Shown: positions 1 through 47,253 of the stretch, piece by piece
Layout: every line of letters starts with the position of its first letter
Position numbering within the stretch: the first letter of the stretch is position 1
Virus record (IMG/VR): IMGVR_UViG_3300017788_003124
Span: 1 to 47,253 of that record
Reading direction: 5' to 3' (one strand)
Length of the DNA stretch: 47,253 nucleotides
Origin: a virus
Made by a program: the position numbers and the translations under genes
Notes under the pieces: generated by a model
Databases searched by the model: none
Told to the model about the DNA's origin: nothing
What the model saw: the letters and a program-made list of their open reading frames with translations, nothing else

Positions 1-55
1 CTTACTTACAGATAATTGTTTTTATTGAAACCAATGTTGAATTAATATTTTTATT

Positions 56-832
56 ATGTCTAAATATACTGATTGGAATAAACCTAATTTAGAGCATCTT
101 TGGGATATATATAATAAAGATCAATCTAATTTTGAAAATCTTGTTATAGCTTATACTGATTTAGTTCATAAGACTGCTTCTTCGATCTCCAAAAATCTGC
201 CTAGTCATATCGATTTTAATGATCTTGTTTCAGATGGTTATATTGGATTAATGGATGCTATAAGAAAGTATGATTCTTCTTATGGTTTTAAGTTTGAAAC
301 TTATGCGTCCTTTAGAATTCGTGGAGAGATTTTAGATAAATTACGTCAGTTTGACTGGGCACCTAGATCTATTAGGTCAAAAAATAGAGAAATTGATTCA
401 GCTATTGAAAAGTTGTCCCGTGAGTTGGGACGAGAGCCAACTGATGTGGAAATAGCTAATCTTCTTGGCTGGGAGATGGTTGAGGTTTCCAAGATTCAAG
501 GCTACGGACAGGCTGCTTCAGTTTTTAATATTGATGATGCTGTAAATTCTCGTGGAGAGCTTTTTAAGCTTTCAGATATTCTTGCTGATAAAGATTATGA
601 CTTTGAAATTTTAGATGATGCTGATCTTAGCATGTTGAAAAATAAAATTCTTGATGCCTTTAAGCATTTGTCTTCTCAGCAAAAAGCAGTATTTTTCCTT
701 CATTATATTGAAGGCTTGTCTTTGAAGGAGATTGGGTCAATGATGGAAGTTACGGAATCGCGTGTTTGCCAGATTCATACGGGGGCACTTGATTCGATCT
801 GGAAATTTTGTGTTCCCAATTGGGATCTCTGA
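56..832 (+). CDS. FliA/WhiG-type RNA polymerase sigma factor
   Basis: This 258-residue protein has the domain order of group 3 (sigma-28, FliA/WhiG) sigma factors. Region 2 covers about residues 25-105 and ends in the family signature FRIRGEILDKLRQFDWAPRS (residues 86-105), which binds core RNA polymerase and reads the -10 element. Region 3 (about 108-150) contains SRELGREPTDVEIA. Region 4 (about 205-248) has a helix-turn-helix, GLSLKEIGSMMEVTESRVCQ. The likely role is to redirect host RNA polymerase to phage promoters, probably late ones; that is inference. No good Shine-Dalgarno sequence is visible before the ATG, and only 55 bases of upstream sequence are in the window. It is the first gene of a co-directional block, 96 bases before the reductase. 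The family call is firm; the regulon is unknown. Confidence 0.93.
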   Translation: MSKYTDWNKPNLEHLWDIYNKDQSNFENLVIAYTDLVHKTASSISKNLPSHIDFNDLVSDGYIGLMDAIRKYDSSYGFKFETYASFRIRGEILDKLRQFDWAPRSIRSKNREIDSAIEKLSRELGREPTDVEIANLLGWEMVEVSKIQGYGQAASVFNIDDAVNSRGELFKLSDILADKDYDFEILDDADLSMLKNKILDAFKHLSSQQKAVFFLHYIEGLSLKEIGSMMEVTESRVCQIHTGALDSIWKFCVPNWDL

Positions 833-846
833 CATATTCTGTCCCG

Positions 847-882
847 AAAAAGAGGTTTAAGCTTACCACTAGCTCTCTTTTT
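847..882 (+). terminator. AT-rich hairpin between the sigma and reductase genes, possible weak terminator
   Basis: An 8-bp arm (AAAAAGAG, 847-854) pairs with CTCTTTTT (875-882). A possible inner AGCT/AGCT pairing (860-863 with 871-874) lies inside. The T-rich 3' arm could act as the U tract. The stem is weak and AT-rich, so a terminator role is only possible. Confidence 0.3.
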
Positions 883-928
883 AATTTTGAACAATTTGTC
901 GTCAAAGATAGGTCTGCTGGGAGGCCGA

Positions 929-2959
929 ATGTCCGAATATCTTTCTTTCCATCTGTCAGAATCCTTTATTGAAGAGTACCGTGACAAGCCTGTTAATTGG
1001 GGCTTCGATATTGGAGCTGGCAACACTTTAAGTGAGCTAACTTTTCTCACAAAGTATAGCCGCAAAAAAGAAGATGGAACAAAAGAAAAGTGGTACGAGG
1101 TATGCCGTCGATGCATTGAGGGAATGTATTCAATTCTGAAAGATCATTGCGCACATCAGAGAACTCCTTGGAATGAGTTTAAGGCGCAGAAAGCCGCTCA
1201 AGATGCTTTCGATAGAATGTTCCATTTCAAGTGGACGCCACCGGGTCGCGGCATGTGGGCTATGGGAACGGGGTATGTACATCTTAATCAGTCGAATTCT
1301 AGCTTAAATAACTGCGCCTTTCTGTCCACAGAAAAGCTTTCCACTCACTCAGCCTATGAGGCAACCATGCCTTTTGCTCGTTTGATGGAAATGTCGATGA
1401 ATGGCGTCGGGGTCGGTTTTGACACTAAGGGTGCAGGCAAGTTGACAATCTGGGAGCCGGTTGGCGAGCCTGAAACATTTGTCGTTGAGGATACTAGGGA
1501 GGGTTGGGCTGAGTCGATCTCAGTTCAGCTTGAGTCCTATTTTTTTAAGAATAGGCAACCGATTAAGTTTGATTATACAGTTATTCGCCCAGCGGGTTCT
1601 CCTCTGAAATCTTTTGGTGGAACAGCTTCAGGCCCCGGTCCACTAATGGACGTTCATGAGCTAATTGCTAAGCAGTTCGCTGGTCGTCACGGTGAGAAGA
1701 TTACCAGTCGCGATATTGTAGATATTATGAATAAGATTGGTAAAGCTGTTGTCGCTGGCGGCGCTAGAAGATCAGCTCTCATTGCTCTAGGAGACTCAGA
1801 TGATGATGATTATGTCAACATTAAAAACTGGGAGCTTCCTGAAAACGCTGAGCGAACCGGCCCAGACGGTTGGGCTTGGACAAGCAACAACTCGGTTCTA
1901 GTCAATTCAGGCGATAATCTTGACCATCTTGTTGACAAGATTGCAATCAATGGAGAGCCTGGGGTTATTTGGCTTGACATTATGCGTCGTTTTGGGCGTA
2001 TGGCTGACGCTGAGAACAATCGTGATTACCGTGTTGGTGGATGTAATCCATGTGCAGAGATCTCTTTAGAGTCTCATGAGTTCTGCTGCCTAGTAGAACT
2101 TTACCCATCTAAGCATGATTCTTTTGCAGACTTTAAAAAGTCTATTAAGCACGCATACATGTATGCTAAGGCAGTGACTTTAATGCCTTCAACTTGGGCT
2201 GAGACCAACGAGGTTATTACAAGAAATCGTCGTATCGGTATTTCTATGACTGGCATCGTGGACTTCATTGAGTCCAAGGGCTGGTCGGAGATGCAGTTAT
2301 GGATGGATGAAGGATATCAGTATCTGAATTTTGTTGACACCAAGTACAGCGAATGGCTTGGTGTAAGAAACTCTGTAAAACTTACGACAGTTAAGCCTGC
2401 TGGAACAACTTCCATTATTGCCGGGACCACTTCTGGTGTACATTGGCCTACAACTTCAGGCTACTATATTAGAAGGATTAGATTTCATAAAACTGATCCG
2501 TTGGTTCCAATTCTCAAGAAGGCTGGATACCATATTGAGAATGATGTGATGGATTCAAAGTCTACCGTTGTTGCCTCATTTCCAACAAGAGGTTTAAATG
2601 TTAGATCCGAGCTTGATGTTTCTATTTGGGAGAAGGCTTCTTTAGCGGCTATGGCTCAGAGATATTGGGCGGACAATATGGTTTCGGTAACTGTATCTTT
2701 TAAGGGTTCTGAAAAGGATCAGATTTCTCCGCTTTTAAGGTCACTTCAGGGTCAAGTTAAAAGTCTTTCCTTCCTTCCGATTAGCGAAGAGGGAACAACT
2801 TACGCTCAAGCCCCATATGAACCCATTGACCAAGCTGAGGCTATCAAGATGATGAATAGGATTAAGCCTCTTGATCTTGACGCCCTTTATACTAAAGCTG
2901 ATGATGGCTCTGGTGAAAAGTTCTGCACGACAGATTCATGTGAGATTGATTTAGGTTAA
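929..2959 (+). CDS. nrdJ: Adenosylcobalamin-dependent (class II) ribonucleoside-triphosphate reductase
   Basis: This enzyme makes deoxynucleotides from ribonucleoside triphosphates using coenzyme B12. The 676-residue protein matches the monomeric Lactobacillus leichmannii RTPR type. C129 (NNCAFLS) fits the first active-site cysteine. The NPCAE motif holds the thiyl-radical cysteine C375 and catalytic E377, and C386 sits 11 residues later, the same spacing as C408/C419 of the Lactobacillus enzyme. The C-terminal shuttle pair is C666-x4-C671 (CTTDSC). PAGTTSIIAGTTSGVHWPTT is the substrate phosphate loop. The length is somewhat below the roughly 740 residues of the Lactobacillus enzyme, mostly between C129 and C375. 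I chose ATG 929 because GGGAGG lies 4-5 bases upstream; a TTG at 887 would add 14 residues but lacks a ribosome site. No separate small subunit is present, as expected. It likely supplies dNTPs for phage replication. Confidence 0.93.
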   Translation: MSEYLSFHLSESFIEEYRDKPVNWGFDIGAGNTLSELTFLTKYSRKKEDGTKEKWYEVCRRCIEGMYSILKDHCAHQRTPWNEFKAQKAAQDAFDRMFHFKWTPPGRGMWAMGTGYVHLNQSNSSLNNCAFLSTEKLSTHSAYEATMPFARLMEMSMNGVGVGFDTKGAGKLTIWEPVGEPETFVVEDTREGWAESISVQLESYFFKNRQPIKFDYTVIRPAGSPLKSFGGTASGPGPLMDVHELIAKQFAGRHGEKITSRDIVDIMNKIGKAVVAGGARRSALIALGDSDDDDYVNIKNWELPENAERTGPDGWAWTSNNSVLVNSGDNLDHLVDKIAINGEPGVIWLDIMRRFGRMADAENNRDYRVGGCNPCAEISLESHEFCCLVELYPSKHDSFADFKKSIKHAYMYAKAVTLMPSTWAETNEVITRNRRIGISMTGIVDFIESKGWSEMQLWMDEGYQYLNFVDTKYSEWLGVRNSVKLTTVKPAGTTSIIAGTTSGVHWPTTSGYYIRRIRFHKTDPLVPILKKAGYHIENDVMDSKSTVVASFPTRGLNVRSELDVSIWEKASLAAMAQRYWADNMVSVTVSFKGSEKDQISPLLRSLQGQVKSLSFLPISEEGTTYAQAPYEPIDQAEAIKMMNRIKPLDLDALYTKADDGSGEKFCTTDSCEIDLG

Positions 2960-3255
2960 TGCATAATAGAGAAGATCTTTATAGATTTCTTTGGAACAAT
3001 AGAAACAATAAAAATGTCGTCGCCTTATCTCAGGGCGAGGTTGCTAAACGGTTTGGTATCTCTTATCAGAGGCTTTCTATTGTAATGAAAGAATTTCAAG
3101 AAATTGGTCTAGTTGTAAAACAGAAGCATGAGTTTTTGTTGAGATATCCTCCAGATAAGATTCCCTGGGGGGAAACCTTTGATAAGTTTAGGTCAAATTA
3201 TATTTCCACTAAAAATAGGAGAAAAAATGAAAAATCAGATTGTGGCTCTTCTTGA
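2959..3255 (+). CDS. Small winged-helix/HTH protein
   Basis: A 98-residue protein whose ATG overlaps the reductase stop codon (TAATG), so translation is probably coupled. Residues about 20-55 form a helix-turn-helix, with SQGEVAKRFGISYQRLSIVM followed by an EFQEIGLV wing-like stretch. This resembles MarR/GntR-like winged helices that bind DNA. The C-terminal part (about 65-98) is polar and may simply be unstructured where it overlaps the next gene by 29 bases. It could be a transcription regulator of the early block, but no target site can be assigned. The fold call is moderately secure; the function is not. Confidence 0.6.
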   Translation: MHNREDLYRFLWNNRNNKNVVALSQGEVAKRFGISYQRLSIVMKEFQEIGLVVKQKHEFLLRYPPDKIPWGETFDKFRSNYISTKNRRKNEKSDCGSS

Positions 3256-3700
3256 GAAGACTGTAACAACTTATATTGAGGCTTTTGTTGCGCTACTTGC
3301 AGCCTCTTCAACTATCGATATTTCTGTTACCCAGAGCGCCGCTATTGCAGCTATCCCCGCTGCTTTGACAGTTGTTGCTAATGGAGTTTCTTCTACTTCG
3401 CTGAATCTTTCATTTTATGGGGATCTTGTTTTTAGAACAATCAGAACCTATGTTGTTTCTTTCTTAGGTCTTTTAGTTGCTGCTCCTGTTTTTGATTTTT
3501 CCGTTGGGGCTTTACAAGCTGCCGCAATTGGAGCCATCCCTGCCGCTCTAGCTGTTGTCAAGGGGATTCTTGCAGGTCAGGTTGGCAATAAGGGTACTCC
3601 AGCTTTTCTTCCATTAAATTTGGATGGCGATCCTGGCGTGAACACTGGTTCAACTATTTTTAACTGGGAGTCAATCGATACATCTAGCGACCATGACTAA
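3227..3700 (+). CDS. Holin-like membrane protein with two tandem r1t-type repeats
   Basis: A 157-residue hydrophobic protein starting at ATG 3227, with AGGAGA just upstream; an in-frame ATG at 3179 lacks such a site. It contains two homologous halves. The first half (about residues 6-52) reads EKTVTTYIEAFVALLAA... ending AAIAAIPAALTVVANGVS. The second (about 67-112) reads RTIRTYVVSFLGLLVAA... ending AAIGAIPAALAVVKGILA. Each half looks like one r1t-type holin unit, the type common in phages of Actinobacteria and Lactococcus, with two predicted membrane helices, giving about four in total. The C-terminal 35-40 residues are hydrophilic. Holins open the inner membrane at the end of infection to let the endolysin through. 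No endolysin gene is seen in this window. A membrane role other than lysis cannot be ruled out. Confidence 0.7.
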   Translation: MKNQIVALLEKTVTTYIEAFVALLAASSTIDISVTQSAAIAAIPAALTVVANGVSSTSLNLSFYGDLVFRTIRTYVVSFLGLLVAAPVFDFSVGALQAAAIGAIPAALAVVKGILAGQVGNKGTPAFLPLNLDGDPGVNTGSTIFNWESIDTSSDHD

Positions 3701-4088
3701 AATGTCAAACTTGCATATTGAAGATTTTGATGTAAACGTTTCTTATGATGCCATCTCTCCAACAATGCTTTGGGAAGCGAGGTTTCAAGAGTTTGAACGT
3801 GTTCAGGAATCCCATCAAATTTACGACGCTATGACCGATGATCAACGTGAAGCTCTCATAGAAAGAGTTAGAAGAGCTACGGCTATCATGTATGATACTG
3901 CTGAAGAATGGATCCCAGATTCTTTGTCGATTCATGATGATGGAGCTTGTCTAAGACTAGAATTTAATCTGGTTTTCACTAATATTGATGTTGATGTTGA
4001 TAACAAGCATAAAGCAACCACGTTTAAGCTTCGTGAGATGAGAGAAGAAATAGAGAAGTTGATCAACGAGTTTGACGATGAAACCTAG
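3693..4088 (+). CDS. Hypothetical acidic protein
   Basis: A 131-residue protein overlapping the holin-like gene by 8 bases and the nuclease gene by 17 bases, which supports an operon. I do not recognise the family. It has an acidic N-terminus, a helical middle with DDQREALIERVRRATAIMYD, a short beta-rich stretch with two near-identical halves (LRLEFNLVFTNIDVDVDNKH), and a helical acidic C-terminus (LREMREEIEKLINEFDDE). There are no membrane segments or signal peptide. A second ATG at 3702 is an alternative start. Conserved gene order with the nuclease suggests a replication or recombination accessory role, which is only inference. Confidence 0.6.
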   Translation: MTKMSNLHIEDFDVNVSYDAISPTMLWEARFQEFERVQESHQIYDAMTDDQREALIERVRRATAIMYDTAEEWIPDSLSIHDDGACLRLEFNLVFTNIDVDVDNKHKATTFKLREMREEIEKLINEFDDET

Positions 4089-4440
4089 TACCGCAAAAAA
4101 GAAGGGTGCTGACACAGAGATACTTTATGTTAATTACCTGAAACAAAATGGGGTTCCAAACGCTGAGCGTAGACATTTGAACGGGGTTTACGATAAAGGC
4201 GATATTGCTGGATGGAATGCCCATGATGGCTCTTGGAATGTTGTTGTTGAGGTTAAAAGCGGAGCATCATTAAAGATTCAGCAGTGGCTTAGAGAGCTTG
4301 ACGTTGAAATTGTTAATGCTGGAGCCGCAACTGGACATATAGTTGTTAGGCCCAAAGGTAAACCAAATCCTGATGACTGGTTTGTTGTGATGCCTGTTCC
4401 CGAGTTTATGGACTTAATGAAAGAAGCTGGATATGTTTGA
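4072..4440 (+). CDS. Holliday-junction-resolvase-like PD-(D/E)XK nuclease
   Basis: A 122-residue protein with the layout of Hjc-like and phage resolvase nucleases. It has a basic start followed by KKGADTE with E16, then GDIAGW with D44, then VVEVKSG with E60 and K62, which together form a PD-(D/E)XK active site. Such enzymes cut branched DNA, for example replication or recombination intermediates before packaging. The start overlaps the previous gene by 17 bases (ATGACGATG), so expression is likely coupled. Length and motif order fit the small resolvases found in many actinobacteriophages. A restriction-type endonuclease of the same fold is the main alternative. Confidence 0.78.
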   Translation: MTMKPSTAKKKGADTEILYVNYLKQNGVPNAERRHLNGVYDKGDIAGWNAHDGSWNVVVEVKSGASLKIQQWLRELDVEIVNAGAATGHIVVRPKGKPNPDDWFVVMPVPEFMDLMKEAGYV

Positions 4441-4660
4441 TGTTCTTGGATGGATTGGAGCGGCTCTCATTCTTGCCGCATATTTTCAGGCATCTAGAAA
4501 TGTTTGGCCAGCTCACCGCTCTTTAAATGCTTCAGTTAATCTTGTTGGCGCAGCTCTTTTAGCTAGTAATGCTTTACATCGTGGAGCTTTCCCAAACTTT
4601 GGATTAGAGATTATTTTTTGTTTAATAGCTATTAGGGTTATTTATTTGGATAAAAAATGA
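4433..4660 (+). CDS. Small membrane protein, CBU_0592-like
   Basis: A 75-residue protein with about three hydrophobic segments: residues 3-20 (VLGWIGAALILAAYF), about 33-48 (NASVNLVGAALLASNALH) and about 56-71 (LEIIFCLIAIRVIYL). The pattern of G-W-I-G near the start, N-L-V-G-A-x-L-L in the middle, and the A-L-H-x-G-A-x-P turn matches a widespread small bacterial membrane family (CBU_0592-like) of unknown function. It overlaps the nuclease gene by 8 bases and the next glycosyltransferase by 4 (ATGA). It directly precedes the sugar cassette, so it could anchor or assist those enzymes, but nothing in the sequence proves this. Confidence 0.68.
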   Translation: MFDVLGWIGAALILAAYFQASRNVWPAHRSLNASVNLVGAALLASNALHRGAFPNFGLEIIFCLIAIRVIYLDKK

Positions 4661-5352
4661 ACATTGTTATCGGCTGCCCATTTTCTGACAGATTGTGGAT
4701 ATTTGATCGCTGGATGAGCCATGTTCAGCAGGCTTTTTCTGGTCTTGGTCACAATGTTTCTTTTGTTTTCGTTGGCAATCAAAAAGATTTAGCTTTTTTT
4801 GAGAATGCTGAGAATACTGTTTTAGTTGAGTTCTCGGAGCCAGAAAGACTAGATGTTCGCAGATGGAATCATCAGCGATATGAGCATATGGTTCTTTTAA
4901 GAAATGAGCTTTTGGGGGCTGTTCGTAAACTTGGTCCAGATCTTTTTTTGAGCTTAGATTCGGATATTCTTCTTGCCCCAAATGCAATTCAATCTGCCAT
5001 TGAGGCACTTTCATTACATTCGAATGTTTGGGCGGTTGGACTGAAGTGTTTCATGACACCAACGTCAGTTTCTCATCCAAGCATGGGTATGTGGGTCGAT
5101 AACTCGCATGTGCGTTTCAGAAGAAAAGATGTTTCAGATATTGCTACAGTTGATATTATTATGGCAGCTAAGCTAATGAAACCTGAAGCATATAATGTCG
5201 ATTATTCTTTCCATAGAAATGGGGAGGATCTTGGCTGGTCTTTGAATGTGAAACTAGCTGGCGGTTCTTTCATTTGGGATGGTAGGGTTACAAACAAACA
5301 TGTAATGTCTCCAAAGTTTCTTGACGTTGTGGATAGGAGAGCAGGGTTTTGA
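4657..5352 (+). CDS. GT-A-type glycosyltransferase (first of the sugar cassette)
   Basis: A 231-residue soluble protein with a nucleotide-sugar-binding beginning (MNIVIGCPFS) and a clear metal-binding DxD, D101-S-D103, in LFLSLDSDILLAP, as in GT-A fold transferases that use a divalent metal and a nucleotide sugar. Downstream it has a histidine (NKHVMSP) near the C-terminus that may complete the metal site. The donor and acceptor sugars cannot be read from sequence. It overlaps its neighbours on both sides by 4 bases and opens a run of eight transferases. Confidence 0.8.
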   Translation: MNIVIGCPFSDRLWIFDRWMSHVQQAFSGLGHNVSFVFVGNQKDLAFFENAENTVLVEFSEPERLDVRRWNHQRYEHMVLLRNELLGAVRKLGPDLFLSLDSDILLAPNAIQSAIEALSLHSNVWAVGLKCFMTPTSVSHPSMGMWVDNSHVRFRRKDVSDIATVDIIMAAKLMKPEAYNVDYSFHRNGEDLGWSLNVKLAGGSFIWDGRVTNKHVMSPKFLDVVDRRAGF

Positions 5353-6122
5353 GTATTCAACTTATAGTTGTCAACTATAGAACTTATGACCTTCTTCAAG
5401 ATTTCGTTGATTCATATATTCAATATATGCCTTCAACAGAATCGGCGCTAACTATTATAGACGTTGATTCCACAGATGATTTTGATTTGCTGCGGTTGCC
5501 GGATGAAGTTCATTCTGTTAGAACGGACTGGAATCTTGGCTATGCTTTATCCTGTAATTATGGCGCATACATGTCCGATTCTGATCATCTTGCATTCTTT
5601 AACGCCGATACAAAATTTAATAACAGTTATTGCGTAGATTATTGCGTCAATTTTCTTGAGGAAAATGAAAGTGTTGGAATCGTTGGCCCTCTTCAGTATG
5701 ATTTGAGTAATAAGGTTACTCATGCTGGAATTTTTGGATCCCTGAATAAGCCGAGGCATAATGCTTGGAGATCCAATGATCTGGTCTCAGCTCGTTTCAA
5801 TCGTCAAGCTGTGACTGTTTCAGGTTCTGCTTTTTTTATAAAAAGAAGCGTTTGGTCTGAATTAACTAACTGCGAAATTTATAGAAACCAGTTCCCTGAT
5901 GTTGTTGGCGCTTTTTTGCCGACGCAGCATTACTATGAAGAAACTGGTTGCGCTTATCATGCTCAAGCTCACGGCTATGAAGTTTGGTATACTGGTGAAG
6001 CTGAGATGGTCCACCACTGGCATAAGTCTTCTCCTGTTGGATCTTCTGTGGATTCTAAGATGCTGGAAGCTAAGAAGATTTTTGTTGATTTTTGTGAAGT
6101 TCACGGAATAGATCATGACTAA
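5349..6122 (+). CDS. Family 2 glycosyltransferase
   Basis: A 257-residue GT2-like protein. It begins MSIQLIVVNYRTYDLL, the nucleotide-binding strand and loop, continues with WNLGYALSCNYGA (residues 61-73), which resembles the NxGxxxxxN signature of rhamnosyltransferase-like GT2 enzymes, and has a metal-binding N85-A-D87 in FFNADT. A later segment, GSAFFIKRSVW, is the acceptor-side motif typical of this group, and HHWHKS near the C-terminus may be the catalytic or metal-ligand region. The start is a TTG at 5349 overlapping the upstream TGA; a purine-rich GGATAGGAGAG lies upstream. Acceptor unknown. Confidence 0.82.
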   Translation: MSIQLIVVNYRTYDLLQDFVDSYIQYMPSTESALTIIDVDSTDDFDLLRLPDEVHSVRTDWNLGYALSCNYGAYMSDSDHLAFFNADTKFNNSYCVDYCVNFLEENESVGIVGPLQYDLSNKVTHAGIFGSLNKPRHNAWRSNDLVSARFNRQAVTVSGSAFFIKRSVWSELTNCEIYRNQFPDVVGAFLPTQHYYEETGCAYHAQAHGYEVWYTGEAEMVHHWHKSSPVGSSVDSKMLEAKKIFVDFCEVHGIDHD

Positions 6123-6828
6123 TATTTTTGGTCTTATGGTTGTGAAGAATGAGGCTCACAGATATTTAGAGTCAATGTTGAAGCATGTTTCATGGTATCT
6201 TGATGGCATTATGATTGTCGATGATCGGTCCACTGATGAGACTGCGGCAATTGCTTCAGAGTATGGGCATGTTGAGATTAGGCCGGATGACGTTCCTTCA
6301 TTTCTTGAGAATGAATCAGCTTTTCGTGAGTTCTCATGGCTTCAGCTTGAGAAGAATTTTCATCCAACGCAAGATGATTGGATTCTTTCTATTGACGCAG
6401 ATGAGTTCATTATTGGAGATCATCCCAGAGACAATCTTTTAGACTTGACAGAGCTTGCTAATATTGGAGTTAATATTAGAATTCCTGAGCTTTGGAGTCT
6501 TAGTCCTCCCCAGATAAGGGTTGATGGATTTTGGAATAAAAACATGTCTCCAAGATTTTTCAGATATATTCCTGGCGGATGTTTTTCTGGTAAAAGAATG
6601 GGCTGCCCTCCTTACCCAACCTATGTCAAGCCTGGTGCAGTTTCTGAAAATCTTGAAATTCTGCATGTTGGATATGTTGATGATGGAGACCTACAAGAGA
6701 AATATTCTCGTTATTCTTCTATAACTGAAGGACACAGCTCTTCTCACATTAAGTCAATTATTTTAAATCCAAAACTATCAGACTATAATAGCCCTGTTCC
6801 AAACATTTATAGGAATATAGATGATTGA
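6115..6828 (+). CDS. Family 2 glycosyltransferase (Glyco_tranf_2_4-like)
   Basis: A 237-residue protein with the GT2 signature: MVVKNEAHRYLESML at the start, IMIVDDRSTDETAAIA (residues 33-48) and the metal-binding D94-A-D96 in LSIDADEF. The VKNE start and DADE motif place it with the Glyco_tranf_2_4 subgroup, like the genes at 9171 and 10862. It overlaps the previous gene by 8 bases and the next by 8. It most likely transfers a sugar from a nucleotide donor to a protein or glycan; the substrate is unknown. Confidence 0.83.
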   Translation: MTNIFGLMVVKNEAHRYLESMLKHVSWYLDGIMIVDDRSTDETAAIASEYGHVEIRPDDVPSFLENESAFREFSWLQLEKNFHPTQDDWILSIDADEFIIGDHPRDNLLDLTELANIGVNIRIPELWSLSPPQIRVDGFWNKNMSPRFFRYIPGGCFSGKRMGCPPYPTYVKPGAVSENLEILHVGYVDDGDLQEKYSRYSSITEGHSSSHIKSIILNPKLSDYNSPVPNIYRNIDD

Positions 6829-7399
6829 TATTGTTACAGTTTATCACAATGAATTAAATAAACAGCAGGCTAAGGATCTCAAGGCTAGGCTAGATAAAAT
6901 TGAGCCTGAGTGCATTTTTTTTGCTCATTCAAACGAGGAAGAAAATCTTGGCTTTGCAAAAGCTTGCAATCTTCAGGCATCACTAGGAACTAGTGAAATA
7001 ATTGGATTTTTAAATCCTGATGTTACTATTTTAAATAGTTTTTCGGGTACAGTTCAAGGCATCATGAAAAATCCAAACATCGTTATAACTGGAAATAGAT
7101 TCAATAAGTCGGCCAGGGAACTCAAAATTTGGGGTGTCAATGATTGGGTTTGTGGAGCATCCTTCTTTGTAAGAAGATCTTTTTTTGAGCAAGTAGGTGG
7201 GTTTGACGAAAGGTTTGTTTGGTCTTGGGAAGAAACTCATATGATAAGAACTGCTGAGTCTATGGGATTTTTTGTAAAAAGCTGCGAACTTCCGATTAGA
7301 CATTCCTCTCCTCAGATTAACTCAGTTGAAGATTCAGAATATAAAAATAGGTATTTTAATCTTGGAAGCAAAATTTATTATAGTCACTGGAGAAAGTGA
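6821..7399 (+). CDS. Family 2 glycosyltransferase, rhamnosyltransferase-like
   Basis: A short (192-residue) GT2 protein. ENLGFAKACN (residues 41-50) and FLNPDV (with N65-P-D67) are the usual donor and metal-binding motifs of WbbL-like enzymes. GASFFVRRSFFEQVGGFDE and the following WSWEETHMIRTAESMGF (ED-like catalytic acid region) match the acceptor half. It is shorter than the roughly 250-300 residues usual for free-standing GT2 enzymes, since the N-terminal strand-loop is abbreviated, but all core motifs remain. It overlaps the previous gene by 8 bases. Confidence 0.8.
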   Translation: MIDIVTVYHNELNKQQAKDLKARLDKIEPECIFFAHSNEEENLGFAKACNLQASLGTSEIIGFLNPDVTILNSFSGTVQGIMKNPNIVITGNRFNKSARELKIWGVNDWVCGASFFVRRSFFEQVGGFDERFVWSWEETHMIRTAESMGFFVKSCELPIRHSSPQINSVEDSEYKNRYFNLGSKIYYSHWRK

Positions 7400-7890
7400 T
7401 GCCTTCAAGCTTTGTTGATTCGGTTCCTTCCATTGTTAAAATGATGATAGAAGTTTGTCCAGATAAGGTTATTGATATTGGTCCGGGCTGGGGTAAATAT
7501 GGATTAATGGCAAGAGAGTACTGTCATTCTTCTATCGTTGATTGTGTAGAAGTTCCACAGGGAAGACTCTTTACTCAAAGCATTATATATAATAATGTTA
7601 TCGAAAGTGATGTTAGGCACATCGATCAAAAGGTCTGGTCAAATTATGATTTAGTTTTAATTATAGATGTAATAGAACACATGTCAATTTCTGAAGGCCA
7701 GATTCTAGTAGAACAGATTCTTTCTCAGGGTGCTTCCATTATTGTTTCCACTCCAAAGATCTGGGAACCTCAAGAAGATGAAAAAAATCCTTACGAAAAA
7801 CATGTTTCTCTCTGGGACTGGACAATGTTTCCACACCCATTCAAAGATTCCTCGACCATAGACTCTCTAATTTTCTTGTTAAGACCATGA
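7399..7890 (+). CDS. SAM-dependent class I methyltransferase
   Basis: A 163-residue protein with a methyltransferase motif I, KVIDIGPGWGKYG (about residues 24-36), an acidic ribose-binding position at the end of strand 2 (VDCVEVP), and a motif IV-like stretch YDLVLIIDVIEHM (about 86-98) typical of small SAM-dependent enzymes. The ATG at 7399 overlaps the upstream stop (TGATG) with GGAGAAAG upstream; a GTG three bases earlier is an alternative. Its place among transferases suggests that it methylates a sugar or sugar-linked group, but DNA or protein substrates remain possible. It overlaps the next gene by 4 bases. Confidence 0.78.
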   Translation: MPSSFVDSVPSIVKMMIEVCPDKVIDIGPGWGKYGLMAREYCHSSIVDCVEVPQGRLFTQSIIYNNVIESDVRHIDQKVWSNYDLVLIIDVIEHMSISEGQILVEQILSQGASIIVSTPKIWEPQEDEKNPYEKHVSLWDWTMFPHPFKDSSTIDSLIFLLRP

Positions 7891-8483
7891 ATATATCTGT
7901 AGCAATAGGAACATTCGGAGATGAAGTTTGGAAGCAGACTGCTTCTAGAGCTATTGGATCCGCCGAAAATCAAACTGTGTCAGCGCATGACATTGTTCAT
8001 GTTCATGCAGACCATTTACATGAAGCAAGGAATCTTGCTGCCGATCAATGTAGGGGTGATTGGATAATTTTCCTTGATGCAGATGATGAACTTGATTCAA
8101 AATATATAGAATCAATGAGTGAAAAGGTTTCTTCGTTAGATTCAGATTTGTGGCTCGTGCAACCAGCAACCCTTGGTGTCGTTGATGGCAGGGAGGATCC
8201 TCACCCAGTTGTTATTCCACCTAAAAAGTCTATTATGGAAGGTAATTGGATGGTTATAGGAACTATGGTTGCAAGATCTGTATTTAGTTCCGTTGGTGGA
8301 TTTGGTTATTTTAAAATGTACGAAGACTGGGATCTATGGATTAGATGCATCAGATTTGGCTGTCAACCAACAGTTTGCGATAATGCAATTTATAGAGTTC
8401 ATGTCGCAAACAACAGTAGAAATAATCAATCTAGAGATCTTCAAATTTCTACATATAATCAAATAAGAAAACAGTATATTTGA
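7887..8483 (+). CDS. Family 2 glycosyltransferase
   Basis: A 198-residue GT2 protein. It starts MNISVAIGTFGDEVW, has HEARNLAADQCRGDWIIFLD (residues 45-64) running into the metal site D64-A-D66, and ends in the acceptor-side segment VFSSVGGFGYFKMYEDWDLW with the ED(W) catalytic acid motif. All core positions of a small inverting GT-A enzyme are there. It overlaps the methyltransferase by 4 bases; a 13-base gap separates it from the next gene. Substrates are unknown. Confidence 0.82.
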   Translation: MNISVAIGTFGDEVWKQTASRAIGSAENQTVSAHDIVHVHADHLHEARNLAADQCRGDWIIFLDADDELDSKYIESMSEKVSSLDSDLWLVQPATLGVVDGREDPHPVVIPPKKSIMEGNWMVIGTMVARSVFSSVGGFGYFKMYEDWDLWIRCIRFGCQPTVCDNAIYRVHVANNSRNNQSRDLQISTYNQIRKQYI

Positions 8484-8496
8484 CTAGGGTTTAAAA

Positions 8497-9171
8497 ATGA
8501 TACTATTAATTATGACAGACGGTAGATCGGATTATATAAAAGAGACTGTGCCTTCTGCTTTAGATAATCTTATTGGAGATCATATACGAATAGTTGTTAA
8601 CGATGACTCTGCTGACAAAAATTACAATAAGTTTTTGATAGATCTTTTTTCGAAATATCCGATAGAAATTTCTATCACCAATCCGGTTGATAGAAAAAGT
8701 GGATTTGGTGGAGCAATCCAAAATGCTTGGAATTCTATAAAAAATATACAAGAAGATTTTATTTTTCATTTAGAAGATGATTTTGTTTTTAATAGAAAAA
8801 TTGAAATCAATAAAATGAAATTTATATTAAATAACCATCCCCATGTACAGCAGGTTGCTCTAAGACGGCAACCTTGGAATGAGATTGAAGCTTCTCATGG
8901 TGGAATTGTTGAATCTAACTTAGATGCATTTACTGAAAAAAGACATTTCAACATTTCTTGGCTTGAACATAGATTATTTTTTACAACGAATCCATCATTA
9001 TATAGAAAATCTTTATGCAACATTGGATGGCCTCAGGTTGAAAAGTCAGAGGGTATTTTTTCATTAGACCTTTTTCGTAATCCAGAATTAGTTTCGGCTT
9101 ATTTTGGTTCACTTAAGTCAGGGGAGTGGGTTAGGCATATTGGCTACAACAGAACTGGACATGGATACTGA
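8497..9171 (+). CDS. GT-A-type glycosyltransferase
   Basis: A 224-residue protein with a GT2-like start (MILLIMTDGRSDYIKETVPS), an acidic nucleotide-binding loop (VVNDDSAD, residues 33-40), GFGGAIQNAW (69-78) and the metal motif E93-D-D95 in FIFHLEDDFVF. The C-terminal half (EHRLFFTTNPSLYRKS) resembles the acceptor region of related enzymes from metagenomic phages, though I cannot name a closer family. This stretch is among the most AT-rich of the cassette. It abuts the next gene with a one-base overlap (TGATGG context). Confidence 0.75.
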   Translation: MILLIMTDGRSDYIKETVPSALDNLIGDHIRIVVNDDSADKNYNKFLIDLFSKYPIEISITNPVDRKSGFGGAIQNAWNSIKNIQEDFIFHLEDDFVFNRKIEINKMKFILNNHPHVQQVALRRQPWNEIEASHGGIVESNLDAFTEKRHFNISWLEHRLFFTTNPSLYRKSLCNIGWPQVEKSEGIFSLDLFRNPELVSAYFGSLKSGEWVRHIGYNRTGHGY

Positions 9172-9938
9172 TGGCAACGGCTGGAATTTTATTTGTAAGA
9201 AATGAAGAAGATATACTTCCATATTCGCTATATCACGCCACTAAGCAGTTTGATTTTGTGCTAGCTATAGATAATGCATCCACAGATTCAACTAGAAAAA
9301 TATTGAATGATTATTCAATAGAATTTTCTATTAATAAATCTGGAAGATATCAATTTAGTGATATTATGACAGAGTTAGCATTATTAGCTGGTGAAAAGGG
9401 GGCTGAATGGATAGTTCCTTTTGATGCTGACGAGTTTTGGTATGCACCTGAAAATGTGACTGTTTCTGATTGGCTTTCGAATCAAAACGGCTTCGCTTGC
9501 GTTTCTCATGTTTATGATTATTCTTTAACAGATGAAGATGTTCAATCAAAAAATGTTATTGAAAGAATTGGTTGGAGAACAAAAGAGCCGGTTCCCTTGA
9601 AGGACATTGCTTGCAAGTATCATGATTCAATGAGGATTTCAAATGGAAGCCATATGGTTCACTATAATTTTAATGCAGATTTTTTTGAGGGATTAAGTGT
9701 AAAGCATTATCCAATTAGATCTTTTGAACAATTTCAAAATAAAACTATTAGAGCTAAAGAATTGTTTGATTCAACGCCTGAGCTTGCTTTCAATGAGGGC
9801 AATCATTGGCGAGAAAGGGTTGCGGCTCTTAATGATGAAAGATTGTACGATTTTTATAAAAATAATATTGAGATTAGCTCCCCTTCTGATAGTGAATACT
9901 TGATATTTGATAACGACATAAATAGGAGTCCAAAATGA
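9171..9938 (+). CDS. Glyco_tranf_2_4-type glycosyltransferase
   Basis: A 255-residue enzyme with FVRNEEDILPYSLYH (residues 8-22), a donor loop LAIDNASTDSTRKIL (31-45) and the metal-binding D85-A-D87 in IVPFDADEFW. It also has a conserved distal block, HYPIRSFEQFQNK, and later HWRER. The same distal blocks occur in the gene at 10862 (HFPWRSYEQFRKK and HWRSY), so the two are paralogues that flank the epimerase gene. The protein has no membrane segment. It overlaps the epimerase start by 4 bases. Confidence 0.83.
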   Translation: MATAGILFVRNEEDILPYSLYHATKQFDFVLAIDNASTDSTRKILNDYSIEFSINKSGRYQFSDIMTELALLAGEKGAEWIVPFDADEFWYAPENVTVSDWLSNQNGFACVSHVYDYSLTDEDVQSKNVIERIGWRTKEPVPLKDIACKYHDSMRISNGSHMVHYNFNADFFEGLSVKHYPIRSFEQFQNKTIRAKELFDSTPELAFNEGNHWRERVAALNDERLYDFYKNNIEISSPSDSEYLIFDNDINRSPK

Positions 9939-10861
9939 AAATAGGTGTAACTGGCGGTGCTGGATTTATCGGTTCTTGGGTTGTTGATGAATTGTTAAGT
10001 CTTGGTCATGATCCTATAATTTTTGACCATATTCGCAATAGAAGTTCATACAATAATTTAGAAGTTGAAGTCTTTCTTGGAGATGTAAGAGATCAAACAG
10101 CAATGACAGAATTAGCAGCACATGTAGATGGCATTATTCATCTTGCTGCAGTTCTTGGCACTCAAGAGACTATTAAAAATCCCCGTCCAGCAGCAGAGTC
10201 AAATCTCATGGGAGGACTTAACTTCCTTGAAGCAGTGGCTCAGTATGAAATTCCTGGTACATATATTTGTGTTGGTAATCATTGGATGAATAACACTTAT
10301 TCAATTTCAAAAACTATGATTGAAAAATTTGCCAGAATGTTTAATAAGGAGCGATCAACCAAAATCAATTTGGTTAGATGCGTTAATGCATACGGTCCAA
10401 GGCAGTCGATTGCTGCACCCTATGGATCGTCTAAGGTTAGGAAAATAACCCCCTCTTTTGTCTGTAGAGCTTTGAATGGCGACCCAATAGAAATATATGG
10501 ATCAGGAAATCAAGTTAGTGACATGGTTTACGTTGCAGATGTTGCTAAGGCGCTTGTTGCTGCACTTTTCGCTCCATTATCTGATGATGTTATTGAGGTT
10601 GGTCCATCTAATTCAAATACGGTTAATGAAGTTGCTGAGCTAGTTGCTGATTTGGTTGCTGATAGGGGCTACAAAAAAGTTCCGATAAACCACTTGCCTA
10701 TGCGTCCAGGAGAAAATCCGGACGATAGAGTTTCTGCAAATAATTTAACTTGCTTAAATATTGGAATAGATCCAAGCTCTTTTATGGAATTGAATGATGG
10801 TTTAAATAACACAATTACATGGTATGAGTCTCAAAAAAACATTTCTTGGTTTGGAGTTTAA
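9935..10861 (+). CDS. NAD-dependent sugar epimerase/dehydratase (extended SDR)
   Basis: A 308-residue protein with the Rossmann NAD(P)-binding loop TGGAGFIG (residues 6-13), the adenine-side acidic motif GDVRD (49-53), HLAA (69-72), the catalytic Y122-SIS-K126, an NAYGPRQ motif, and a late SDMVYVADVAKALVAAL block. This is the UDP-/GDP-sugar epimerase or 4,6-dehydratase family, which makes activated sugars such as those used by the flanking transferases. The segment before the Tyr (YICVGNHWMNNTYSISK) is short and I do not see the usual catalytic Ser/Thr, so the exact reaction is uncertain. Start is ATG 9935, overlapping the gene before it. Confidence 0.85.
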   Translation: MKIGVTGGAGFIGSWVVDELLSLGHDPIIFDHIRNRSSYNNLEVEVFLGDVRDQTAMTELAAHVDGIIHLAAVLGTQETIKNPRPAAESNLMGGLNFLEAVAQYEIPGTYICVGNHWMNNTYSISKTMIEKFARMFNKERSTKINLVRCVNAYGPRQSIAAPYGSSKVRKITPSFVCRALNGDPIEIYGSGNQVSDMVYVADVAKALVAALFAPLSDDVIEVGPSNSNTVNEVAELVADLVADRGYKKVPINHLPMRPGENPDDRVSANNLTCLNIGIDPSSFMELNDGLNNTITWYESQKNISWFGV

Positions 10862-11626
10862 GTGAAAGTTTTTGCTGTTTCTATGGTTAAAGATGAGCAA
10901 GATATAATTCAATATACTATTGAAAATTTGATCGCTCGTGGAGTTGACCACATTCTAATAAATGACAATCTGTCTTCAGATGGAACTACTGAAATTCTGC
11001 AAGACTTTGAAACCCGTGGACTTATAACGGTTTATGAAGATAAAGAGGTCGGCTATTACCAGTCAGATAAAATGACCGATCTTGCAAGAAAGGCTTTTGA
11101 TCAGGGCGCTGACTGGGTGATTCCATTTGATGCTGACGAATACTGGTCTGTTCCAAGCACCTTCCATTCGTTCTTTTCAGGGATTACCCAGTCTTGTTGT
11201 CAATTCAAATTGTTTAATTATTTTCCAACTTCAAATGATAAACACTCAGAGCGGAATCCTTTTTTAAGAATCACTAATCGCAGCATTGAGCCGGCTCCTT
11301 TATATAAAGTGGCTGTAAGAAATGTAGGGAATTTAGTTATTCATCAAGGAAACCATTCAGCAACTGGTGACAATATGACGTATATGCTGGGAAATGGAAT
11401 GATTGGACACTTTCCTTGGCGTTCCTACGAGCAGTTTAGAAAAAAAGTAATTAACGGATATAAAGCTTATGCAGCTTCTACTCTTCCAGAGGATATGGGA
11501 TCACACTGGCGCTCTTATGGGCAGCTTTTTGAGGCTGGTGGAGATGAGGCGCTTAAGGGCGTTTTTGAGAAGTGGTTTTCTGATCCAGAAGAAGGGGTAA
11601 TGAATGCCCCGGTATCTGTCCCTTAA
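10862..11626 (+). CDS. Glyco_tranf_2_4-type glycosyltransferase (last of the cassette)
   Basis: A 254-residue enzyme with SMVKDEQDIIQYTI (residues 7-20), a donor loop ILINDNLSSDGTTEIL (31-46) and the metal site D90-A-D92 in WVIPFDADEYW. HFPWRSYEQFRKK and HWRSYGQL near the C-terminus repeat the pattern of the paralogue at 9171. The start is a GTG placed directly after the epimerase TAA (TTTAAGTG), so coupling is likely. A hairpin overlaps its 3' end and closes the cassette. Confidence 0.83.
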   Translation: MKVFAVSMVKDEQDIIQYTIENLIARGVDHILINDNLSSDGTTEILQDFETRGLITVYEDKEVGYYQSDKMTDLARKAFDQGADWVIPFDADEYWSVPSTFHSFFSGITQSCCQFKLFNYFPTSNDKHSERNPFLRITNRSIEPAPLYKVAVRNVGNLVIHQGNHSATGDNMTYMLGNGMIGHFPWRSYEQFRKKVINGYKAYAASTLPEDMGSHWRSYGQLFEAGGDEALKGVFEKWFSDPEEGVMNAPVSVP

Positions 11627-11640
11627 TTCTGGGACAGTTT
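11616..11640 (+). terminator. Hairpin at the end of the sugar cassette
   Basis: CTGTCCC (11616-11622) pairs with GGGACAG (11631-11637) around an 8-base loop that contains the stop codon of the last glycosyltransferase; only three T follow. It is a possible weak terminator or read-through attenuator before the packaging genes. Confidence 0.45.
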
Positions 11641-11657
11641 AACCGTAGGATTTAATC

Positions 11658-12317
11658 ATGTCCGATGATTTTGATTTTGATATTAGTCAAATAATCGATG
11701 ACGCCGATGACGATGCGGTTGTCGGTGTTGAGGCTACGACACCTTCTGGGGCCACAATTATTGTTATGAATCAACCTGAGGCAGATTACTATGATCAGGT
11801 ACACAAAAGATATCTACAAGATAACAAGTTTAAGAATGTTTCTGACATTTTAGAGCTTGATAGAATTCTGATCATGGAATTGATGTGCTATAGGTGGGGC
11901 ATTTGGATTCTGGCCGAAGAAGATTATTTTGGAAGAAAAATTAATCCGACTGAAGTTCAGAAATCTATTGAAACTTATTCTCGCGAGATTCGTGGAATTA
12001 AGAAAGATCTAGGAATAGACAAGTCTACTAGAGATAAAGATAAGGGCGACTCAGTTGCTGAATATGTTCAGATGCTTGGCATCAGAGCCAAAGAATTTGG
12101 TATAACAAGAAACAAGCAGTCAGCTAAAGCTATTGAAATTCTAATGGAAGCCAGAGCTTTAATAACTCTTTACGAAAATTCAAGCGATTCTGAAAGAAAA
12201 GAATTTAAAGCTAATTTTGAAGATATTATTGACTGGTTAAAGTCAAAGTTTTCCGAGTTTGAAGAAATAGATGCAGCTCTGAAAAAAAATCAGGCAACTT
12301 GGATTCGTGATATATAA
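11658..12317 (+). CDS. Hypothetical protein upstream of terminase, possible small terminase subunit
   Basis: A 219-residue protein with a strongly acidic start (MSDDFDFDISQIIDDADDD), a helical middle and a coiled-coil-like C-terminal part containing an IKKDLGIDKSTRDKDKG loop and EYVQMLGIRAKEFGI. I do not recognise a precise family. The position, two genes before the large terminase and overlapping the next gene by one base (TAATG), suggests a packaging role such as small-terminase or a terminase-associated protein. An AGGA at 11646-11649 is a workable ribosome site. The functional call is inference from position. Confidence 0.6.
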   Translation: MSDDFDFDISQIIDDADDDAVVGVEATTPSGATIIVMNQPEADYYDQVHKRYLQDNKFKNVSDILELDRILIMELMCYRWGIWILAEEDYFGRKINPTEVQKSIETYSREIRGIKKDLGIDKSTRDKDKGDSVAEYVQMLGIRAKEFGITRNKQSAKAIEILMEARALITLYENSSDSERKEFKANFEDIIDWLKSKFSEFEEIDAALKKNQATWIRDI

Positions 12318-12826
12318 TGCCTAAAAAGGATAGCTGGTCTAAAAAATACCATCAGATTCAAAAGTCGTATCCAAATCTTAAGTCGGTCATGCTTACCGAT
12401 GGAATGGTTGACGAAGAAATTTTCATTAAGATTATTGGAGATGTTCTTAAGTCTGAAAGAACTGTTTCAACTCCAGGAAAAAGACCTGGACTTTCAAGAG
12501 CTGATGGTATTGAAAGATTAAATAAAATTCTTGAAAGAGATTTTTCTGATCAAGAGTTCGCAGCAGCTTTCAGAAACTTAACCAATGGAAGATCGGTAAG
12601 ATCGATACATGCTAAGACTGGCTTAAGCAAGTCGCATGTTCAAAGACTATTGACTGGCGTTGACCATCCTTCGATTGAAACTTTGGAGAAGGTTGCTGCT
12701 GCTTTCAAAAAACATCCTGCATATTTTTTAGAATATAGAATTTTTAAACTTATGGAACATTTGAATGTTTTTCTGATAGATAATCCTGAGACTGCTACAA
12801 CTTGGTATAAAAAAGTTTGGGGATAG
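12317..12826 (+). CDS. XRE-type HTH protein, candidate small terminase subunit
   Basis: A 169-residue protein. Residues about 90-140 form a Cro/XRE-type helix-turn-helix, with SVRSIHAKTGLSKSHVQRLL followed by PSIETLEKVAAAFKKHPAYF. The N-terminal half (about 1-80) is basic and of no known family. The ATG overlaps the previous stop, and a single base separates its stop from the large terminase start. A DNA-binding protein at this place is a good candidate for the small terminase subunit that recognises phage DNA for packaging. A transcription regulator is the alternative. Confidence 0.68.
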   Translation: MPKKDSWSKKYHQIQKSYPNLKSVMLTDGMVDEEIFIKIIGDVLKSERTVSTPGKRPGLSRADGIERLNKILERDFSDQEFAAAFRNLTNGRSVRSIHAKTGLSKSHVQRLLTGVDHPSIETLEKVAAAFKKHPAYFLEYRIFKLMEHLNVFLIDNPETATTWYKKVWG

Positions 12827-12827
12827 T

Positions 12828-15800
12828 ATGGGTGTTTACGAGAATCTTTCAGAAGAAGAGTGCTACCTATATTCCATACTTCAAGATGAGTCAGGGTTAG
12901 ATCTGGCAGAATTTTCGTATCTTGACGAAACCCAAGACGACAATGTTTTTCGTGCTTGGCCGGTACAATGGTTTTGGTGGAGATGTGACGACCAAAAGCA
13001 GATTGATAGAGGAAGTCGCTGTTTAGCAGAGGGAACTTTAGTCCTCACCAAGCGGGGACATATACCTATTGAACAGGTTAAGATAGGTGATGAAGTATTG
13101 ACACATATGAATAGATGGAAGCCCGTTGTTAATGTCTTCGATCAGGGGGTTAAGCCGACTATGCGCGTTATGGGGCAGGGTCACCCCGATGGCTTGGTGG
13201 TCACCGAACATCACAAGTTTTGGGCGCGACATGCTCGGCGCGGCTCCAAGCCTCGTGATGGACATAAGCGAATTAAGGTGGATCAACCTCAGTGGATAAA
13301 GGCGAAGAATTTTAGGTTAAGAGATGGCAGTCAAGTTCTGTCTACCCGCTGGAGTAGTCCAGCCGCTCAAGCTCCATCATTTGAATTCACGTCCGAACTA
13401 GAACCTTCCTATAGATCGGGTCAGCAAAATCTAGTTTCGTCAGTTTTGACAGAAGATTTTATGTGGCTTTTCGGACTTTTTCTGGCAGAGGGTAGCACCT
13501 ATATTGATTCTCAATATGCTAAGACAAGTTGGAGTATCCATAGTGATGAGGTATCTGAGGTTGTTCAATACCTTGATCGTTTAAATTTAAACTATAATAT
13601 TTATTATAGAAAAACTGATAGATCTGCCACCATTTGTGTCAATAGTAGACCCATTACAGAGTGGCTCTCTAGTCAGATCGTTGGCAGTGGCAACGCTCGC
13701 ACCAAGCAGATGCCATCTTGGGTTCTGGCGTTAGATGAAGGATTGCGCCGCTCCTGTTTTAATGGCATGGTTTTTGGCGATGGATATGTTAGGCCAAATG
13801 GTAGAATAGAGTATTCAACATCCTCAAGAGCATTAGCTTTTGGCATTAAATTACTTGGCCAATCCCTTGGCCTCGCTTCAAGCGTGTCGCGACAGGAACC
13901 ACCCGACTTCGTTGCTATTAATGGTAGGCAGATTTTTCCCGGTGACTCCTACACAGTTAGTTTCGATCGCTCAAATACTGTAAAGTTTGAAGATGGGAAG
14001 TCGTGGGTTGGTATATCAAATATTGAGCCTGAGGGCGATGTGCGTGTATACGATCTTGAAGTTGAAGAGGATCATAGTTATATTGCCGAAGGGATAGTGG
14101 TACACAACAGCGTCGGAAAAAGTTTATCTATCAAGTTTAGAGCTTTCGCATTTCCTTTTGTGTGCCCTGGCGAGGAAATGGTTATCACCGCACCAGAAGG
14201 AATCCATCTTGATGCAGTTACCGATAACATTGAAAGCCTTTACATTAATAATCGTTTAGCTGGAGAAATGATTGCTAAGGGTAGAGGTGGAATTAAGCAT
14301 CGACCATTTATGATGAACTTTATCAATGGTGGAAGAATTATTGGTCGCATACCCCAAAGAGACGGCAAGGGACTCAAGGGAACTCACCCTATTTGGCTTG
14401 AGCAAGACGAAGCTTGTTTCCCTGGGGATACGTTGATTTATACAAAATTAGGATATAAAAAAATAAAAGATATTTCTATAGGGGATGAAGTCTTAACCCA
14501 TAAAAACAGGTGGAAAAAGGTTGTTAATACTTATAATCATGGATTTAAAGATGTTGTCCAGATTACTGGTCAGGGTCACCAACATCTTGTAACAACTCCA
14601 AATCATAGATTTTGGGCTAAAAAAGTTTTAAAGTGGAAAAATTCAAAAAATAGATGGGGAGTTAAAGAGTTTGATAAGTTTGATTGGATTAGAGCGGGAG
14701 ATCTACAAGATTCATTTTGGTCTTCACCAATTTCAATTCCATCGGTGCAAATTCCAGAATGTATTCCCAAATCGAAAACTGGAAATAGCTATTCTATCAA
14801 TATTTTTACTGAAGAATTTCTTTGGGCAATGGGGTTATTTGTCGCTGAGGGATCTACGTCAAGTTCTTATGGTGCTGATGGTAAAATAAATAAATCAACG
14901 TGGTCTATTCATATAAAAGAAGCTGATCATGTTGTTCAAATACTTAAAAGTGCTGGTTTGAATCCATTCATTCAACCATGCAGCAACAGTGCTAATTCCG
15001 TAAATGTTGTTGTAAGTCATGTTGGATTAGCTCCATTTCTTGCTGAAGAAATTGGATCTGGTTGTTACAATAAAAGAATTCCTGTTTGGATTTTTTCTTT
15101 GAGCGAAGCTCAGCGTCAAGCTTTTCTAGACGGTTTGGTATATGGGGACGGATGTGAGAGTTCTGGAAACTATGAGCCTGGTCGTTGGAGATTAAGCACA
15201 ACATCAAAAGCTCTTGCATATGACACTAAAATTTTGGCTCATTCTTTAGGTTACTTTACTTCTGTGTTCTTTAATGAAGGTGGACAGCAGGGCAGTATTC
15301 GTGGCAGAACTTTTATTAGTGGGCCGTCTTGGGAAGTTATTGGGGCAGTTAAGGGTCAGGGTTTTATAGATGAAAATTATAGGCTCACTAAAGTAAAATC
15401 AGTTATTAAATTAACTGAAAAACAGTGTGTTTATGATATTGAGGTTGAGGATGATCATTCATTTTTAGCCGAAGGCATCTTTGTTCATAATAGCGATTTT
15501 CCTGAGCAGGCTTGGGCTGAGATTATTGAAACTGTAAAAATTCAAAATCCTAAAGCTCGCTGGCGGGCTCATGGCGTAACTCGGGGGGTGGGTGGCGGTT
15601 TCGATGAGCGTTGCCAGCCTGATAGCGGTTGGAAGGTTCATGCTTTACCGGCGATGTTTCGTCCTAATTGGACTGATGGGGAGCGTCAGCAGAAGATTCA
15701 GGAGTATGGCGGTCACGTTGATTCTGTTGATTACCGTAGGAATATTTTAGGTCTGCCAGGGGATCAGAATTCCCCAATTTTCGTTTTGTATAGATTGATG

Positions 15801-16616
15801 GCGGCTACTGATGTTGATACTGGAAGCGAGTATAATAATTATGAATATACTTCGTTAGAGATAGATGAATCAGCCGTTAGAGATTACGGTTCCATTATTC
15901 CGCTGTTAGATCTTCCGGCAAATCATCGTTCTTATAAAAAGTTTTGGATTGGCATGGACCTTGGTTGGACAATTGCCCCAACTTCTATTGTCATTTTCGC
16001 TGAGGACAATAAGACAAGAAAAGGTAAGAATTGTTTAAAGCTTCTTGCGAGAATTCTTTTAAGGAAGGTTGCAGCTTCTGATCAGTCTGATGCAATTTTG
16101 CATCTTTTGGATATTTATAGACCAATGGCTTTTGCTTTGGACTCTACTGGGGCTGGGTTGCCTTTGTTTGATTATGTTCAGAAAGCAACTAGAGAAGATC
16201 CAAATTTAAAGTCTTTAACTTCTAGAATTAAGGGATACAACTTTTCTGAGAAGATTATTGCAGAATTTGATGATTCAATTCAGATTGATGATCTTTCACC
16301 TGATGGATATAAAGAGGCAGCAATTTACCGTAATGTTTTAGAGTGGAGCACTGACATATTGAGAGGCATGGTAGATGAGCAAACTATTATACTGCCTTAC
16401 GATAAGTCGATCATCTCTGAGTTTCAAGGCCAAACTTGGTCTTACTCTAAAGCTGCTATGGATTCCTACGGGAGAAAACGTATCTTCAGCAATGGAAGCT
16501 TCCACACATTGGATGCGTGCCGCATGGCAGCTCTCGCTTTCCAGCAGCAAGTTATTAATGATTTCATTGAAGGACATAAGCAGGCTTGGGAGCCTCCCCC
16601 AATGCTCTTTCTCTAA
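12828..16616 (+). CDS. terL: Large terminase subunit interrupted by two inteins
   Basis: The 1262-residue precursor should splice to a 540-residue terminase, the ATPase-nuclease that drives DNA into the prohead. Removing residues 65-427 rejoins GSR to SVGKS, giving a Walker A loop GSRSVGKS. Removing residues 530-888 rejoins IWLEQDEA to SDFPEQAW, the Walker B region with D527 and E528. The C-terminal RNase H-like nuclease is intact: GMDLGWT (D1044), ALDSTG (D1105) and TLDACRMAAL (D1229). Both extein junctions have Ser at +1, and both inteins have Cys1 and a terminal His-Asn, so they look splicing-competent. Without splicing the ATPase could not work. The start ATG follows the HTH gene by one base. 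The family call is firm; splicing is inferred from motifs. Confidence 0.95.
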   Translation: MGVYENLSEEECYLYSILQDESGLDLAEFSYLDETQDDNVFRAWPVQWFWWRCDDQKQIDRGSRCLAEGTLVLTKRGHIPIEQVKIGDEVLTHMNRWKPVVNVFDQGVKPTMRVMGQGHPDGLVVTEHHKFWARHARRGSKPRDGHKRIKVDQPQWIKAKNFRLRDGSQVLSTRWSSPAAQAPSFEFTSELEPSYRSGQQNLVSSVLTEDFMWLFGLFLAEGSTYIDSQYAKTSWSIHSDEVSEVVQYLDRLNLNYNIYYRKTDRSATICVNSRPITEWLSSQIVGSGNARTKQMPSWVLALDEGLRRSCFNGMVFGDGYVRPNGRIEYSTSSRALAFGIKLLGQSLGLASSVSRQEPPDFVAINGRQIFPGDSYTVSFDRSNTVKFEDGKSWVGISNIEPEGDVRVYDLEVEEDHSYIAEGIVVHNSVGKSLSIKFRAFAFPFVCPGEEMVITAPEGIHLDAVTDNIESLYINNRLAGEMIAKGRGGIKHRPFMMNFINGGRIIGRIPQRDGKGLKGTHPIWLEQDEACFPGDTLIYTKLGYKKIKDISIGDEVLTHKNRWKKVVNTYNHGFKDVVQITGQGHQHLVTTPNHRFWAKKVLKWKNSKNRWGVKEFDKFDWIRAGDLQDSFWSSPISIPSVQIPECIPKSKTGNSYSINIFTEEFLWAMGLFVAEGSTSSSYGADGKINKSTWSIHIKEADHVVQILKSAGLNPFIQPCSNSANSVNVVVSHVGLAPFLAEEIGSGCYNKRIPVWIFSLSEAQRQAFLDGLVYGDGCESSGNYEPGRWRLSTTSKALAYDTKILAHSLGYFTSVFFNEGGQQGSIRGRTFISGPSWEVIGAVKGQGFIDENYRLTKVKSVIKLTEKQCVYDIEVEDDHSFLAEGIFVHNSDFPEQAWAEIIETVKIQNPKARWRAHGVTRGVGGGFDERCQPDSGWKVHALPAMFRPNWTDGERQQKIQEYGGHVDSVDYRRNILGLPGDQNSPIFVLYRLMAATDVDTGSEYNNYEYTSLEIDESAVRDYGSIIPLLDLPANHRSYKKFWIGMDLGWTIAPTSIVIFAEDNKTRKGKNCLKLLARILLRKVAASDQSDAILHLLDIYRPMAFALDSTGAGLPLFDYVQKATREDPNLKSLTSRIKGYNFSEKIIAEFDDSIQIDDLSPDGYKEAAIYRNVLEWSTDILRGMVDEQTIILPYDKSIISEFQGQTWSYSKAAMDSYGRKRIFSNGSFHTLDACRMAALAFQQQVINDFIEGHKQAWEPPPMLFL
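13020..14108 (+). mobile_element. Intein 1 with LAGLIDADG endonuclease, in Walker A of the terminase
   Basis: A 363-residue class 1 intein, precursor residues 65-427. Block A is CLAEGTLVLT (Cys1), block B is VVTEHH (TxxH), block F is VYDLEVEEDHSYIAEG and block G is IVVHN before Ser+1. The central homing endonuclease has the two LAGLIDADG helices WLFGLFLAEGS and CFNGMVFGDGY. The splicing-domain DNA is much richer in GC (73 of 120 bases at 13141-13260) than the endonuclease core (21 of 60 at 13501-13560), which suggests mosaic ancestry. Confidence 0.95.
14415..15491 (+). mobile_element. Intein 2 with LAGLIDADG endonuclease, after Walker B of the terminase
   Basis: A 359-residue class 1 intein, precursor residues 530-888. 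Block A is CFPGDTLIYT, block B is VTTPNH (TxxH), block F is VYDIEVEDDHSFLAEG and block G is IFVHN before Ser+1. The endonuclease helices are WAMGLFVAEGS and FLDGLVYGDGC. It aligns along its whole length with intein 1 (for example LTHKNRWKKVVN against LTHMNRWKPVVN), so the two are homologous. Its DNA is AT-rich (19 GC of 60 at 14461-14520), like the surrounding genome. Confidence 0.95.
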
Positions 16617-16920
16617 TATTCTTTGTGTTGATTGTGGCATCCAGCCTGGGCTTTTGAGGAGTGGGCGTGGTTCTATAGGTTTTATTGTTTGCGATGAATG
16701 TTTCAAAAGGTGGGTGTTTTACTCTGTTCCTCAGGGTGATTTTTGGGGCGTTTATTTGGTTGTGCCGTTTCGTGTCCTTGCTTTAAGTTCAGTCGATCTG
16801 AATGATGCGATAGAATGTCTTATTGATTTCGCTGATATTCGTGACGATAAAACTTGGAGCAGAAATTGGATAAAAACTCATCTGAAGAGGTTGTTAAGAG
16901 TTGGAGAGAGGAACTTTTAG
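16558..16920 (+). CDS. Small protein with a four-cysteine zinc-ribbon-like motif
   Basis: A reading frame that overlaps the end of the terminase gene (stop at 16616) and runs to 16920. Two pairs, CVDC (residues 23-26 counted from the ATG at 16558) and CDEC (45-48), could bind one zinc ion. The rest is a beta-rich middle (FWGVYLVVPFRVLAL) and a basic C-terminus. The start is uncertain: ATG 16558 and TTG 16567 lie inside the terminase gene and neither has a strong ribosome site. A longer frame from 16375 is only a shadow of the terminase. I do not recognise a family. Confidence 0.55.
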   Translation: MISLKDISRLGSLPQCSFSNILCVDCGIQPGLLRSGRGSIGFIVCDECFKRWVFYSVPQGDFWGVYLVVPFRVLALSSVDLNDAIECLIDFADIRDDKTWSRNWIKTHLKRLLRVGERNF

Positions 16921-17168
16921 GATTTTTGAGGGAAATGGCAGATTTTGGTAATGTTAACGACCCTCATGTAATCCTGAAAAAGCTTTCCGCATTTTCAGCT
17001 AGAGCAACATATATGAATAATCTTATTGGATCGTCTAAGAATAGGCAGTTGAGTGAGTTTAAATATGAGGAGATCGTTCCTTTCCTCAAGGAGAACGAGT
17101 TCCAGTTTAAAGTTTGGTCAAGAATAGCTTCTATTACCACTTCTGAGTGGGAAATGTCGAAAGGTTAA
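16854..17168 (+). CDS. Hypothetical protein before the portal
   Basis: A 104-residue helical protein of unknown family, starting at TTG 16854 and overlapping the previous gene by 67 bases. A second possible start is ATG 16935 (MADFGNVN), which follows GAGGGA very closely and would give 77 residues. The sequence has an amphipathic helix (WREELLGFLREMADFG) and a basic-polar middle. It ends two bases before the portal start. Proteins at this place in actinobacteriophages are often conserved but uncharacterised. Confidence 0.55.
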   Translation: MEQKLDKNSSEEVVKSWREELLGFLREMADFGNVNDPHVILKKLSAFSARATYMNNLIGSSKNRQLSEFKYEEIVPFLKENEFQFKVWSRIASITTSEWEMSKG

Positions 17169-17170
17169 AG

Positions 17171-18817
17171 ATGGCTGAGGGTTCAGAGCTTGAGTATGAT
17201 CCAGAGTTTGGGGTCTCATTTATTAATGAGACTGATGTTCCAACTTCTGATATTAAGAGTCAAATTGAGGGCATTCCTGAGGTTGCTGCTCTTCGCCGTT
17301 GGGCAATGGGTAATCAGATGGCTTCTCGTCGTAGAACCATTTTTGATCGTGATCGCTATGTTAATCCTGCCAATATTTTTGAGAAGTTTCAGATGGCTCT
17401 TCAGGCTATTGAGAATGATGATGCTGTAAGTAACGTAGTTGAGACGACTGAACAGCTGGCTTTTCGTCGCATCGCTATTGAATGCGAGAACGAGGACGAG
17501 CAGAATGTTTGGGGTCAGATTGTTGATGATTTAGAGCTTCCTGAGCGTTTCAGGGAGTGTTGGAGGGAGCTTTTCACTATTTCGCAGGTTTATCCGGCTG
17601 TTCTTTATAAGAGGAAAAATTTTAAGGTTAAAGGCAAGGGAAGAAAGAGGGAGTTTAGGGATCTGATGGTGCCTATTGGCATTTCCTATCTTGACCCTAT
17701 GAAGGTTATTCCTGTTGGCAACTTCATGTTCAATCAGGAAAGACTTGTTTATCTTGCTGATCGTCAAGAGGCGCAGGAGTTTGATACTTTAGCTGGCTAC
17801 AATACTACTGATCTTGTGGTCGATCAGTTAATCGAACGTAAGTATCAGCCTTGGAACGATGGCCCAGATTATGATGCTGGCAGGGATGAGCTTCGTTATC
17901 TGACGGAATTAACTGGTCAATCTAGTATTGAGAATAGAATGTATCTGCTTCGCCCCGAGAGTGTGTGGAGAATTACTGCCACCAGGCCGCAGTATCAGCG
18001 TTTTGCGTCTGTTCGCATGGAGTCAGTGTTTGAGCTGCTTGACATGAAGAATCTTCTTCGCGAGATGGATCGTTCGTCTATTTTGGGGACAACCAATGCT
18101 ATTATTTTGATTAAGAAGGGCGACAAGGATCATCCAGCTCGCCCTCAAGAACTTGAGCAGCTCAGTTCACAGGTCCAGATGACTTCAAGGGTTCCGATTA
18201 TTGTTGGTGATCATAGACTTAATATTGAGATTATCACTCCCAAGATGGATAAGACTCTTGCTCCGGAGCGATATAATGGTATTGATTCTAGAATCACGGC
18301 TAGGATGTATCAGATCCTTTCTACTGGCAATTATGCTGCCGGTACTGCTACTGATGACTCAATGAAGCTTTTGAAGGTTATCGCTTCTTCAATGGAGGCC
18401 AGAAGGGATGCTATTCGTGATTCGTTCATGATGAAGCTGTTTAGACCAATGTGGATGAAGAACGATCAACTGACGGCTGAGCCGAAGATGCAGTTTTATC
18501 CGAGAAGGATCGCTCTTGATTTCGATCCAAATATCGCCAACTTCTTGCAGCAGCTTCGTGATCGTGGAGATATTTCCAGGGACACGATTCTTGCAGAGCT
18601 TGATATCATTGAAGAGGAAGAGGCTGTTAAGAGGGCTAGGGAGTCGGAGATGTATGATAAAATTTTCAGTCCTGTTAATGTGCCTTTCTCTTCGCCCAAC
18701 CCTGTAAATCCGGCTATGCCGCCAGGTTCAACGCCGTCTGGTAATACTACTCCAAATGGCAGCGGTTCTTTTGGCGGAACAAATCCTGATTCCTTTGTTC
18801 CAAATCCATCTTCATAA
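17171..18817 (+). CDS. Portal protein
   Basis: A 548-residue protein directly after the terminase region. The portal is the dodecameric ring at the head vertex through which DNA enters and leaves. The size, the acidic-helical N-terminus, the beta-rich middle and the helical YNGIDSRITARMYQILSTGN segment with a following EARRDAIRDSFMMKLFRPMW helix fit actinobacteriophage portals. The last 40 residues are Pro/Ser/Gly/Asn-rich and probably disordered. I use ATG 17171 (after AAAGG); a GTG at 17147 would add eight residues and overlap the previous gene. Confidence 0.85.
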   Translation: MAEGSELEYDPEFGVSFINETDVPTSDIKSQIEGIPEVAALRRWAMGNQMASRRRTIFDRDRYVNPANIFEKFQMALQAIENDDAVSNVVETTEQLAFRRIAIECENEDEQNVWGQIVDDLELPERFRECWRELFTISQVYPAVLYKRKNFKVKGKGRKREFRDLMVPIGISYLDPMKVIPVGNFMFNQERLVYLADRQEAQEFDTLAGYNTTDLVVDQLIERKYQPWNDGPDYDAGRDELRYLTELTGQSSIENRMYLLRPESVWRITATRPQYQRFASVRMESVFELLDMKNLLREMDRSSILGTTNAIILIKKGDKDHPARPQELEQLSSQVQMTSRVPIIVGDHRLNIEIITPKMDKTLAPERYNGIDSRITARMYQILSTGNYAAGTATDDSMKLLKVIASSMEARRDAIRDSFMMKLFRPMWMKNDQLTAEPKMQFYPRRIALDFDPNIANFLQQLRDRGDISRDTILAELDIIEEEEAVKRARESEMYDKIFSPVNVPFSSPNPVNPAMPPGSTPSGNTTPNGSGSFGGTNPDSFVPNPSS

Positions 18818-18865
18818 ATATGTTATTTTACCGTATATAGTTTAGCTTGTTGATGGGTGGCTAAA

Positions 18866-19735
18866 ATGACTATTGTGGTTGAAAATTCTTCTTCCTTTTT
18901 CTTTTCTTGCCCTGTTGAGGTGATTAATGAAGATCGGGATGTTGCATCTAATTGGGCTAGTTCCATCATCAACAAAAATCCGGCTTTCAAATGGATTGTT
19001 GGCAAGTATGTTGAGGCTGATAACGCTAACTCTAATGGGCAGTACTGGTCCTTAGAAGATTTAAAACTTTCAAGACCAACTATTCAACATGCGCCTATGA
19101 ACATGGGTCATCGTCAGCGTTATATTGTTGGAACTTATGCGGCTTCAGAGTTGATGTATCCAATTGAATCTGAGGTTAATGCTTATATTGAGACTGCTTC
19201 TGTTTTTTGGAAATACTATTTCCCAGATGAGTTTAAGCTTGTTCAGCAGGCTTATGATTCTGGCTCGCTACATCAGAGCATGGAGTGCGTTGCCGATTCG
19301 GTTACTTGCGCTGGTCCGATGGGCTGTGGGGAAACTTTTAGTTACGGTGGTCCAATGTCTGAGGTTTACTGTGATCACATCAAGAATCGTGAGTCATATC
19401 GCCAGTTAAATAATCCAGTTTTCCTTGCTGGCGGTTTAATTCTCCCCCCCGATCGTCCTGGCTGGAAGAATGCCTCTATAGACGAGTTTGCGTCTGTTTC
19501 TGATGAAGAAATGGAAAGTGTTTATACGCAGGTTGCTGCTGGTTCGCCGCATTTAGGCCCTTGTGAGTGGGAGTCTTTAATGCTTGAGATCATTAGTTAC
19601 GCTCATCTTGATGAGGTGGAGCGTGATCAACGTCGATCAGGTGCCGTCCGGTCGGTGCTCGACCAGGGCAGTTCTTCACCTTCTGCTTCACATTTAGCTA
19701 AGAGAGCTGTACAAAAAATTCGGTATAAGCTTTAA
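18866..19735 (+). CDS. Probable capsid maturation (prohead) protease
   Basis: A 289-residue protein between portal and scaffold, the usual place of the prohead protease that trims scaffold and capsid during maturation. HAPMNMGHRQRYIVGTY (H75, H82) and GSLHQSMEC (S138) are reminiscent of the His and Ser of phage serine maturation proteases, and the beta-rich stretch VNAYIETASVFWKYYF fits that fold. The active site is inferred, not proven. The C-terminal 60 residues are basic and polar. I use ATG 18866 with GGGTGG upstream; GTG 18857 would add three residues. The 48-base gap before it holds no clear signal. Confidence 0.62.
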   Translation: MTIVVENSSSFFFSCPVEVINEDRDVASNWASSIINKNPAFKWIVGKYVEADNANSNGQYWSLEDLKLSRPTIQHAPMNMGHRQRYIVGTYAASELMYPIESEVNAYIETASVFWKYYFPDEFKLVQQAYDSGSLHQSMECVADSVTCAGPMGCGETFSYGGPMSEVYCDHIKNRESYRQLNNPVFLAGGLILPPDRPGWKNASIDEFASVSDEEMESVYTQVAAGSPHLGPCEWESLMLEIISYAHLDEVERDQRRSGAVRSVLDQGSSSPSASHLAKRAVQKIRYKL

Positions 19736-19783
19736 TTAAGTTCTTATTTAGACGTTACTTGATGAGGCGTTGAAAGGAATATT

Positions 19784-20506
19784 ATGATTCTGAGAGAATT
19801 CCATGATTTACTCTTGGAGCAGAAGCCTGAAACCGCTGACCATGATGAAGATAGTTGCCCATTCTGCAATGAGGACGGCGATGATCATAATCATGGTGAC
19901 GATAAAGACAATTCAAACGATTACTCCGTTGGAGGGGGTGACATGAAGACTTATACCGAAGATGAGTTTACTGCTGCTGTAACAGAGGCCGTTACCCCTC
20001 TTCAGGCCGCGGCTGACGCCAAGGTTGCTGAGCTACAGACTGAGATTGATGACCTTCGTACATCTCAGGCCCGCAGCGAGGTGGAGGGTCAGATTGCTGA
20101 ACTGCAGGCAGATCTTGACAAAGCCGAAATTCGGGTTGTTGAGGCTGAGCGTAAGTACGATGAACTGGTCGATTATATTGAGGCGACTGCTGCCGCGGCT
20201 GAGAGTGCTGCACTGGCTGAGCTTCTTCGTTCAGAGCGTCGTGATGCAGTGAAGGCTGCTGCGCCGTTTAGCGATGATTACATTAATGCCAACCTAGATC
20301 GCTGGGTAGCGATGGAGGATGAGGCTTTTGAGGCAGTTATTGAGGACTGGAAGAATGTTTCTTCTTCGACCGCTCAGGTTGAGGAGGCTGCAGAGGTTCC
20401 AGCTGAGACTGCTATGTCAAGTGTCCGCAATGAAGACCACGGTGGTTCTGTTGCAGCAAGCGTTTTTGCTGCTCGTAGTCACGGTGTTGACGTTCGTTAC
20501 CTGTGA
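19784..20506 (+). CDS. Capsid scaffolding-like coiled-coil protein
   Basis: A 240-residue protein immediately before the capsid genes. Residues about 54-165 are Ala/Glu-rich heptad-like helix (VAELQTEIDDLRTSQ, GQIAELQADLDKAEIRVVEA), typical of scaffolds that guide prohead assembly. The first 53 residues are unlike the rest: very acidic with SCPFCNEDGDDHNHGDD, two Cys and two His that could bind metal. An internal ATG at 19943 (MKTYTEDEF) has a stronger ribosome site than the first ATG, so a 187-residue form may also be made. The C-terminal end (ASVFAARSHGVDVRYL) may contact the capsid protein. Confidence 0.72.
   Translation: MILREFHDLLLEQKPETADHDEDSCPFCNEDGDDHNHGDDKDNSNDYSVGGGDMKTYTEDEFTAAVTEAVTPLQAAADAKVAELQTEIDDLRTSQARSEVEGQIAELQADLDKAEIRVVEAERKYDELVDYIEATAAAAESAALAELLRSERRDAVKAAAPFSDDYINANLDRWVAMEDEAFEAVIEDWKNVSSSTAQVEEAAEVPAETAMSSVRNEDHGGSVAASVFAARSHGVDVRYL
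19931..19945 (+). promoter_or_regulatory. Strong internal ribosome site and start in the scaffold gene
   Basis: GGAGGGGG (19931-19938) lies four bases before an in-frame ATG (19943). It would begin a shorter scaffold that lacks the acidic Cys/His-rich N-terminus. The site is stronger than that of the upstream ATG at 19784 (GAAAGGAA). Confidence 0.5.
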
Positions 20507-20527
20507 TTTGAAAAGGAGGGAATAACA

Positions 20528-21091
20528 ATGTCATATGGTCGTAACTTTTCATTCAGATCTACACCTCAGGGTGGAAATCGTGCAGGCCGTTATTACCTAG
20601 ATGGGTCCGCCACTCTTCCGATTGGTGCTCCTGTTGTTCTGAGCGGCGAGGAAGACTCTTCAACGGGTCGTCTCGGCGTTCAGCTTGCTACTGGCGCTCA
20701 GGCTAAGCCTGTTCCAGGCAAGGGTGGTATTCTGGTCTATGAGCACATTCAGCACATTGGGTTAGATCCGTTCCTGTACACCTATTCAGACTTTGATGTG
20801 GTCCTCGCTGGCGAGGCTGTTCAGGTCGTCAACGGTGATAGCGTTAAGGTTGCTTTTAAGAATACAACCGCAACTAGCTTCCTCACCCGTTCAAACTATC
20901 CTACCGCCCGAGTGATGGTGGCTGGCCTTGGGGCCACTCCCACAGTTGCGGTTGGCGATTTCCTCACTCCAGGTACCGGCAATGATAGTGCTGGCTACTG
21001 GGCTGAGACCGCTACTGCTGCTAACGCTTGGCTGGTTGTAACCGCTGTCAATGCTTCAACCGGCGAGGTTGAGGCTCGTGTGAACTTCTGA
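20528..21091 (+). CDS. Probable capsid decoration protein
   Basis: A 187-residue, beta-rich, Gly/Ala/Thr-rich protein just before the major capsid gene, with a very strong ribosome site (AAAGGAGGGA at seven bases), which points to high expression. Residues LPIGAPVVLSGEEDSSTGRL and the AGEAVQVVNGDSVKV stretch have the pattern of small decoration (head-stabilising) proteins found beside capsid genes in many actinobacteriophages. There are no cysteines or membrane segments. A capsid accessory or head-fibre protein is the main alternative. Confidence 0.6.
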   Translation: MSYGRNFSFRSTPQGGNRAGRYYLDGSATLPIGAPVVLSGEEDSSTGRLGVQLATGAQAKPVPGKGGILVYEHIQHIGLDPFLYTYSDFDVVLAGEAVQVVNGDSVKVAFKNTTATSFLTRSNYPTARVMVAGLGATPTVAVGDFLTPGTGNDSAGYWAETATAANAWLVVTAVNASTGEVEARVNF

Positions 21092-21105
21092 AAGGGGGGT
21101 TAACA

Positions 21106-22056
21106 ATGTCTAGCATTAAACTTTACGGCAAGGAATCAAATCCAGAGCTTGATGCTCTACGTCAGAAGGTTGCTCTTCTGAATGCTGAGGCTCGGGAGAA
21201 GTTCGATGATCCGGTGTGGCGTCGTGAGCGCGCTCAAGAGCTGACTGAGACCATTTATGACGGTTTCCAGCATGAGAATCTGCTGTCAATTATGGCCGAG
21301 GTCGAGAATCTGCCTTTTGATGGTCGTTCATTCGTGAAGGAAGTTCGTGGTCTTAAGGCTTTCTGGGTTGCTCGTGGTGGCCACATTGAGGCTTCAACTC
21401 TGAACGCAGACGTAATGGAGATTACCCGTGATACGGTTGGTTTCCATGTGACTGAGTTTGAGGAGAAGATGGAGACCAATTTCGCTGAGACTTCAGCTAC
21501 TCTCGTTGATCTTGCAATTCAGCGTCTTGATGCTGCAATCAATCAGCGTGTGTTTGGTCTTTTCCAGGCTGCTATTCCTAGCTCAAGCGCATATTATGTT
21601 TCAGGTACTGGTCTGAGCCTTGCAGCTCTTAACAGTGCTCTGACTGCTGTTCGTGACGCTTCTCGCACTCGTGATGTGACCATCGTTGGTCGTCCCACGA
21701 TGACCGAGCAGATCATGGATGAGCTTCTTGGTGCGAGCTACAATGGTTCTGGTTTCCTTCCAGCCTCTAACGAGGAAATGGTTCAGCGTGGCCTTCTTGG
21801 CACTTACCGTGGTGCTTCCATTATTTCTCTAGTCAACTATCTTGACGAGAACGATGATCCTTTCGTTCCAGGCAACGAGCTGTTTGTCATTGCTAATGAC
21901 GCTTCTAAGTTCGCTTTCTGGGGTGGGATGAAGTCGAAGGAGTACATGGAGGACGACAACTGGTACTGGCATTACATCGGCAAGAAGGACTTTGGTGGCG
22001 TTGTTCACCGTCCGGATCGTGTCCGTCGTATCGTGGATACCAGCCTTCCTGCTTGA
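21106..22056 (+). CDS. Major capsid protein
   Basis: A 316-residue protein with the length and position of an HK97-fold capsid protein: scaffold, small decoration protein, then this, then connectors. The N-terminal helical arm (ELDALRQKVALLNAEAREKF), a long E-loop/P-domain region (LKAFWVARGGHIEASTL) and an A-domain-like end with IVGRPTMTEQIMDELLG and GTYRGASIISLVNY fit capsid proteins. It has a strong ribosome site (GAAAGGGGGG) and is followed by an intrinsic terminator, as expected for the most abundant virion protein. The codons use more C in third positions than the neighbours, consistent with high expression. Confidence 0.85.
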   Translation: MSSIKLYGKESNPELDALRQKVALLNAEAREKFDDPVWRRERAQELTETIYDGFQHENLLSIMAEVENLPFDGRSFVKEVRGLKAFWVARGGHIEASTLNADVMEITRDTVGFHVTEFEEKMETNFAETSATLVDLAIQRLDAAINQRVFGLFQAAIPSSSAYYVSGTGLSLAALNSALTAVRDASRTRDVTIVGRPTMTEQIMDELLGASYNGSGFLPASNEEMVQRGLLGTYRGASIISLVNYLDENDDPFVPGNELFVIANDASKFAFWGGMKSKEYMEDDNWYWHYIGKKDFGGVVHRPDRVRRIVDTSLPA

Positions 22057-22084
22057 TTTTGAGCTTTTGGAGGGGGTAGGATCG

Positions 22085-22109
22085 GGGGGAGGCTTTGCCT
22101 CCCCCTTTT
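22085..22109 (+). terminator. Intrinsic terminator after the capsid gene
   Basis: GGGGGAGGC (22085-22093) and GCCTCCCCC (22097-22105) form a perfect 9-bp GC-rich stem with a three-base loop, followed by TTTT and, after CCTG, by TTTTT. It likely limits read-through from the highly expressed capsid genes into the connector genes. Confidence 0.9.
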
Positions 22110-22163
22110 CCTGTTTTTATGGTTGGTCGTCGGGCTGTATGCTTGACGTTTAGGAGGTTTGTT

Positions 22164-22655
22164 ATGGATACCGATAATCAGGAAACTTGGGCTAATCCCG
22201 GTAAGGGCGATGTTTTTGTTTTAACTTTTGATCACACTGGGAAGCTGAAGTCTGTTCCAATTCGTGCAGGTCAGAAGTTAACTTTGACGGTTAAGGAGCG
22301 TCAACTGAATCAGGAGCGTGCTTTTTCTGGTGAGGTTGACATGTTTACCAATGGGAGGCTTTCTCCGGTGAGACTTGTTGATAGTGCTGATGATTATGAG
22401 GAAATTGCGAGCAATCCAAATCACCTTTCTGAGGGCGATATGGTTGATATTCTGAAGCTCAAGGGTAAGGCTTTTTCTGAGCGTCTTGAGGATATTACGA
22501 ATGTGATTGCTCTGGAGCGAATGTATGACCTTGCTTCTGATGAGTCGGCATCTGTTTCGATGACTCAGTTTAGGGCTTTAGAGAAGCGTCTTTCTGTTGT
22601 TCGTGGCGATTCTGCTGTTGAGATTTCTGAGGTTGAGGTCGTAAAACCAGTCTAG
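22164..22655 (+). CDS. Hypothetical structural-region protein
   Basis: A 163-residue protein starting at ATG 22164, six bases after AGGAGG. It has a beta-rich N-terminal half (GDVFVLTFDHTGKLKSVPIR) and a helical C-terminal half rich in Glu and Val. I do not recognise the family. Its position between capsid and connector genes suggests a head completion or capsid-associated role. The 107-base gap upstream holds the capsid terminator. Confidence 0.65.
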   Translation: MDTDNQETWANPGKGDVFVLTFDHTGKLKSVPIRAGQKLTLTVKERQLNQERAFSGEVDMFTNGRLSPVRLVDSADDYEEIASNPNHLSEGDMVDILKLKGKAFSERLEDITNVIALERMYDLASDESASVSMTQFRALEKRLSVVRGDSAVEISEVEVVKPV

Positions 22656-22716
22656 GGTTATCTCAATTTTGGCCCTTTTTTGACGTTGAACGAAAAGGAC
22701 CAGCTCGGAGGCTGCT

Positions 22717-23214
22717 ATGGCGTCAGTGGATTTAAGCGAACTGATTGCCGATTTGGAGGGGGCCGTAACGGTTCCTGGTGCTGTTTCTCCTTTTGCTGCC
22801 TCTAGTGAGACTGAATGGTTGACGAGGTTGCGTAACGCTTTTTGGAGCGCTTACAACGACGGGATCATTGCAAGTTTTACTTGCGATGAGGACGGTATTG
22901 TTACTCCCGTAAGCGGTTCTGCTACTTTTACTAGAGATTTGCAGCAGCTTGTTATTATGTATGCTGCTATAAATATCTACCAGAATCAGATTATGCAGCT
23001 AAAAACATTGTTTAGAGCTAAGGCCGGTCAGGTTGAATATGAAACTCAGCAGTCTGCTCAGGTTATTAAGTCCCTCTTGGATTCGCTTCTGGCTCAGAGA
23101 GCAACCATTCTTCGTCGTCTTTCTGATGGTGGATTTGCTGATTCTTTCTATATTGATGCTATTAGGGCTAGAGATGATTCTTTGAGGTATAATTATATTG
23201 ATTGGAATGGCTGA
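22717..23214 (+). CDS. Head-tail connector-type protein
   Basis: A 165-residue, mostly helical protein after a GGAGG site. It resembles the gp6/gp15-type connector adaptors that dock under the portal: a helical N-terminus (WLTRLRNAFWSAYNDG), a helix pair around VIMYAAINIYQNQIMQLKTL, and a long amphipathic helix (VIKSLLDSLLAQRATILRRL). The call rests on position and shape, not on a named family match. The 61 bases before it contain only an imperfect hairpin (TTTT/AAAA arms). Confidence 0.55.
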   Translation: MASVDLSELIADLEGAVTVPGAVSPFAASSETEWLTRLRNAFWSAYNDGIIASFTCDEDGIVTPVSGSATFTRDLQQLVIMYAAINIYQNQIMQLKTLFRAKAGQVEYETQQSAQVIKSLLDSLLAQRATILRRLSDGGFADSFYIDAIRARDDSLRYNYIDWNG

Positions 23215-23669
23215 TGGCTAGGCCAACCGATCCTACTTTTGGGCAGGGTTTTGATCCTGATTTGTTTCGTTCAGCAATCACTTCTGCTATGGAGATGGGG
23301 TTGCCTCAGGAAGTTTCTGAGCGTGTAACTTTTTGTTGGACTCCTACGAAAAGTTTCTCTGTAAGCGACCCTGAAGGCAATCCTTATGATTTGTCTGGTA
23401 CGCCAGATAATACTGTTGAACGCGATCCCGTTCAGGTTCCCGTTTCCATCAACTTCAGCTCTTCTAAGCCTGACGGTACTTCTATTGGTGATTTTGATGA
23501 GAATAGAACTACTTTAACTATTCTTGATATTCACTATGATCAGGTTCGTGGTGCTGATAAAGTTTTAATTGATGATGATACTTTTACTATTGATTATGTT
23601 GGGCCTCCAACTGGTCTTTTTGAGGTAACTGTTTACACTATTTATTTAGTTTCGGTGGATAAGACATGA
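23214..23669 (+). CDS. Head completion/neck-type protein
   Basis: A 151-residue protein that starts at ATG 23214, overlapping the previous TGA (TGATG). It is beta-rich with a SWTPTKSF-like middle and a KPDGTSIGDFDENR loop; the C-terminal half (YDQVRGADKVLIDDDTFTID) resembles small beta-barrel stopper or neck proteins such as gp16 of SPP1. I infer a stopper or neck role from order: connector, then this, then tail completion. An upstream TTG at 23202 is a less likely start. Confidence 0.55.
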   Translation: MARPTDPTFGQGFDPDLFRSAITSAMEMGLPQEVSERVTFCWTPTKSFSVSDPEGNPYDLSGTPDNTVERDPVQVPVSINFSSSKPDGTSIGDFDENRTTLTILDIHYDQVRGADKVLIDDDTFTIDYVGPPTGLFEVTVYTIYLVSVDKT

Positions 23670-24193
23670 GTTATGTTGGTGGCGTTCGGAACAGACTTGT
23701 TCGTGATAACTTTAGAAAGATGATTGAGGACAGTCTTTCTGAGCTTGGTTGGTTTGACGCGAACAGAAACCATCTGCCTGTAACTGTGAAGTCTGGTCCT
23801 TTTAATACTTCTGAAGAAATTCTTCCAAATGTGGTTGGTGTTTCTGTTGAAGATATTATAACTCAAGAGTTGGAGATGGGTTCTCTTCTTGAGGAGACTA
23901 GACATTTTGCCTATGTCGATATTTTTGCTCAGGATGATCCTGTGGGAATGCAGCTTTCTGGGGATATTTTTGATATTATTCGTGGAAAGTTTTCTGCTTT
24001 GAGTTCTGCTGGTATTGCTGATGGACGTTTAAGCGTTTACGATCTTTCTCAGGCGACTCCTTCTATTATTTTTTATTGTGATTTAGAGGATCCTGAGATT
24101 AATAGAAATAGAAATTGGGAGATGAAGTTCAATAAGTTTTGGTGGATTATTGCCGTTGAGATCGTTGATAACTATACAGATGACAATGATTGA
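23666..24193 (+). CDS. Tail completion/terminator-type protein
   Basis: A 175-residue protein with an ATGA overlap to the previous gene. It begins MSYVGGVRNRLVRDNFRKMI and has an alpha/beta middle with ETRHFAYVDIFAQDDPVGMQLSGDI and a C-terminal FWWIIAVEIVDNY strand. The pattern, with a strand-helix-strand core and a position after the neck gene, fits a tail-terminator or tail completion protein. The family name cannot be confirmed by eye. Confidence 0.55.
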   Translation: MSYVGGVRNRLVRDNFRKMIEDSLSELGWFDANRNHLPVTVKSGPFNTSEEILPNVVGVSVEDIITQELEMGSLLEETRHFAYVDIFAQDDPVGMQLSGDIFDIIRGKFSALSSAGIADGRLSVYDLSQATPSIIFYCDLEDPEINRNRNWEMKFNKFWWIIAVEIVDNYTDDND

Positions 24194-24204
24194 TGGTGAT
24201 TTAA

Positions 24205-24549
24205 ATGGCTACAGTATTTAATACTTTAAATAAGCCCAATGGTCAGCCATTGAGAAATATTGCTGTAAGTGTAACTCTGTCTTGGGACACAGATACGGAT
24301 GTTTTTGTTACGGATGACTCAAATGAGGTTGCTGTTGATTCTGTTGCAAAAACAAAAACCGATGTTGACGGATATTGGGAAATGGAGTTAACTCCCAATG
24401 CTTCACTTTCTCCAACTAATGTTTATAAAGTTATTGAAACCATTGATACAGCAAACGTGAATATATATTATATTGAAGTTACTGATTCAGCCACTCCAAA
24501 TTTATGGGTTGGCAATCTTGTTGTTGCGAAACCGGCGTGGGAGGCGTGA
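24205..24549 (+). CDS. Beta-sandwich structural protein of the fibre module
   Basis: A 114-residue protein starting after GGTGATTTAA. The pattern of GQPLRNIAVSVTL, then KTKTDVDGYWEMELTPN, then IYYIEVTDSATPN is that of the small beta-sandwich module often found at the N-terminus of phage tail fibres or as a stand-alone adaptor. It is immediately followed by another small structural gene and the collagen-like fibre, so it may attach the fibre to the virion. There is no signal peptide. Confidence 0.6.
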   Translation: MATVFNTLNKPNGQPLRNIAVSVTLSWDTDTDVFVTDDSNEVAVDSVAKTKTDVDGYWEMELTPNASLSPTNVYKVIETIDTANVNIYYIEVTDSATPNLWVGNLVVAKPAWEA

Positions 24550-24550
24550 A

Positions 24551-24913
24551 GTGAATATTGATCCAGTTAAGTACACGCTTATCGCTTGGCAGGGTAAGAC
24601 GTTCGAAAAAACTTTCTATCTGAAAGATTCAGATGATAATATCATTCTTTTAGATGGATATACTGGCCGTATGCAAGTTAGGCCATCCATTGAGTCTGAG
24701 GAAGTTATTTTTGATCTTGATGAAATTAATGGTGGTATCATCATCAATGATGACGATGGTTCGGTTACTATTTATATTTCTGACGAGGACACGGAGGTTG
24801 TTGAGGTAGGGACTTACAAGTATGATTTGGAGCTTGTCTCTGCGGGTGGAAGAGTTTATTGTCCTATTTATGGCTCTTTTAAGGTTAAGGGTGAGGTAAC
24901 GAGAAGTGCCTAG
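24551..24913 (+). CDS. Structural adaptor protein of the fibre module
   Basis: A 120-residue protein. The start is a GTG at 24551, one base after the previous TGA, with GGGAGGCG upstream. It carries a pattern widespread in phage tail proteins: [20 protein letters not shown], then [27 protein letters not shown] and [14 protein letters not shown]. This pattern typically forms a beta-domain at the base of a tail fibre or baseplate. It overlaps the fibre gene by 8 bases. It most likely anchors the collagen-like fibre. The longer frame upstream (24473) is a shadow of the previous gene. Confidence 0.65.
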
Positions 24914-27035
24914 TTTTATTCAGGGCGATGAGCCAACTATTCTGGTTACCGCAAGTGATGAAGATTCTGCGGTTATTGTTGTCGGGCAGCAAGGTCCGGA
25001 GGGTTCGCAAGGCACTACTGGACCCACTGGCCCTCAGGGGCCTACAGGCGCTTTTGGGGCTACCGGATCTACTGGACCCCAAGGCTCCACTGGCGCTGGC
25101 GTAACTGGCGCTACAGGCCCGCAGGGTGAAACTGGCGTTACGGGCATTATGGGCGCTACCGGCCCCAGCGGTGCGACCGGAGCGACCGGCGCGTCTGGCG
25201 CTTCTGGCGCGTCTGGCGCGTCTGGTGTAATTGGTGCGTCTGGCGCAACAGGGGCTACAGGACCCGCTGGCCCCTCGGGTGGTGGTCAGCGGGCCGAGTC
25301 GGTCGCTACCGTCACTGACCCGTTCACTATCACCAGCGAGAGCTTTGTCGTGACCTTGGGCGCTGCGGTCACGATGCCCGACGCCGAGGACAATGCCGGT
25401 CAACTCGTCAGCATCGCTGCAGCGGCGCAGACAGTCACGATCACCGCTGCGGGGACCGACACCTTCCTTGGATACGGTGCCACCTACACCCTGAACGCCG
25501 GTGAGGCTTCGCAGTGGTTGTCCGTTGAGGTCGGTGGATCGTGGAGCTGGGGTCTGGCAAACCTAGAGAAGCCTGAAGTGACAGAGCCGGGTGAGCGGGC
25601 ATGGCTTGCCGACGCACTCGGCGACGAGCTGGACACGACGACCGCACCTTGGCTGCGCTGCTTTCCGACTGCGGCCAGCATGGACGGTGACTACGGCGGT
25701 GCGTGGCAGATCACGAACGCTGGCAACGCCTCGGGCACTTTGCCTGCCACACCGGACGGCATCGACATTCGGGCCAAGTTCTACCTGCACCGACCCTACG
25801 AGGACGACGAGTTGGCGGGCAGCGGACAGGACTGGCCCTACCAGCGGTACCGGGAGATCCTCACACAGACCAAGGCGGCTGCGACTGGCGGCGACCTGAC
25901 CGAGTGGGCGATCCTCCATCCAGACGACACCTATCCGGGGCTGTCTGAGGGCATCGCTGCGTGGTTCTACGAATCAACCTTGACCGGGGCCGCAGGCGAG
26001 GGAGCAGGCTTCTTCCACGACGACGGCAGCCGCCTCATCGGTGTACCGCTCATCGCACGCCTCACGCACGACACCGCCACCGAGACTGTCACCCAATGGC
26101 GCTGGGTACCTTACGACACCGGAGCGACCGGCATTGAGCAGACCGCTGACGGCTACTGGTGGGAGCCAGTCAAGTCGGAAACCGACGCTCGGTTCGCCAG
26201 CATGGACCCGAACGGCAGCGAAACATGGAAGATCGGCATTCAGAACCGCATGGACGTGGCGTGGATGACAGTCCACGAGTTCGGCGGGGCCAAGATCCTC
26301 GACATCCAGCCCTCGCACATCGCCTCTGCGGGCGTCGGTGCGACGAGCTTCACCGATGGCGTCGGCAACACCATCTCCACGACCGACGGCAGCATCGCCA
26401 TCCCGCAAGGACTGTCGGCAGCGAAGATCACCAGCGGCACGGTCGCCACCGCACGCCTCGGCACCGGCACCGCCAACAGCACGACGTTCCTCCGTGGAGA
26501 TCAGACCTACCAGAGCATCGCTCGTCCACCGTCGCTGCTCGTGTCAGGCCAATACACGTCAGCTTCATCGGTGTCCACCGGCAACGCCAGTGTCACCAGC
26601 AACCGGCTCTACTACCAGCCGATCTTCATTCCTCGGACAGTCACGATCGACCGAATCGGCGTGAATCACGCTGCAACGATCGCTGGGGTAGGCAGCGTGA
26701 TGCGGCTCGGGATCTACAACGCCACGAATGATCTCCCATCGACCCGCCTGTTGGACGCTGGGACGGTGGATCTGACGACCACTGCTGCCTTGAAGACCAT
26801 CATCATCAGTCAGCAGCTCACACCGGGCCTCTACTGGCTTGCTGCGGTCGGTCAGATCACGTCTGGCGCTCCGACGTTCAACACCGGCAGTCCGACGTTC
26901 AACGTGCCCGATTTGACATCGACGTTCACCGGCGTCAAGTTCGAGGCTGGCGTCACCGGGACGTTGCCAGCAACGGCAACACCGGGCACAGCTAACACCA
27001 CTCAGCCGCCGCTAGTCTTTCTAAGGGTTGTATAA
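24906..27035 (+). CDS. Collagen-like tail or head fibre protein
   Basis: A 709-residue fibre, GTG start at 24906. Residues about 27-127 are Gly-X-Y collagen repeats ([19 protein letters not shown]...), rich in Thr, which form a triple helix. A beta-rich shaft follows ([32 protein letters not shown]), then a 200-residue middle with Trp-rich segments ([13 protein letters not shown]), a repeat-like spike section ending LRGDQTYQS, and a beta-rich C-terminal head ([20 protein letters not shown]) that may bind the host. From about 25270 on, the DNA is far more GC-rich (41 of 60 bases at 25801-25860) than the flanks (18 of 60 at 28381-28440), a sign of recent acquisition. The Thr/Ser-rich repeats are a possible glycosylation target of the sugar cassette; this is speculation. 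Confidence 0.85.
25270..27030 (+). other. GC-rich island inside the fibre gene
   Basis: This stretch keeps GC near 60-68% with C and G in third positions (GAC, GTC, ACC, GGC), while the genes on both sides use T and A. It starts after the collagen repeat and ends with the fibre gene; the next small gene is intermediate in composition. It looks like a fibre body taken from a high-GC phage or host by recombination at the collagen repeats. Confidence 0.75.
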
Positions 27036-27241
27036 TGAGGATTGAGACTTCAGACGGTCAAGGTAACGTTATCTCGGTAGAAGAGATTGACGGCCCGCCG
27101 TTCCCGCCGTTGGATGCCACCGGGGCGCTTGCCACACTGCTCGTCGTTGTAGGCGTTATCGAAATCACCGATGCCGCCAACGCTATTCACGGAGAGCCTT
27201 CACATTTAGAACATGAAGCGCAAGCTTGGAGTTTAGGTTAA
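27035..27241 (+). CDS. Small protein downstream of the fibre gene
   Basis: A 68-residue protein whose ATG overlaps the fibre stop (TAATG). It has an acidic N-terminus, a Pro-rich loop (GPPFPPLDATG), one hydrophobic stretch (ALATLLVVVGVIEITDAAN) and a His-rich end. Composition is intermediate between the GC-rich fibre and the rest, so it probably moved with the fibre gene. It may be a fibre chaperone or accessory, but no family is recognised. Confidence 0.55.
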   Translation: MRIETSDGQGNVISVEEIDGPPFPPLDATGALATLLVVVGVIEITDAANAIHGEPSHLEHEAQAWSLG

Positions 27242-27257
27242 TTAGGATTGGATTACA

Positions 27258-27509
27258 ATGGATAAAACGGGAATTTTGGCGAAGAGGAGGGATCGCGCTA
27301 TTGCTGCTTTTCTTTCTTTCAAAGAGCGGGAGTGTGACCAGTTTTTACCTTCCGATATTTCCTCTAGACTTCGTAAGAAGTTTTTAGATGATATCAATGA
27401 TCTTTGTGATATTGCTTTCGATTTAATTGTTGAAGATGCTGTCGTTTGGAATGACGAGTTTATGAATAGACTTGACGATATTTATAGGATAGTTTCCGAT
27501 TCGGAGTAA
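27258..27509 (+). CDS. Hypothetical small helical protein
   Basis: An 83-residue, all-helical, charged protein (LAKRRDRAIAAFLSFKERECDQF, LRKKFLDDINDLCDIAFDLI). The composition is back to the AT-rich norm. Two bases separate it from the next gene. It might be a small tail assembly or regulatory factor; I see no named family. Confidence 0.6.
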   Translation: MDKTGILAKRRDRAIAAFLSFKERECDQFLPSDISSRLRKKFLDDINDLCDIAFDLIVEDAVVWNDEFMNRLDDIYRIVSDSE

Positions 27510-27511
27510 AT

Positions 27512-28543
27512 ATGGGCATTAACGAAGATTTTCTTAGAATCTTTGGCCGTTTCCCTACTGGCTATGAGCGTGCTTATGGCGGAGCCAGTGTTCGTGGCGT
27601 CCCCGCTTTTGGAACTCCTTTTAAGCAGCAACGTCCTCCGTCTTTTCGATTTAATCGACAAACTGAGTCAACGGCTGTTTTAAGTAAGCTTGTTGTTCGT
27701 TCTGTTGCTTTACAGATGGCTGAAGCTTCCGAGATTGGCACCGCCATGCTTGTTCGCAAGTATGCTAAAGGCATGTTAAGGAGTGAGTCTAAAAGAAAAG
27801 ACTTAACTGAAATGCATGAAAGATTAGCTAAAAACGCTCAAAGATCAATTCTTAATAGTTATAAGAGCGGCAAGAAACGTGGTCGGAGTTCGTATAGAAT
27901 GAATGATACCGGAACTTTAAAAAGATACTCTGGGGGGGCTCTTTCGAAGGCTTTAGAAAATAGAAAACTTTTTATTAGTGATGCTACTGGCATTGGTGGT
28001 ATCAATATTAGATTGTTGGATTCTCAGGCTAGACAGTGGTATAGATTAAACTTCGGCGCACTTCCTCGTAGTTCTAAGGTTCCCGGTCAGGGCTCTTTTA
28101 AATTATTTGGGCAGATCGCTGGAACCAAATTGTCTTTAAGAAAGTATGGTCCATCTAAACCCTTCTTTGTTCCTAATAGCATTAGGACTGTTGGAAAGTC
28201 AAGTAAACTTGGCTTAAATGAAACTCCCCCGTTTAGTTCTTGGTCAACTGGTAGTCCAAAAGTCCGTAGAGGGAAAGGATCAAGGTCCCCCGGACCATAT
28301 ATATATGTTTACGGAAAACCAAAACGCGGAAAGTTGGCTGGAACATTCAATTCCGTCTTGTCTAAGGGTATTACTGGAACAAGATTCTTAGATGCTGGAA
28401 TTCAGTTTATTAATAATAATTATGGCGGCGAATTTACGAAACTTGTCAAATTTTGGGATAAAAAGTCTCGTGGGCGAATTCCGAAAACCATGTCATATAG
28501 TTCGTTCGATAAGCAGCGTAGTGATCGTCGTTCATATGATTAG
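27512..28543 (+). CDS. Basic structural protein, possible tail completion (HK97 gp10-like)
   Basis: A 343-residue, strongly basic protein directly upstream of the tail tube gene. Middle segments (KKRGRSSYRMNDTGTLKRYS, LLDSQARQWYRLNFGALPRS) recall the gp10-like tail completion proteins, which also have a W-Y-x-x-x-F-G motif near the middle; this is larger than the usual 120-180 residues. The C-terminal end is very rich in Lys/Arg/Ser (RGRIPKTMSYSSFDKQRSDR). The name is a position-plus-motif guess. Confidence 0.55.
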   Translation: MGINEDFLRIFGRFPTGYERAYGGASVRGVPAFGTPFKQQRPPSFRFNRQTESTAVLSKLVVRSVALQMAEASEIGTAMLVRKYAKGMLRSESKRKDLTEMHERLAKNAQRSILNSYKSGKKRGRSSYRMNDTGTLKRYSGGALSKALENRKLFISDATGIGGINIRLLDSQARQWYRLNFGALPRSSKVPGQGSFKLFGQIAGTKLSLRKYGPSKPFFVPNSIRTVGKSSKLGLNETPPFSSWSTGSPKVRRGKGSRSPGPYIYVYGKPKRGKLAGTFNSVLSKGITGTRFLDAGIQFINNNYGGEFTKLVKFWDKKSRGRIPKTMSYSSFDKQRSDRRSYD

Positions 28544-28580
28544 GCTAAATAACTTTCTTTTATTTCCGTTACGAAATTAC

Positions 28581-28614
28581 GCACTAAGCAACTTTAGTGC
28601 ATAGGATTTTATGC
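28581..28614 (+). promoter_or_regulatory. Two overlapping hairpins before the tail tube gene
   Basis: In the 120-base gap, GCACTAA (28581-28587) pairs with TTAGTGC (28594-28600). GCATA (28599-28603) can instead pair with TATGC (28610-28614); the two share bases 28599-28600, so they are alternatives. No strong U tract follows. The gap also contains a TAGGATAA (28629-28636), a weak -10-like sequence. A regulatory role is possible but not shown. Confidence 0.35.
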
Positions 28615-28663
28615 GGAACCACTTTTGGTAGGATAAAACACTAAGAACTATTGGAGGTTCAAA

Positions 28664-29974
28664 ATGGCTATTAAGGCTGGTGCAATTTTAACTGATGTTA
28701 ACGGGTTTGTGGTTGACCGCATCCAGTCGGGTGGCCCCGGTAACCTTAACATTCCCGAAGAGAAGATTTATGAGCTTGGTAACTGGAACACGGTTGCCAC
28801 GATTCGTGATATCCCTGATCTTTCGTTCGACCTTGAGTCTTTCGATGTTTTCTCAGAGTTTGAGGCTCTTCTAATTGGCAAGGCTGGCGCTGCCGCTCCT
28901 GGGGCTGCCGCTGTTGGCAGTCAGCTTTCAGGTGTTGTTGGCTCTAACGAAATCGATTTTCAGGATCACATTCCAATTGACGTAGTTTCACCGTTCAAGT
29001 CACGACGTAACGCATATAACATCGTTAAGGGTGTTGCTGTTCCGTATCTGACTCTTGAGAACGCAACCTACCGTTTTGGTATCGGTCAGAATGCTGCGCA
29101 GTCGTTCACTCTTCGCGGCGACTCCATCTACTACACCCCAGGTCAACCTTACTACAATGAGGTAACCTACAGTGGCGCAGCTGGCGCAGTTGCCAGTGCT
29201 TTCAATGGTAGAACAGCTCTTCTTTATGAGGAGGATGGCGACAGCATTTACGCTCTGTGTGTTGTTGCTGTGACCGACAATGGTGATTACAAGCGTCTGT
29301 TCGTTGGCGACGATTTCACCAACACTTCAACCACGTTAACTATTACTGCTGGTGGCGCCTCTAAGATTGCTGGTCTTGACTACACTTCACTTGGGGCAAC
29401 TAAGATTCGTGTCATCTATAGCTCCGCAACTACCGGCAGCTACACTCAGACTGGCAACAACCCCTCTGGTAATCCTGTTCACCAGAATACTTCCGTTAAG
29501 CCTGCTGCTGTTCGCGCCAAAGATATTGATGTTTACATTGGGACAGCAGCAGCTACCCCAGTGTTCACTCGCTTTACTTCAGTTCAGTCTGCTGAGGTTA
29601 CTTGGTCAGTGAGTCTTGATCCCGATCAGGAGTTTGGCAACAAGCACTATGTCGGTCAGGATTATGATATTCCTGATGTTAATGGTTCAATTGGTGTCCG
29701 TCCTTACAACCCTGCAGACATGTGGGACAAGCTTGCAACCATCACTGGTGTTAGCTCTTCAAATGTTGTTGGTCCGGATTCAGCTATTCCAGTCCCGATG
29801 GAGATTCGTATCAACCATCCTGATACTGGTGATCGTGTTAAGACCATTTATGTTCCTGATGCCCGTTTCCAGATTCCTGGTTTCTCAGGTCAGGTTCAGC
29901 AGAAACTTGAGACTACGCTTCCGTTTACTTCTGATGGTGGTCTCATGTATGTTTACAATGGTGAGCGTGTCTGA
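28664..29974 (+). CDS. Major tail tube protein
   Basis: A 436-residue protein with a good ribosome site (TTGGAGG at about 6 bases), followed by a terminator, the frameshifted assembly chaperones and the tape measure protein. This order identifies the tail tube subunit. The N- and C-terminal parts are beta-rich (MAIKAGAILTDVNGFVVDRI, GFSGQVQQKLETTLPFTSDG); the middle has an insert (about 180-300) with YKRLFVGDDFTNTSTTLTIT, probably an Ig-like or surface domain. It is longer than lambda-like tube proteins (about 250 residues) because of this insert. There is no separate sheath gene, so the tail is non-contractile. Confidence 0.82.
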   Translation: MAIKAGAILTDVNGFVVDRIQSGGPGNLNIPEEKIYELGNWNTVATIRDIPDLSFDLESFDVFSEFEALLIGKAGAAAPGAAAVGSQLSGVVGSNEIDFQDHIPIDVVSPFKSRRNAYNIVKGVAVPYLTLENATYRFGIGQNAAQSFTLRGDSIYYTPGQPYYNEVTYSGAAGAVASAFNGRTALLYEEDGDSIYALCVVAVTDNGDYKRLFVGDDFTNTSTTLTITAGGASKIAGLDYTSLGATKIRVIYSSATTGSYTQTGNNPSGNPVHQNTSVKPAAVRAKDIDVYIGTAAATPVFTRFTSVQSAEVTWSVSLDPDQEFGNKHYVGQDYDIPDVNGSIGVRPYNPADMWDKLATITGVSSSNVVGPDSAIPVPMEIRINHPDTGDRVKTIYVPDARFQIPGFSGQVQQKLETTLPFTSDGGLMYVYNGERV

Positions 29975-30004
29975 TTTTAAATAGTTTTATACTGTTTTGG
30001 TTTA

Positions 30005-30034
30005 GGGGATCGGCTTTAATGCCGGTCCCCTTTT
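30005..30034 (+). terminator. Intrinsic terminator after the tail tube gene
   Basis: GGGGATCGGC (30005-30014) pairs with GCCGGTCCCC (30021-30030) through a 10-bp stem with one G-T wobble and a six-base loop, followed by TTTT. Like the one after the capsid gene, it follows a very abundant virion protein and may set a step in expression. Confidence 0.88.
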
Positions 30035-30061
30035 CCGTTATTGTGATAGGTTTTTTTGGGA

Positions 30062-30078
30062 ACACAATATAATTGTGT
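30062..30078 (+). promoter_or_regulatory. Palindrome centred on TATAAT, candidate promoter/operator
   Basis: ACACAAT (30062-30068) and ATTGTGT (30072-30078) are perfect inverted 7-base arms around ATA, and a consensus -10 TATAAT (30068-30073) sits at the centre. A good -35 at the normal distance is missing (TTGTGA is 21 bases away). It lies between the tail tube terminator and the chaperone gene, where a new promoter would make sense. Confidence 0.4.
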
Positions 30079-30101
30079 CATTCTTGGATTTAGGAGATTA
30101 T

Positions 30102-30899
30102 ATGTCTAATATGGTTAGGAAGCGTCGTCGTCTTACCGATCTTTACATGATTGGTAAGGAGCTTACTTTTAACGACAGCTTTGATGATGATGATGATGGC
30201 GAGCCTTCTGGTGAAGATGCTGTTGTTGTTTGGTTAAATAAGCTTTCTCCGATTGAGCAGCGTGATTCTGCCGATCAGGCAACGAAGGCTAGGGCCGGGG
30301 TTCTTGCTTTGAAAAATTCTCCCAGCTTAGCCCCCGAGCGTCTTCTTTATGAGGATCAGATTTATGATCTCGGTCTTGACACGAGAGCTTTACAGGTTGA
30401 GTTTCTTGCGACTCCTAAAATTCAGGAGGGCGAGCAGTCAAATGAGGAGCGTCTTGCCGCTGAGCCTGAGTGGGCTGATGACCAGTATTTAACCTCTCTT
30501 CGTGAGGCTTGGAGTGATAGTCTTTATGAGAAGTGGGTTGAGGATCCTGAGGATCCTGAGGCTAAGAAGGTTTATGACGAACTGAAGCGTTTCACTAACG
30601 AGGTAGCTGCAGCTACTGAAGATGAGCGTGAGAATATTCTTGCAGAGTATGAGCATGTTTCAGACGAGGAAATCTTTAAGGATACTGTCGATAAGATTAT
30701 TGAATCTGAGGCTGACTTTGCTTGGATGAACGAGTTTGCTTGTTGGCAGGTTTTTTATGCTGTGCGCGAGCCTTCTGATCATAAGAGACGCTATTTTGAG
30801 TCCCGTGAGGAAGTTGGCTGTCTTGATAACAGGATTCTTTCTGAGATTGTTAGAGAGTATCGTGAGATGACGGTTGATGGTGTCGAGGGAAAAGACTAG
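30102..30899 (+). CDS. Tail assembly chaperone, short (G-like) form
   Basis: A 265-residue acidic protein between the tail tube and tape measure genes, the place of the gpG chaperone that coats the tape measure protein during tail assembly. It starts at ATG 30102 after AGGAG; the in-frame GTG at 30075 falls within the palindrome. The sequence is highly charged and helical (FDDDDDGEPSGEDAVVVWLN, EDPEDPEAKKVYDELKRF). It ends in VEGKD just after a slippery heptamer, so some ribosomes continue into the next frame to make the long form. Confidence 0.82.
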   Translation: MSNMVRKRRRLTDLYMIGKELTFNDSFDDDDDGEPSGEDAVVVWLNKLSPIEQRDSADQATKARAGVLALKNSPSLAPERLLYEDQIYDLGLDTRALQVEFLATPKIQEGEQSNEERLAAEPEWADDQYLTSLREAWSDSLYEKWVEDPEDPEAKKVYDELKRFTNEVAAATEDERENILAEYEHVSDEEIFKDTVDKIIESEADFAWMNEFACWQVFYAVREPSDHKRRYFESREEVGCLDNRILSEIVREYREMTVDGVEGKD

Positions 30900-31234
30900 C
30901 AAGCGATCCGCAATTTTTGCGTATCGTTTCTATTGCTCGTAGTGCGGGCGGTTTGCAGTCTATCTATCCTGAGGGGACTACTGTTGAGAGTGTTCCTCAT
31001 GATTTCCATTCTGCTGTGGATCATGCTTTGAGAATTTTGTCTTGGCAGGAAAATTTGCCTTCTGATGAGATGCCTCCGCGTTGGATGTGGTGTTTGGATT
31101 GGGAAATCGACAAGCATTTTGAGGTTGTGGAATCTAGAAGAAAAACCAAGTATGGGACATCTTCTAATGGTGACGAAGAGTTAGATGATTCCATGTGGGA
31201 AGACAATGTTTATGCTGCTAGATTTAAGGATTAG
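30102..31234 (+). CDS. Tail assembly chaperone, long (GT-like) form by -1 frameshift
   Basis: The second frame is open from the slip point (30893) to 31234 and has no good start of its own; its first candidate start is TTG 30917 without a ribosome site. After slippage on GGGAAAA the product is 264 residues from the first frame plus 113 from the second, 377 in all. The added T-like part starts RLASDPQFLRIVSIARSAGG and includes PPRWMWCLDWEIDKHFEV near its middle. The frames are related by -1 exactly as required. GT-type fusions recruit tape measure and tube proteins during siphovirus tail assembly. Confidence 0.85.
30887..30929 (+). promoter_or_regulatory. Programmed -1 ribosomal frameshift signal
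   Basis: The heptamer G GGA AAA (30887-30893) is in the right phase (X XXY YYZ), four bases before the TAG at 30897. Seven bases downstream a stem-loop starts: 30901-30907 pairs with 30923-30929 (one G-T wobble) and 30909-30913 with 30917-30921, with a single C-T mismatch and a TTT loop. This is the classic slippery-site plus stem layout. Confidence 0.88.
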
Positions 31235-31274
31235 ATTGCCGTTATTGAACTAGGTTTTCGCTGAATGAGGACAT

Positions 31275-34200
31275 ATGGCTGATCAGTTTTTGATTAACGT
31301 CAAGCTTAGGGTTGATGATTCTGATTTGAAGCGTGTTGATCGCGAGAATCAGAAGAGAATTCAGCAGGCCAACAAGTCAGCTGCCCAGTCTAGAACCCCT
31401 ATTCCTCAGGCACCTAATCAGGCTCAGGTTGCTGCTGCGTTACCTCAGGTGGGGCAGGTTTCAACTATTGTTGCCCGCTATGGGCAGGCTGCTGCTACGG
31501 AAATGCAGGTTGTCGCTCAGCAGATGCGTAAGCTGGGCGGGCAGCTACCTGATTTGCAGCGTGCCCAGCAGAGGTATTTGAAGCAGTTTACTTCTTCGAT
31601 CGAAAATTTTCAGATTTTACCGAGGAATGTTCAAGCTGATATTAGTCGTAGATTTACTCGTGCGTTTGAGAAGACTGCAGCAGAGTTTGAGGCTGCTATT
31701 GCGAATGCTGTTCCTTCTCGTCGTAATGCTGTTGTTCGTGATGTTGCTAATTCTAATTATGCTGCTATTGGGGTTCCGCAGCGTGTTGGGATTACGACGC
31801 CTGCTCAGATTTCCGGTAATACTACTACTGGTCCTACTTCTGTTGCTAACAAAAATTTAGTTGCTGCTATTAATGCTAGTAGTAAGCAGATTCGTGATGC
31901 TACTTCTGTTAACGCTTCTTTGGATAGGGCTTTGGCTGACGCTAAGAGGCGTCAGATTGCGGCGATTAATGCGGCTACTTCAGCGGTAAAAGCGGGTGGC
32001 CCTTCGGGGCCGGTTAGGGGTTCTGGGGCGAGCGTTCCTTTTGCTCCTACGGTAACGAGAACTAGTGCTGTTTCTCAGCCTGCTCAAATTCAGCCTTCTG
32101 TTCCTATTGTTATCTCTGCTGTTCCTCAGAGGCCCGTAGCGGCTCCTCCTTCGCAGTCTGGCACTTCTTATGTTCCTTTGGTTACGGCTCCAGTTCAGAG
32201 TGGGCCTGTTCGTCAGCCTGTTCGTCAGCCTGTTCGTCAGCCTGATGTTATTCCACCTGATGTTTTTATGGGCGGCGGTGGTCGTCGTGGTCGTGGAATT
32301 CCTAACGTTGGAACGACTCGTAGACGGCAGGAACGTCAGGCCAGCATGGTGGGTCAGGGTGGTTATGTAAGAAATTTTGTTGGGAATGTGGTTGATCGGT
32401 TTAGGGACCGTAATCAGCGTGGGGCTGTTGGTTCTGGGGATGATCCGCTTTATCACGGAACAGCCATTGACCCCAATCTGCCATTCCCAACTCAGATTCA
32501 GCCAGCAGCAAAATATGGACGCCCCACAAACTTCGGCGCTTCCGATCCTTCATTTGCCTATCTGACTCCTAACCTCCGTGATGCCCAATACTATGCTGAA
32601 CTTGTAGCATCAAATCGTGGCGGGTTCCCTTCTGTTTTGCAAGTAAAGCCCACTGGTCCTGTAGAGAAAGATCCTAGTACGGATCCCAATGGAATCCGTA
32701 GAGGAAACTTTGACAGTGATTTAAGAACTCGTAGTTCTCTTAAAGTCTTGGGCAAGCTTCCAAATGCTGACGAAGCAGAGTGGCTAGAGTCGAACCAAGA
32801 GGCTGCCTATCGACGTAATCGGCAGCAATACCTTGAATTGGAGCGGCGTCTAGGCCAGGGTGGGTTTATCCGTCCGGGGGAGATGCTGGGGGGTGCTCGC
32901 GATAGGTTAACTGGCGGTTTTGCTCGTTTGCGTAACCGTTTCCGTCGCCCCCAAACTGTTGCAGCCAATTCCTCTAGCGGAGCGCCCAATCCCTTAGCCG
33001 ATTTTCTTTCTTATAGTTTCTTGGAATCCCAGATGATCGAGGACCTTACTCCACGCTCGCAGGGTGGGCGCGCTCTAGGACGACGGAACCGTCGTCGTCA
33101 AGGGATGCCGTTTGATCGTGATGCGGCGTTACAGAGACAGCTTGAAAGATCGCAATTTGGTGAGATGTATGGGGGACCCCCTCAAGGCGATGGTCGTCCT
33201 CCCCCCTCCTTCCTGCGGCGGTTAATCCAACAGTACACCAATCGCGGCCTCACTCCTCCCGTAGACCTGAATCGAATACCATCAACTGGTCCAGGTGCTA
33301 GACGTTTCGAGACCAGCCAGTTTGAGAAAAGAATCAAGGCTCGCGTAAGGATGTCTGCTGGAACAGACATCACCGGGGAAACCCAATACGCCAATCTCCC
33401 TATGCCATTTTCAAGGGATGGTAGGCTGAGTAGCAACGCTGGCGATATGAGTCGGATACGTCCCGCTATTGGGGCATTAAAAAGGCTTCGGTCTGTTTTC
33501 CCTGAAATTCCAATTAATTCTGTTACTTTTGAAGATTTAGGTGGGAAGGGAAGGATTGGCACAGCTAGCACCCGCTGGAAATCGCTTGGTTTTAACGGTT
33601 CTTCAAACATAGCATTAGATCCGCTTGCCTTCGGGACTGCGGCGAACCCGTTGTCGTCTGGGCTGGAACGGCGGCTGGTGGGTCCCAAGCTTGCAAATGC
33701 TGCTGTCCATGAATGGGGCCATCTTTTAGATAGAGAATCTCAGACAGGTTATCTGAAATCAAGACCAGATTTATCTCCCGGCGGCCGACCGCGCGCACCT
33801 TATGTATTTGCTCAAGTTCCAGGATACACAAATGAAATAAATAAGATTATTGAATCTGCTGGGGTTATGCCGAATTTCTTCAGCGAAAAACCTATGGTTG
33901 GAGTGGGAACAGGTTATCTTTCTGGTGGTGAGCTTTCTAATATCACTAATCTTCCTGATGATGTTGAAAACATTAGGAGGCTTGCTCTTAGAAATAAGGG
34001 AAAAACTCGTGGACAAATTGTTGATCTTTATGGTCAACAGAGAAAATCGATTGGGTTACCTTTTGATGCTAGCTCTGTAAAGGATGAGCTTGATGCAGCT
34101 ATCAGATCTGGTCAATGGTTTGACCCATCGGGAGGCGGCGCCGGGGAAGTAAAACCTTTTAAATATAAAGATGTTGCAAGAAGAAAATCTGATGACCCTC

Positions 34201-37200
34201 GTTTTGTTCCCGGATTTAGGGAAAGATATGGTCAACTTACTAAGTCTAGACAAATTTTATCTAAACTTGTTAGTGGATATGGAGCTACTAGCGCAACAGA
34301 ATTAGTTCCTGAGGCTGTTAGTAGAAGACTTTTTGGCGATCAAGGTTCTTTGGTTGGTAGGATCAGCGATTTTGTTGCCCGTAATGCTGGTATAGATCCT
34401 CAGCGGTTATCTAGTTTTAATTCTGCACAGCTTAGAGCCCAGATAAGGGCTGGCTCCACCGATGGTGGTGTTGTTGGGTTGCGTCTTTCTGATTTTGTGA
34501 AAAGCAAGGCCGTTAGGGCTAAAGACTTATTAGGGGAACTTAAAGCCCGGAGTAGTTCTCGCAGGCGTTCACTGAAACAAACTGCTGGAGCTTCTGACCA
34601 GATCCCTCCCCCAACCCAGCTTGGGGGGAGCATCCCTCCAGCGCTTGGACCTTTAGAGTTGGAGAGGGAAACTCCTTCTACTCGCAGGCAGCGTGAAGCT
34701 GAAGAGGCGGCGGCTGAGAGGCGTCGTTTACGCCGAGAGGCTGCGAGACAAAGATTGGAAACTGCTGGAGCTGGAAGCGGTTCTGGTTCCACTGCTATAC
34801 CTTTAGGTCCGACTCCACCACCACCAACCCCACTAGAGTTGGAGAGGGAAACTCCTTCTACTCGCAGGCAGCGTGAAGCTGAAGAGGCGGCAGCTGAAAG
34901 GCGTCGTCAAAGAAGACGTTCTGCTGCTGGTCGTAAAGGCGCTGCTGCTCGGGGTCGTGGTCCTAGCGGTCAACCGATCTCTATGGGTAAAGCTTACGCT
35001 CCCGGTGCTGGGGCTGAAGTTAACAAGTATTTAGATGATCTTGGTATCAGCGCTTCTCAGCGAGCACGTTTTTGGGGTGGTAGATCCTACCAGGATCCGT
35101 TTGGTGGTCGCGAGTTAAGCGGTCAAGATTTACGTCGCGAAGTTGACCGTCAGGTCGGTAGAGGGGTATTCACTGGTTCTCCAGAAGAGATGGCTGCTTC
35201 TCGCACAAGGCAGGGCGGCTATGCAGCTCAAGCTGCTGTTCGTAGAAGAAGGCTTGCTACGGGATCTCAGATCGGTGCTTTGGAAACGAATTTTGGTAAT
35301 TTGTCTGCAACAAATAAGCAAGTTGATGCTTTGAAACGCAATAATGATCTTGCTGGGTTGCGTAGTTTGGAGCAGAACTTTGGTCGCTTAAAAAGAGAAG
35401 CTGAAAAGATTAAAGTTGATGCTATTAGCAGAGGCGATCTTGAGGAAGCTTCTAGGCTTGAAAAGATTTTGGATCGTATTGACAATAGGGTTTCTAGAGT
35501 TAGCGATGCCGCCCGTATTGTTCAGGGCAGGGTTAGTCCGACAACGACAACTACTCGTTCCTCTGCCGGTCCTGCCGGTCCTGCCGGTCCTGCCGGTCCT
35601 GCCGGTACTGCCGGTCCTGCGGTTCCTCTTACTGTTGCTGATAGAATTAAATCTATTAGGCCCACTGGCTTGTCTTTGACAAAGGGAAATATTGATCAAT
35701 TTAAAGCGGCTGGTGACGAGGCTGGATTAAGGAGCTTTGAGAGGCAGTTAGGAATTTTGGCTGCTAAGGCTAGATTAATACGTCTTGATGTTGTTGATCC
35801 CGCAGATAAAAATCAGTTAGATGCAGTTGAAAGTAAAATTTTAAGATTAATTGCTTTAACTAAGCAAGCTAGAATTAGTGTAAGTACACCTGCTGCTACT
35901 GCTGCTGCTGCTCCTGGGGTTTCTGCTTCTGAACGTTTGAAGGCTAGATTTTCAACGATATCATCAAGATATCCGGCAACGGTGGGGAGCATTGACAATT
36001 TAGGTAAGTCTGCTTTGCAAGGTGGATCTATTGGGCAACAGGCTGCTGCACAGCTGACTTCTTTGAGGGGGGCGCTTTCAACTTTACTTATTTTAGCTGA
36101 CAGGATTAAAGTTAATGCTGTTGATGCTAAGGACGAAGCTGAAGTAAACAAGCTGATCGCCAAGTACCAAGCCCTTTACCAGAGGGTTCAGCAGGTTAAC
36201 AATGCTGTTGCTGCCGGTGGCGGCGTTGGCGGTCGAGCGCGTGGTGGCGCTGGCGGCCGCGGTGGCGCTGGTGGCGCTGGTGGCGCTGGCGGTGGTGGTG
36301 GTGGCGGCGCTGGCGGCGCTGGCGGTGCTGGCGCTGGACCAAATAATCTAATTAGTGGTATCCGAGGCTTGGACTCTAATAGCCTTGGCGGCTTCTTCGG
36401 CGGTGGCCTTCTTTCCACTTTGCGATACTCTTTGCCGTCAGTGTTGCTTTTTGGGGCAGCAAGCGGTATTTCGCAAAGTATTAGAGAAGCGGAACAGCTT
36501 TCCTTCGAGCTAAAAAAGATCGAATCACAGTTTGAAGCAACTTTTGGTGCTTCAGCTCAAGAGAAACTGGATTCGTTTAGAACAACAATTTTGAGTGTCG
36601 CTAGAGAAACTGGTTTAAGCGCTGCTGAGATTGGTCAGTTCGGTCAGCAGCTTTCTGCGTTGTACAGCTCTGGCGATATTTCTGTCGGTGAGTTGTCTGG
36701 CCTTCCTTTAGCTGAAGCTCAGACTCGTTCTGGCGCTCAGCTTGCTCAAACTGTTGGTTTGCCTTTGCGTGAGATTACGGATGGTTTGACTGCGGCTTCG
36801 TTGGCGTTCGGCGCAAGTTTTGAAGAGATTGGCGATATTGCAATTGCTCTTGAGCAGAAGTCTGGTGTGCTAGCTAAGGAAACTATTGCTTTTGTTGGTG
36901 ATATCGCTCCAGTTGCTCAAGAGGCTGGTTTCTCTATTGAAGAGTTTACTTCTTTGGCTGCTATCGCTCAGCAGCGTTCTGGTCGTTCTGGTGCTGCTCT
37001 GGCTGAGCAGTTTGGCCGTATTCTCCCTGCTATCAATCAGAATAGACAGGCGCTGTTAGAACTTGCTGTAACAAATTCTAGTCTTGGGACTCCCGAGTTT
37101 GTTAGTGCTATTAATAATTCTGATACTAAAGGTATTCTTTTTGGCATCGGAAAAGCGTTTAATGGGTTAAATAAAGAATCGAAAGATTTTATTATCAATC

Positions 37201-40200
37201 TTTTGGGTGGACGTAGAGAGGCTGCTGCTTTACTTCCTGCTTTAACTAATCCGGAGCTTCTTGAAAGCTTTACTCAGGCTGCTGAGGATAGTGCTGGATT
37301 GCTTGAGGAGAGATTTGCCGCTGTTCAACAGACGTTACGTAACACGTTCCAGCGTTTGGGTGAAACGGTTCGCCAGCTTGGTTTGGAGATTTTAGAATCT
37401 GGTTTAGATTCGTTCTTGAGTAGTGTTGCTGATACTTTTAGCGTTATTGCCACTGGTGTTGGTGGGGCTATTAAACTTATTGGAATGTTCAACCAGATTC
37501 TTGGTGGTCTTCCTGGCAAAATTTTACTTGCTGCTGTTGCTTGGCGTGTTTTAACTAAGGGATTTGCTCTTGGTAGGGCTGGTGTTGGAGCTTTGCTTCC
37601 CGGTTTTGCCGGTTTCGGTGGAAATGCTCGTTCTGGTTTTGGTTTTGGTTCCGCTGCCAGAATGGCGACAGGGAGACTCTCTCCTTTTGAAATGAGAAGA
37701 TATCAGCAAGGTGCTGCTGTTGTTGGGGCATTGACAGGACGGCCGGTTCCTCCACCCCCACCCCGCCGAGGTACGATGCGTCAAAGATTGGGCCAGCTTG
37801 GCGGTTTTGAATCTGCCAGACAGGCTTATGCAACTGGTTCACAAGGTCTTGTTGCCCGAGGATTAACAAACTTGTCTCCACTTTATGGAGCATTGCCAAA
37901 ACAAACAAGACTTACAGCGAGAGAGGTTTATGGTCAGAGAACTGCTGGAATGCAGCCTTTCAGACAGGTTTTTAGAGCCGGATTACAGCCATTTACGGAA
38001 AACTTGAGTGTAAGAGGTTTAGGGGGTGCTGCCGATAATGCAAGAACAAGATTGGGGGCTATTGGGGCTGCAGGTTTACAGGGGGCCAGTAATCTAAGGG
38101 CTGGTGCTGGGTCTGCCGCTGGCGCTTTGGCGCGCAATGCTTTGCTTGCCGGTCAGGTAGGTTTGTCTGGTGCTAAAACTGCGGCGATTGGTGCTGCTGC
38201 CGGGGCTAAGGCTTTGGGTAGCGGGGTTGCTGGGTTGTTTGGTGGTCCAGCTGGTCTGGCATTTGTAGGTTTAGCTGTTGCATATGGATTGATGCAAGAT
38301 GGTGTCCGTAAGCAGCAGGAAAAACTTGACGAGTTAAGAGCTTTTGCTGAAGATACGAATACTTCAATTGCAGAACTTCAACAAAAGGCTCAGGATTTAA
38401 GAAACAAAGCTAGTGGAGCAAGTTTAGGATCTAGACTTAATGCTTTTATTTTCGGTGGTCCAGCTCCTTTGTCAGAATCCGAATATGCATCTTCTTTGGT
38501 TGCAACAAGAGTTGCTCAGGATCTAGATGATGAAGAAGCAAAGATTATTTCAATACTTTCTGAACGGGCTGATGCTGTAAGAACGATCGCTGGAATTAAT
38601 TTACAGGGAGATTTAAATAATAAACGTAGAATTAGTGGTCTGGGATCTGGTCAGAGAATTCCTTTTGGGTCTGATACAGGCAAACTTGATTTTGTGCCTT
38701 ATACTACATCTGGACCAAACATTTCAAGTAACCCCTTTGATTTTATTGGAGCAGCTTTAGGTCTAAACTCGGAGCAGGGGGCAAGGGCGGAGGATCTATC
38801 TGCGGCAGCAGTTATCGATCCGGTAACTAGAGAGTTTGAGGGCGACTTCGATGTAAAGAAATTTTATCTAAATCGTTTTGGTGATAAAGATGTAGTTAAA
38901 AAGCTTGGGGATAACAAAGCTTTTGAATTAGAAAAATTATATGCTGAGAGAGGTGAAGAATTAGCTATAGCCGGTCGGGATACGTTTAATAAGGCAGCAG
39001 AGTTGATTGGTGTTCAAACCAATGATCTCTATACAGTCGTTGGTGAGGCTTTCTTTACTGAAAATCCGCTTGCTCGGCTTGAAGAAATTATTGCAAATAA
39101 AGAAAATAAGTATGGTGCCGAAATTATAGAACAGGCTACTAAAGCGAGAGACACTATTGTTAGTAAGGGTAAAAATGATCCTCAAGTTAGGGCTATTCTA
39201 GAGGCTAATGGTCTTCTTGATATAGCAGCGCAAGAAAGTCTTGCTACTTTAGAAAAGCTTCAGAAAGATCTTGGTCTTGGCAAAATTTCTGAGGCAACTT
39301 ATCTTAAGGGATTGCAGACGTTAAGAGCGGAAATTGTTAATAAAATAAAAGAAAGTACTGGAGATAAAAAGCTTCTATATGAGCAGCTTTTAACTGTCGA
39401 TAAAGCAATTAATGAAGCTGTAGCTAGTTTAGCTAAGCAATCTTTAGATTCGCTTGTCAAAATTTTAGATCTGACTCAGACTCCATCTTTGTCAACTTCT
39501 CTTCAAAAAGCGGCAGCAATACAGAGAGGTATAAATTCTGGGTTAAAGGGAAATGAATTAAAAGAGGCTGCGTTTAATTTAATTGAAAACCAAAAACAGA
39601 TAGCTTCACAGTTAATAGAGAGCGCATCTTCAAGTGAGGAAGCTCAAAGAATTGCTAGTACTCCAGTTGAAATACCTTTAGTGGCTAGACAGGCTGCAGT
39701 TCGTGGTCAGATTCAGACTTTGATTGGTGATCTTCCTGGATTTGCTGAAGACTGGCAGCGGCTCTTTGGGGAAACTTTTGACGACTTTTTGAATGGAATT
39801 GTTGAAGGTCTTTCCACTGGCGCTTTGACCGTGAGTGATGTTGTTGCAATTTTGGAAGAGCGCAAGGCGTCTTTGCAGAGGGGTGGCTATGTAGAAGGCC
39901 CTAAGGGTACGAAAAGACTTGATCCAGATAAATATGCGCCTGAAGTTGAAGATATTGATGAAATCATTCGGCAAATCCAGGAAACAGGTCAGCTACCTGG
40001 AGATGTTGGTAAGTATTTAAGCCCCACTCAACAAGTTCAGGCTCTTGCGGAAAGAAATTCAGCTGATTCAGTTTTAGCCCAGTCTAGAGCTGGGAGAAAT
40101 CAACGTAAAAGAGCGGAGATTGCTTTAAATGAAGCTGCTTTAAACTTCGAAAATGCAAAAAAGACTCTACCTAAAGAGTCTAATGAATACAAGAGAATTG

Positions 40201-41444
40201 AAGCAGCATATAACGAGGCTTATCTAAATGTTGTTGATGCTATTCAGGCAGAGTCAGCTGGTTTATTTAGTGTAGCTAAAGCTATCGCTCAAGTTAATCG
40301 TGACCCGATTGCCGCAGCACAAGCCGACCTTGATCAGGCCAAAGCAGATTTTGCGGCGGCTAGTCAAACCGGCGACGTGCAGGGTATGCGAGACGCTGAG
40401 AGCAGGCAGATACTTGCTGTAGGGCAGATTAGAGATTCTAGACTTAATCAAACAAAAGTTTTCCTTGAGGCTTTGAAAGCTTCTGCGGGAACTGATCTTC
40501 TTGGGCCTTTAAGTAAGGGTCTTTCAAAAGATCCTCTTGATCAAGCCCAGTATGATGTTAATATTGCTAGATATAATTTGGATACTGCGGTTGGTTTTGA
40601 GGAAAGAATGCAGGCGGTTATTCAGCTTGCTGGAGCTTTGGAACGTCAAGACCAAGCGATTTTGGATAGGAAGCGCGCCCAGCTTGAGTTGGATAAAGCT
40701 TTAATTCAGGATCCCGTTCGACAGGGTGAGCTTGATTTAGCTTTTGCTCGTGAAGTGCTGTCTAGGGCTGACACAGAGTTGGAGAAAATTGAAGCTCAAA
40801 AAAATATTATTGATATTCAAAAACAGATTACTGAGGCGATGAATGAGGCTAGGTATGCCCAGTTTAATTTGAGGCAGGCTGAACTTGAGGCTATGGGTGA
40901 TGATGTTGGGGCTGCTCAGGTGGCTGCTTCTCTTGCTCGTCAACAGCTTGCTGACGCTATTTCTGCGGGTAAGGGTAGTGCTGAAATCGACAATTTGAAG
41001 GCTGCTTCTGCGACTGCTGACAAGGCTGCTAGGGATGCTGTTTTCCAGAATCGTCAGGATGATTACAAGTTCCTTCTTGATATGGGTGAAATTACGCAGT
41101 CACAGTATGCCGATTATCTTGAAGGCTTGAAGACCACTCTCATCCCTGGAACTAAACAGTTCAGAGATCTTGAGGTTACAATTAAACAGCTTCGAGACGA
41201 TATAGGTGGTAATCTACAGGCAAACCTCCCAACAAGTCTTCAGCTTCCAACTTTGTATGAGGTGAGAAGGTTGAACCAGATGGGTCAAGGTGCGGCCCCG
41301 GGTCAAGGGATAGGTTATCAAGATAACAGGAACGTTGAGGTGACGGTTTACGTCAATAATGGGATGACTGAAGAGCAGGTTGTTGGTACACTCAGTAAGG
41401 CGATGAACGTCGGAACAACAGGCTTAGAGTCTCGAAGGTACTAA
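31275..41444 (+). CDS. Giant tape measure protein with ADP-ribosyltransferase and metallopeptidase domains
   Basis: The 3389-residue protein sets tail length and is normally held in the tail lumen. Order: a helical N-terminus (1-200), Pro/Gln-rich linkers, an Arr-like ADP-ribosyltransferase domain (390-505), a basic linker, a zincin-like domain (about 725-1022), repeated charged linkers (about 1127-1211), a short collagen-like AGP repeat (about 1430-1450), a long Gly-rich linker (about 1645-1690) and then a TP901-type tape measure core (about 1747-2030, LKKIESQFEATFGASAQEKL). Hydrophobic stretches lie at about 1710, 2078 and 2327. The rest is long alpha-helix. ATG 31275 follows GAGG. If the helical part packs at about 1.5 A per residue, the tail would be several hundred nanometres. 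The tape measure call is firm; the enzyme domains are described separately. Confidence 0.93.
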   Translation: MADQFLINVKLRVDDSDLKRVDRENQKRIQQANKSAAQSRTPIPQAPNQAQVAAALPQVGQVSTIVARYGQAAATEMQVVAQQMRKLGGQLPDLQRAQQRYLKQFTSSIENFQILPRNVQADISRRFTRAFEKTAAEFEAAIANAVPSRRNAVVRDVANSNYAAIGVPQRVGITTPAQISGNTTTGPTSVANKNLVAAINASSKQIRDATSVNASLDRALADAKRRQIAAINAATSAVKAGGPSGPVRGSGASVPFAPTVTRTSAVSQPAQIQPSVPIVISAVPQRPVAAPPSQSGTSYVPLVTAPVQSGPVRQPVRQPVRQPDVIPPDVFMGGGGRRGRGIPNVGTTRRRQERQASMVGQGGYVRNFVGNVVDRFRDRNQRGAVGSGDDPLYHGTAIDPNLPFPTQIQPAAKYGRPTNFGASDPSFAYLTPNLRDAQYYAELVASNRGGFPSVLQVKPTGPVEKDPSTDPNGIRRGNFDSDLRTRSSLKVLGKLPNADEAEWLESNQEAAYRRNRQQYLELERRLGQGGFIRPGEMLGGARDRLTGGFARLRNRFRRPQTVAANSSSGAPNPLADFLSYSFLESQMIEDLTPRSQGGRALGRRNRRRQGMPFDRDAALQRQLERSQFGEMYGGPPQGDGRPPPSFLRRLIQQYTNRGLTPPVDLNRIPSTGPGARRFETSQFEKRIKARVRMSAGTDITGETQYANLPMPFSRDGRLSSNAGDMSRIRPAIGALKRLRSVFPEIPINSVTFEDLGGKGRIGTASTRWKSLGFNGSSNIALDPLAFGTAANPLSSGLERRLVGPKLANAAVHEWGHLLDRESQTGYLKSRPDLSPGGRPRAPYVFAQVPGYTNEINKIIESAGVMPNFFSEKPMVGVGTGYLSGGELSNITNLPDDVENIRRLALRNKGKTRGQIVDLYGQQRKSIGLPFDASSVKDELDAAIRSGQWFDPSGGGAGEVKPFKYKDVARRKSDDPRFVPGFRERYGQLTKSRQILSKLVSGYGATSATELVPEAVSRRLFGDQGSLVGRISDFVARNAGIDPQRLSSFNSAQLRAQIRAGSTDGGVVGLRLSDFVKSKAVRAKDLLGELKARSSSRRRSLKQTAGASDQIPPPTQLGGSIPPALGPLELERETPSTRRQREAEEAAAERRRLRREAARQRLETAGAGSGSGSTAIPLGPTPPPPTPLELERETPSTRRQREAEEAAAERRRQRRRSAAGRKGAAARGRGPSGQPISMGKAYAPGAGAEVNKYLDDLGISASQRARFWGGRSYQDPFGGRELSGQDLRREVDRQVGRGVFTGSPEEMAASRTRQGGYAAQAAVRRRRLATGSQIGALETNFGNLSATNKQVDALKRNNDLAGLRSLEQNFGRLKREAEKIKVDAISRGDLEEASRLEKILDRIDNRVSRVSDAARIVQGRVSPTTTTTRSSAGPAGPAGPAGPAGTAGPAVPLTVADRIKSIRPTGLSLTKGNIDQFKAAGDEAGLRSFERQLGILAAKARLIRLDVVDPADKNQLDAVESKILRLIALTKQARISVSTPAATAAAAPGVSASERLKARFSTISSRYPATVGSIDNLGKSALQGGSIGQQAAAQLTSLRGALSTLLILADRIKVNAVDAKDEAEVNKLIAKYQALYQRVQQVNNAVAAGGGVGGRARGGAGGRGGAGGAGGAGGGGGGGAGGAGGAGAGPNNLISGIRGLDSNSLGGFFGGGLLSTLRYSLPSVLLFGAASGISQSIREAEQLSFELKKIESQFEATFGASAQEKLDSFRTTILSVARETGLSAAEIGQFGQQLSALYSSGDISVGELSGLPLAEAQTRSGAQLAQTVGLPLREITDGLTAASLAFGASFEEIGDIAIALEQKSGVLAKETIAFVGDIAPVAQEAGFSIEEFTSLAAIAQQRSGRSGAALAEQFGRILPAINQNRQALLELAVTNSSLGTPEFVSAINNSDTKGILFGIGKAFNGLNKESKDFIINLLGGRREAAALLPALTNPELLESFTQAAEDSAGLLEERFAAVQQTLRNTFQRLGETVRQLGLEILESGLDSFLSSVADTFSVIATGVGGAIKLIGMFNQILGGLPGKILLAAVAWRVLTKGFALGRAGVGALLPGFAGFGGNARSGFGFGSAARMATGRLSPFEMRRYQQGAAVVGALTGRPVPPPPPRRGTMRQRLGQLGGFESARQAYATGSQGLVARGLTNLSPLYGALPKQTRLTAREVYGQRTAGMQPFRQVFRAGLQPFTENLSVRGLGGAADNARTRLGAIGAAGLQGASNLRAGAGSAAGALARNALLAGQVGLSGAKTAAIGAAAGAKALGSGVAGLFGGPAGLAFVGLAVAYGLMQDGVRKQQEKLDELRAFAEDTNTSIAELQQKAQDLRNKASGASLGSRLNAFIFGGPAPLSESEYASSLVATRVAQDLDDEEAKIISILSERADAVRTIAGINLQGDLNNKRRISGLGSGQRIPFGSDTGKLDFVPYTTSGPNISSNPFDFIGAALGLNSEQGARAEDLSAAAVIDPVTREFEGDFDVKKFYLNRFGDKDVVKKLGDNKAFELEKLYAERGEELAIAGRDTFNKAAELIGVQTNDLYTVVGEAFFTENPLARLEEIIANKENKYGAEIIEQATKARDTIVSKGKNDPQVRAILEANGLLDIAAQESLATLEKLQKDLGLGKISEATYLKGLQTLRAEIVNKIKESTGDKKLLYEQLLTVDKAINEAVASLAKQSLDSLVKILDLTQTPSLSTSLQKAAAIQRGINSGLKGNELKEAAFNLIENQKQIASQLIESASSSEEAQRIASTPVEIPLVARQAAVRGQIQTLIGDLPGFAEDWQRLFGETFDDFLNGIVEGLSTGALTVSDVVAILEERKASLQRGGYVEGPKGTKRLDPDKYAPEVEDIDEIIRQIQETGQLPGDVGKYLSPTQQVQALAERNSADSVLAQSRAGRNQRKRAEIALNEAALNFENAKKTLPKESNEYKRIEAAYNEAYLNVVDAIQAESAGLFSVAKAIAQVNRDPIAAAQADLDQAKADFAAASQTGDVQGMRDAESRQILAVGQIRDSRLNQTKVFLEALKASAGTDLLGPLSKGLSKDPLDQAQYDVNIARYNLDTAVGFEERMQAVIQLAGALERQDQAILDRKRAQLELDKALIQDPVRQGELDLAFAREVLSRADTELEKIEAQKNIIDIQKQITEAMNEARYAQFNLRQAELEAMGDDVGAAQVAASLARQQLADAISAGKGSAEIDNLKAASATADKAARDAVFQNRQDDYKFLLDMGEITQSQYADYLEGLKTTLIPGTKQFRDLEVTIKQLRDDIGGNLQANLPTSLQLPTLYEVRRLNQMGQGAAPGQGIGYQDNRNVEVTVYVNNGMTEEQVVGTLSKAMNVGTTGLESRRY
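32205..32240 (+). repeat. Three tandem 12-bp repeats (PVRQ) in the tape measure gene
   Basis: CCTGTTCGTCAG occurs three times in a row and encodes PVRQ three times in the linker before the ADP-ribosyltransferase domain. It is short and perfect, so it may vary in copy number. Confidence 0.9.
32442..32789 (+). other. Arr-like ADP-ribosyltransferase domain in the tape measure protein
   Basis: Residues 390-505 match the rifampin ADP-ribosyltransferase (Arr) pattern: LYHGT with H394, SNFG-like NFGASDPSFAYLTPNL with Y429, an A-x-x-YAELVAS helix, VLQVKPTGPVEKDP with D466, then a Thr-Arg-Ser stretch (DLRTRSSLKVLGKL) where Arr has RTREPVWIVGEL. The H-Y-D triad spacing (35 and 37 residues) is close to Arr of Mycobacterium smegmatis (H19, Y49, D84 as I recall them). 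Codons here use more C and A in third position than the flanking T-rich codons. Target is unknown; Arr itself modifies rifampin. Confidence 0.82.
33447..34341 (+). other. Zincin-like metallopeptidase domain in the tape measure protein
   Basis: NAAVHEWGHLLDRES carries the zinc-binding HExxH (H812, E813, H816). About 200 residues later GATSATELVPEAVSRRLFG (E1009, E1013) resembles the E-x3-EA segment that supplies a third ligand in phage and effector zincins. The part before HEWGH (FEDLGGKGRIGTAS, ALDPLAFG) reads as the usual beta-sheet edge. The substrate could be a cell-envelope or virion protein, or the tape measure protein itself. Confidence 0.7.
34654..34907 (+). repeat. 74-bp direct repeat pair in the tape measure gene
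   Basis: 34654-34727 and 34834-34907 are exactly 180 bases apart and differ at only two positions, with the first 58 bases identical. They encode the charged helical motif LELERETPSTRRQREAEEAA. This is a recent duplication within a linker, likely by slippage or unequal recombination. Confidence 0.9.
35562..35624 (+). repeat. Tandem 9-bp repeats (collagen-like AGP) in the tape measure gene
   Basis: CCTGCCGGT and near copies repeat about seven times and encode Ala-Gly-Pro triplets. Nine-base perfect repeats in this linker invite copy-number change. Confidence 0.88.
36205..36340 (+). repeat. Gly/Ala-rich low-complexity linker in the tape measure gene
   Basis: GGTGGCGCT-type units encode a long run of Gly with Ala and Arg at about residues 1645-1690. 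It separates the enzyme-bearing N-terminal half from the tape measure core, so it may be a flexible hinge or a processing site. Confidence 0.85.
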
Positions 41445-41454
41445 GGGGAATATC

Positions 41455-41841
41455 ATGCCTAGGATAGCATGGACTTTTTATGATCCTGTAGAGGATGAAA
41501 CATACAATTGGGAGATCAACCCTAATCAGGGTGGCTATCCTAGTCGAAATAAAAATATTCTTTTTGAGGCTACCGCTGCACCTAACGGTCAGACTGTGGC
41601 TCAGGAAGGTAGGGATACCCCTGAAACGTTTTCTTTCTCTGGGGTTATTTTAACTGAGGGCCAGTTTAATACTTTAAACTCTTGGTATGAGAAGCGTAAT
41701 CAGATTCTCTTAACCGATGATCTTGGCCGACAGTTTTGGATTTATATTAAAACGTTTAATCCGACGCGTCAGCGTTCAGGCAAGTATCCTTGGCGACATG
41801 ATTATACTATTGATGCGATTATTTTGGATTTTTCGTCATGA
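41455..41841 (+). CDS. Distal tail-type protein
   Basis: A 128-residue protein right after the tape measure gene (AGGGGA before ATG). It is beta-rich with a central FSFSGVILTEGQFNTLNSWY stretch and ends SGKYPWRHDYTIDAIILDF, patterns seen in short distal-tail or minor tail proteins that sit on the tube end. The next gene starts within its stop codon (ATGA). A Dit-like role is inferred from position and size. Confidence 0.68.
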   Translation: MPRIAWTFYDPVEDETYNWEINPNQGGYPSRNKNILFEATAAPNGQTVAQEGRDTPETFSFSGVILTEGQFNTLNSWYEKRNQILLTDDLGRQFWIYIKTFNPTRQRSGKYPWRHDYTIDAIILDFSS

Positions 41842-44800
41842 AACTTAATTCCAACATTTTTAATACAGTCCGTTCGGGTGTTATGGTTGGGGACACTAAG
41901 CCGTGTGGCCGTGTGACGGTTGAGCCTGACTGGTTTTTGCAGTCCACGCCTCCTGTGTGGGATGGTTCGATTCGGGGACCATTCAGATATTATCAAGATT
42001 TGTCGAACCCAGGTCTTGAGATTGAGGTGCCGAACATCAAGTCAATCAACATTGAACGTTCCCTTTCTCAAGATATTGCTACCTGCAGTATAGCTATTTA
42101 CAATCAGTGGCATGACTCTAATGATCCGTCTGCTCCGATTCCGATGTCCCCAGAGCTTGCGACCCAGCTTGGCAAACCCGGATATTTTTGGCCTCAGCGT
42201 GGCGAATCCGCTGAATCTCAAGAGTTATGGAATCAAGAACCTGGCCAAGGGGCCTACGAGAAGGATGGAACATATGATCCATCGTTTGATTGGACAAACG
42301 TTATTGTTCCCAATGCTTTGATTAGAACATATCAGGGATATGGCGGTTCTGATATTTCTGTGGAACAGGCAGTGAATAACGACAATATTATGCTTACTGG
42401 TGTTTGGTTGATCGATAGAATCACAGCTGGCACAGATGGAATTCTGACAGTTGAATGTCGCGATGTTGGCAGGCTCCTGCTAGAGCAGTTGACTTTTCCA
42501 CCGCTTGTTCCTAATGCCATATATCCATTAGAGTATGTGCCAGCAGGTACATCTATATTCGATTCAACTTTTTCTCCCACCCCAAGGTCTGCTGGTATAA
42601 GTCCAGCATCTTTTGGTGAAGCTAGATTATTATACTATAATTCTTCCACAGATGTTCTCCTTGGAGGGTCTAGCGTAAATGGTCCAGGTAATAATACTGG
42701 AGTTTTTGGAAATAAGGGCAGCTATGCCTCAGATGGCAATTACGAAACCTTTGCTCTCTCTCCAGCAGTTGAAGAACCAATGGATTCTGATGGATATTTT
42801 TGGTGGGAATTTGCCTTAGAGAAACCTGGTGGTTCAGGAAGAAAGATTCAAGGGGTTACATTTCTGCCGTGGGCAGGTGGATACACTGCATATATATCTG
42901 TTAAAAGATCCGGTTCTTGGCTCGGAAGCGATTCAGTTCCTGGCGGTCTTAGTCCAAAAACTTACATTAAGAAAATTAATGTTCCATTAAGAATTCCTGA
43001 TGGAAACGAAAAAGAAATTGATGTTGATTTCGGGCAGCCAGTGGAAGCTGATTATATTAGAATAACGTTAGCTCCTCCAATGTATTATTCTGGACAGGCT
43101 GATGGTTCCGGCAATCGGTATCGATGTGGAATTAAAAATATTTATGCTAGAGCTATAGGCGCAAACGCCCCTTCATACAACAGTTTAACAATTGATCAAC
43201 CTTGGTCTTTTGCTATGGCATCACATCCGGTTAGAGGATACTGGGTATGCGAAAGTAACGGATATGTGCATGGGTTTGGTGACGCAAGCAATTATGATTC
43301 TAGTGGTTTTGGTCCTGTAATTTTTGAACAGCCACCTCTTGAACCAGTTTATATTGCAATTGATGGAGTTTGGACAAAAAGATATCTTAATAGAATTCCA
43401 GATGGCGCCTATCCTAGCCCTGTGGCTGTTGACATGGCTGCCCATCCTTCTGGTGAAGGATATTGGATTTTAGATAATACCGGACGTGTTTATAACTATG
43501 GAATAGCTCAACTTCATTTAGGTTATCATCCTGGATTTAACTCGGCATTTCCTCCATATAACAGACTTCCAGATTGGATTTATTATGTAAAAGTACCTTG
43601 GTATGGTGAACTTTTTGCTGGGTTGGCAGTAACAGCAATGTCTATTGCTGCAACCCATACAGGAAATGGATATTGGGTTGTTTATTCGGATGGGTCAGTT
43701 AGAGGTTTTGGTGATGCTGTAATTAATGGTAGCTATGTTTGGCAAACTCCAAGAACAGCAGTGACTAATGCAAAGATAAATGAAAGAGTTTCTCTTACCC
43801 CAATTTTCTATCACAACCCAGATGGATCACATAATTTCCCTGGTGGCTCTCCGAGAGGAAATGCTGATGTTTTTGGTTTCAGGATTGCTGGCAGGGCTTC
43901 AAATGAGGAGATGTACGGATATTACAACAACTCTAGAAGAGGCACGGCGATTGCCGCACACCCTTATAAGACTGGATTTTGGGTTTCAGATGGCTCTGGC
44001 CAAGTTTGGGGTTATGGAGATGTTCAATATTATGGTCAATTAGAAAATCGTGTATACAATCAAACTTCTTCAACCTCTTTTAGGCTCGGTGGGTCAGATT
44101 TTCCGCATGGGATGTGTGCAACTAAAACAGGAAAAGGTTATTGGTTGTGTTTCGCTTCCGGAAAAATTGCAGCATTTGGGGATGCCGTAGATCAAGGAAC
44201 TCATGATATCTATTTAAATAATCCAGCTATTGATTTCACAATTCCAGCTGAAAAAAACCAGGACTGGTCATTTTTTAGATATCTTATTTGGGATATAGAC
44301 AGAGACCCTGATGGAAGCGGTTTTTGGGTCCAAGTCGCTAATGGTGATGTTAAAAGCTACAATAGCAAGGATTGGGGCAGGCCGGGATATTGGGGAAAGT
44401 CTGGTTATCGCTGGACTCAGGGCAACTATCAAGAGTACAGTGATATTGTAAAAGATCTTTTGGCTTGGTCTGGTTTTACTTCTTACGATGACTCTGTTGA
44501 TGAAACCATTAAAAGATGGAATGGCAGCAATGCCGCAGTGCTGAATTCTGGACAAAGTTACACTGTTGGTGACTATACTTTAACTATGGATGCTGGCGGT
44601 GACCTAATTTTGCGTGAAGATGCTACTATTGTTTGGCGTTCTAACCAATCTTTTGTTGGAACATATTCTGGAACTGTTGCTGGTTCGCGACTTTTGATGC
44701 AAGCTGATGGAAACTTGGTGATCTACACTTCTTCGGGTGTTCCTAAGTTTGATACCGGAACTTTCAACAACCCTGGCTCATATCTAATTTTAAGAGATGA

Positions 44801-45803
44801 TGGGCACCTTTCGGTGGTTTCTCGTGGCGGCTCAGATCTTGTTGTTCTTCATAGGGGGTCACCTAACGCATATGATAGACCTGGAATATATGGCAATGTT
44901 GAATCAACGGGAATTTATACTGACAAAAGGATTCCTGGGGATAAGTTTGATAAGAGAACTGTTTTAGATTGCATTAATGAAATAAAGCAGGTTGTTGGAT
45001 ATAACGTTTATGTAGATCAAGATGGTAGAGTCCATTTTGAATCACCAAACTGGTGGAGTGCCGGTAACTTTGACGATGACGGTTTAAGAATATATGTCAC
45101 ATATGACGAAGAAGGTAACTTCACTAGAGTAAACGAGGGCACGGCTGGATCTGAGCCGTTCATTCCTGAGATAAATGAAGCGGTTTCTTTGACAAACTAC
45201 AGTTCAACACTTGATGGCGACTCTTTAAGGTCGCAGATCATCATCGGATCCGATGTGCCAGATGAAGATAACCCATCCGCTACTTCTTATATTAAATATA
45301 ATCCAGCTTCTGCTACTGACGAAATTAGACCGGGCGTTCCTGCTTTAAGAAATATTGTTCGTCCAGCTGTTTGGATTGATAATACGTTTACTAATAAAGA
45401 TGAGCAGCGTATTATGGCAGAGTTAATAAATCTTCAAATTTGGTTTAGTCAAAGAACGGGGTCAATAACATGTGTTGCAAATCCGAATTTTTCTATAAAT
45501 GATCAGATTAGAATTTTAGAAAGAAATACTAGTGAAACATATATTCACTATATTAGATCTATTTCATCTTCGATGGATTTAGATTCAGGTCAGTATGTTA
45601 TGAATTTGACAACAAATTGGTTAGGAGATTCTGATAATTGGGTTATTACTGGTTCTAATATATATAATCCAATTAGCAATATTTCTATTTCCGAAAAAGT
45701 TGATAGGTGGCAAAAGGTTACTGGTAGAAATCTTGTCTTTACTGGGACGGGAACACGTCAGCCAGTATTTACTGGAAGTTTGGGATCTAAGGTTACGTTA
45801 TGA
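41838..45803 (+). CDS. Large tail-tip protein with discoidin-like, propeller and lectin domains
   Basis: A 1321-residue tip protein. The N-terminal 230 residues (GLEIEVPNIKSINIERSLSQ, ITAGTDGILTVECRDVGRLL) and the C-terminal 290 (TVLDCINEIKQVVGYNVYVD, WFSQRTGSITCVANPNFSIN) read as two halves of a tail hub that has been split by long inserts. The inserts are a galactose-binding (F5/8 type C-like) domain (about 250-445), six propeller repeats (about 456-845) and a bulb-type lectin domain (about 900-1005). All are sugar-binding or surface-binding modules, so this is the likely receptor-binding protein. It overlaps the genes on both sides by 4 bases (ATGA). The domain order is visible; the exact receptor is not. 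Confidence 0.82.
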   Translation: MKLNSNIFNTVRSGVMVGDTKPCGRVTVEPDWFLQSTPPVWDGSIRGPFRYYQDLSNPGLEIEVPNIKSINIERSLSQDIATCSIAIYNQWHDSNDPSAPIPMSPELATQLGKPGYFWPQRGESAESQELWNQEPGQGAYEKDGTYDPSFDWTNVIVPNALIRTYQGYGGSDISVEQAVNNDNIMLTGVWLIDRITAGTDGILTVECRDVGRLLLEQLTFPPLVPNAIYPLEYVPAGTSIFDSTFSPTPRSAGISPASFGEARLLYYNSSTDVLLGGSSVNGPGNNTGVFGNKGSYASDGNYETFALSPAVEEPMDSDGYFWWEFALEKPGGSGRKIQGVTFLPWAGGYTAYISVKRSGSWLGSDSVPGGLSPKTYIKKINVPLRIPDGNEKEIDVDFGQPVEADYIRITLAPPMYYSGQADGSGNRYRCGIKNIYARAIGANAPSYNSLTIDQPWSFAMASHPVRGYWVCESNGYVHGFGDASNYDSSGFGPVIFEQPPLEPVYIAIDGVWTKRYLNRIPDGAYPSPVAVDMAAHPSGEGYWILDNTGRVYNYGIAQLHLGYHPGFNSAFPPYNRLPDWIYYVKVPWYGELFAGLAVTAMSIAATHTGNGYWVVYSDGSVRGFGDAVINGSYVWQTPRTAVTNAKINERVSLTPIFYHNPDGSHNFPGGSPRGNADVFGFRIAGRASNEEMYGYYNNSRRGTAIAAHPYKTGFWVSDGSGQVWGYGDVQYYGQLENRVYNQTSSTSFRLGGSDFPHGMCATKTGKGYWLCFASGKIAAFGDAVDQGTHDIYLNNPAIDFTIPAEKNQDWSFFRYLIWDIDRDPDGSGFWVQVANGDVKSYNSKDWGRPGYWGKSGYRWTQGNYQEYSDIVKDLLAWSGFTSYDDSVDETIKRWNGSNAAVLNSGQSYTVGDYTLTMDAGGDLILREDATIVWRSNQSFVGTYSGTVAGSRLLMQADGNLVIYTSSGVPKFDTGTFNNPGSYLILRDDGHLSVVSRGGSDLVVLHRGSPNAYDRPGIYGNVESTGIYTDKRIPGDKFDKRTVLDCINEIKQVVGYNVYVDQDGRVHFESPNWWSAGNFDDDGLRIYVTYDEEGNFTRVNEGTAGSEPFIPEINEAVSLTNYSSTLDGDSLRSQIIIGSDVPDEDNPSATSYIKYNPASATDEIRPGVPALRNIVRPAVWIDNTFTNKDEQRIMAELINLQIWFSQRTGSITCVANPNFSINDQIRILERNTSETYIHYIRSISSSMDLDSGQYVMNLTTNWLGDSDNWVITGSNIYNPISNISISEKVDRWQKVTGRNLVFTGTGTRQPVFTGSLGSKVTL
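42588..43172 (+). other. Galactose-binding (discoidin-like) domain in the tail-tip protein
   Basis: About residues 250-445. GSYASDGNYETFAL, then WWEFALEKPGGSGRKIQGVT and a late FGQPVEADYIRITLA give the strand order of an F5/8 type C-like beta-sandwich, which binds carbohydrate or surface ligands. The match is by pattern only. Confidence 0.6.
43195..44380 (+). repeat. Six propeller-type repeats in the tail-tip protein
   Basis: Copies at about residues 467, 541, 611, 713, 767 and 827 share the pattern GYW-5-6 residues-G-x-V-x-x-FGDA (for example GYWVVYSDGSVRGFGDA and GYWLCFASGKIAAFGDA). Such repeats are frequent in actinobacterial secreted proteins and build a beta-propeller. Six copies suit one closed ring. 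Confidence 0.75.
44533..44850 (+). other. Bulb-type (mannose-specific) lectin domain in the tail-tip protein
   Basis: About residues 900-1005. The sugar-binding signature Q-x-D-x-N-x-V-x-Y is complete at Q955, D957, N959, V961 and Y963 (LLMQADGNLVIYTSSG). A second partial copy is seen at YTLTMDAGGDLILREDAT and a third at YLILRDDGHLSVVSRGG. The family binds mannose-type sugars. Confidence 0.85.
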
Positions 45804-47253
45804 GCGATCAATCACCAGATGTTGGCATATCTTTATCGTATGACAATCTCGCAAATCTACCGAATATTTTAAGTCCAAAAGTTTATATAGATTTCACAAA
45901 CTTGCCTGTAACGGGACTTCCAGCCACCCCACCCAATACTACGGATAGTTTATCTTTCCATGATATTTATAGATTCAATGAACCACTTTTTGGCAGCACT
46001 ATCGTTGCGCTCACTTGGGACTCTTCTTACGATAAACAACTGCTCTATTTCGAAGAAAATAAAATTGGATTTATGGGAGGCTTCTCATTAACATCACAGG
46101 GTTTTTATTGTAAATCATTCTTTACTCCTCCGCTCGATCCTGACATTTGGGAAGTTTCTCTAGCATTCGTAGATTTTTTTATTACAGAGAACGATAGTTA
46201 TCCTGGCGCTTATCCTGATGGCTATGTTGGAGAGGGGATATGGGCAGTTTTTAGTAGCGAAACCCAAACTATGCAGATAAGATATCTAGACCAAGCTCAA
46301 GATGTGCAAGTTCTTGGATCCGCAAAATTCTCTCTTCAAAATACGGCAGGAAATCCAGTAGAAATAGGTTTTCAATGGGATGGATTTAAATCATTCAAAG
46401 CATATTATGGCAATAATTCAATAATAGCTAGAAGTGATATATCTGACTCTTTTGGCTCGGGACTATTTTATCCTGTCGCTACCATAGATTCTATCGTGGC
46501 ACCAGGTCCAGGCCCAATCACTGGGGGTATGGACTCTCTTGAATTTGGATGTTCAATTGGGTTTAATAATACAAATCCGTCCGGCCCAGAGCGTGGTGTA
46601 ACATTGGGTAATATATCTACTTCTGATTATGTAAATCTTGAAACTGTAGATCAAAATTCGTTTACTTCAACTGTTAGAAGTGTTGGACTGGACCCAGTGT
46701 TTACTTTGGATACCTGCCCTCCGGAATACTGTAATCCAGCTGGCGACGTTGAAGAAGGTAGTGTTAGGGTTGGGGTATTTTCAGGGGATGAATTAAAATT
46801 TGAGGAGCCTATTTGTGAATACTTGAGGTCCGACTTTTTCGAAGGAGGACTTTACGGTTACTATAGTAATGGTGATAAAATTAGAATTGTAGAATCAAGT
46901 TTGGGTGATAAGTATTTGGTATCAAGAAATCTTGATACTGGTCAATTCAATTTTATTCAGGTGATCGATGGTGAAATTGGCAACAATGGAGTTTATCATC
47001 AATATGTTCCAGGAGATATGGTCGATTTTGACTGGTTTAATGATAGGCTTTGGATTTGTGGCCAAGATTCGGGATACTCAATTAGGTCTTTTTCGGAAGC
47101 ATCTGATTATATAAGTGCAGACATTAATATTGCCAACCCTTCTACATGTAACTCAATTGCGTACCATCAGGAAAGCAATTCTTTTTACGCATCTTACCCC
47201 GAAGATGATGCGATCATACAGTATGATGCTGATGATGGATCTGTGCTGGATAC
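45800..47253 (+). CDS. Tail protein, incomplete at the window end
   Basis: This frame starts at ATG 45800 inside the previous stop (ATGA) and stays open to the last base, 484 codons so far. It begins MSDQSPDVGISLSYDNLANL. The rest is beta-rich, with IGFMGGFSLTSQGFYCKSFF near residue 95 and paired cysteines (TCPPEYCNP) at about residue 310. The late segments (FDWFNDRLWICGQDSGYSIR, then NSIAYHQESNSFYASYPEDD) look like propeller blades. It is probably another tail-tip or fibre protein; a part of the sequence is missing, so no family is named. Confidence 0.75.
   Translation, partial: MSDQSPDVGISLSYDNLANLPNILSPKVYIDFTNLPVTGLPATPPNTTDSLSFHDIYRFNEPLFGSTIVALTWDSSYDKQLLYFEENKIGFMGGFSLTSQGFYCKSFFTPPLDPDIWEVSLAFVDFFITENDSYPGAYPDGYVGEGIWAVFSSETQTMQIRYLDQAQDVQVLGSAKFSLQNTAGNPVEIGFQWDGFKSFKAYYGNNSIIARSDISDSFGSGLFYPVATIDSIVAPGPGPITGGMDSLEFGCSIGFNNTNPSGPERGVTLGNISTSDYVNLETVDQNSFTSTVRSVGLDPVFTLDTCPPEYCNPAGDVEEGSVRVGVFSGDELKFEEPICEYLRSDFFEGGLYGYYSNGDKIRIVESSLGDKYLVSRNLDTGQFNFIQVIDGEIGNNGVYHQYVPGDMVDFDWFNDRLWICGQDSGYSIRSFSEASDYISADINIANPSTCNSIAYHQESNSFYASYPEDDAIIQYDADDGSVLD

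What the first reader, a model, noticed from the sequence alone, without database searches (positions are those of the whole stretch)
32442..32789. Arr-like ADP-ribosyltransferase domain inside a tape measure protein
Residues 390-505 of the tape measure protein carry YHGT (H394), FAYLTPNL (Y429), PTGPVEKDP (D466) and RTRSSLKVLGKL, which together follow the rifampin ADP-ribosyltransferase (Arr) layout. Tape measure proteins can be ejected into the cell with the genome, so this could be a pre-packed toxin or host-modifying enzyme, comparable in idea to Alt of phage T4, which is known to enter with the DNA. I know of no described Arr domain in this setting. The codon usage of the stretch differs from the rest of the gene, which suggests acquisition.
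Basis: partly seen in the sequence, partly recalled or inferred. Interest (0 to 1): 0.92.

Follow-up and report, generated by a model that had tools for sequence, protein, structure and literature searches.

The report
ADP-ribosyltransferase domain inside phage tape-measure protein
The ruler protein that sets the tail length of an uncultured phage carries a built-in enzyme domain related to the antibiotic-modifying enzyme Arr, with its catalytic residues kept and its drug-site residues changed, which suggests that the phage may inject a host-modifying enzyme as part of its own tail.

Summary
Residues 393-495 of a 3389-aa tape measure protein (TMP, 31275-41444 +) match Pfam Arr-ms (PF12120) above its cut-off (31.2 bits, E 2.5e-7) and align with Arr-ms at H19, Y49 and D84 (= H394, Y429, D466). 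An AlphaFold2 model finds Arr crystal structures first. NAD-site residues are kept; all eight alignable rifampin-site positions are changed, so rifamycin is probably not its substrate. The claim of foreign codon usage is not supported.

Related TMPs have 245 to 3974 residues before a conserved core. One is at least 5759 residues long, with repeated GN[AS]GG[FY] separators; GQGG[YF][VI]R flanks the Arr-like domain on both sides. I read this region as exchangeable cargo.

Best reading: an Arr-derived ART delivered with the TMP, acting on a host target. Ejection and activity are inferred. It is the only such copy found: PF12120 passes its cut-off in 0 of 33 related viral records, many of them fragments. 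Injected phage ARTs and TMP-like effectors of contractile systems are published; my searches showed no ART in a phage TMP. New variant of a known kind.

The parts
31275..41444 (+). Tape measure protein gene, 3389 aa
   Evidence: ORF; PHROG 28 tape measure E 1.4e-8; homologues L002 and L102 and GX15bay minor tail protein
31275..31838 (+). N-terminal module, residues 1-188, shared with L002, L102, L099 and L110
   Evidence: blastp 31% to L002, E 4.9e-16; 60% to L099 over residues 2-268; profile made from window, L002, L102 and L099 also hits L110 at E 5.8e-16
32352..32372 (+). Separator-like motif 1, GQGGYVR, residues 360-366
   Evidence: motif chosen after inspection; 11-base DNA repeat with one mismatch shared with motif 2 (may be chance)
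32451..32759 (+). Arr-like ADP-ribosyltransferase domain, residues 393-495
   Evidence: PF12120; alignments; model and fold search
32454..32456 (+). Codon of H394 (= Arr-ms H19)
32559..32561 (+). Codon of Y429 (= Arr-ms Y49)
32670..32672 (+). Codon of D466 (= Arr-ms D84)
32853..32873 (+). Separator-like motif 2, GQGGFIR, residues 527-533
33240..34604 (+). Putative zincin-like metallopeptidase region (residues 656-1110) with HEWGH at 812-816 (33708-33722)
   Evidence: HExGHxxD invariant in 4 of 4 modules of window, L002 and L102; no Pfam hit; weak hhalign, probability 9%, E 0.0036 for one comparison: not confirmed
36423..37553 (+). Conserved TMP core, residues 1717-2093
   Evidence: 62% to L002, 37% to L102; core profile
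38199..41441 (+). Conserved TMP C-terminal region, residues 2309-3389
   Evidence: 45% to L002
28664..29974 (+). Conserved 436-aa gene upstream of the TMP (presumed major tail protein, not shown); used to find related phages
   Evidence: 79% to L002, 88% to L099, 64% to L102, 45% to GX15bay; no PHROG hit at E 0.01, no Pfam hit at E 0.05
41455..41841 (+). Conserved 128-aa gene just downstream of the TMP
   Evidence: 76% to L002, 45% to GX15bay

Best explanation
The TMP of this phage doubles as a carrier of host-directed enzymes. Between a conserved N-terminal module and the conserved tail-building core lies a variable cargo region; in this phage it holds an Arr-derived ADP-ribosyltransferase domain bounded by short GQGG[YF][VI]R linkers, and a putative HExxH metallopeptidase. 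Shown: the homology, the predicted fold, the conserved NAD/catalytic residues, the changed rifampin-site residues, and the variability of the region in related phages. Inferred: the small domain is threaded (probably unfolded) in the tail tube, is expelled with the TMP at infection, folds in the cell and ADP-ribosylates a host molecule other than rifamycin early in infection, in the manner of T4 Alt. Host RNA polymerase is a reasonable first candidate, because the phage encodes its own sigma factor. The HExxH module may free the cargo.
For: PF12120 above cut-off, E 2.5e-7. H/Y/D, HGT and the N-F of the SN[YF] loop are kept. The AF2 model from 26 sequences (mean pLDDT 75.7) has Arr structures as its only three PDB hits with E <= 0.001 (2hw2, 9iaf, 9iba) and as the top VIA-align rows, Z 9.5-10.1. 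At eight alignable rifampin-site positions the window has none of the residues listed for Arr-ms or 76 genome Arr (positions from PMC6092378 section 6). From 245 to 3974 residues precede the TMP core in 16 TMP sequences, two pairs of them alike. The L102 TMP has separators at eight places and two HExxH and one segment with a weak GNAT match (E 0.0072, below cut-off). In a sample of 396 genomes of one phylum, 30 have PF12120 and the longest frame that holds it is 403 aa. IMG/VR records L014, L016 and L017 carry Arr-ms domains in 1005-1765-aa frames, with NUDIX in two records and a 2'-5' RNA ligase domain in one. Literature: TMP ejection (PMC11445458, PMC7291167; passages), including a TMP lysin domain active only after release; injected ARTs (PMC5512222, PMC9503650; passages). 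Sigma factor at 56-832 (PHROG 351, E 4.1e-42).
Against: No proof of ejection, folding or activity. Only one TMP with Arr was found: PF12120 is over its cut-off in 0 of 31 related records and in 0 of 2 others (L002, L003). L002 has the whole TMP without Arr; many other records are fragments. The closest relative by the bait gene, L099, breaks off at TMP residue about 304, before the site, so selection on the domain cannot be tested. The HExxH peptidase assignment in the window is motif-level only. No other enzyme domain reached a Pfam cut-off in the N-terminal regions of the relatives scanned. The AF2 model used an alignment of Arr relatives, which favours the Arr fold; without an alignment it failed (pLDDT 54.4). 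Foldseek's superposition is loose (TM 0.46-0.59, rmsd 7.2-7.7). The tree puts the domain on a very long branch (2.8) in no well-supported set.
Confidence: 0.6

Rival explanations
1. A structural spacer: an Arr-derived domain that was captured and kept only as tape length or assembly element, without catalysis.
For: The length before the TMP core varies widely among relatives; long branch in the tree; no second copy with which to test selection.
Against: All three catalytic residues and HGT are kept at 29-32% overall identity to four plasmid Arr proteins (26-39% in A4), while rifampin-site residues are changed: the pattern of a working enzyme with a changed acceptor rather than of decay.
Confidence: 0.22
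2. A rifamycin-resistance enzyme: the phage protects its host or itself from rifamycin-like antibiotics, as proposed for Arr-family genes of Microbacterium and Gordonia phages (PMC9503650).
For: Family match by profile; published proposal for phage Arr genes (passage).
Against: Arr-ms N86, V87, T88, K90, K91, L92, P96 and S99 are S, T, D, N, G, R, F and D here, and the C-terminal rifampin-site positions do not align; fusion into a virion protein is a poor way to detoxify (inference).
Confidence: 0.06
3. An enzyme acting in the producing cell or on the virion itself (for example self-modification of the tail, or shut-down of the late host), not injected.
For: The gene lies among virion genes, presumably made late (position; inference).
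Against: TMPs of studied siphophages are expelled towards the target cell (PMC11445458, PMC7291167; passages), so delivery may come with the location.
Confidence: 0.09
4. Assembly artefact: a bacterial arr gene joined in frame to a TMP in the metagenome.
For: Single contig; no second copy.
Against: One open frame through 3389 codons; GC, GC3 and codon use like the rest of the gene; at most 40% identity to the 80 genome Arr loci fetched.
Confidence: 0.03

Closest known systems
Rifampin ADP-ribosyltransferase Arr (Arr-ms, PDB 2HW2; Arr-2, 9IBA; Pfam PF12120)
   Same: Profile, predicted fold, HGT, Y and D catalytic set, loop N-F.
   Different: Rifampin-site residues changed and C-terminal positions not alignable; part of a 3389-aa virion protein instead of a small stand-alone enzyme.
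Polyvalent proteins of phages and conjugative elements (Iyer et al. 2017, PMC5512222)
   Same: Large multidomain proteins thought to be injected with DNA; ARTs with an H-Y-D site and zincin peptidases are among their common domains (passages).
   Different: Here the carrier is a tape measure protein; the best profile match is Arr-ms and no Tox-ART-HYD family was listed. In that paper 'rifampin' occurs 0 times and 'tape measure' 0 times.
Bacteriophage T4 Alt
   Same: Virion-carried ART that enters with the DNA (from PMC5512222 passages).
   Different: Alt is a separate protein packaged in the head; this is a domain of the tail tape.
MuF-VIP2 fusions of Microbacterium phages and Stenotrophomonas phage AXL1 (PMC7302621, PMC9206674)
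   Same: ART domain fused to a virion structural protein (passages).
   Different: Head protein MuF and a VIP2-type ART; here TMP and an Arr-type ART.
Tape-measure-related effectors Tme and Sle1 of Streptomyces contractile injection systems (PMC11126660, PMC13277306)
   Same: TMP-like protein carrying a functional domain (exchangeable in Sle1), loaded in a tail-like tube (passages and abstract).
   Different: Bacterial contractile systems, functional domain at the C-terminus; here a phage, cargo near the N-terminus, ART. 'ADP-ribosyl' occurs 0 times in PMC13277306.
TMPs with enzymatic segments (reviewed in PMC7291167)
   Same: A TMP with a lysin domain that is unfolded in the tube and active after release (passage).
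   Different: Lysin domains serve entry through the wall; an ART would act on host molecules.

Membership tests
Arr / PF12120 rifampin ADP-ribosyltransferase | Profile score above curated cut-off | tested here: met
   31.2 bits against 25 for the 143-aa piece; 24.7 (just under) for the whole protein; 31.5 in the six-frame search
Arr / PF12120 rifampin ADP-ribosyltransferase | Catalytic H19, Y49, D84 and HGT | tested here: met
   H394, Y429, D466, G395 and T396 align; 76 of 76 genome Arr have the same residues
Arr / PF12120 rifampin ADP-ribosyltransferase | SN[YF] NAD-site loop | tested here: inconclusive
   TNF: N and F kept, S replaced by T, which none of the 76 genome Arr shows (69 S, 5 P, 2 A)
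Arr / PF12120 rifampin ADP-ribosyltransferase | ART fold of Arr | tested here: met
   Foldseek 2hw2 E 5.9e-7, TM 0.53, rmsd 7.7; VIA Z 9.5-10.1, rmsd 3.6-4.5 over 101-110 residues for the Arr structures, next 8.0 Tpt1; the model's alignment contained Arr relatives
Arr / PF12120 rifampin ADP-ribosyltransferase | Rifampin-site residues (PMC6092378) | tested here: not met
   0 of 8 alignable positions (86, 87, 88, 90, 91, 92, 96, 99) kept; six C-terminal positions (126, 130, 133, 139-141) do not align; F39, shared with the NAD loop, is kept. Position 9 lies outside the stretch compared; 88 and 90 contact through the backbone
Arr / PF12120 rifampin ADP-ribosyltransferase | ADP-ribosylates rifamycins | not testable with these tools
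   Needs an enzyme assay
Tailed-phage tape measure protein | TMP profile, large gene in the tail region, conserved core | tested here: met
   PHROG 28 E 1.4e-8; core profile found in 17 of 25 candidate sequences, four of which were used to build it
Polyvalent proteins | Several effector domains in one polypeptide | tested here: inconclusive
   ART met; second domain (HExxH) motif-level only
Polyvalent proteins | Delivered into the host with DNA | not testable with these tools
   Inferred from TMP biology (passages)
MuF toxins / MuF-VIP2 | MuF domain in the same protein | tested here: not met
   No MuF family among the three Pfam matches listed up to E 10 for the 3389-aa protein
Tme-type CIS effectors | DUF4157 domain | tested here: not met
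   Not among the three Pfam matches listed up to E 10; Sle1-type effectors lack it as well (PMC13277306 passage)
T4 Alt | Separate head-packaged ART injected with DNA and modifying RNA polymerase | not testable with these tools
   Location differs (domain of the TMP); target unknown

The most novel reading that the evidence does not exclude
A family of phage tape measure proteins uses its N-terminal part as an exchangeable magazine of host-directed enzymes, divided by short GN[AS]GG[FY] or GQGG[YF] separators: an Arr-derived ART with a new acceptor in this phage, and GNAT-like, HExxH and other unidentified segments, about 3700 residues in all, in a relative. The tail ruler itself would be the effector delivery device, and the ART would modify a host target at the moment of DNA entry.
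Probability: 0.45. Interest if true: 0.87.

Novelty: new variant of a known kind. Interest (0 to 1): 0.7.

Why it matters
The phage effectors known to enter with the genome that I came across in print are mostly head proteins. If the tail ruler also carries them, each TMP molecule of a virion (three in phage JBD30; passage) would bring a dose of enzyme to the entry point, ahead of or with the DNA, before any phage gene is expressed. It would join three published ideas (T4 Alt, polyvalent proteins, TMP-like effectors of contractile injection systems), could explain why some TMPs of this group are far longer than others, and would give a place to look for unknown anti-host and anti-defence enzymes in phage genomes. 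An Arr-derived ART whose drug-site residues are changed would also show the resistance family reused against another acceptor.

Tried and rejected
Codon-usage evidence for acquisition: tested and not supported. Rifamycin resistance as the function: made unlikely by the pocket comparison. Finding a second Arr in a TMP: single-protein scan of viral contigs, 0 confirmed of 10 candidate stretches; scan with the Arr alignment A3, 4 confirmed of 135 stretches, none in a frame that I could recognise as a TMP; PF12120 in related records, 0 of 31 and 0 of 2 over cut-off (one sub-cut-off match at E 0.023 in a 799-aa frame of the L127 record); scans by TMP core, TMP C-terminus and downstream gene gave only the L002 and L003 records; tblastn in INPHARED with the window domain, no match, and with four other Arr queries, only Acinetobacter phage MD-2021a contigs, two Vibrio phages and one weak human-gut record. 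BFVD structure search: 12 hits with E <= 0.001; of the 50 of 361 rows shown none is named a tape measure protein, but most are unnamed or uncharacterised. TMP-core search of 396 genomes of the phylum of G038: 0 matches (the tool says that an empty answer without a positive control shows nothing). Host: not established; the ribonucleotide reductase is closest to Actinomycetia phage DSL-LC01 (49%), which only hints at Actinomycetia. Confirming the HExxH module as a metallopeptidase: no Pfam match in the window, hhalign probability 9%, no convincing PDB match; only the L002 module reaches DUF6782 at E 1.1e-4, below its cut-off. A suspected second ART in the L102 TMP (near residue 2849): no Pfam or PDB support, so it is not claimed. 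Structure without an alignment: failed. Phylogeny: unresolved, long branches. VIA-align lists also Tpt1, cholera- and pertussis-type ARTs at lower Z, which share the superfamily fold; no claim is made from them. In the TMP census 22 of the 31 related loci were used with window, L002 and GX15bay; dropped were L113, L114, L115, L117, L118, L128, L132, L133 (no TMP-sized downstream ORF in the list) and L131 (same ORFs as L130). For these loci the frames start after a stop codon, so lengths may be slightly too long; L119/L120 and L135/L138 gave like values.
Full report
Observation. ORF 31275-41444 (+) encodes 3389 residues. It is a tape measure protein (TMP): PHROG 28 'tail length tape measure protein', E 1.4e-8 over residues 1755-2121; 30% identity over 12% of a 2995-aa query to a 'minor tail protein' of Caudovirales GX15bay, which matches PF10145 PhageMin_Tail, E 5.3e-15; 62% to a protein of IMG/VR record L002 in the core and 45% in the C-terminal third. 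The stated stretch 32442-32789 is residues 390-505, and H394, Y429 and D466 are there.

Is it an Arr domain? PF12120 Arr-ms matches residues 393-495: 31.2 bits, E 2.5e-7 for the 143-aa piece (cut-off 25), 24.7 bits, E 2.7e-5 for the whole protein, 31.5 bits in the six-frame search. A single-sequence search of the PDB gave only Arr-2 at E 0.21. A profile from Arr-ms plus 76 genome Arr proteins, without the window, scores the domain at 43.5 bits; the best of 2000 shuffles scored 7.6, the reversed sequence -1.9 (1321 of the 2002 sequences received a reported score), and in six frames of the window the only hit is this ORF. Identity is 29-32% to four plasmid Arr proteins and 26-39% to 25 relatives in alignment A4. 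The PDB profile search with A4 finds 2hw2, 9iaf and 9iba (E 1e-49 to 5e-43), and the printed alignment to 2hw2 places H19, Y49 and D84 of Arr-ms on the conserved columns that hold H394, Y429 and D466.

Fold. AlphaFold2 without an alignment failed (mean pLDDT 54.4). With the 26 sequences of A4 it gave 75.7; 7 of 16 ten-residue blocks reach 85-92, the block with H394 91, the one with D466 85, the one with Y429 70. Strands are at model residues 13-19 (H394 lies in it), 49-52 (Y429), 72-80 and 110-115. Foldseek against the PDB gave three hits with E <= 0.001, all Arr: 2hw2 5.9e-7, 9iaf 7.2e-7, 9iba 6.2e-5, with TM 0.46-0.59 and rmsd 7.2-7.7. VIA-align gave Z 10.1, 9.6 and 9.5 for 9iaf, 9iba and 2hw2 (rmsd 3.6-4.5 over 101-110 residues), and 8.0 for the next, tRNA 2'-phosphotransferase Tpt1. 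Because Arr relatives were in the alignment, this is support and not independent proof. Model coordinates are not returned, so clustering of the three residues in a pocket is inferred from alignment to Arr-ms, where they are adjacent (PMC6092378, section 6, read in full).

What does it modify? PMC6092378 lists NAD-site and rifampin-site residues. In an alignment of Arr-ms, 76 genome Arr, six viral domains and the window, the window keeps H19, G20, T21, N38, F39, Y49 and D84, with T for S37. At the eight alignable positions of the rifampin site apart from F39 (N86, V87, T88, K90, K91, L92, P96, S99) the window has S, T, D, N, G, R, F and D. At none of them is the window residue among those listed for the 76 genome Arr, which are N (75) at 86, L (75) at 87, T (75) at 88, K, Q or R (74) at 90, K or R (76) at 91, F or Y (75) at 92, P (71) at 96 and S (75) at 99. 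M126, L130, L133 and positions 139-141 do not align. Caveats: positions 88 and 90 act through the backbone, the loop holds a one-residue insertion in the window, so its alignment may shift, and genome Arr differ from Arr-ms at 87, 92 and 139 as well. Still, the catalytic side is kept and the drug side is not. I read this as an ADP-ribosyltransferase with another acceptor. Activity itself cannot be tested here.

Acquisition. This also argues against a chimeric contig. The tree places the domain on a branch of 2.8 changes per site, in no well-supported set.

Where Arr domains usually sit. In 396 genomes drawn from the phylum of G038 (the genome of L053, titled Actinobacteria bacterium), 30 have a PF12120 match, and the longest frame that holds one is 403 aa. 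Three IMG/VR records (L014, L016, L017) do carry Arr-ms domains in large frames (1005, 1403, 1358 and 1765 aa), together with NUDIX in two and a 2'-5' RNA ligase domain in one. These resemble the polyvalent proteins of PMC5512222, for which ART domains with H-Y-D active sites and zincin peptidases are described as common (passages). PMC9503650 reports Arr-family genes in Microbacterium and Gordonia phages and Sinorhizobium phage PBC5 and reads them as antibiotic protection or, possibly, anti-immunity (passage).

The TMP family. With the conserved 436-aa gene at 28664-29974 as bait I found 33 loci of related viral records (31 of them other than the L002 and L003 records). I examined 25 candidate TMP sequences (22 of these 31 loci, plus window, L002 and GX15bay; the nine dropped are named under Tried and rejected). 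The core profile, built from window, L002, L102 and GX15bay, was found in 17 of 25; in L116 it is cut by the end of the locus. The number of residues before the core start is 245-326 in L119, L120 and L130, 439-479 in L134, L135, L136 and L138, 666 in GX15bay, 888 in L111, 950 in L137, 1218 in L125, 1276 in L002, 1441 in L127, 1716 in the window, 2420 in L124 and 3974 in L102. L110 runs for 2523 residues without reaching a core. The N-terminal module of the window (1-190) is shared by L002, L102 and L099 and is also found in L110 (E 5.8e-16). The variable part therefore lies between N-terminal module and core. I call it the cargo region; that name is an inference. Pfam found no domain above its cut-off in the N-terminal regions of L002, L102, L110, L124, L127, L125, L137 and L111, so for most relatives the content is unknown.

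The giant relative. The L102 TMP is open for 5759 residues to the contig end. Its region before the core contains separators of the form GN[AS]GG[FY] (residues 374, 455, 862, 1501, 2012, 2329, 2764) and a GDAGGF variant at 3145, two HExxH motifs (2595, 3342), and a segment with a weak GNAT match (E 0.0072, below cut-off). The window has GQGGYVR at 360-366 and GQGGFIR at 527-533, on either side of the Arr-like domain, and an RQGGY at about 1312. The motif was chosen after looking, so the shuffle numbers (2 observed, 0.004 expected for GQGG[FY][IV] in the window; 6 observed, 0.000 expected for LxGN[AS]GG[FY] in L102) describe and do not prove. The DNA of the two window copies repeats over 11 bases with one mismatch, which fits module exchange but may be chance. 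L002 has no such separator. The window also has HEWGH at 812; HExGHxxD is invariant in the four modules of window, L002 and L102, and a later glutamate of the window aligns with one in L002 and in one of the two L102 modules. But there is no Pfam support in the window and the hhalign probability is 9%.

Mechanism. TMP C-termini sit in the baseplate and TMPs leave the tube at infection (JBD30, PMC11445458; passages); [quoted passage not shown] passages). By analogy the Arr-like domain would be threaded in the tube near the head end, leave last, fold, and meet host NAD+ and targets as the DNA enters. T4 Alt is the established case of a virion ART that modifies host RNA polymerase (PMC5512222 and PMC7824862; passages). 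The phage here encodes a sigma factor (56-832, PHROG 351, E 4.1e-42), so host RNA polymerase is a reasonable first target; this is inference. PMC5512222 proposes that zincin domains of such proteins may release effectors (passage); the HExxH motif here would fit.

Literature and novelty. My searches (open-licence PubMed Central papers only) showed no report of an ART in a phage TMP. I saw listings, several of them cut (20 of 153, 15 of 72, 20 of 373, 12 of 15, 10 of 64), and passages of the papers named; of the ten papers that hold both 'tape measure protein' and 'ADP-ribosyltransferase' I looked into two. Close precedents exist: MuF-VIP2 ARTs in Microbacterium phages and phage AXL1 (PMC7302621, PMC9206674; passages), polyvalent proteins, and TMP-related effectors of Streptomyces contractile injection systems (Tme with an endonuclease domain, PMC11126660, passages; Sle1 and relatives with diverse functional domains, PMC13277306, abstract and passages). 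The latter paper also recalls that TMPs of some actinobacterial phages have C-terminal motifs that may modulate the host. I therefore rate this a new variant of a known kind: known enzyme superfamily, known idea of injected ARTs, known idea of TMP-like effectors, in a combination and position that I did not find described.

Limits. One copy only; the closest relative (L099, 88% in the bait gene, 60% in the TMP N-terminus) ends at TMP residue about 304. PF12120 is over its cut-off in 0 of 31 and 0 of 2 other records, many of them fragments that need not hold the cargo region. Host unknown. No experimental evidence.

Noticed in passing
window 12828-16616: The terminase-like 1262-aa gene appears to hold two inteins: PF14890 Intein_splicing in two stretches (E 1e-18), Hint_2 near residues 65-109, PT-HINT at 536-606 and LAGLIDADG homing domains.
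   Followed up: partly
L106 (L102 record), TMP from 17279 down to 1, - strand: A related phage has a TMP of at least 5759 residues with about 3700 residues between N-terminal module and core, repeated GN[AS]GG[FY] separators, two HExxH motifs and a weak GNAT match.
   Followed up: partly
L014 670-7676, L016 2238-6311, L017 1809-7103: IMG/VR records with large frames that carry one to three Arr-ms stretches each, with NUDIX (L014, L017) and a 2'-5' RNA ligase domain (L014); the L017 record has seven PF12120 matches in four frames, two of them below the cut-off.
   Followed up: partly
L110 12641-20209: TMP-like frame of at least 2523 residues with two HExxH motifs (934, 2068) and no Pfam match at E 0.5.
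   Followed up: no
L124 12592-19851: 2420 residues before the TMP core with no Pfam domain above its cut-off.
   Followed up: no
genomes G084 and G345: Two PF12120 domains in tandem in one frame (216 and 301 aa) in two genomes of the phylum of G038.
   Followed up: no
window 887-2959: Phage ribonucleotide reductase, closest to Actinomycetia phage DSL-LC01 (49%) and mycobacteriophage Gaia (48%), the best hint at the host.
   Followed up: partly
window 24906-27035: 709-aa tail fibre gene with collagen-like PHROG matches that is repetitive and variable among relatives.
   Followed up: no

Follow-up and report, generated by a model that had tools for sequence, protein, structure and literature searches.

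In siphophages, the tail tip genes usually follow the order tape measure, distal tail protein and hub (PMC7291167). In evolved Tal and Dit proteins, carbohydrate-binding modules (CBMs) are carried in loops of the conserved Dit or gp27-like hub (PMC7291167). Actinophage hubs, as described in mycobacteriophages, are trimers that lie under a hexameric distal tail ring (PMC13252515). The baseplates of the mycobacteriophages Douge and Corndog bear sugar-binding folds, one of which is similar to a mannoside-binding lectin (PMC13033339, PMC13252515). In Douge, glycan-binding baseplate domains bind fragments of mycobacterial LAM/AM, and adsorption is slower on a strain that lacks capsular arabinomannan (PMC13033339).

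Bulb-type lectins are best known from plants and some bacteria. Garlic agglutinin (1kj1) and the M. smegmatis MSMEG_3662 lectin (4oit) share the beta-prism II fold and a QxDxNxVxY sugar site, and a mycobacterial lectin of the bulb-type fold has been solved with mannose (PMC8875947). In the bacteriocins pyocin L1 and putidacin L1, the same motif prefers D-rhamnose over D-mannose and binds with millimolar affinity (PMC3916391).

Here, we describe a phage tail hub with a bulb-type lectin. The window is a 47,253-base IMG/VR virus record, which may be incomplete. It encodes a 1321-residue protein that is a decorated ('evolved') tail hub and in this respect of a known kind; its bulb-lectin variant is unreported in the literature searched, where we found no earlier account of a bulb lectin in a phage tail. 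As in evolved Tal and Dit proteins, the modules sit in loops of a conserved hub, but here they comprise a discoidin-like domain, a beta-propeller and a bulb-type lectin, and the hosts are probably Actinobacteria. The Douge and Corndog baseplates are comparable as actinophage tail tips with sugar-binding folds; their described binding domains, however, are on BppU and central fibre proteins rather than in hub loops, and the lectin fold is different. Among phage records, the hub matched only Caudovirales GX15bay (MK557849), which has the same hub, discoidin-like domain and six-bladed propeller. Unlike the window protein, it lacks the lectin, carries a second, C-terminal propeller and is annotated as GH25.

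A tail hub downstream of the tape measure gene

The hub gene (41838..45803; + strand, as are all features of the tail tip given below) is an intact open reading frame, whose ATG overlaps the stop codon of the preceding gene (41455..41841). The latter encodes a 128-residue protein without a PHROG match, which we name Dit-like from its position; a homolog immediately precedes the hub gene in each of the 49 loci examined. The gene at 31275..41444 is assigned to the tape measure protein (3389 residues) by size and position, and relatives of it precede the hub in 33 loci. This is the usual siphophage order of tape measure, distal tail protein and hub, which supports the identity of the hub.

The 1321-residue protein had no match in Pfam, and its matches to tail and baseplate hubs in PHROG were weak. 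A truncated model of the hub matched baseplate hub proteins in BFVD, a set of viral predicted structures, at E=9e-5 and 6e-4. Together with the tape measure and Dit-like genes upstream, these matches agree with the original prediction of a hub-like tail-tip protein. The protein belongs to a family of more than 40 relatives, and the hub proper is formed by an N-terminal part (residues 1-233; 41838..42536; family profile E=2e-93) and a C-terminal part (residues 1018-1270; 44889..45647; E=5e-107), with PHROG tail and baseplate hub matches among the family members. A search of genome contigs with the hub gave no match.

Elsewhere in the window, a probable large terminase gene (12828-16616) is interrupted at two places by insertions of the intein/homing endonuclease type (Pfam Intein_splicing, LAGLIDADG_3 and Hint_2; PHROG terminase matches). 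The regions 56-2959 and 6115-10861 encode a sigma-70 factor, a B12-dependent ribonucleotide reductase, glycosyltransferases and a nucleotide-sugar epimerase.

A discoidin-like domain and a six-bladed propeller

Residues 1-1105 were modelled with AlphaFold2 from an alignment of 42 sequences, from which GX15bay and viral lectin fragments, which aligned wrongly, were left out. The mean pLDDT of the model was 71.5. Values reached about 85-95 over the core of the discoidin-like domain (residues 340-440), 80-94 in the majority of blade cores and 55-80 across most of the lectin. Confidence in the lectin and in the inter-domain arrangement is moderate. Structure prediction had been proposed earlier as a check on the modules, and the model indeed recovered beta-prism II lectin, propeller and jelly-roll folds.

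The first module (residues 235-447; 42540..43178; family profile E=8e-57) has no match in Pfam, no sequence match in the PDB and none outside the hub family. In Foldseek searches, the jelly-roll matches of the model were IFT25 (TM 0.70-0.72) and the CBM32 of NanJ (2v72; E=8e-5); the Foldseek output came without residue ranges, and we assigned these matches to the domain by alignment length and secondary structure. We therefore term the predicted fold discoidin-like and do not place the domain as a member of the discoidin family (F5/8C, CBM32). The original prediction had read it as an interruption of a hub-like protein. The jelly-roll fold agrees with the discoidin-like assignment, but the domain is no special insertion of this protein: it is near-universal in the hub family, being absent from L011, L012 and L017, while L137 gave no match to it.

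The second module (residues 459-843; 43212..44366) consists of exactly six blades, as foreseen from the sequence. A blade profile to which the window, L004, L006 and L007 did not contribute matched it at E=1.6e-49 and found no blade in any of 200 shuffles, and WD40-type propellers ranked next after bulb lectins when the model was searched against the PDB with Foldseek. Propellers of 5-12 blades occur in 14 tabulated hub proteins; plasmids gave no match to the propeller. The original prediction also suggested that the repeats may have been taken from a host; a scan of genome contigs for the propeller found none, but its patterns were so specific that this result carries no weight with regard to hosts. 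The wide distribution of both modules speaks for a rival reading, in which the discoidin-like domain and the propeller would bind the receptor proper, through mimicry of or contact with propeller proteins of the host surface, and the lectin would only stabilise the contact. We consider this division of labour unlikely.

A bulb-type lectin with one intact sugar site

The third module follows the hub helix (GNYQEYSDIVKDLLAWSGF region; residues 862-882; 44421..44483), which is conserved among relatives whether or not they have the lectin. The 117-residue domain (residues 896-1012; 44523..44873) matched PDB sequences by phmmer at E=1e-10 (1dlp) and 2.5e-8 (garlic agglutinin). The top Foldseek match of the model in the PDB was garlic mannose-specific agglutinin (1kj1; E=7.5e-7, TM 0.76), and Gastrodia bulb lectins were matched with an rmsd of 2.3-2.9 (2.7 for 1xd5). 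Among viral predicted structures, the model also matched bulb lectins of giant viruses. The Pfam B_lectin threshold was not reached by the window protein.

The sugar site QADGNLVIY (residues 955-963; 44700..44726) can be read directly from the translation, and the residues named for it previously (Q955, D957, N959, V961, Y963) are exact. The bare motif arose in 16 of 20,000 shuffles of the protein; a chance motif was rejected as an explanation because similarity extends over the full domain and its fold. Sequence similarity, predicted fold and one complete site thus place the domain among the bulb-type (beta-prism II) lectins.

The nearest NCBIfam profile for all three lectins found in the hub family (window, L004 and L006) is of the putidacin type. 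It matched the window lectin at E=4.5e-15, yet with 55.8 bits against a curated cut-off of 275 and over positions 146-235 of 274 only. A lectin-like bacteriocin was rejected on these grounds: in contrast to putidacin L1 and pyocin L1, the window protein has a single lectin domain instead of tandem domains over the full profile, scores far below the family cut-off and is not a free bacteriocin. Searched against phage records, the lectin gave only weak matches to Pseudomonas phages. Several virus contigs without the hub (L030, L032, L034, L076 and others) encode large proteins with many bulb-lectin sites.

The window lectin differs from monocot-type lectins in being embedded in a phage hub and in having only one of its three sub-sites complete; the other two are degenerate. 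Some bulb-lectin relatives, such as curculin and neoculin, do not bind sugar. Both are among the sequence and fold matches of the window lectin, and with two sub-sites lost the domain might likewise have become a structural or protein-binding module of the baseplate. We regard this as quite improbable: the window retains one complete site, L004 likewise one and L006 two, so that the site stays conserved whereas the remainder of the lectin diverges. The originally proposed ligand, mannose in a glycan such as lipomannan, is a candidate with partial support, in view of the degenerate sub-sites and of the preference of the motif for D-rhamnose in the pyocin and putidacin lectins.

Distribution of the modules in the hub family

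Relatives were collected in two steps, initially GX15bay and 15 IMG/VR loci, and subsequently more than 30 further hub loci via hub profiles. Among the tabulated hub family, the lectin is limited to the window, L004 (whose protein is also encoded in L005) and L006. The lectin of the window and of L004 occupies a 137-residue loop that is bounded by the hub helix on one side and by a conserved YGNxE-type motif on the other; the corresponding loop of 12 relatives measures about 8-22 residues. At the level of sequence, the lectin of these two proteins is a clean insertion into a hub loop.

The L006 lectin occupies another hub loop, and the lectins most similar to it come from unrelated virus contigs. 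In the hub tree, the window groups with L004 (support 0.99), and L006 groups with L103 and L104 (support 1.00), neither of which has a lectin. Two loops in separate hub clades make two independent lectin gains the simplest account, although the two groups are united by a weakly supported branch (0.23).

Other loops and ends of the hub carry further modules. L149 has four LysM domains in a hub loop (residues 547-755 of the hub ORF; Pfam LysM E=2.3e-21). In L111, a 181-residue insert (residues 974-1154) lies in the same loop as the L006 lectin but is distinct from it, and L010 has an insert within the N-terminal hub part. L007 and L103 end in GDSL/SGNH hydrolase domains, which possibly act on wall glycans.

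An intein-like insertion (CVDIDTEIL...) interrupts the hub behind GNY in L008 (about 9150-10050) and in L105 (from 3869); the hub sequence then continues in a different frame, following ...YITGN|TDYSDIV. A split intein, two genes and a frameshift are all candidates for this arrangement.

Divergence of the lectin and the host

The lectin is the least conserved of the parts compared between the window and its nearest hub, L004. Identity is 76% for the small gene upstream, 72% and 75% for the N-terminal and C-terminal hub parts, 60% for the discoidin-like domain and 61% for the propeller, but 38% for the lectin (Fisher p=4e-5 versus the propeller and 3e-12 versus the hub). Chance is an unlikely cause of this difference. 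Rapid divergence of the lectin, or its replacement by a homologous one, would fit a role in recognition; relaxed constraint would look alike, but the QxDxNxVxY site is retained in all three hub lectins, which argues against simple decay.

This pattern also bears on the question of whether the lectin is the main determinant of binding. The window encodes other candidate adhesion proteins, namely a collagen-like tail fibre (24906-27035), which matches many tail-fibre PHROGs, and a truncated gene directly after the hub (45800-47253). If one of these were the main receptor-binding protein, the lectin would be a secondary adhesion aid, comparable to the CBMs on evolved Dits, which recognise the same host as the true receptor-binding protein with lower affinity (PMC7291167). 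The lack of the lectin in most of the hub family agrees with such an auxiliary role, whereas its greater divergence with the sugar site kept suggests importance for specificity. We judge the auxiliary role to be a serious possibility, at slightly below even odds.

The original prediction had placed the host among the Actinobacteria. WhiB is taxonomically restricted to this group and serves as an actinophage marker (PMC6802176). Of 17 related records, 6 carry it, and the nearest lineage, L005, is one of them; within the control set, it matched Corynebacterium glutamicum only. Actinobacterial hosts are therefore likely for the related viruses, and the window virus, in which searches for WhiB and for tRNAs found none, probably infects Actinobacteria as well, as judged from its relatives.

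A decorated hub as a proposed platform for host recognition

Taken together, we propose that the protein is a decorated tail hub with binding modules in its surface loops, in which a predicted manno-sugar lectin holds the tail tip and adjusts the host range. We assign this reading a probability of about 0.7. By analogy with mycobacteriophage baseplates, the hub would form a trimer. Its surface loops would carry the common discoidin/CBM32-like domain and the six-bladed propeller and, in a separate loop after the hub helix, the lectin. The sugar bound by the lectin may be manno-configured, either D-mannose or D-rhamnose, and located in the wall or capsule of the host. Useful avidity would require each tail to bear several lectin copies, and the three copies of a hub trimer could compensate for the weakness of a single site. 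Together with the other modules, the lectin would keep the tip of the tail attached to the cell until the hub opens, and gain, loss and change of the lectin would then adjust the host range.

With its exchangeable modules, the tail hub has the appearance of a platform for selecting hosts. We tentatively extend this idea to a widespread family of hubs in uncultured actinophages, which might act as a loop-grafting platform with at least two gains of bulb lectins at different loops, each followed by faster change; the hub rather than the tail fibres would then set the host range through its swappable modules. We hold this wider view to be somewhat less likely than not.

Receptors for phages of uncultured Actinobacteria are largely unknown, and a hub with a recognisable sugar site offers a testable class of ligands, the manno-configured glycans. 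The relatives with and without each module form a natural series on how a tail tip acquires specificity.
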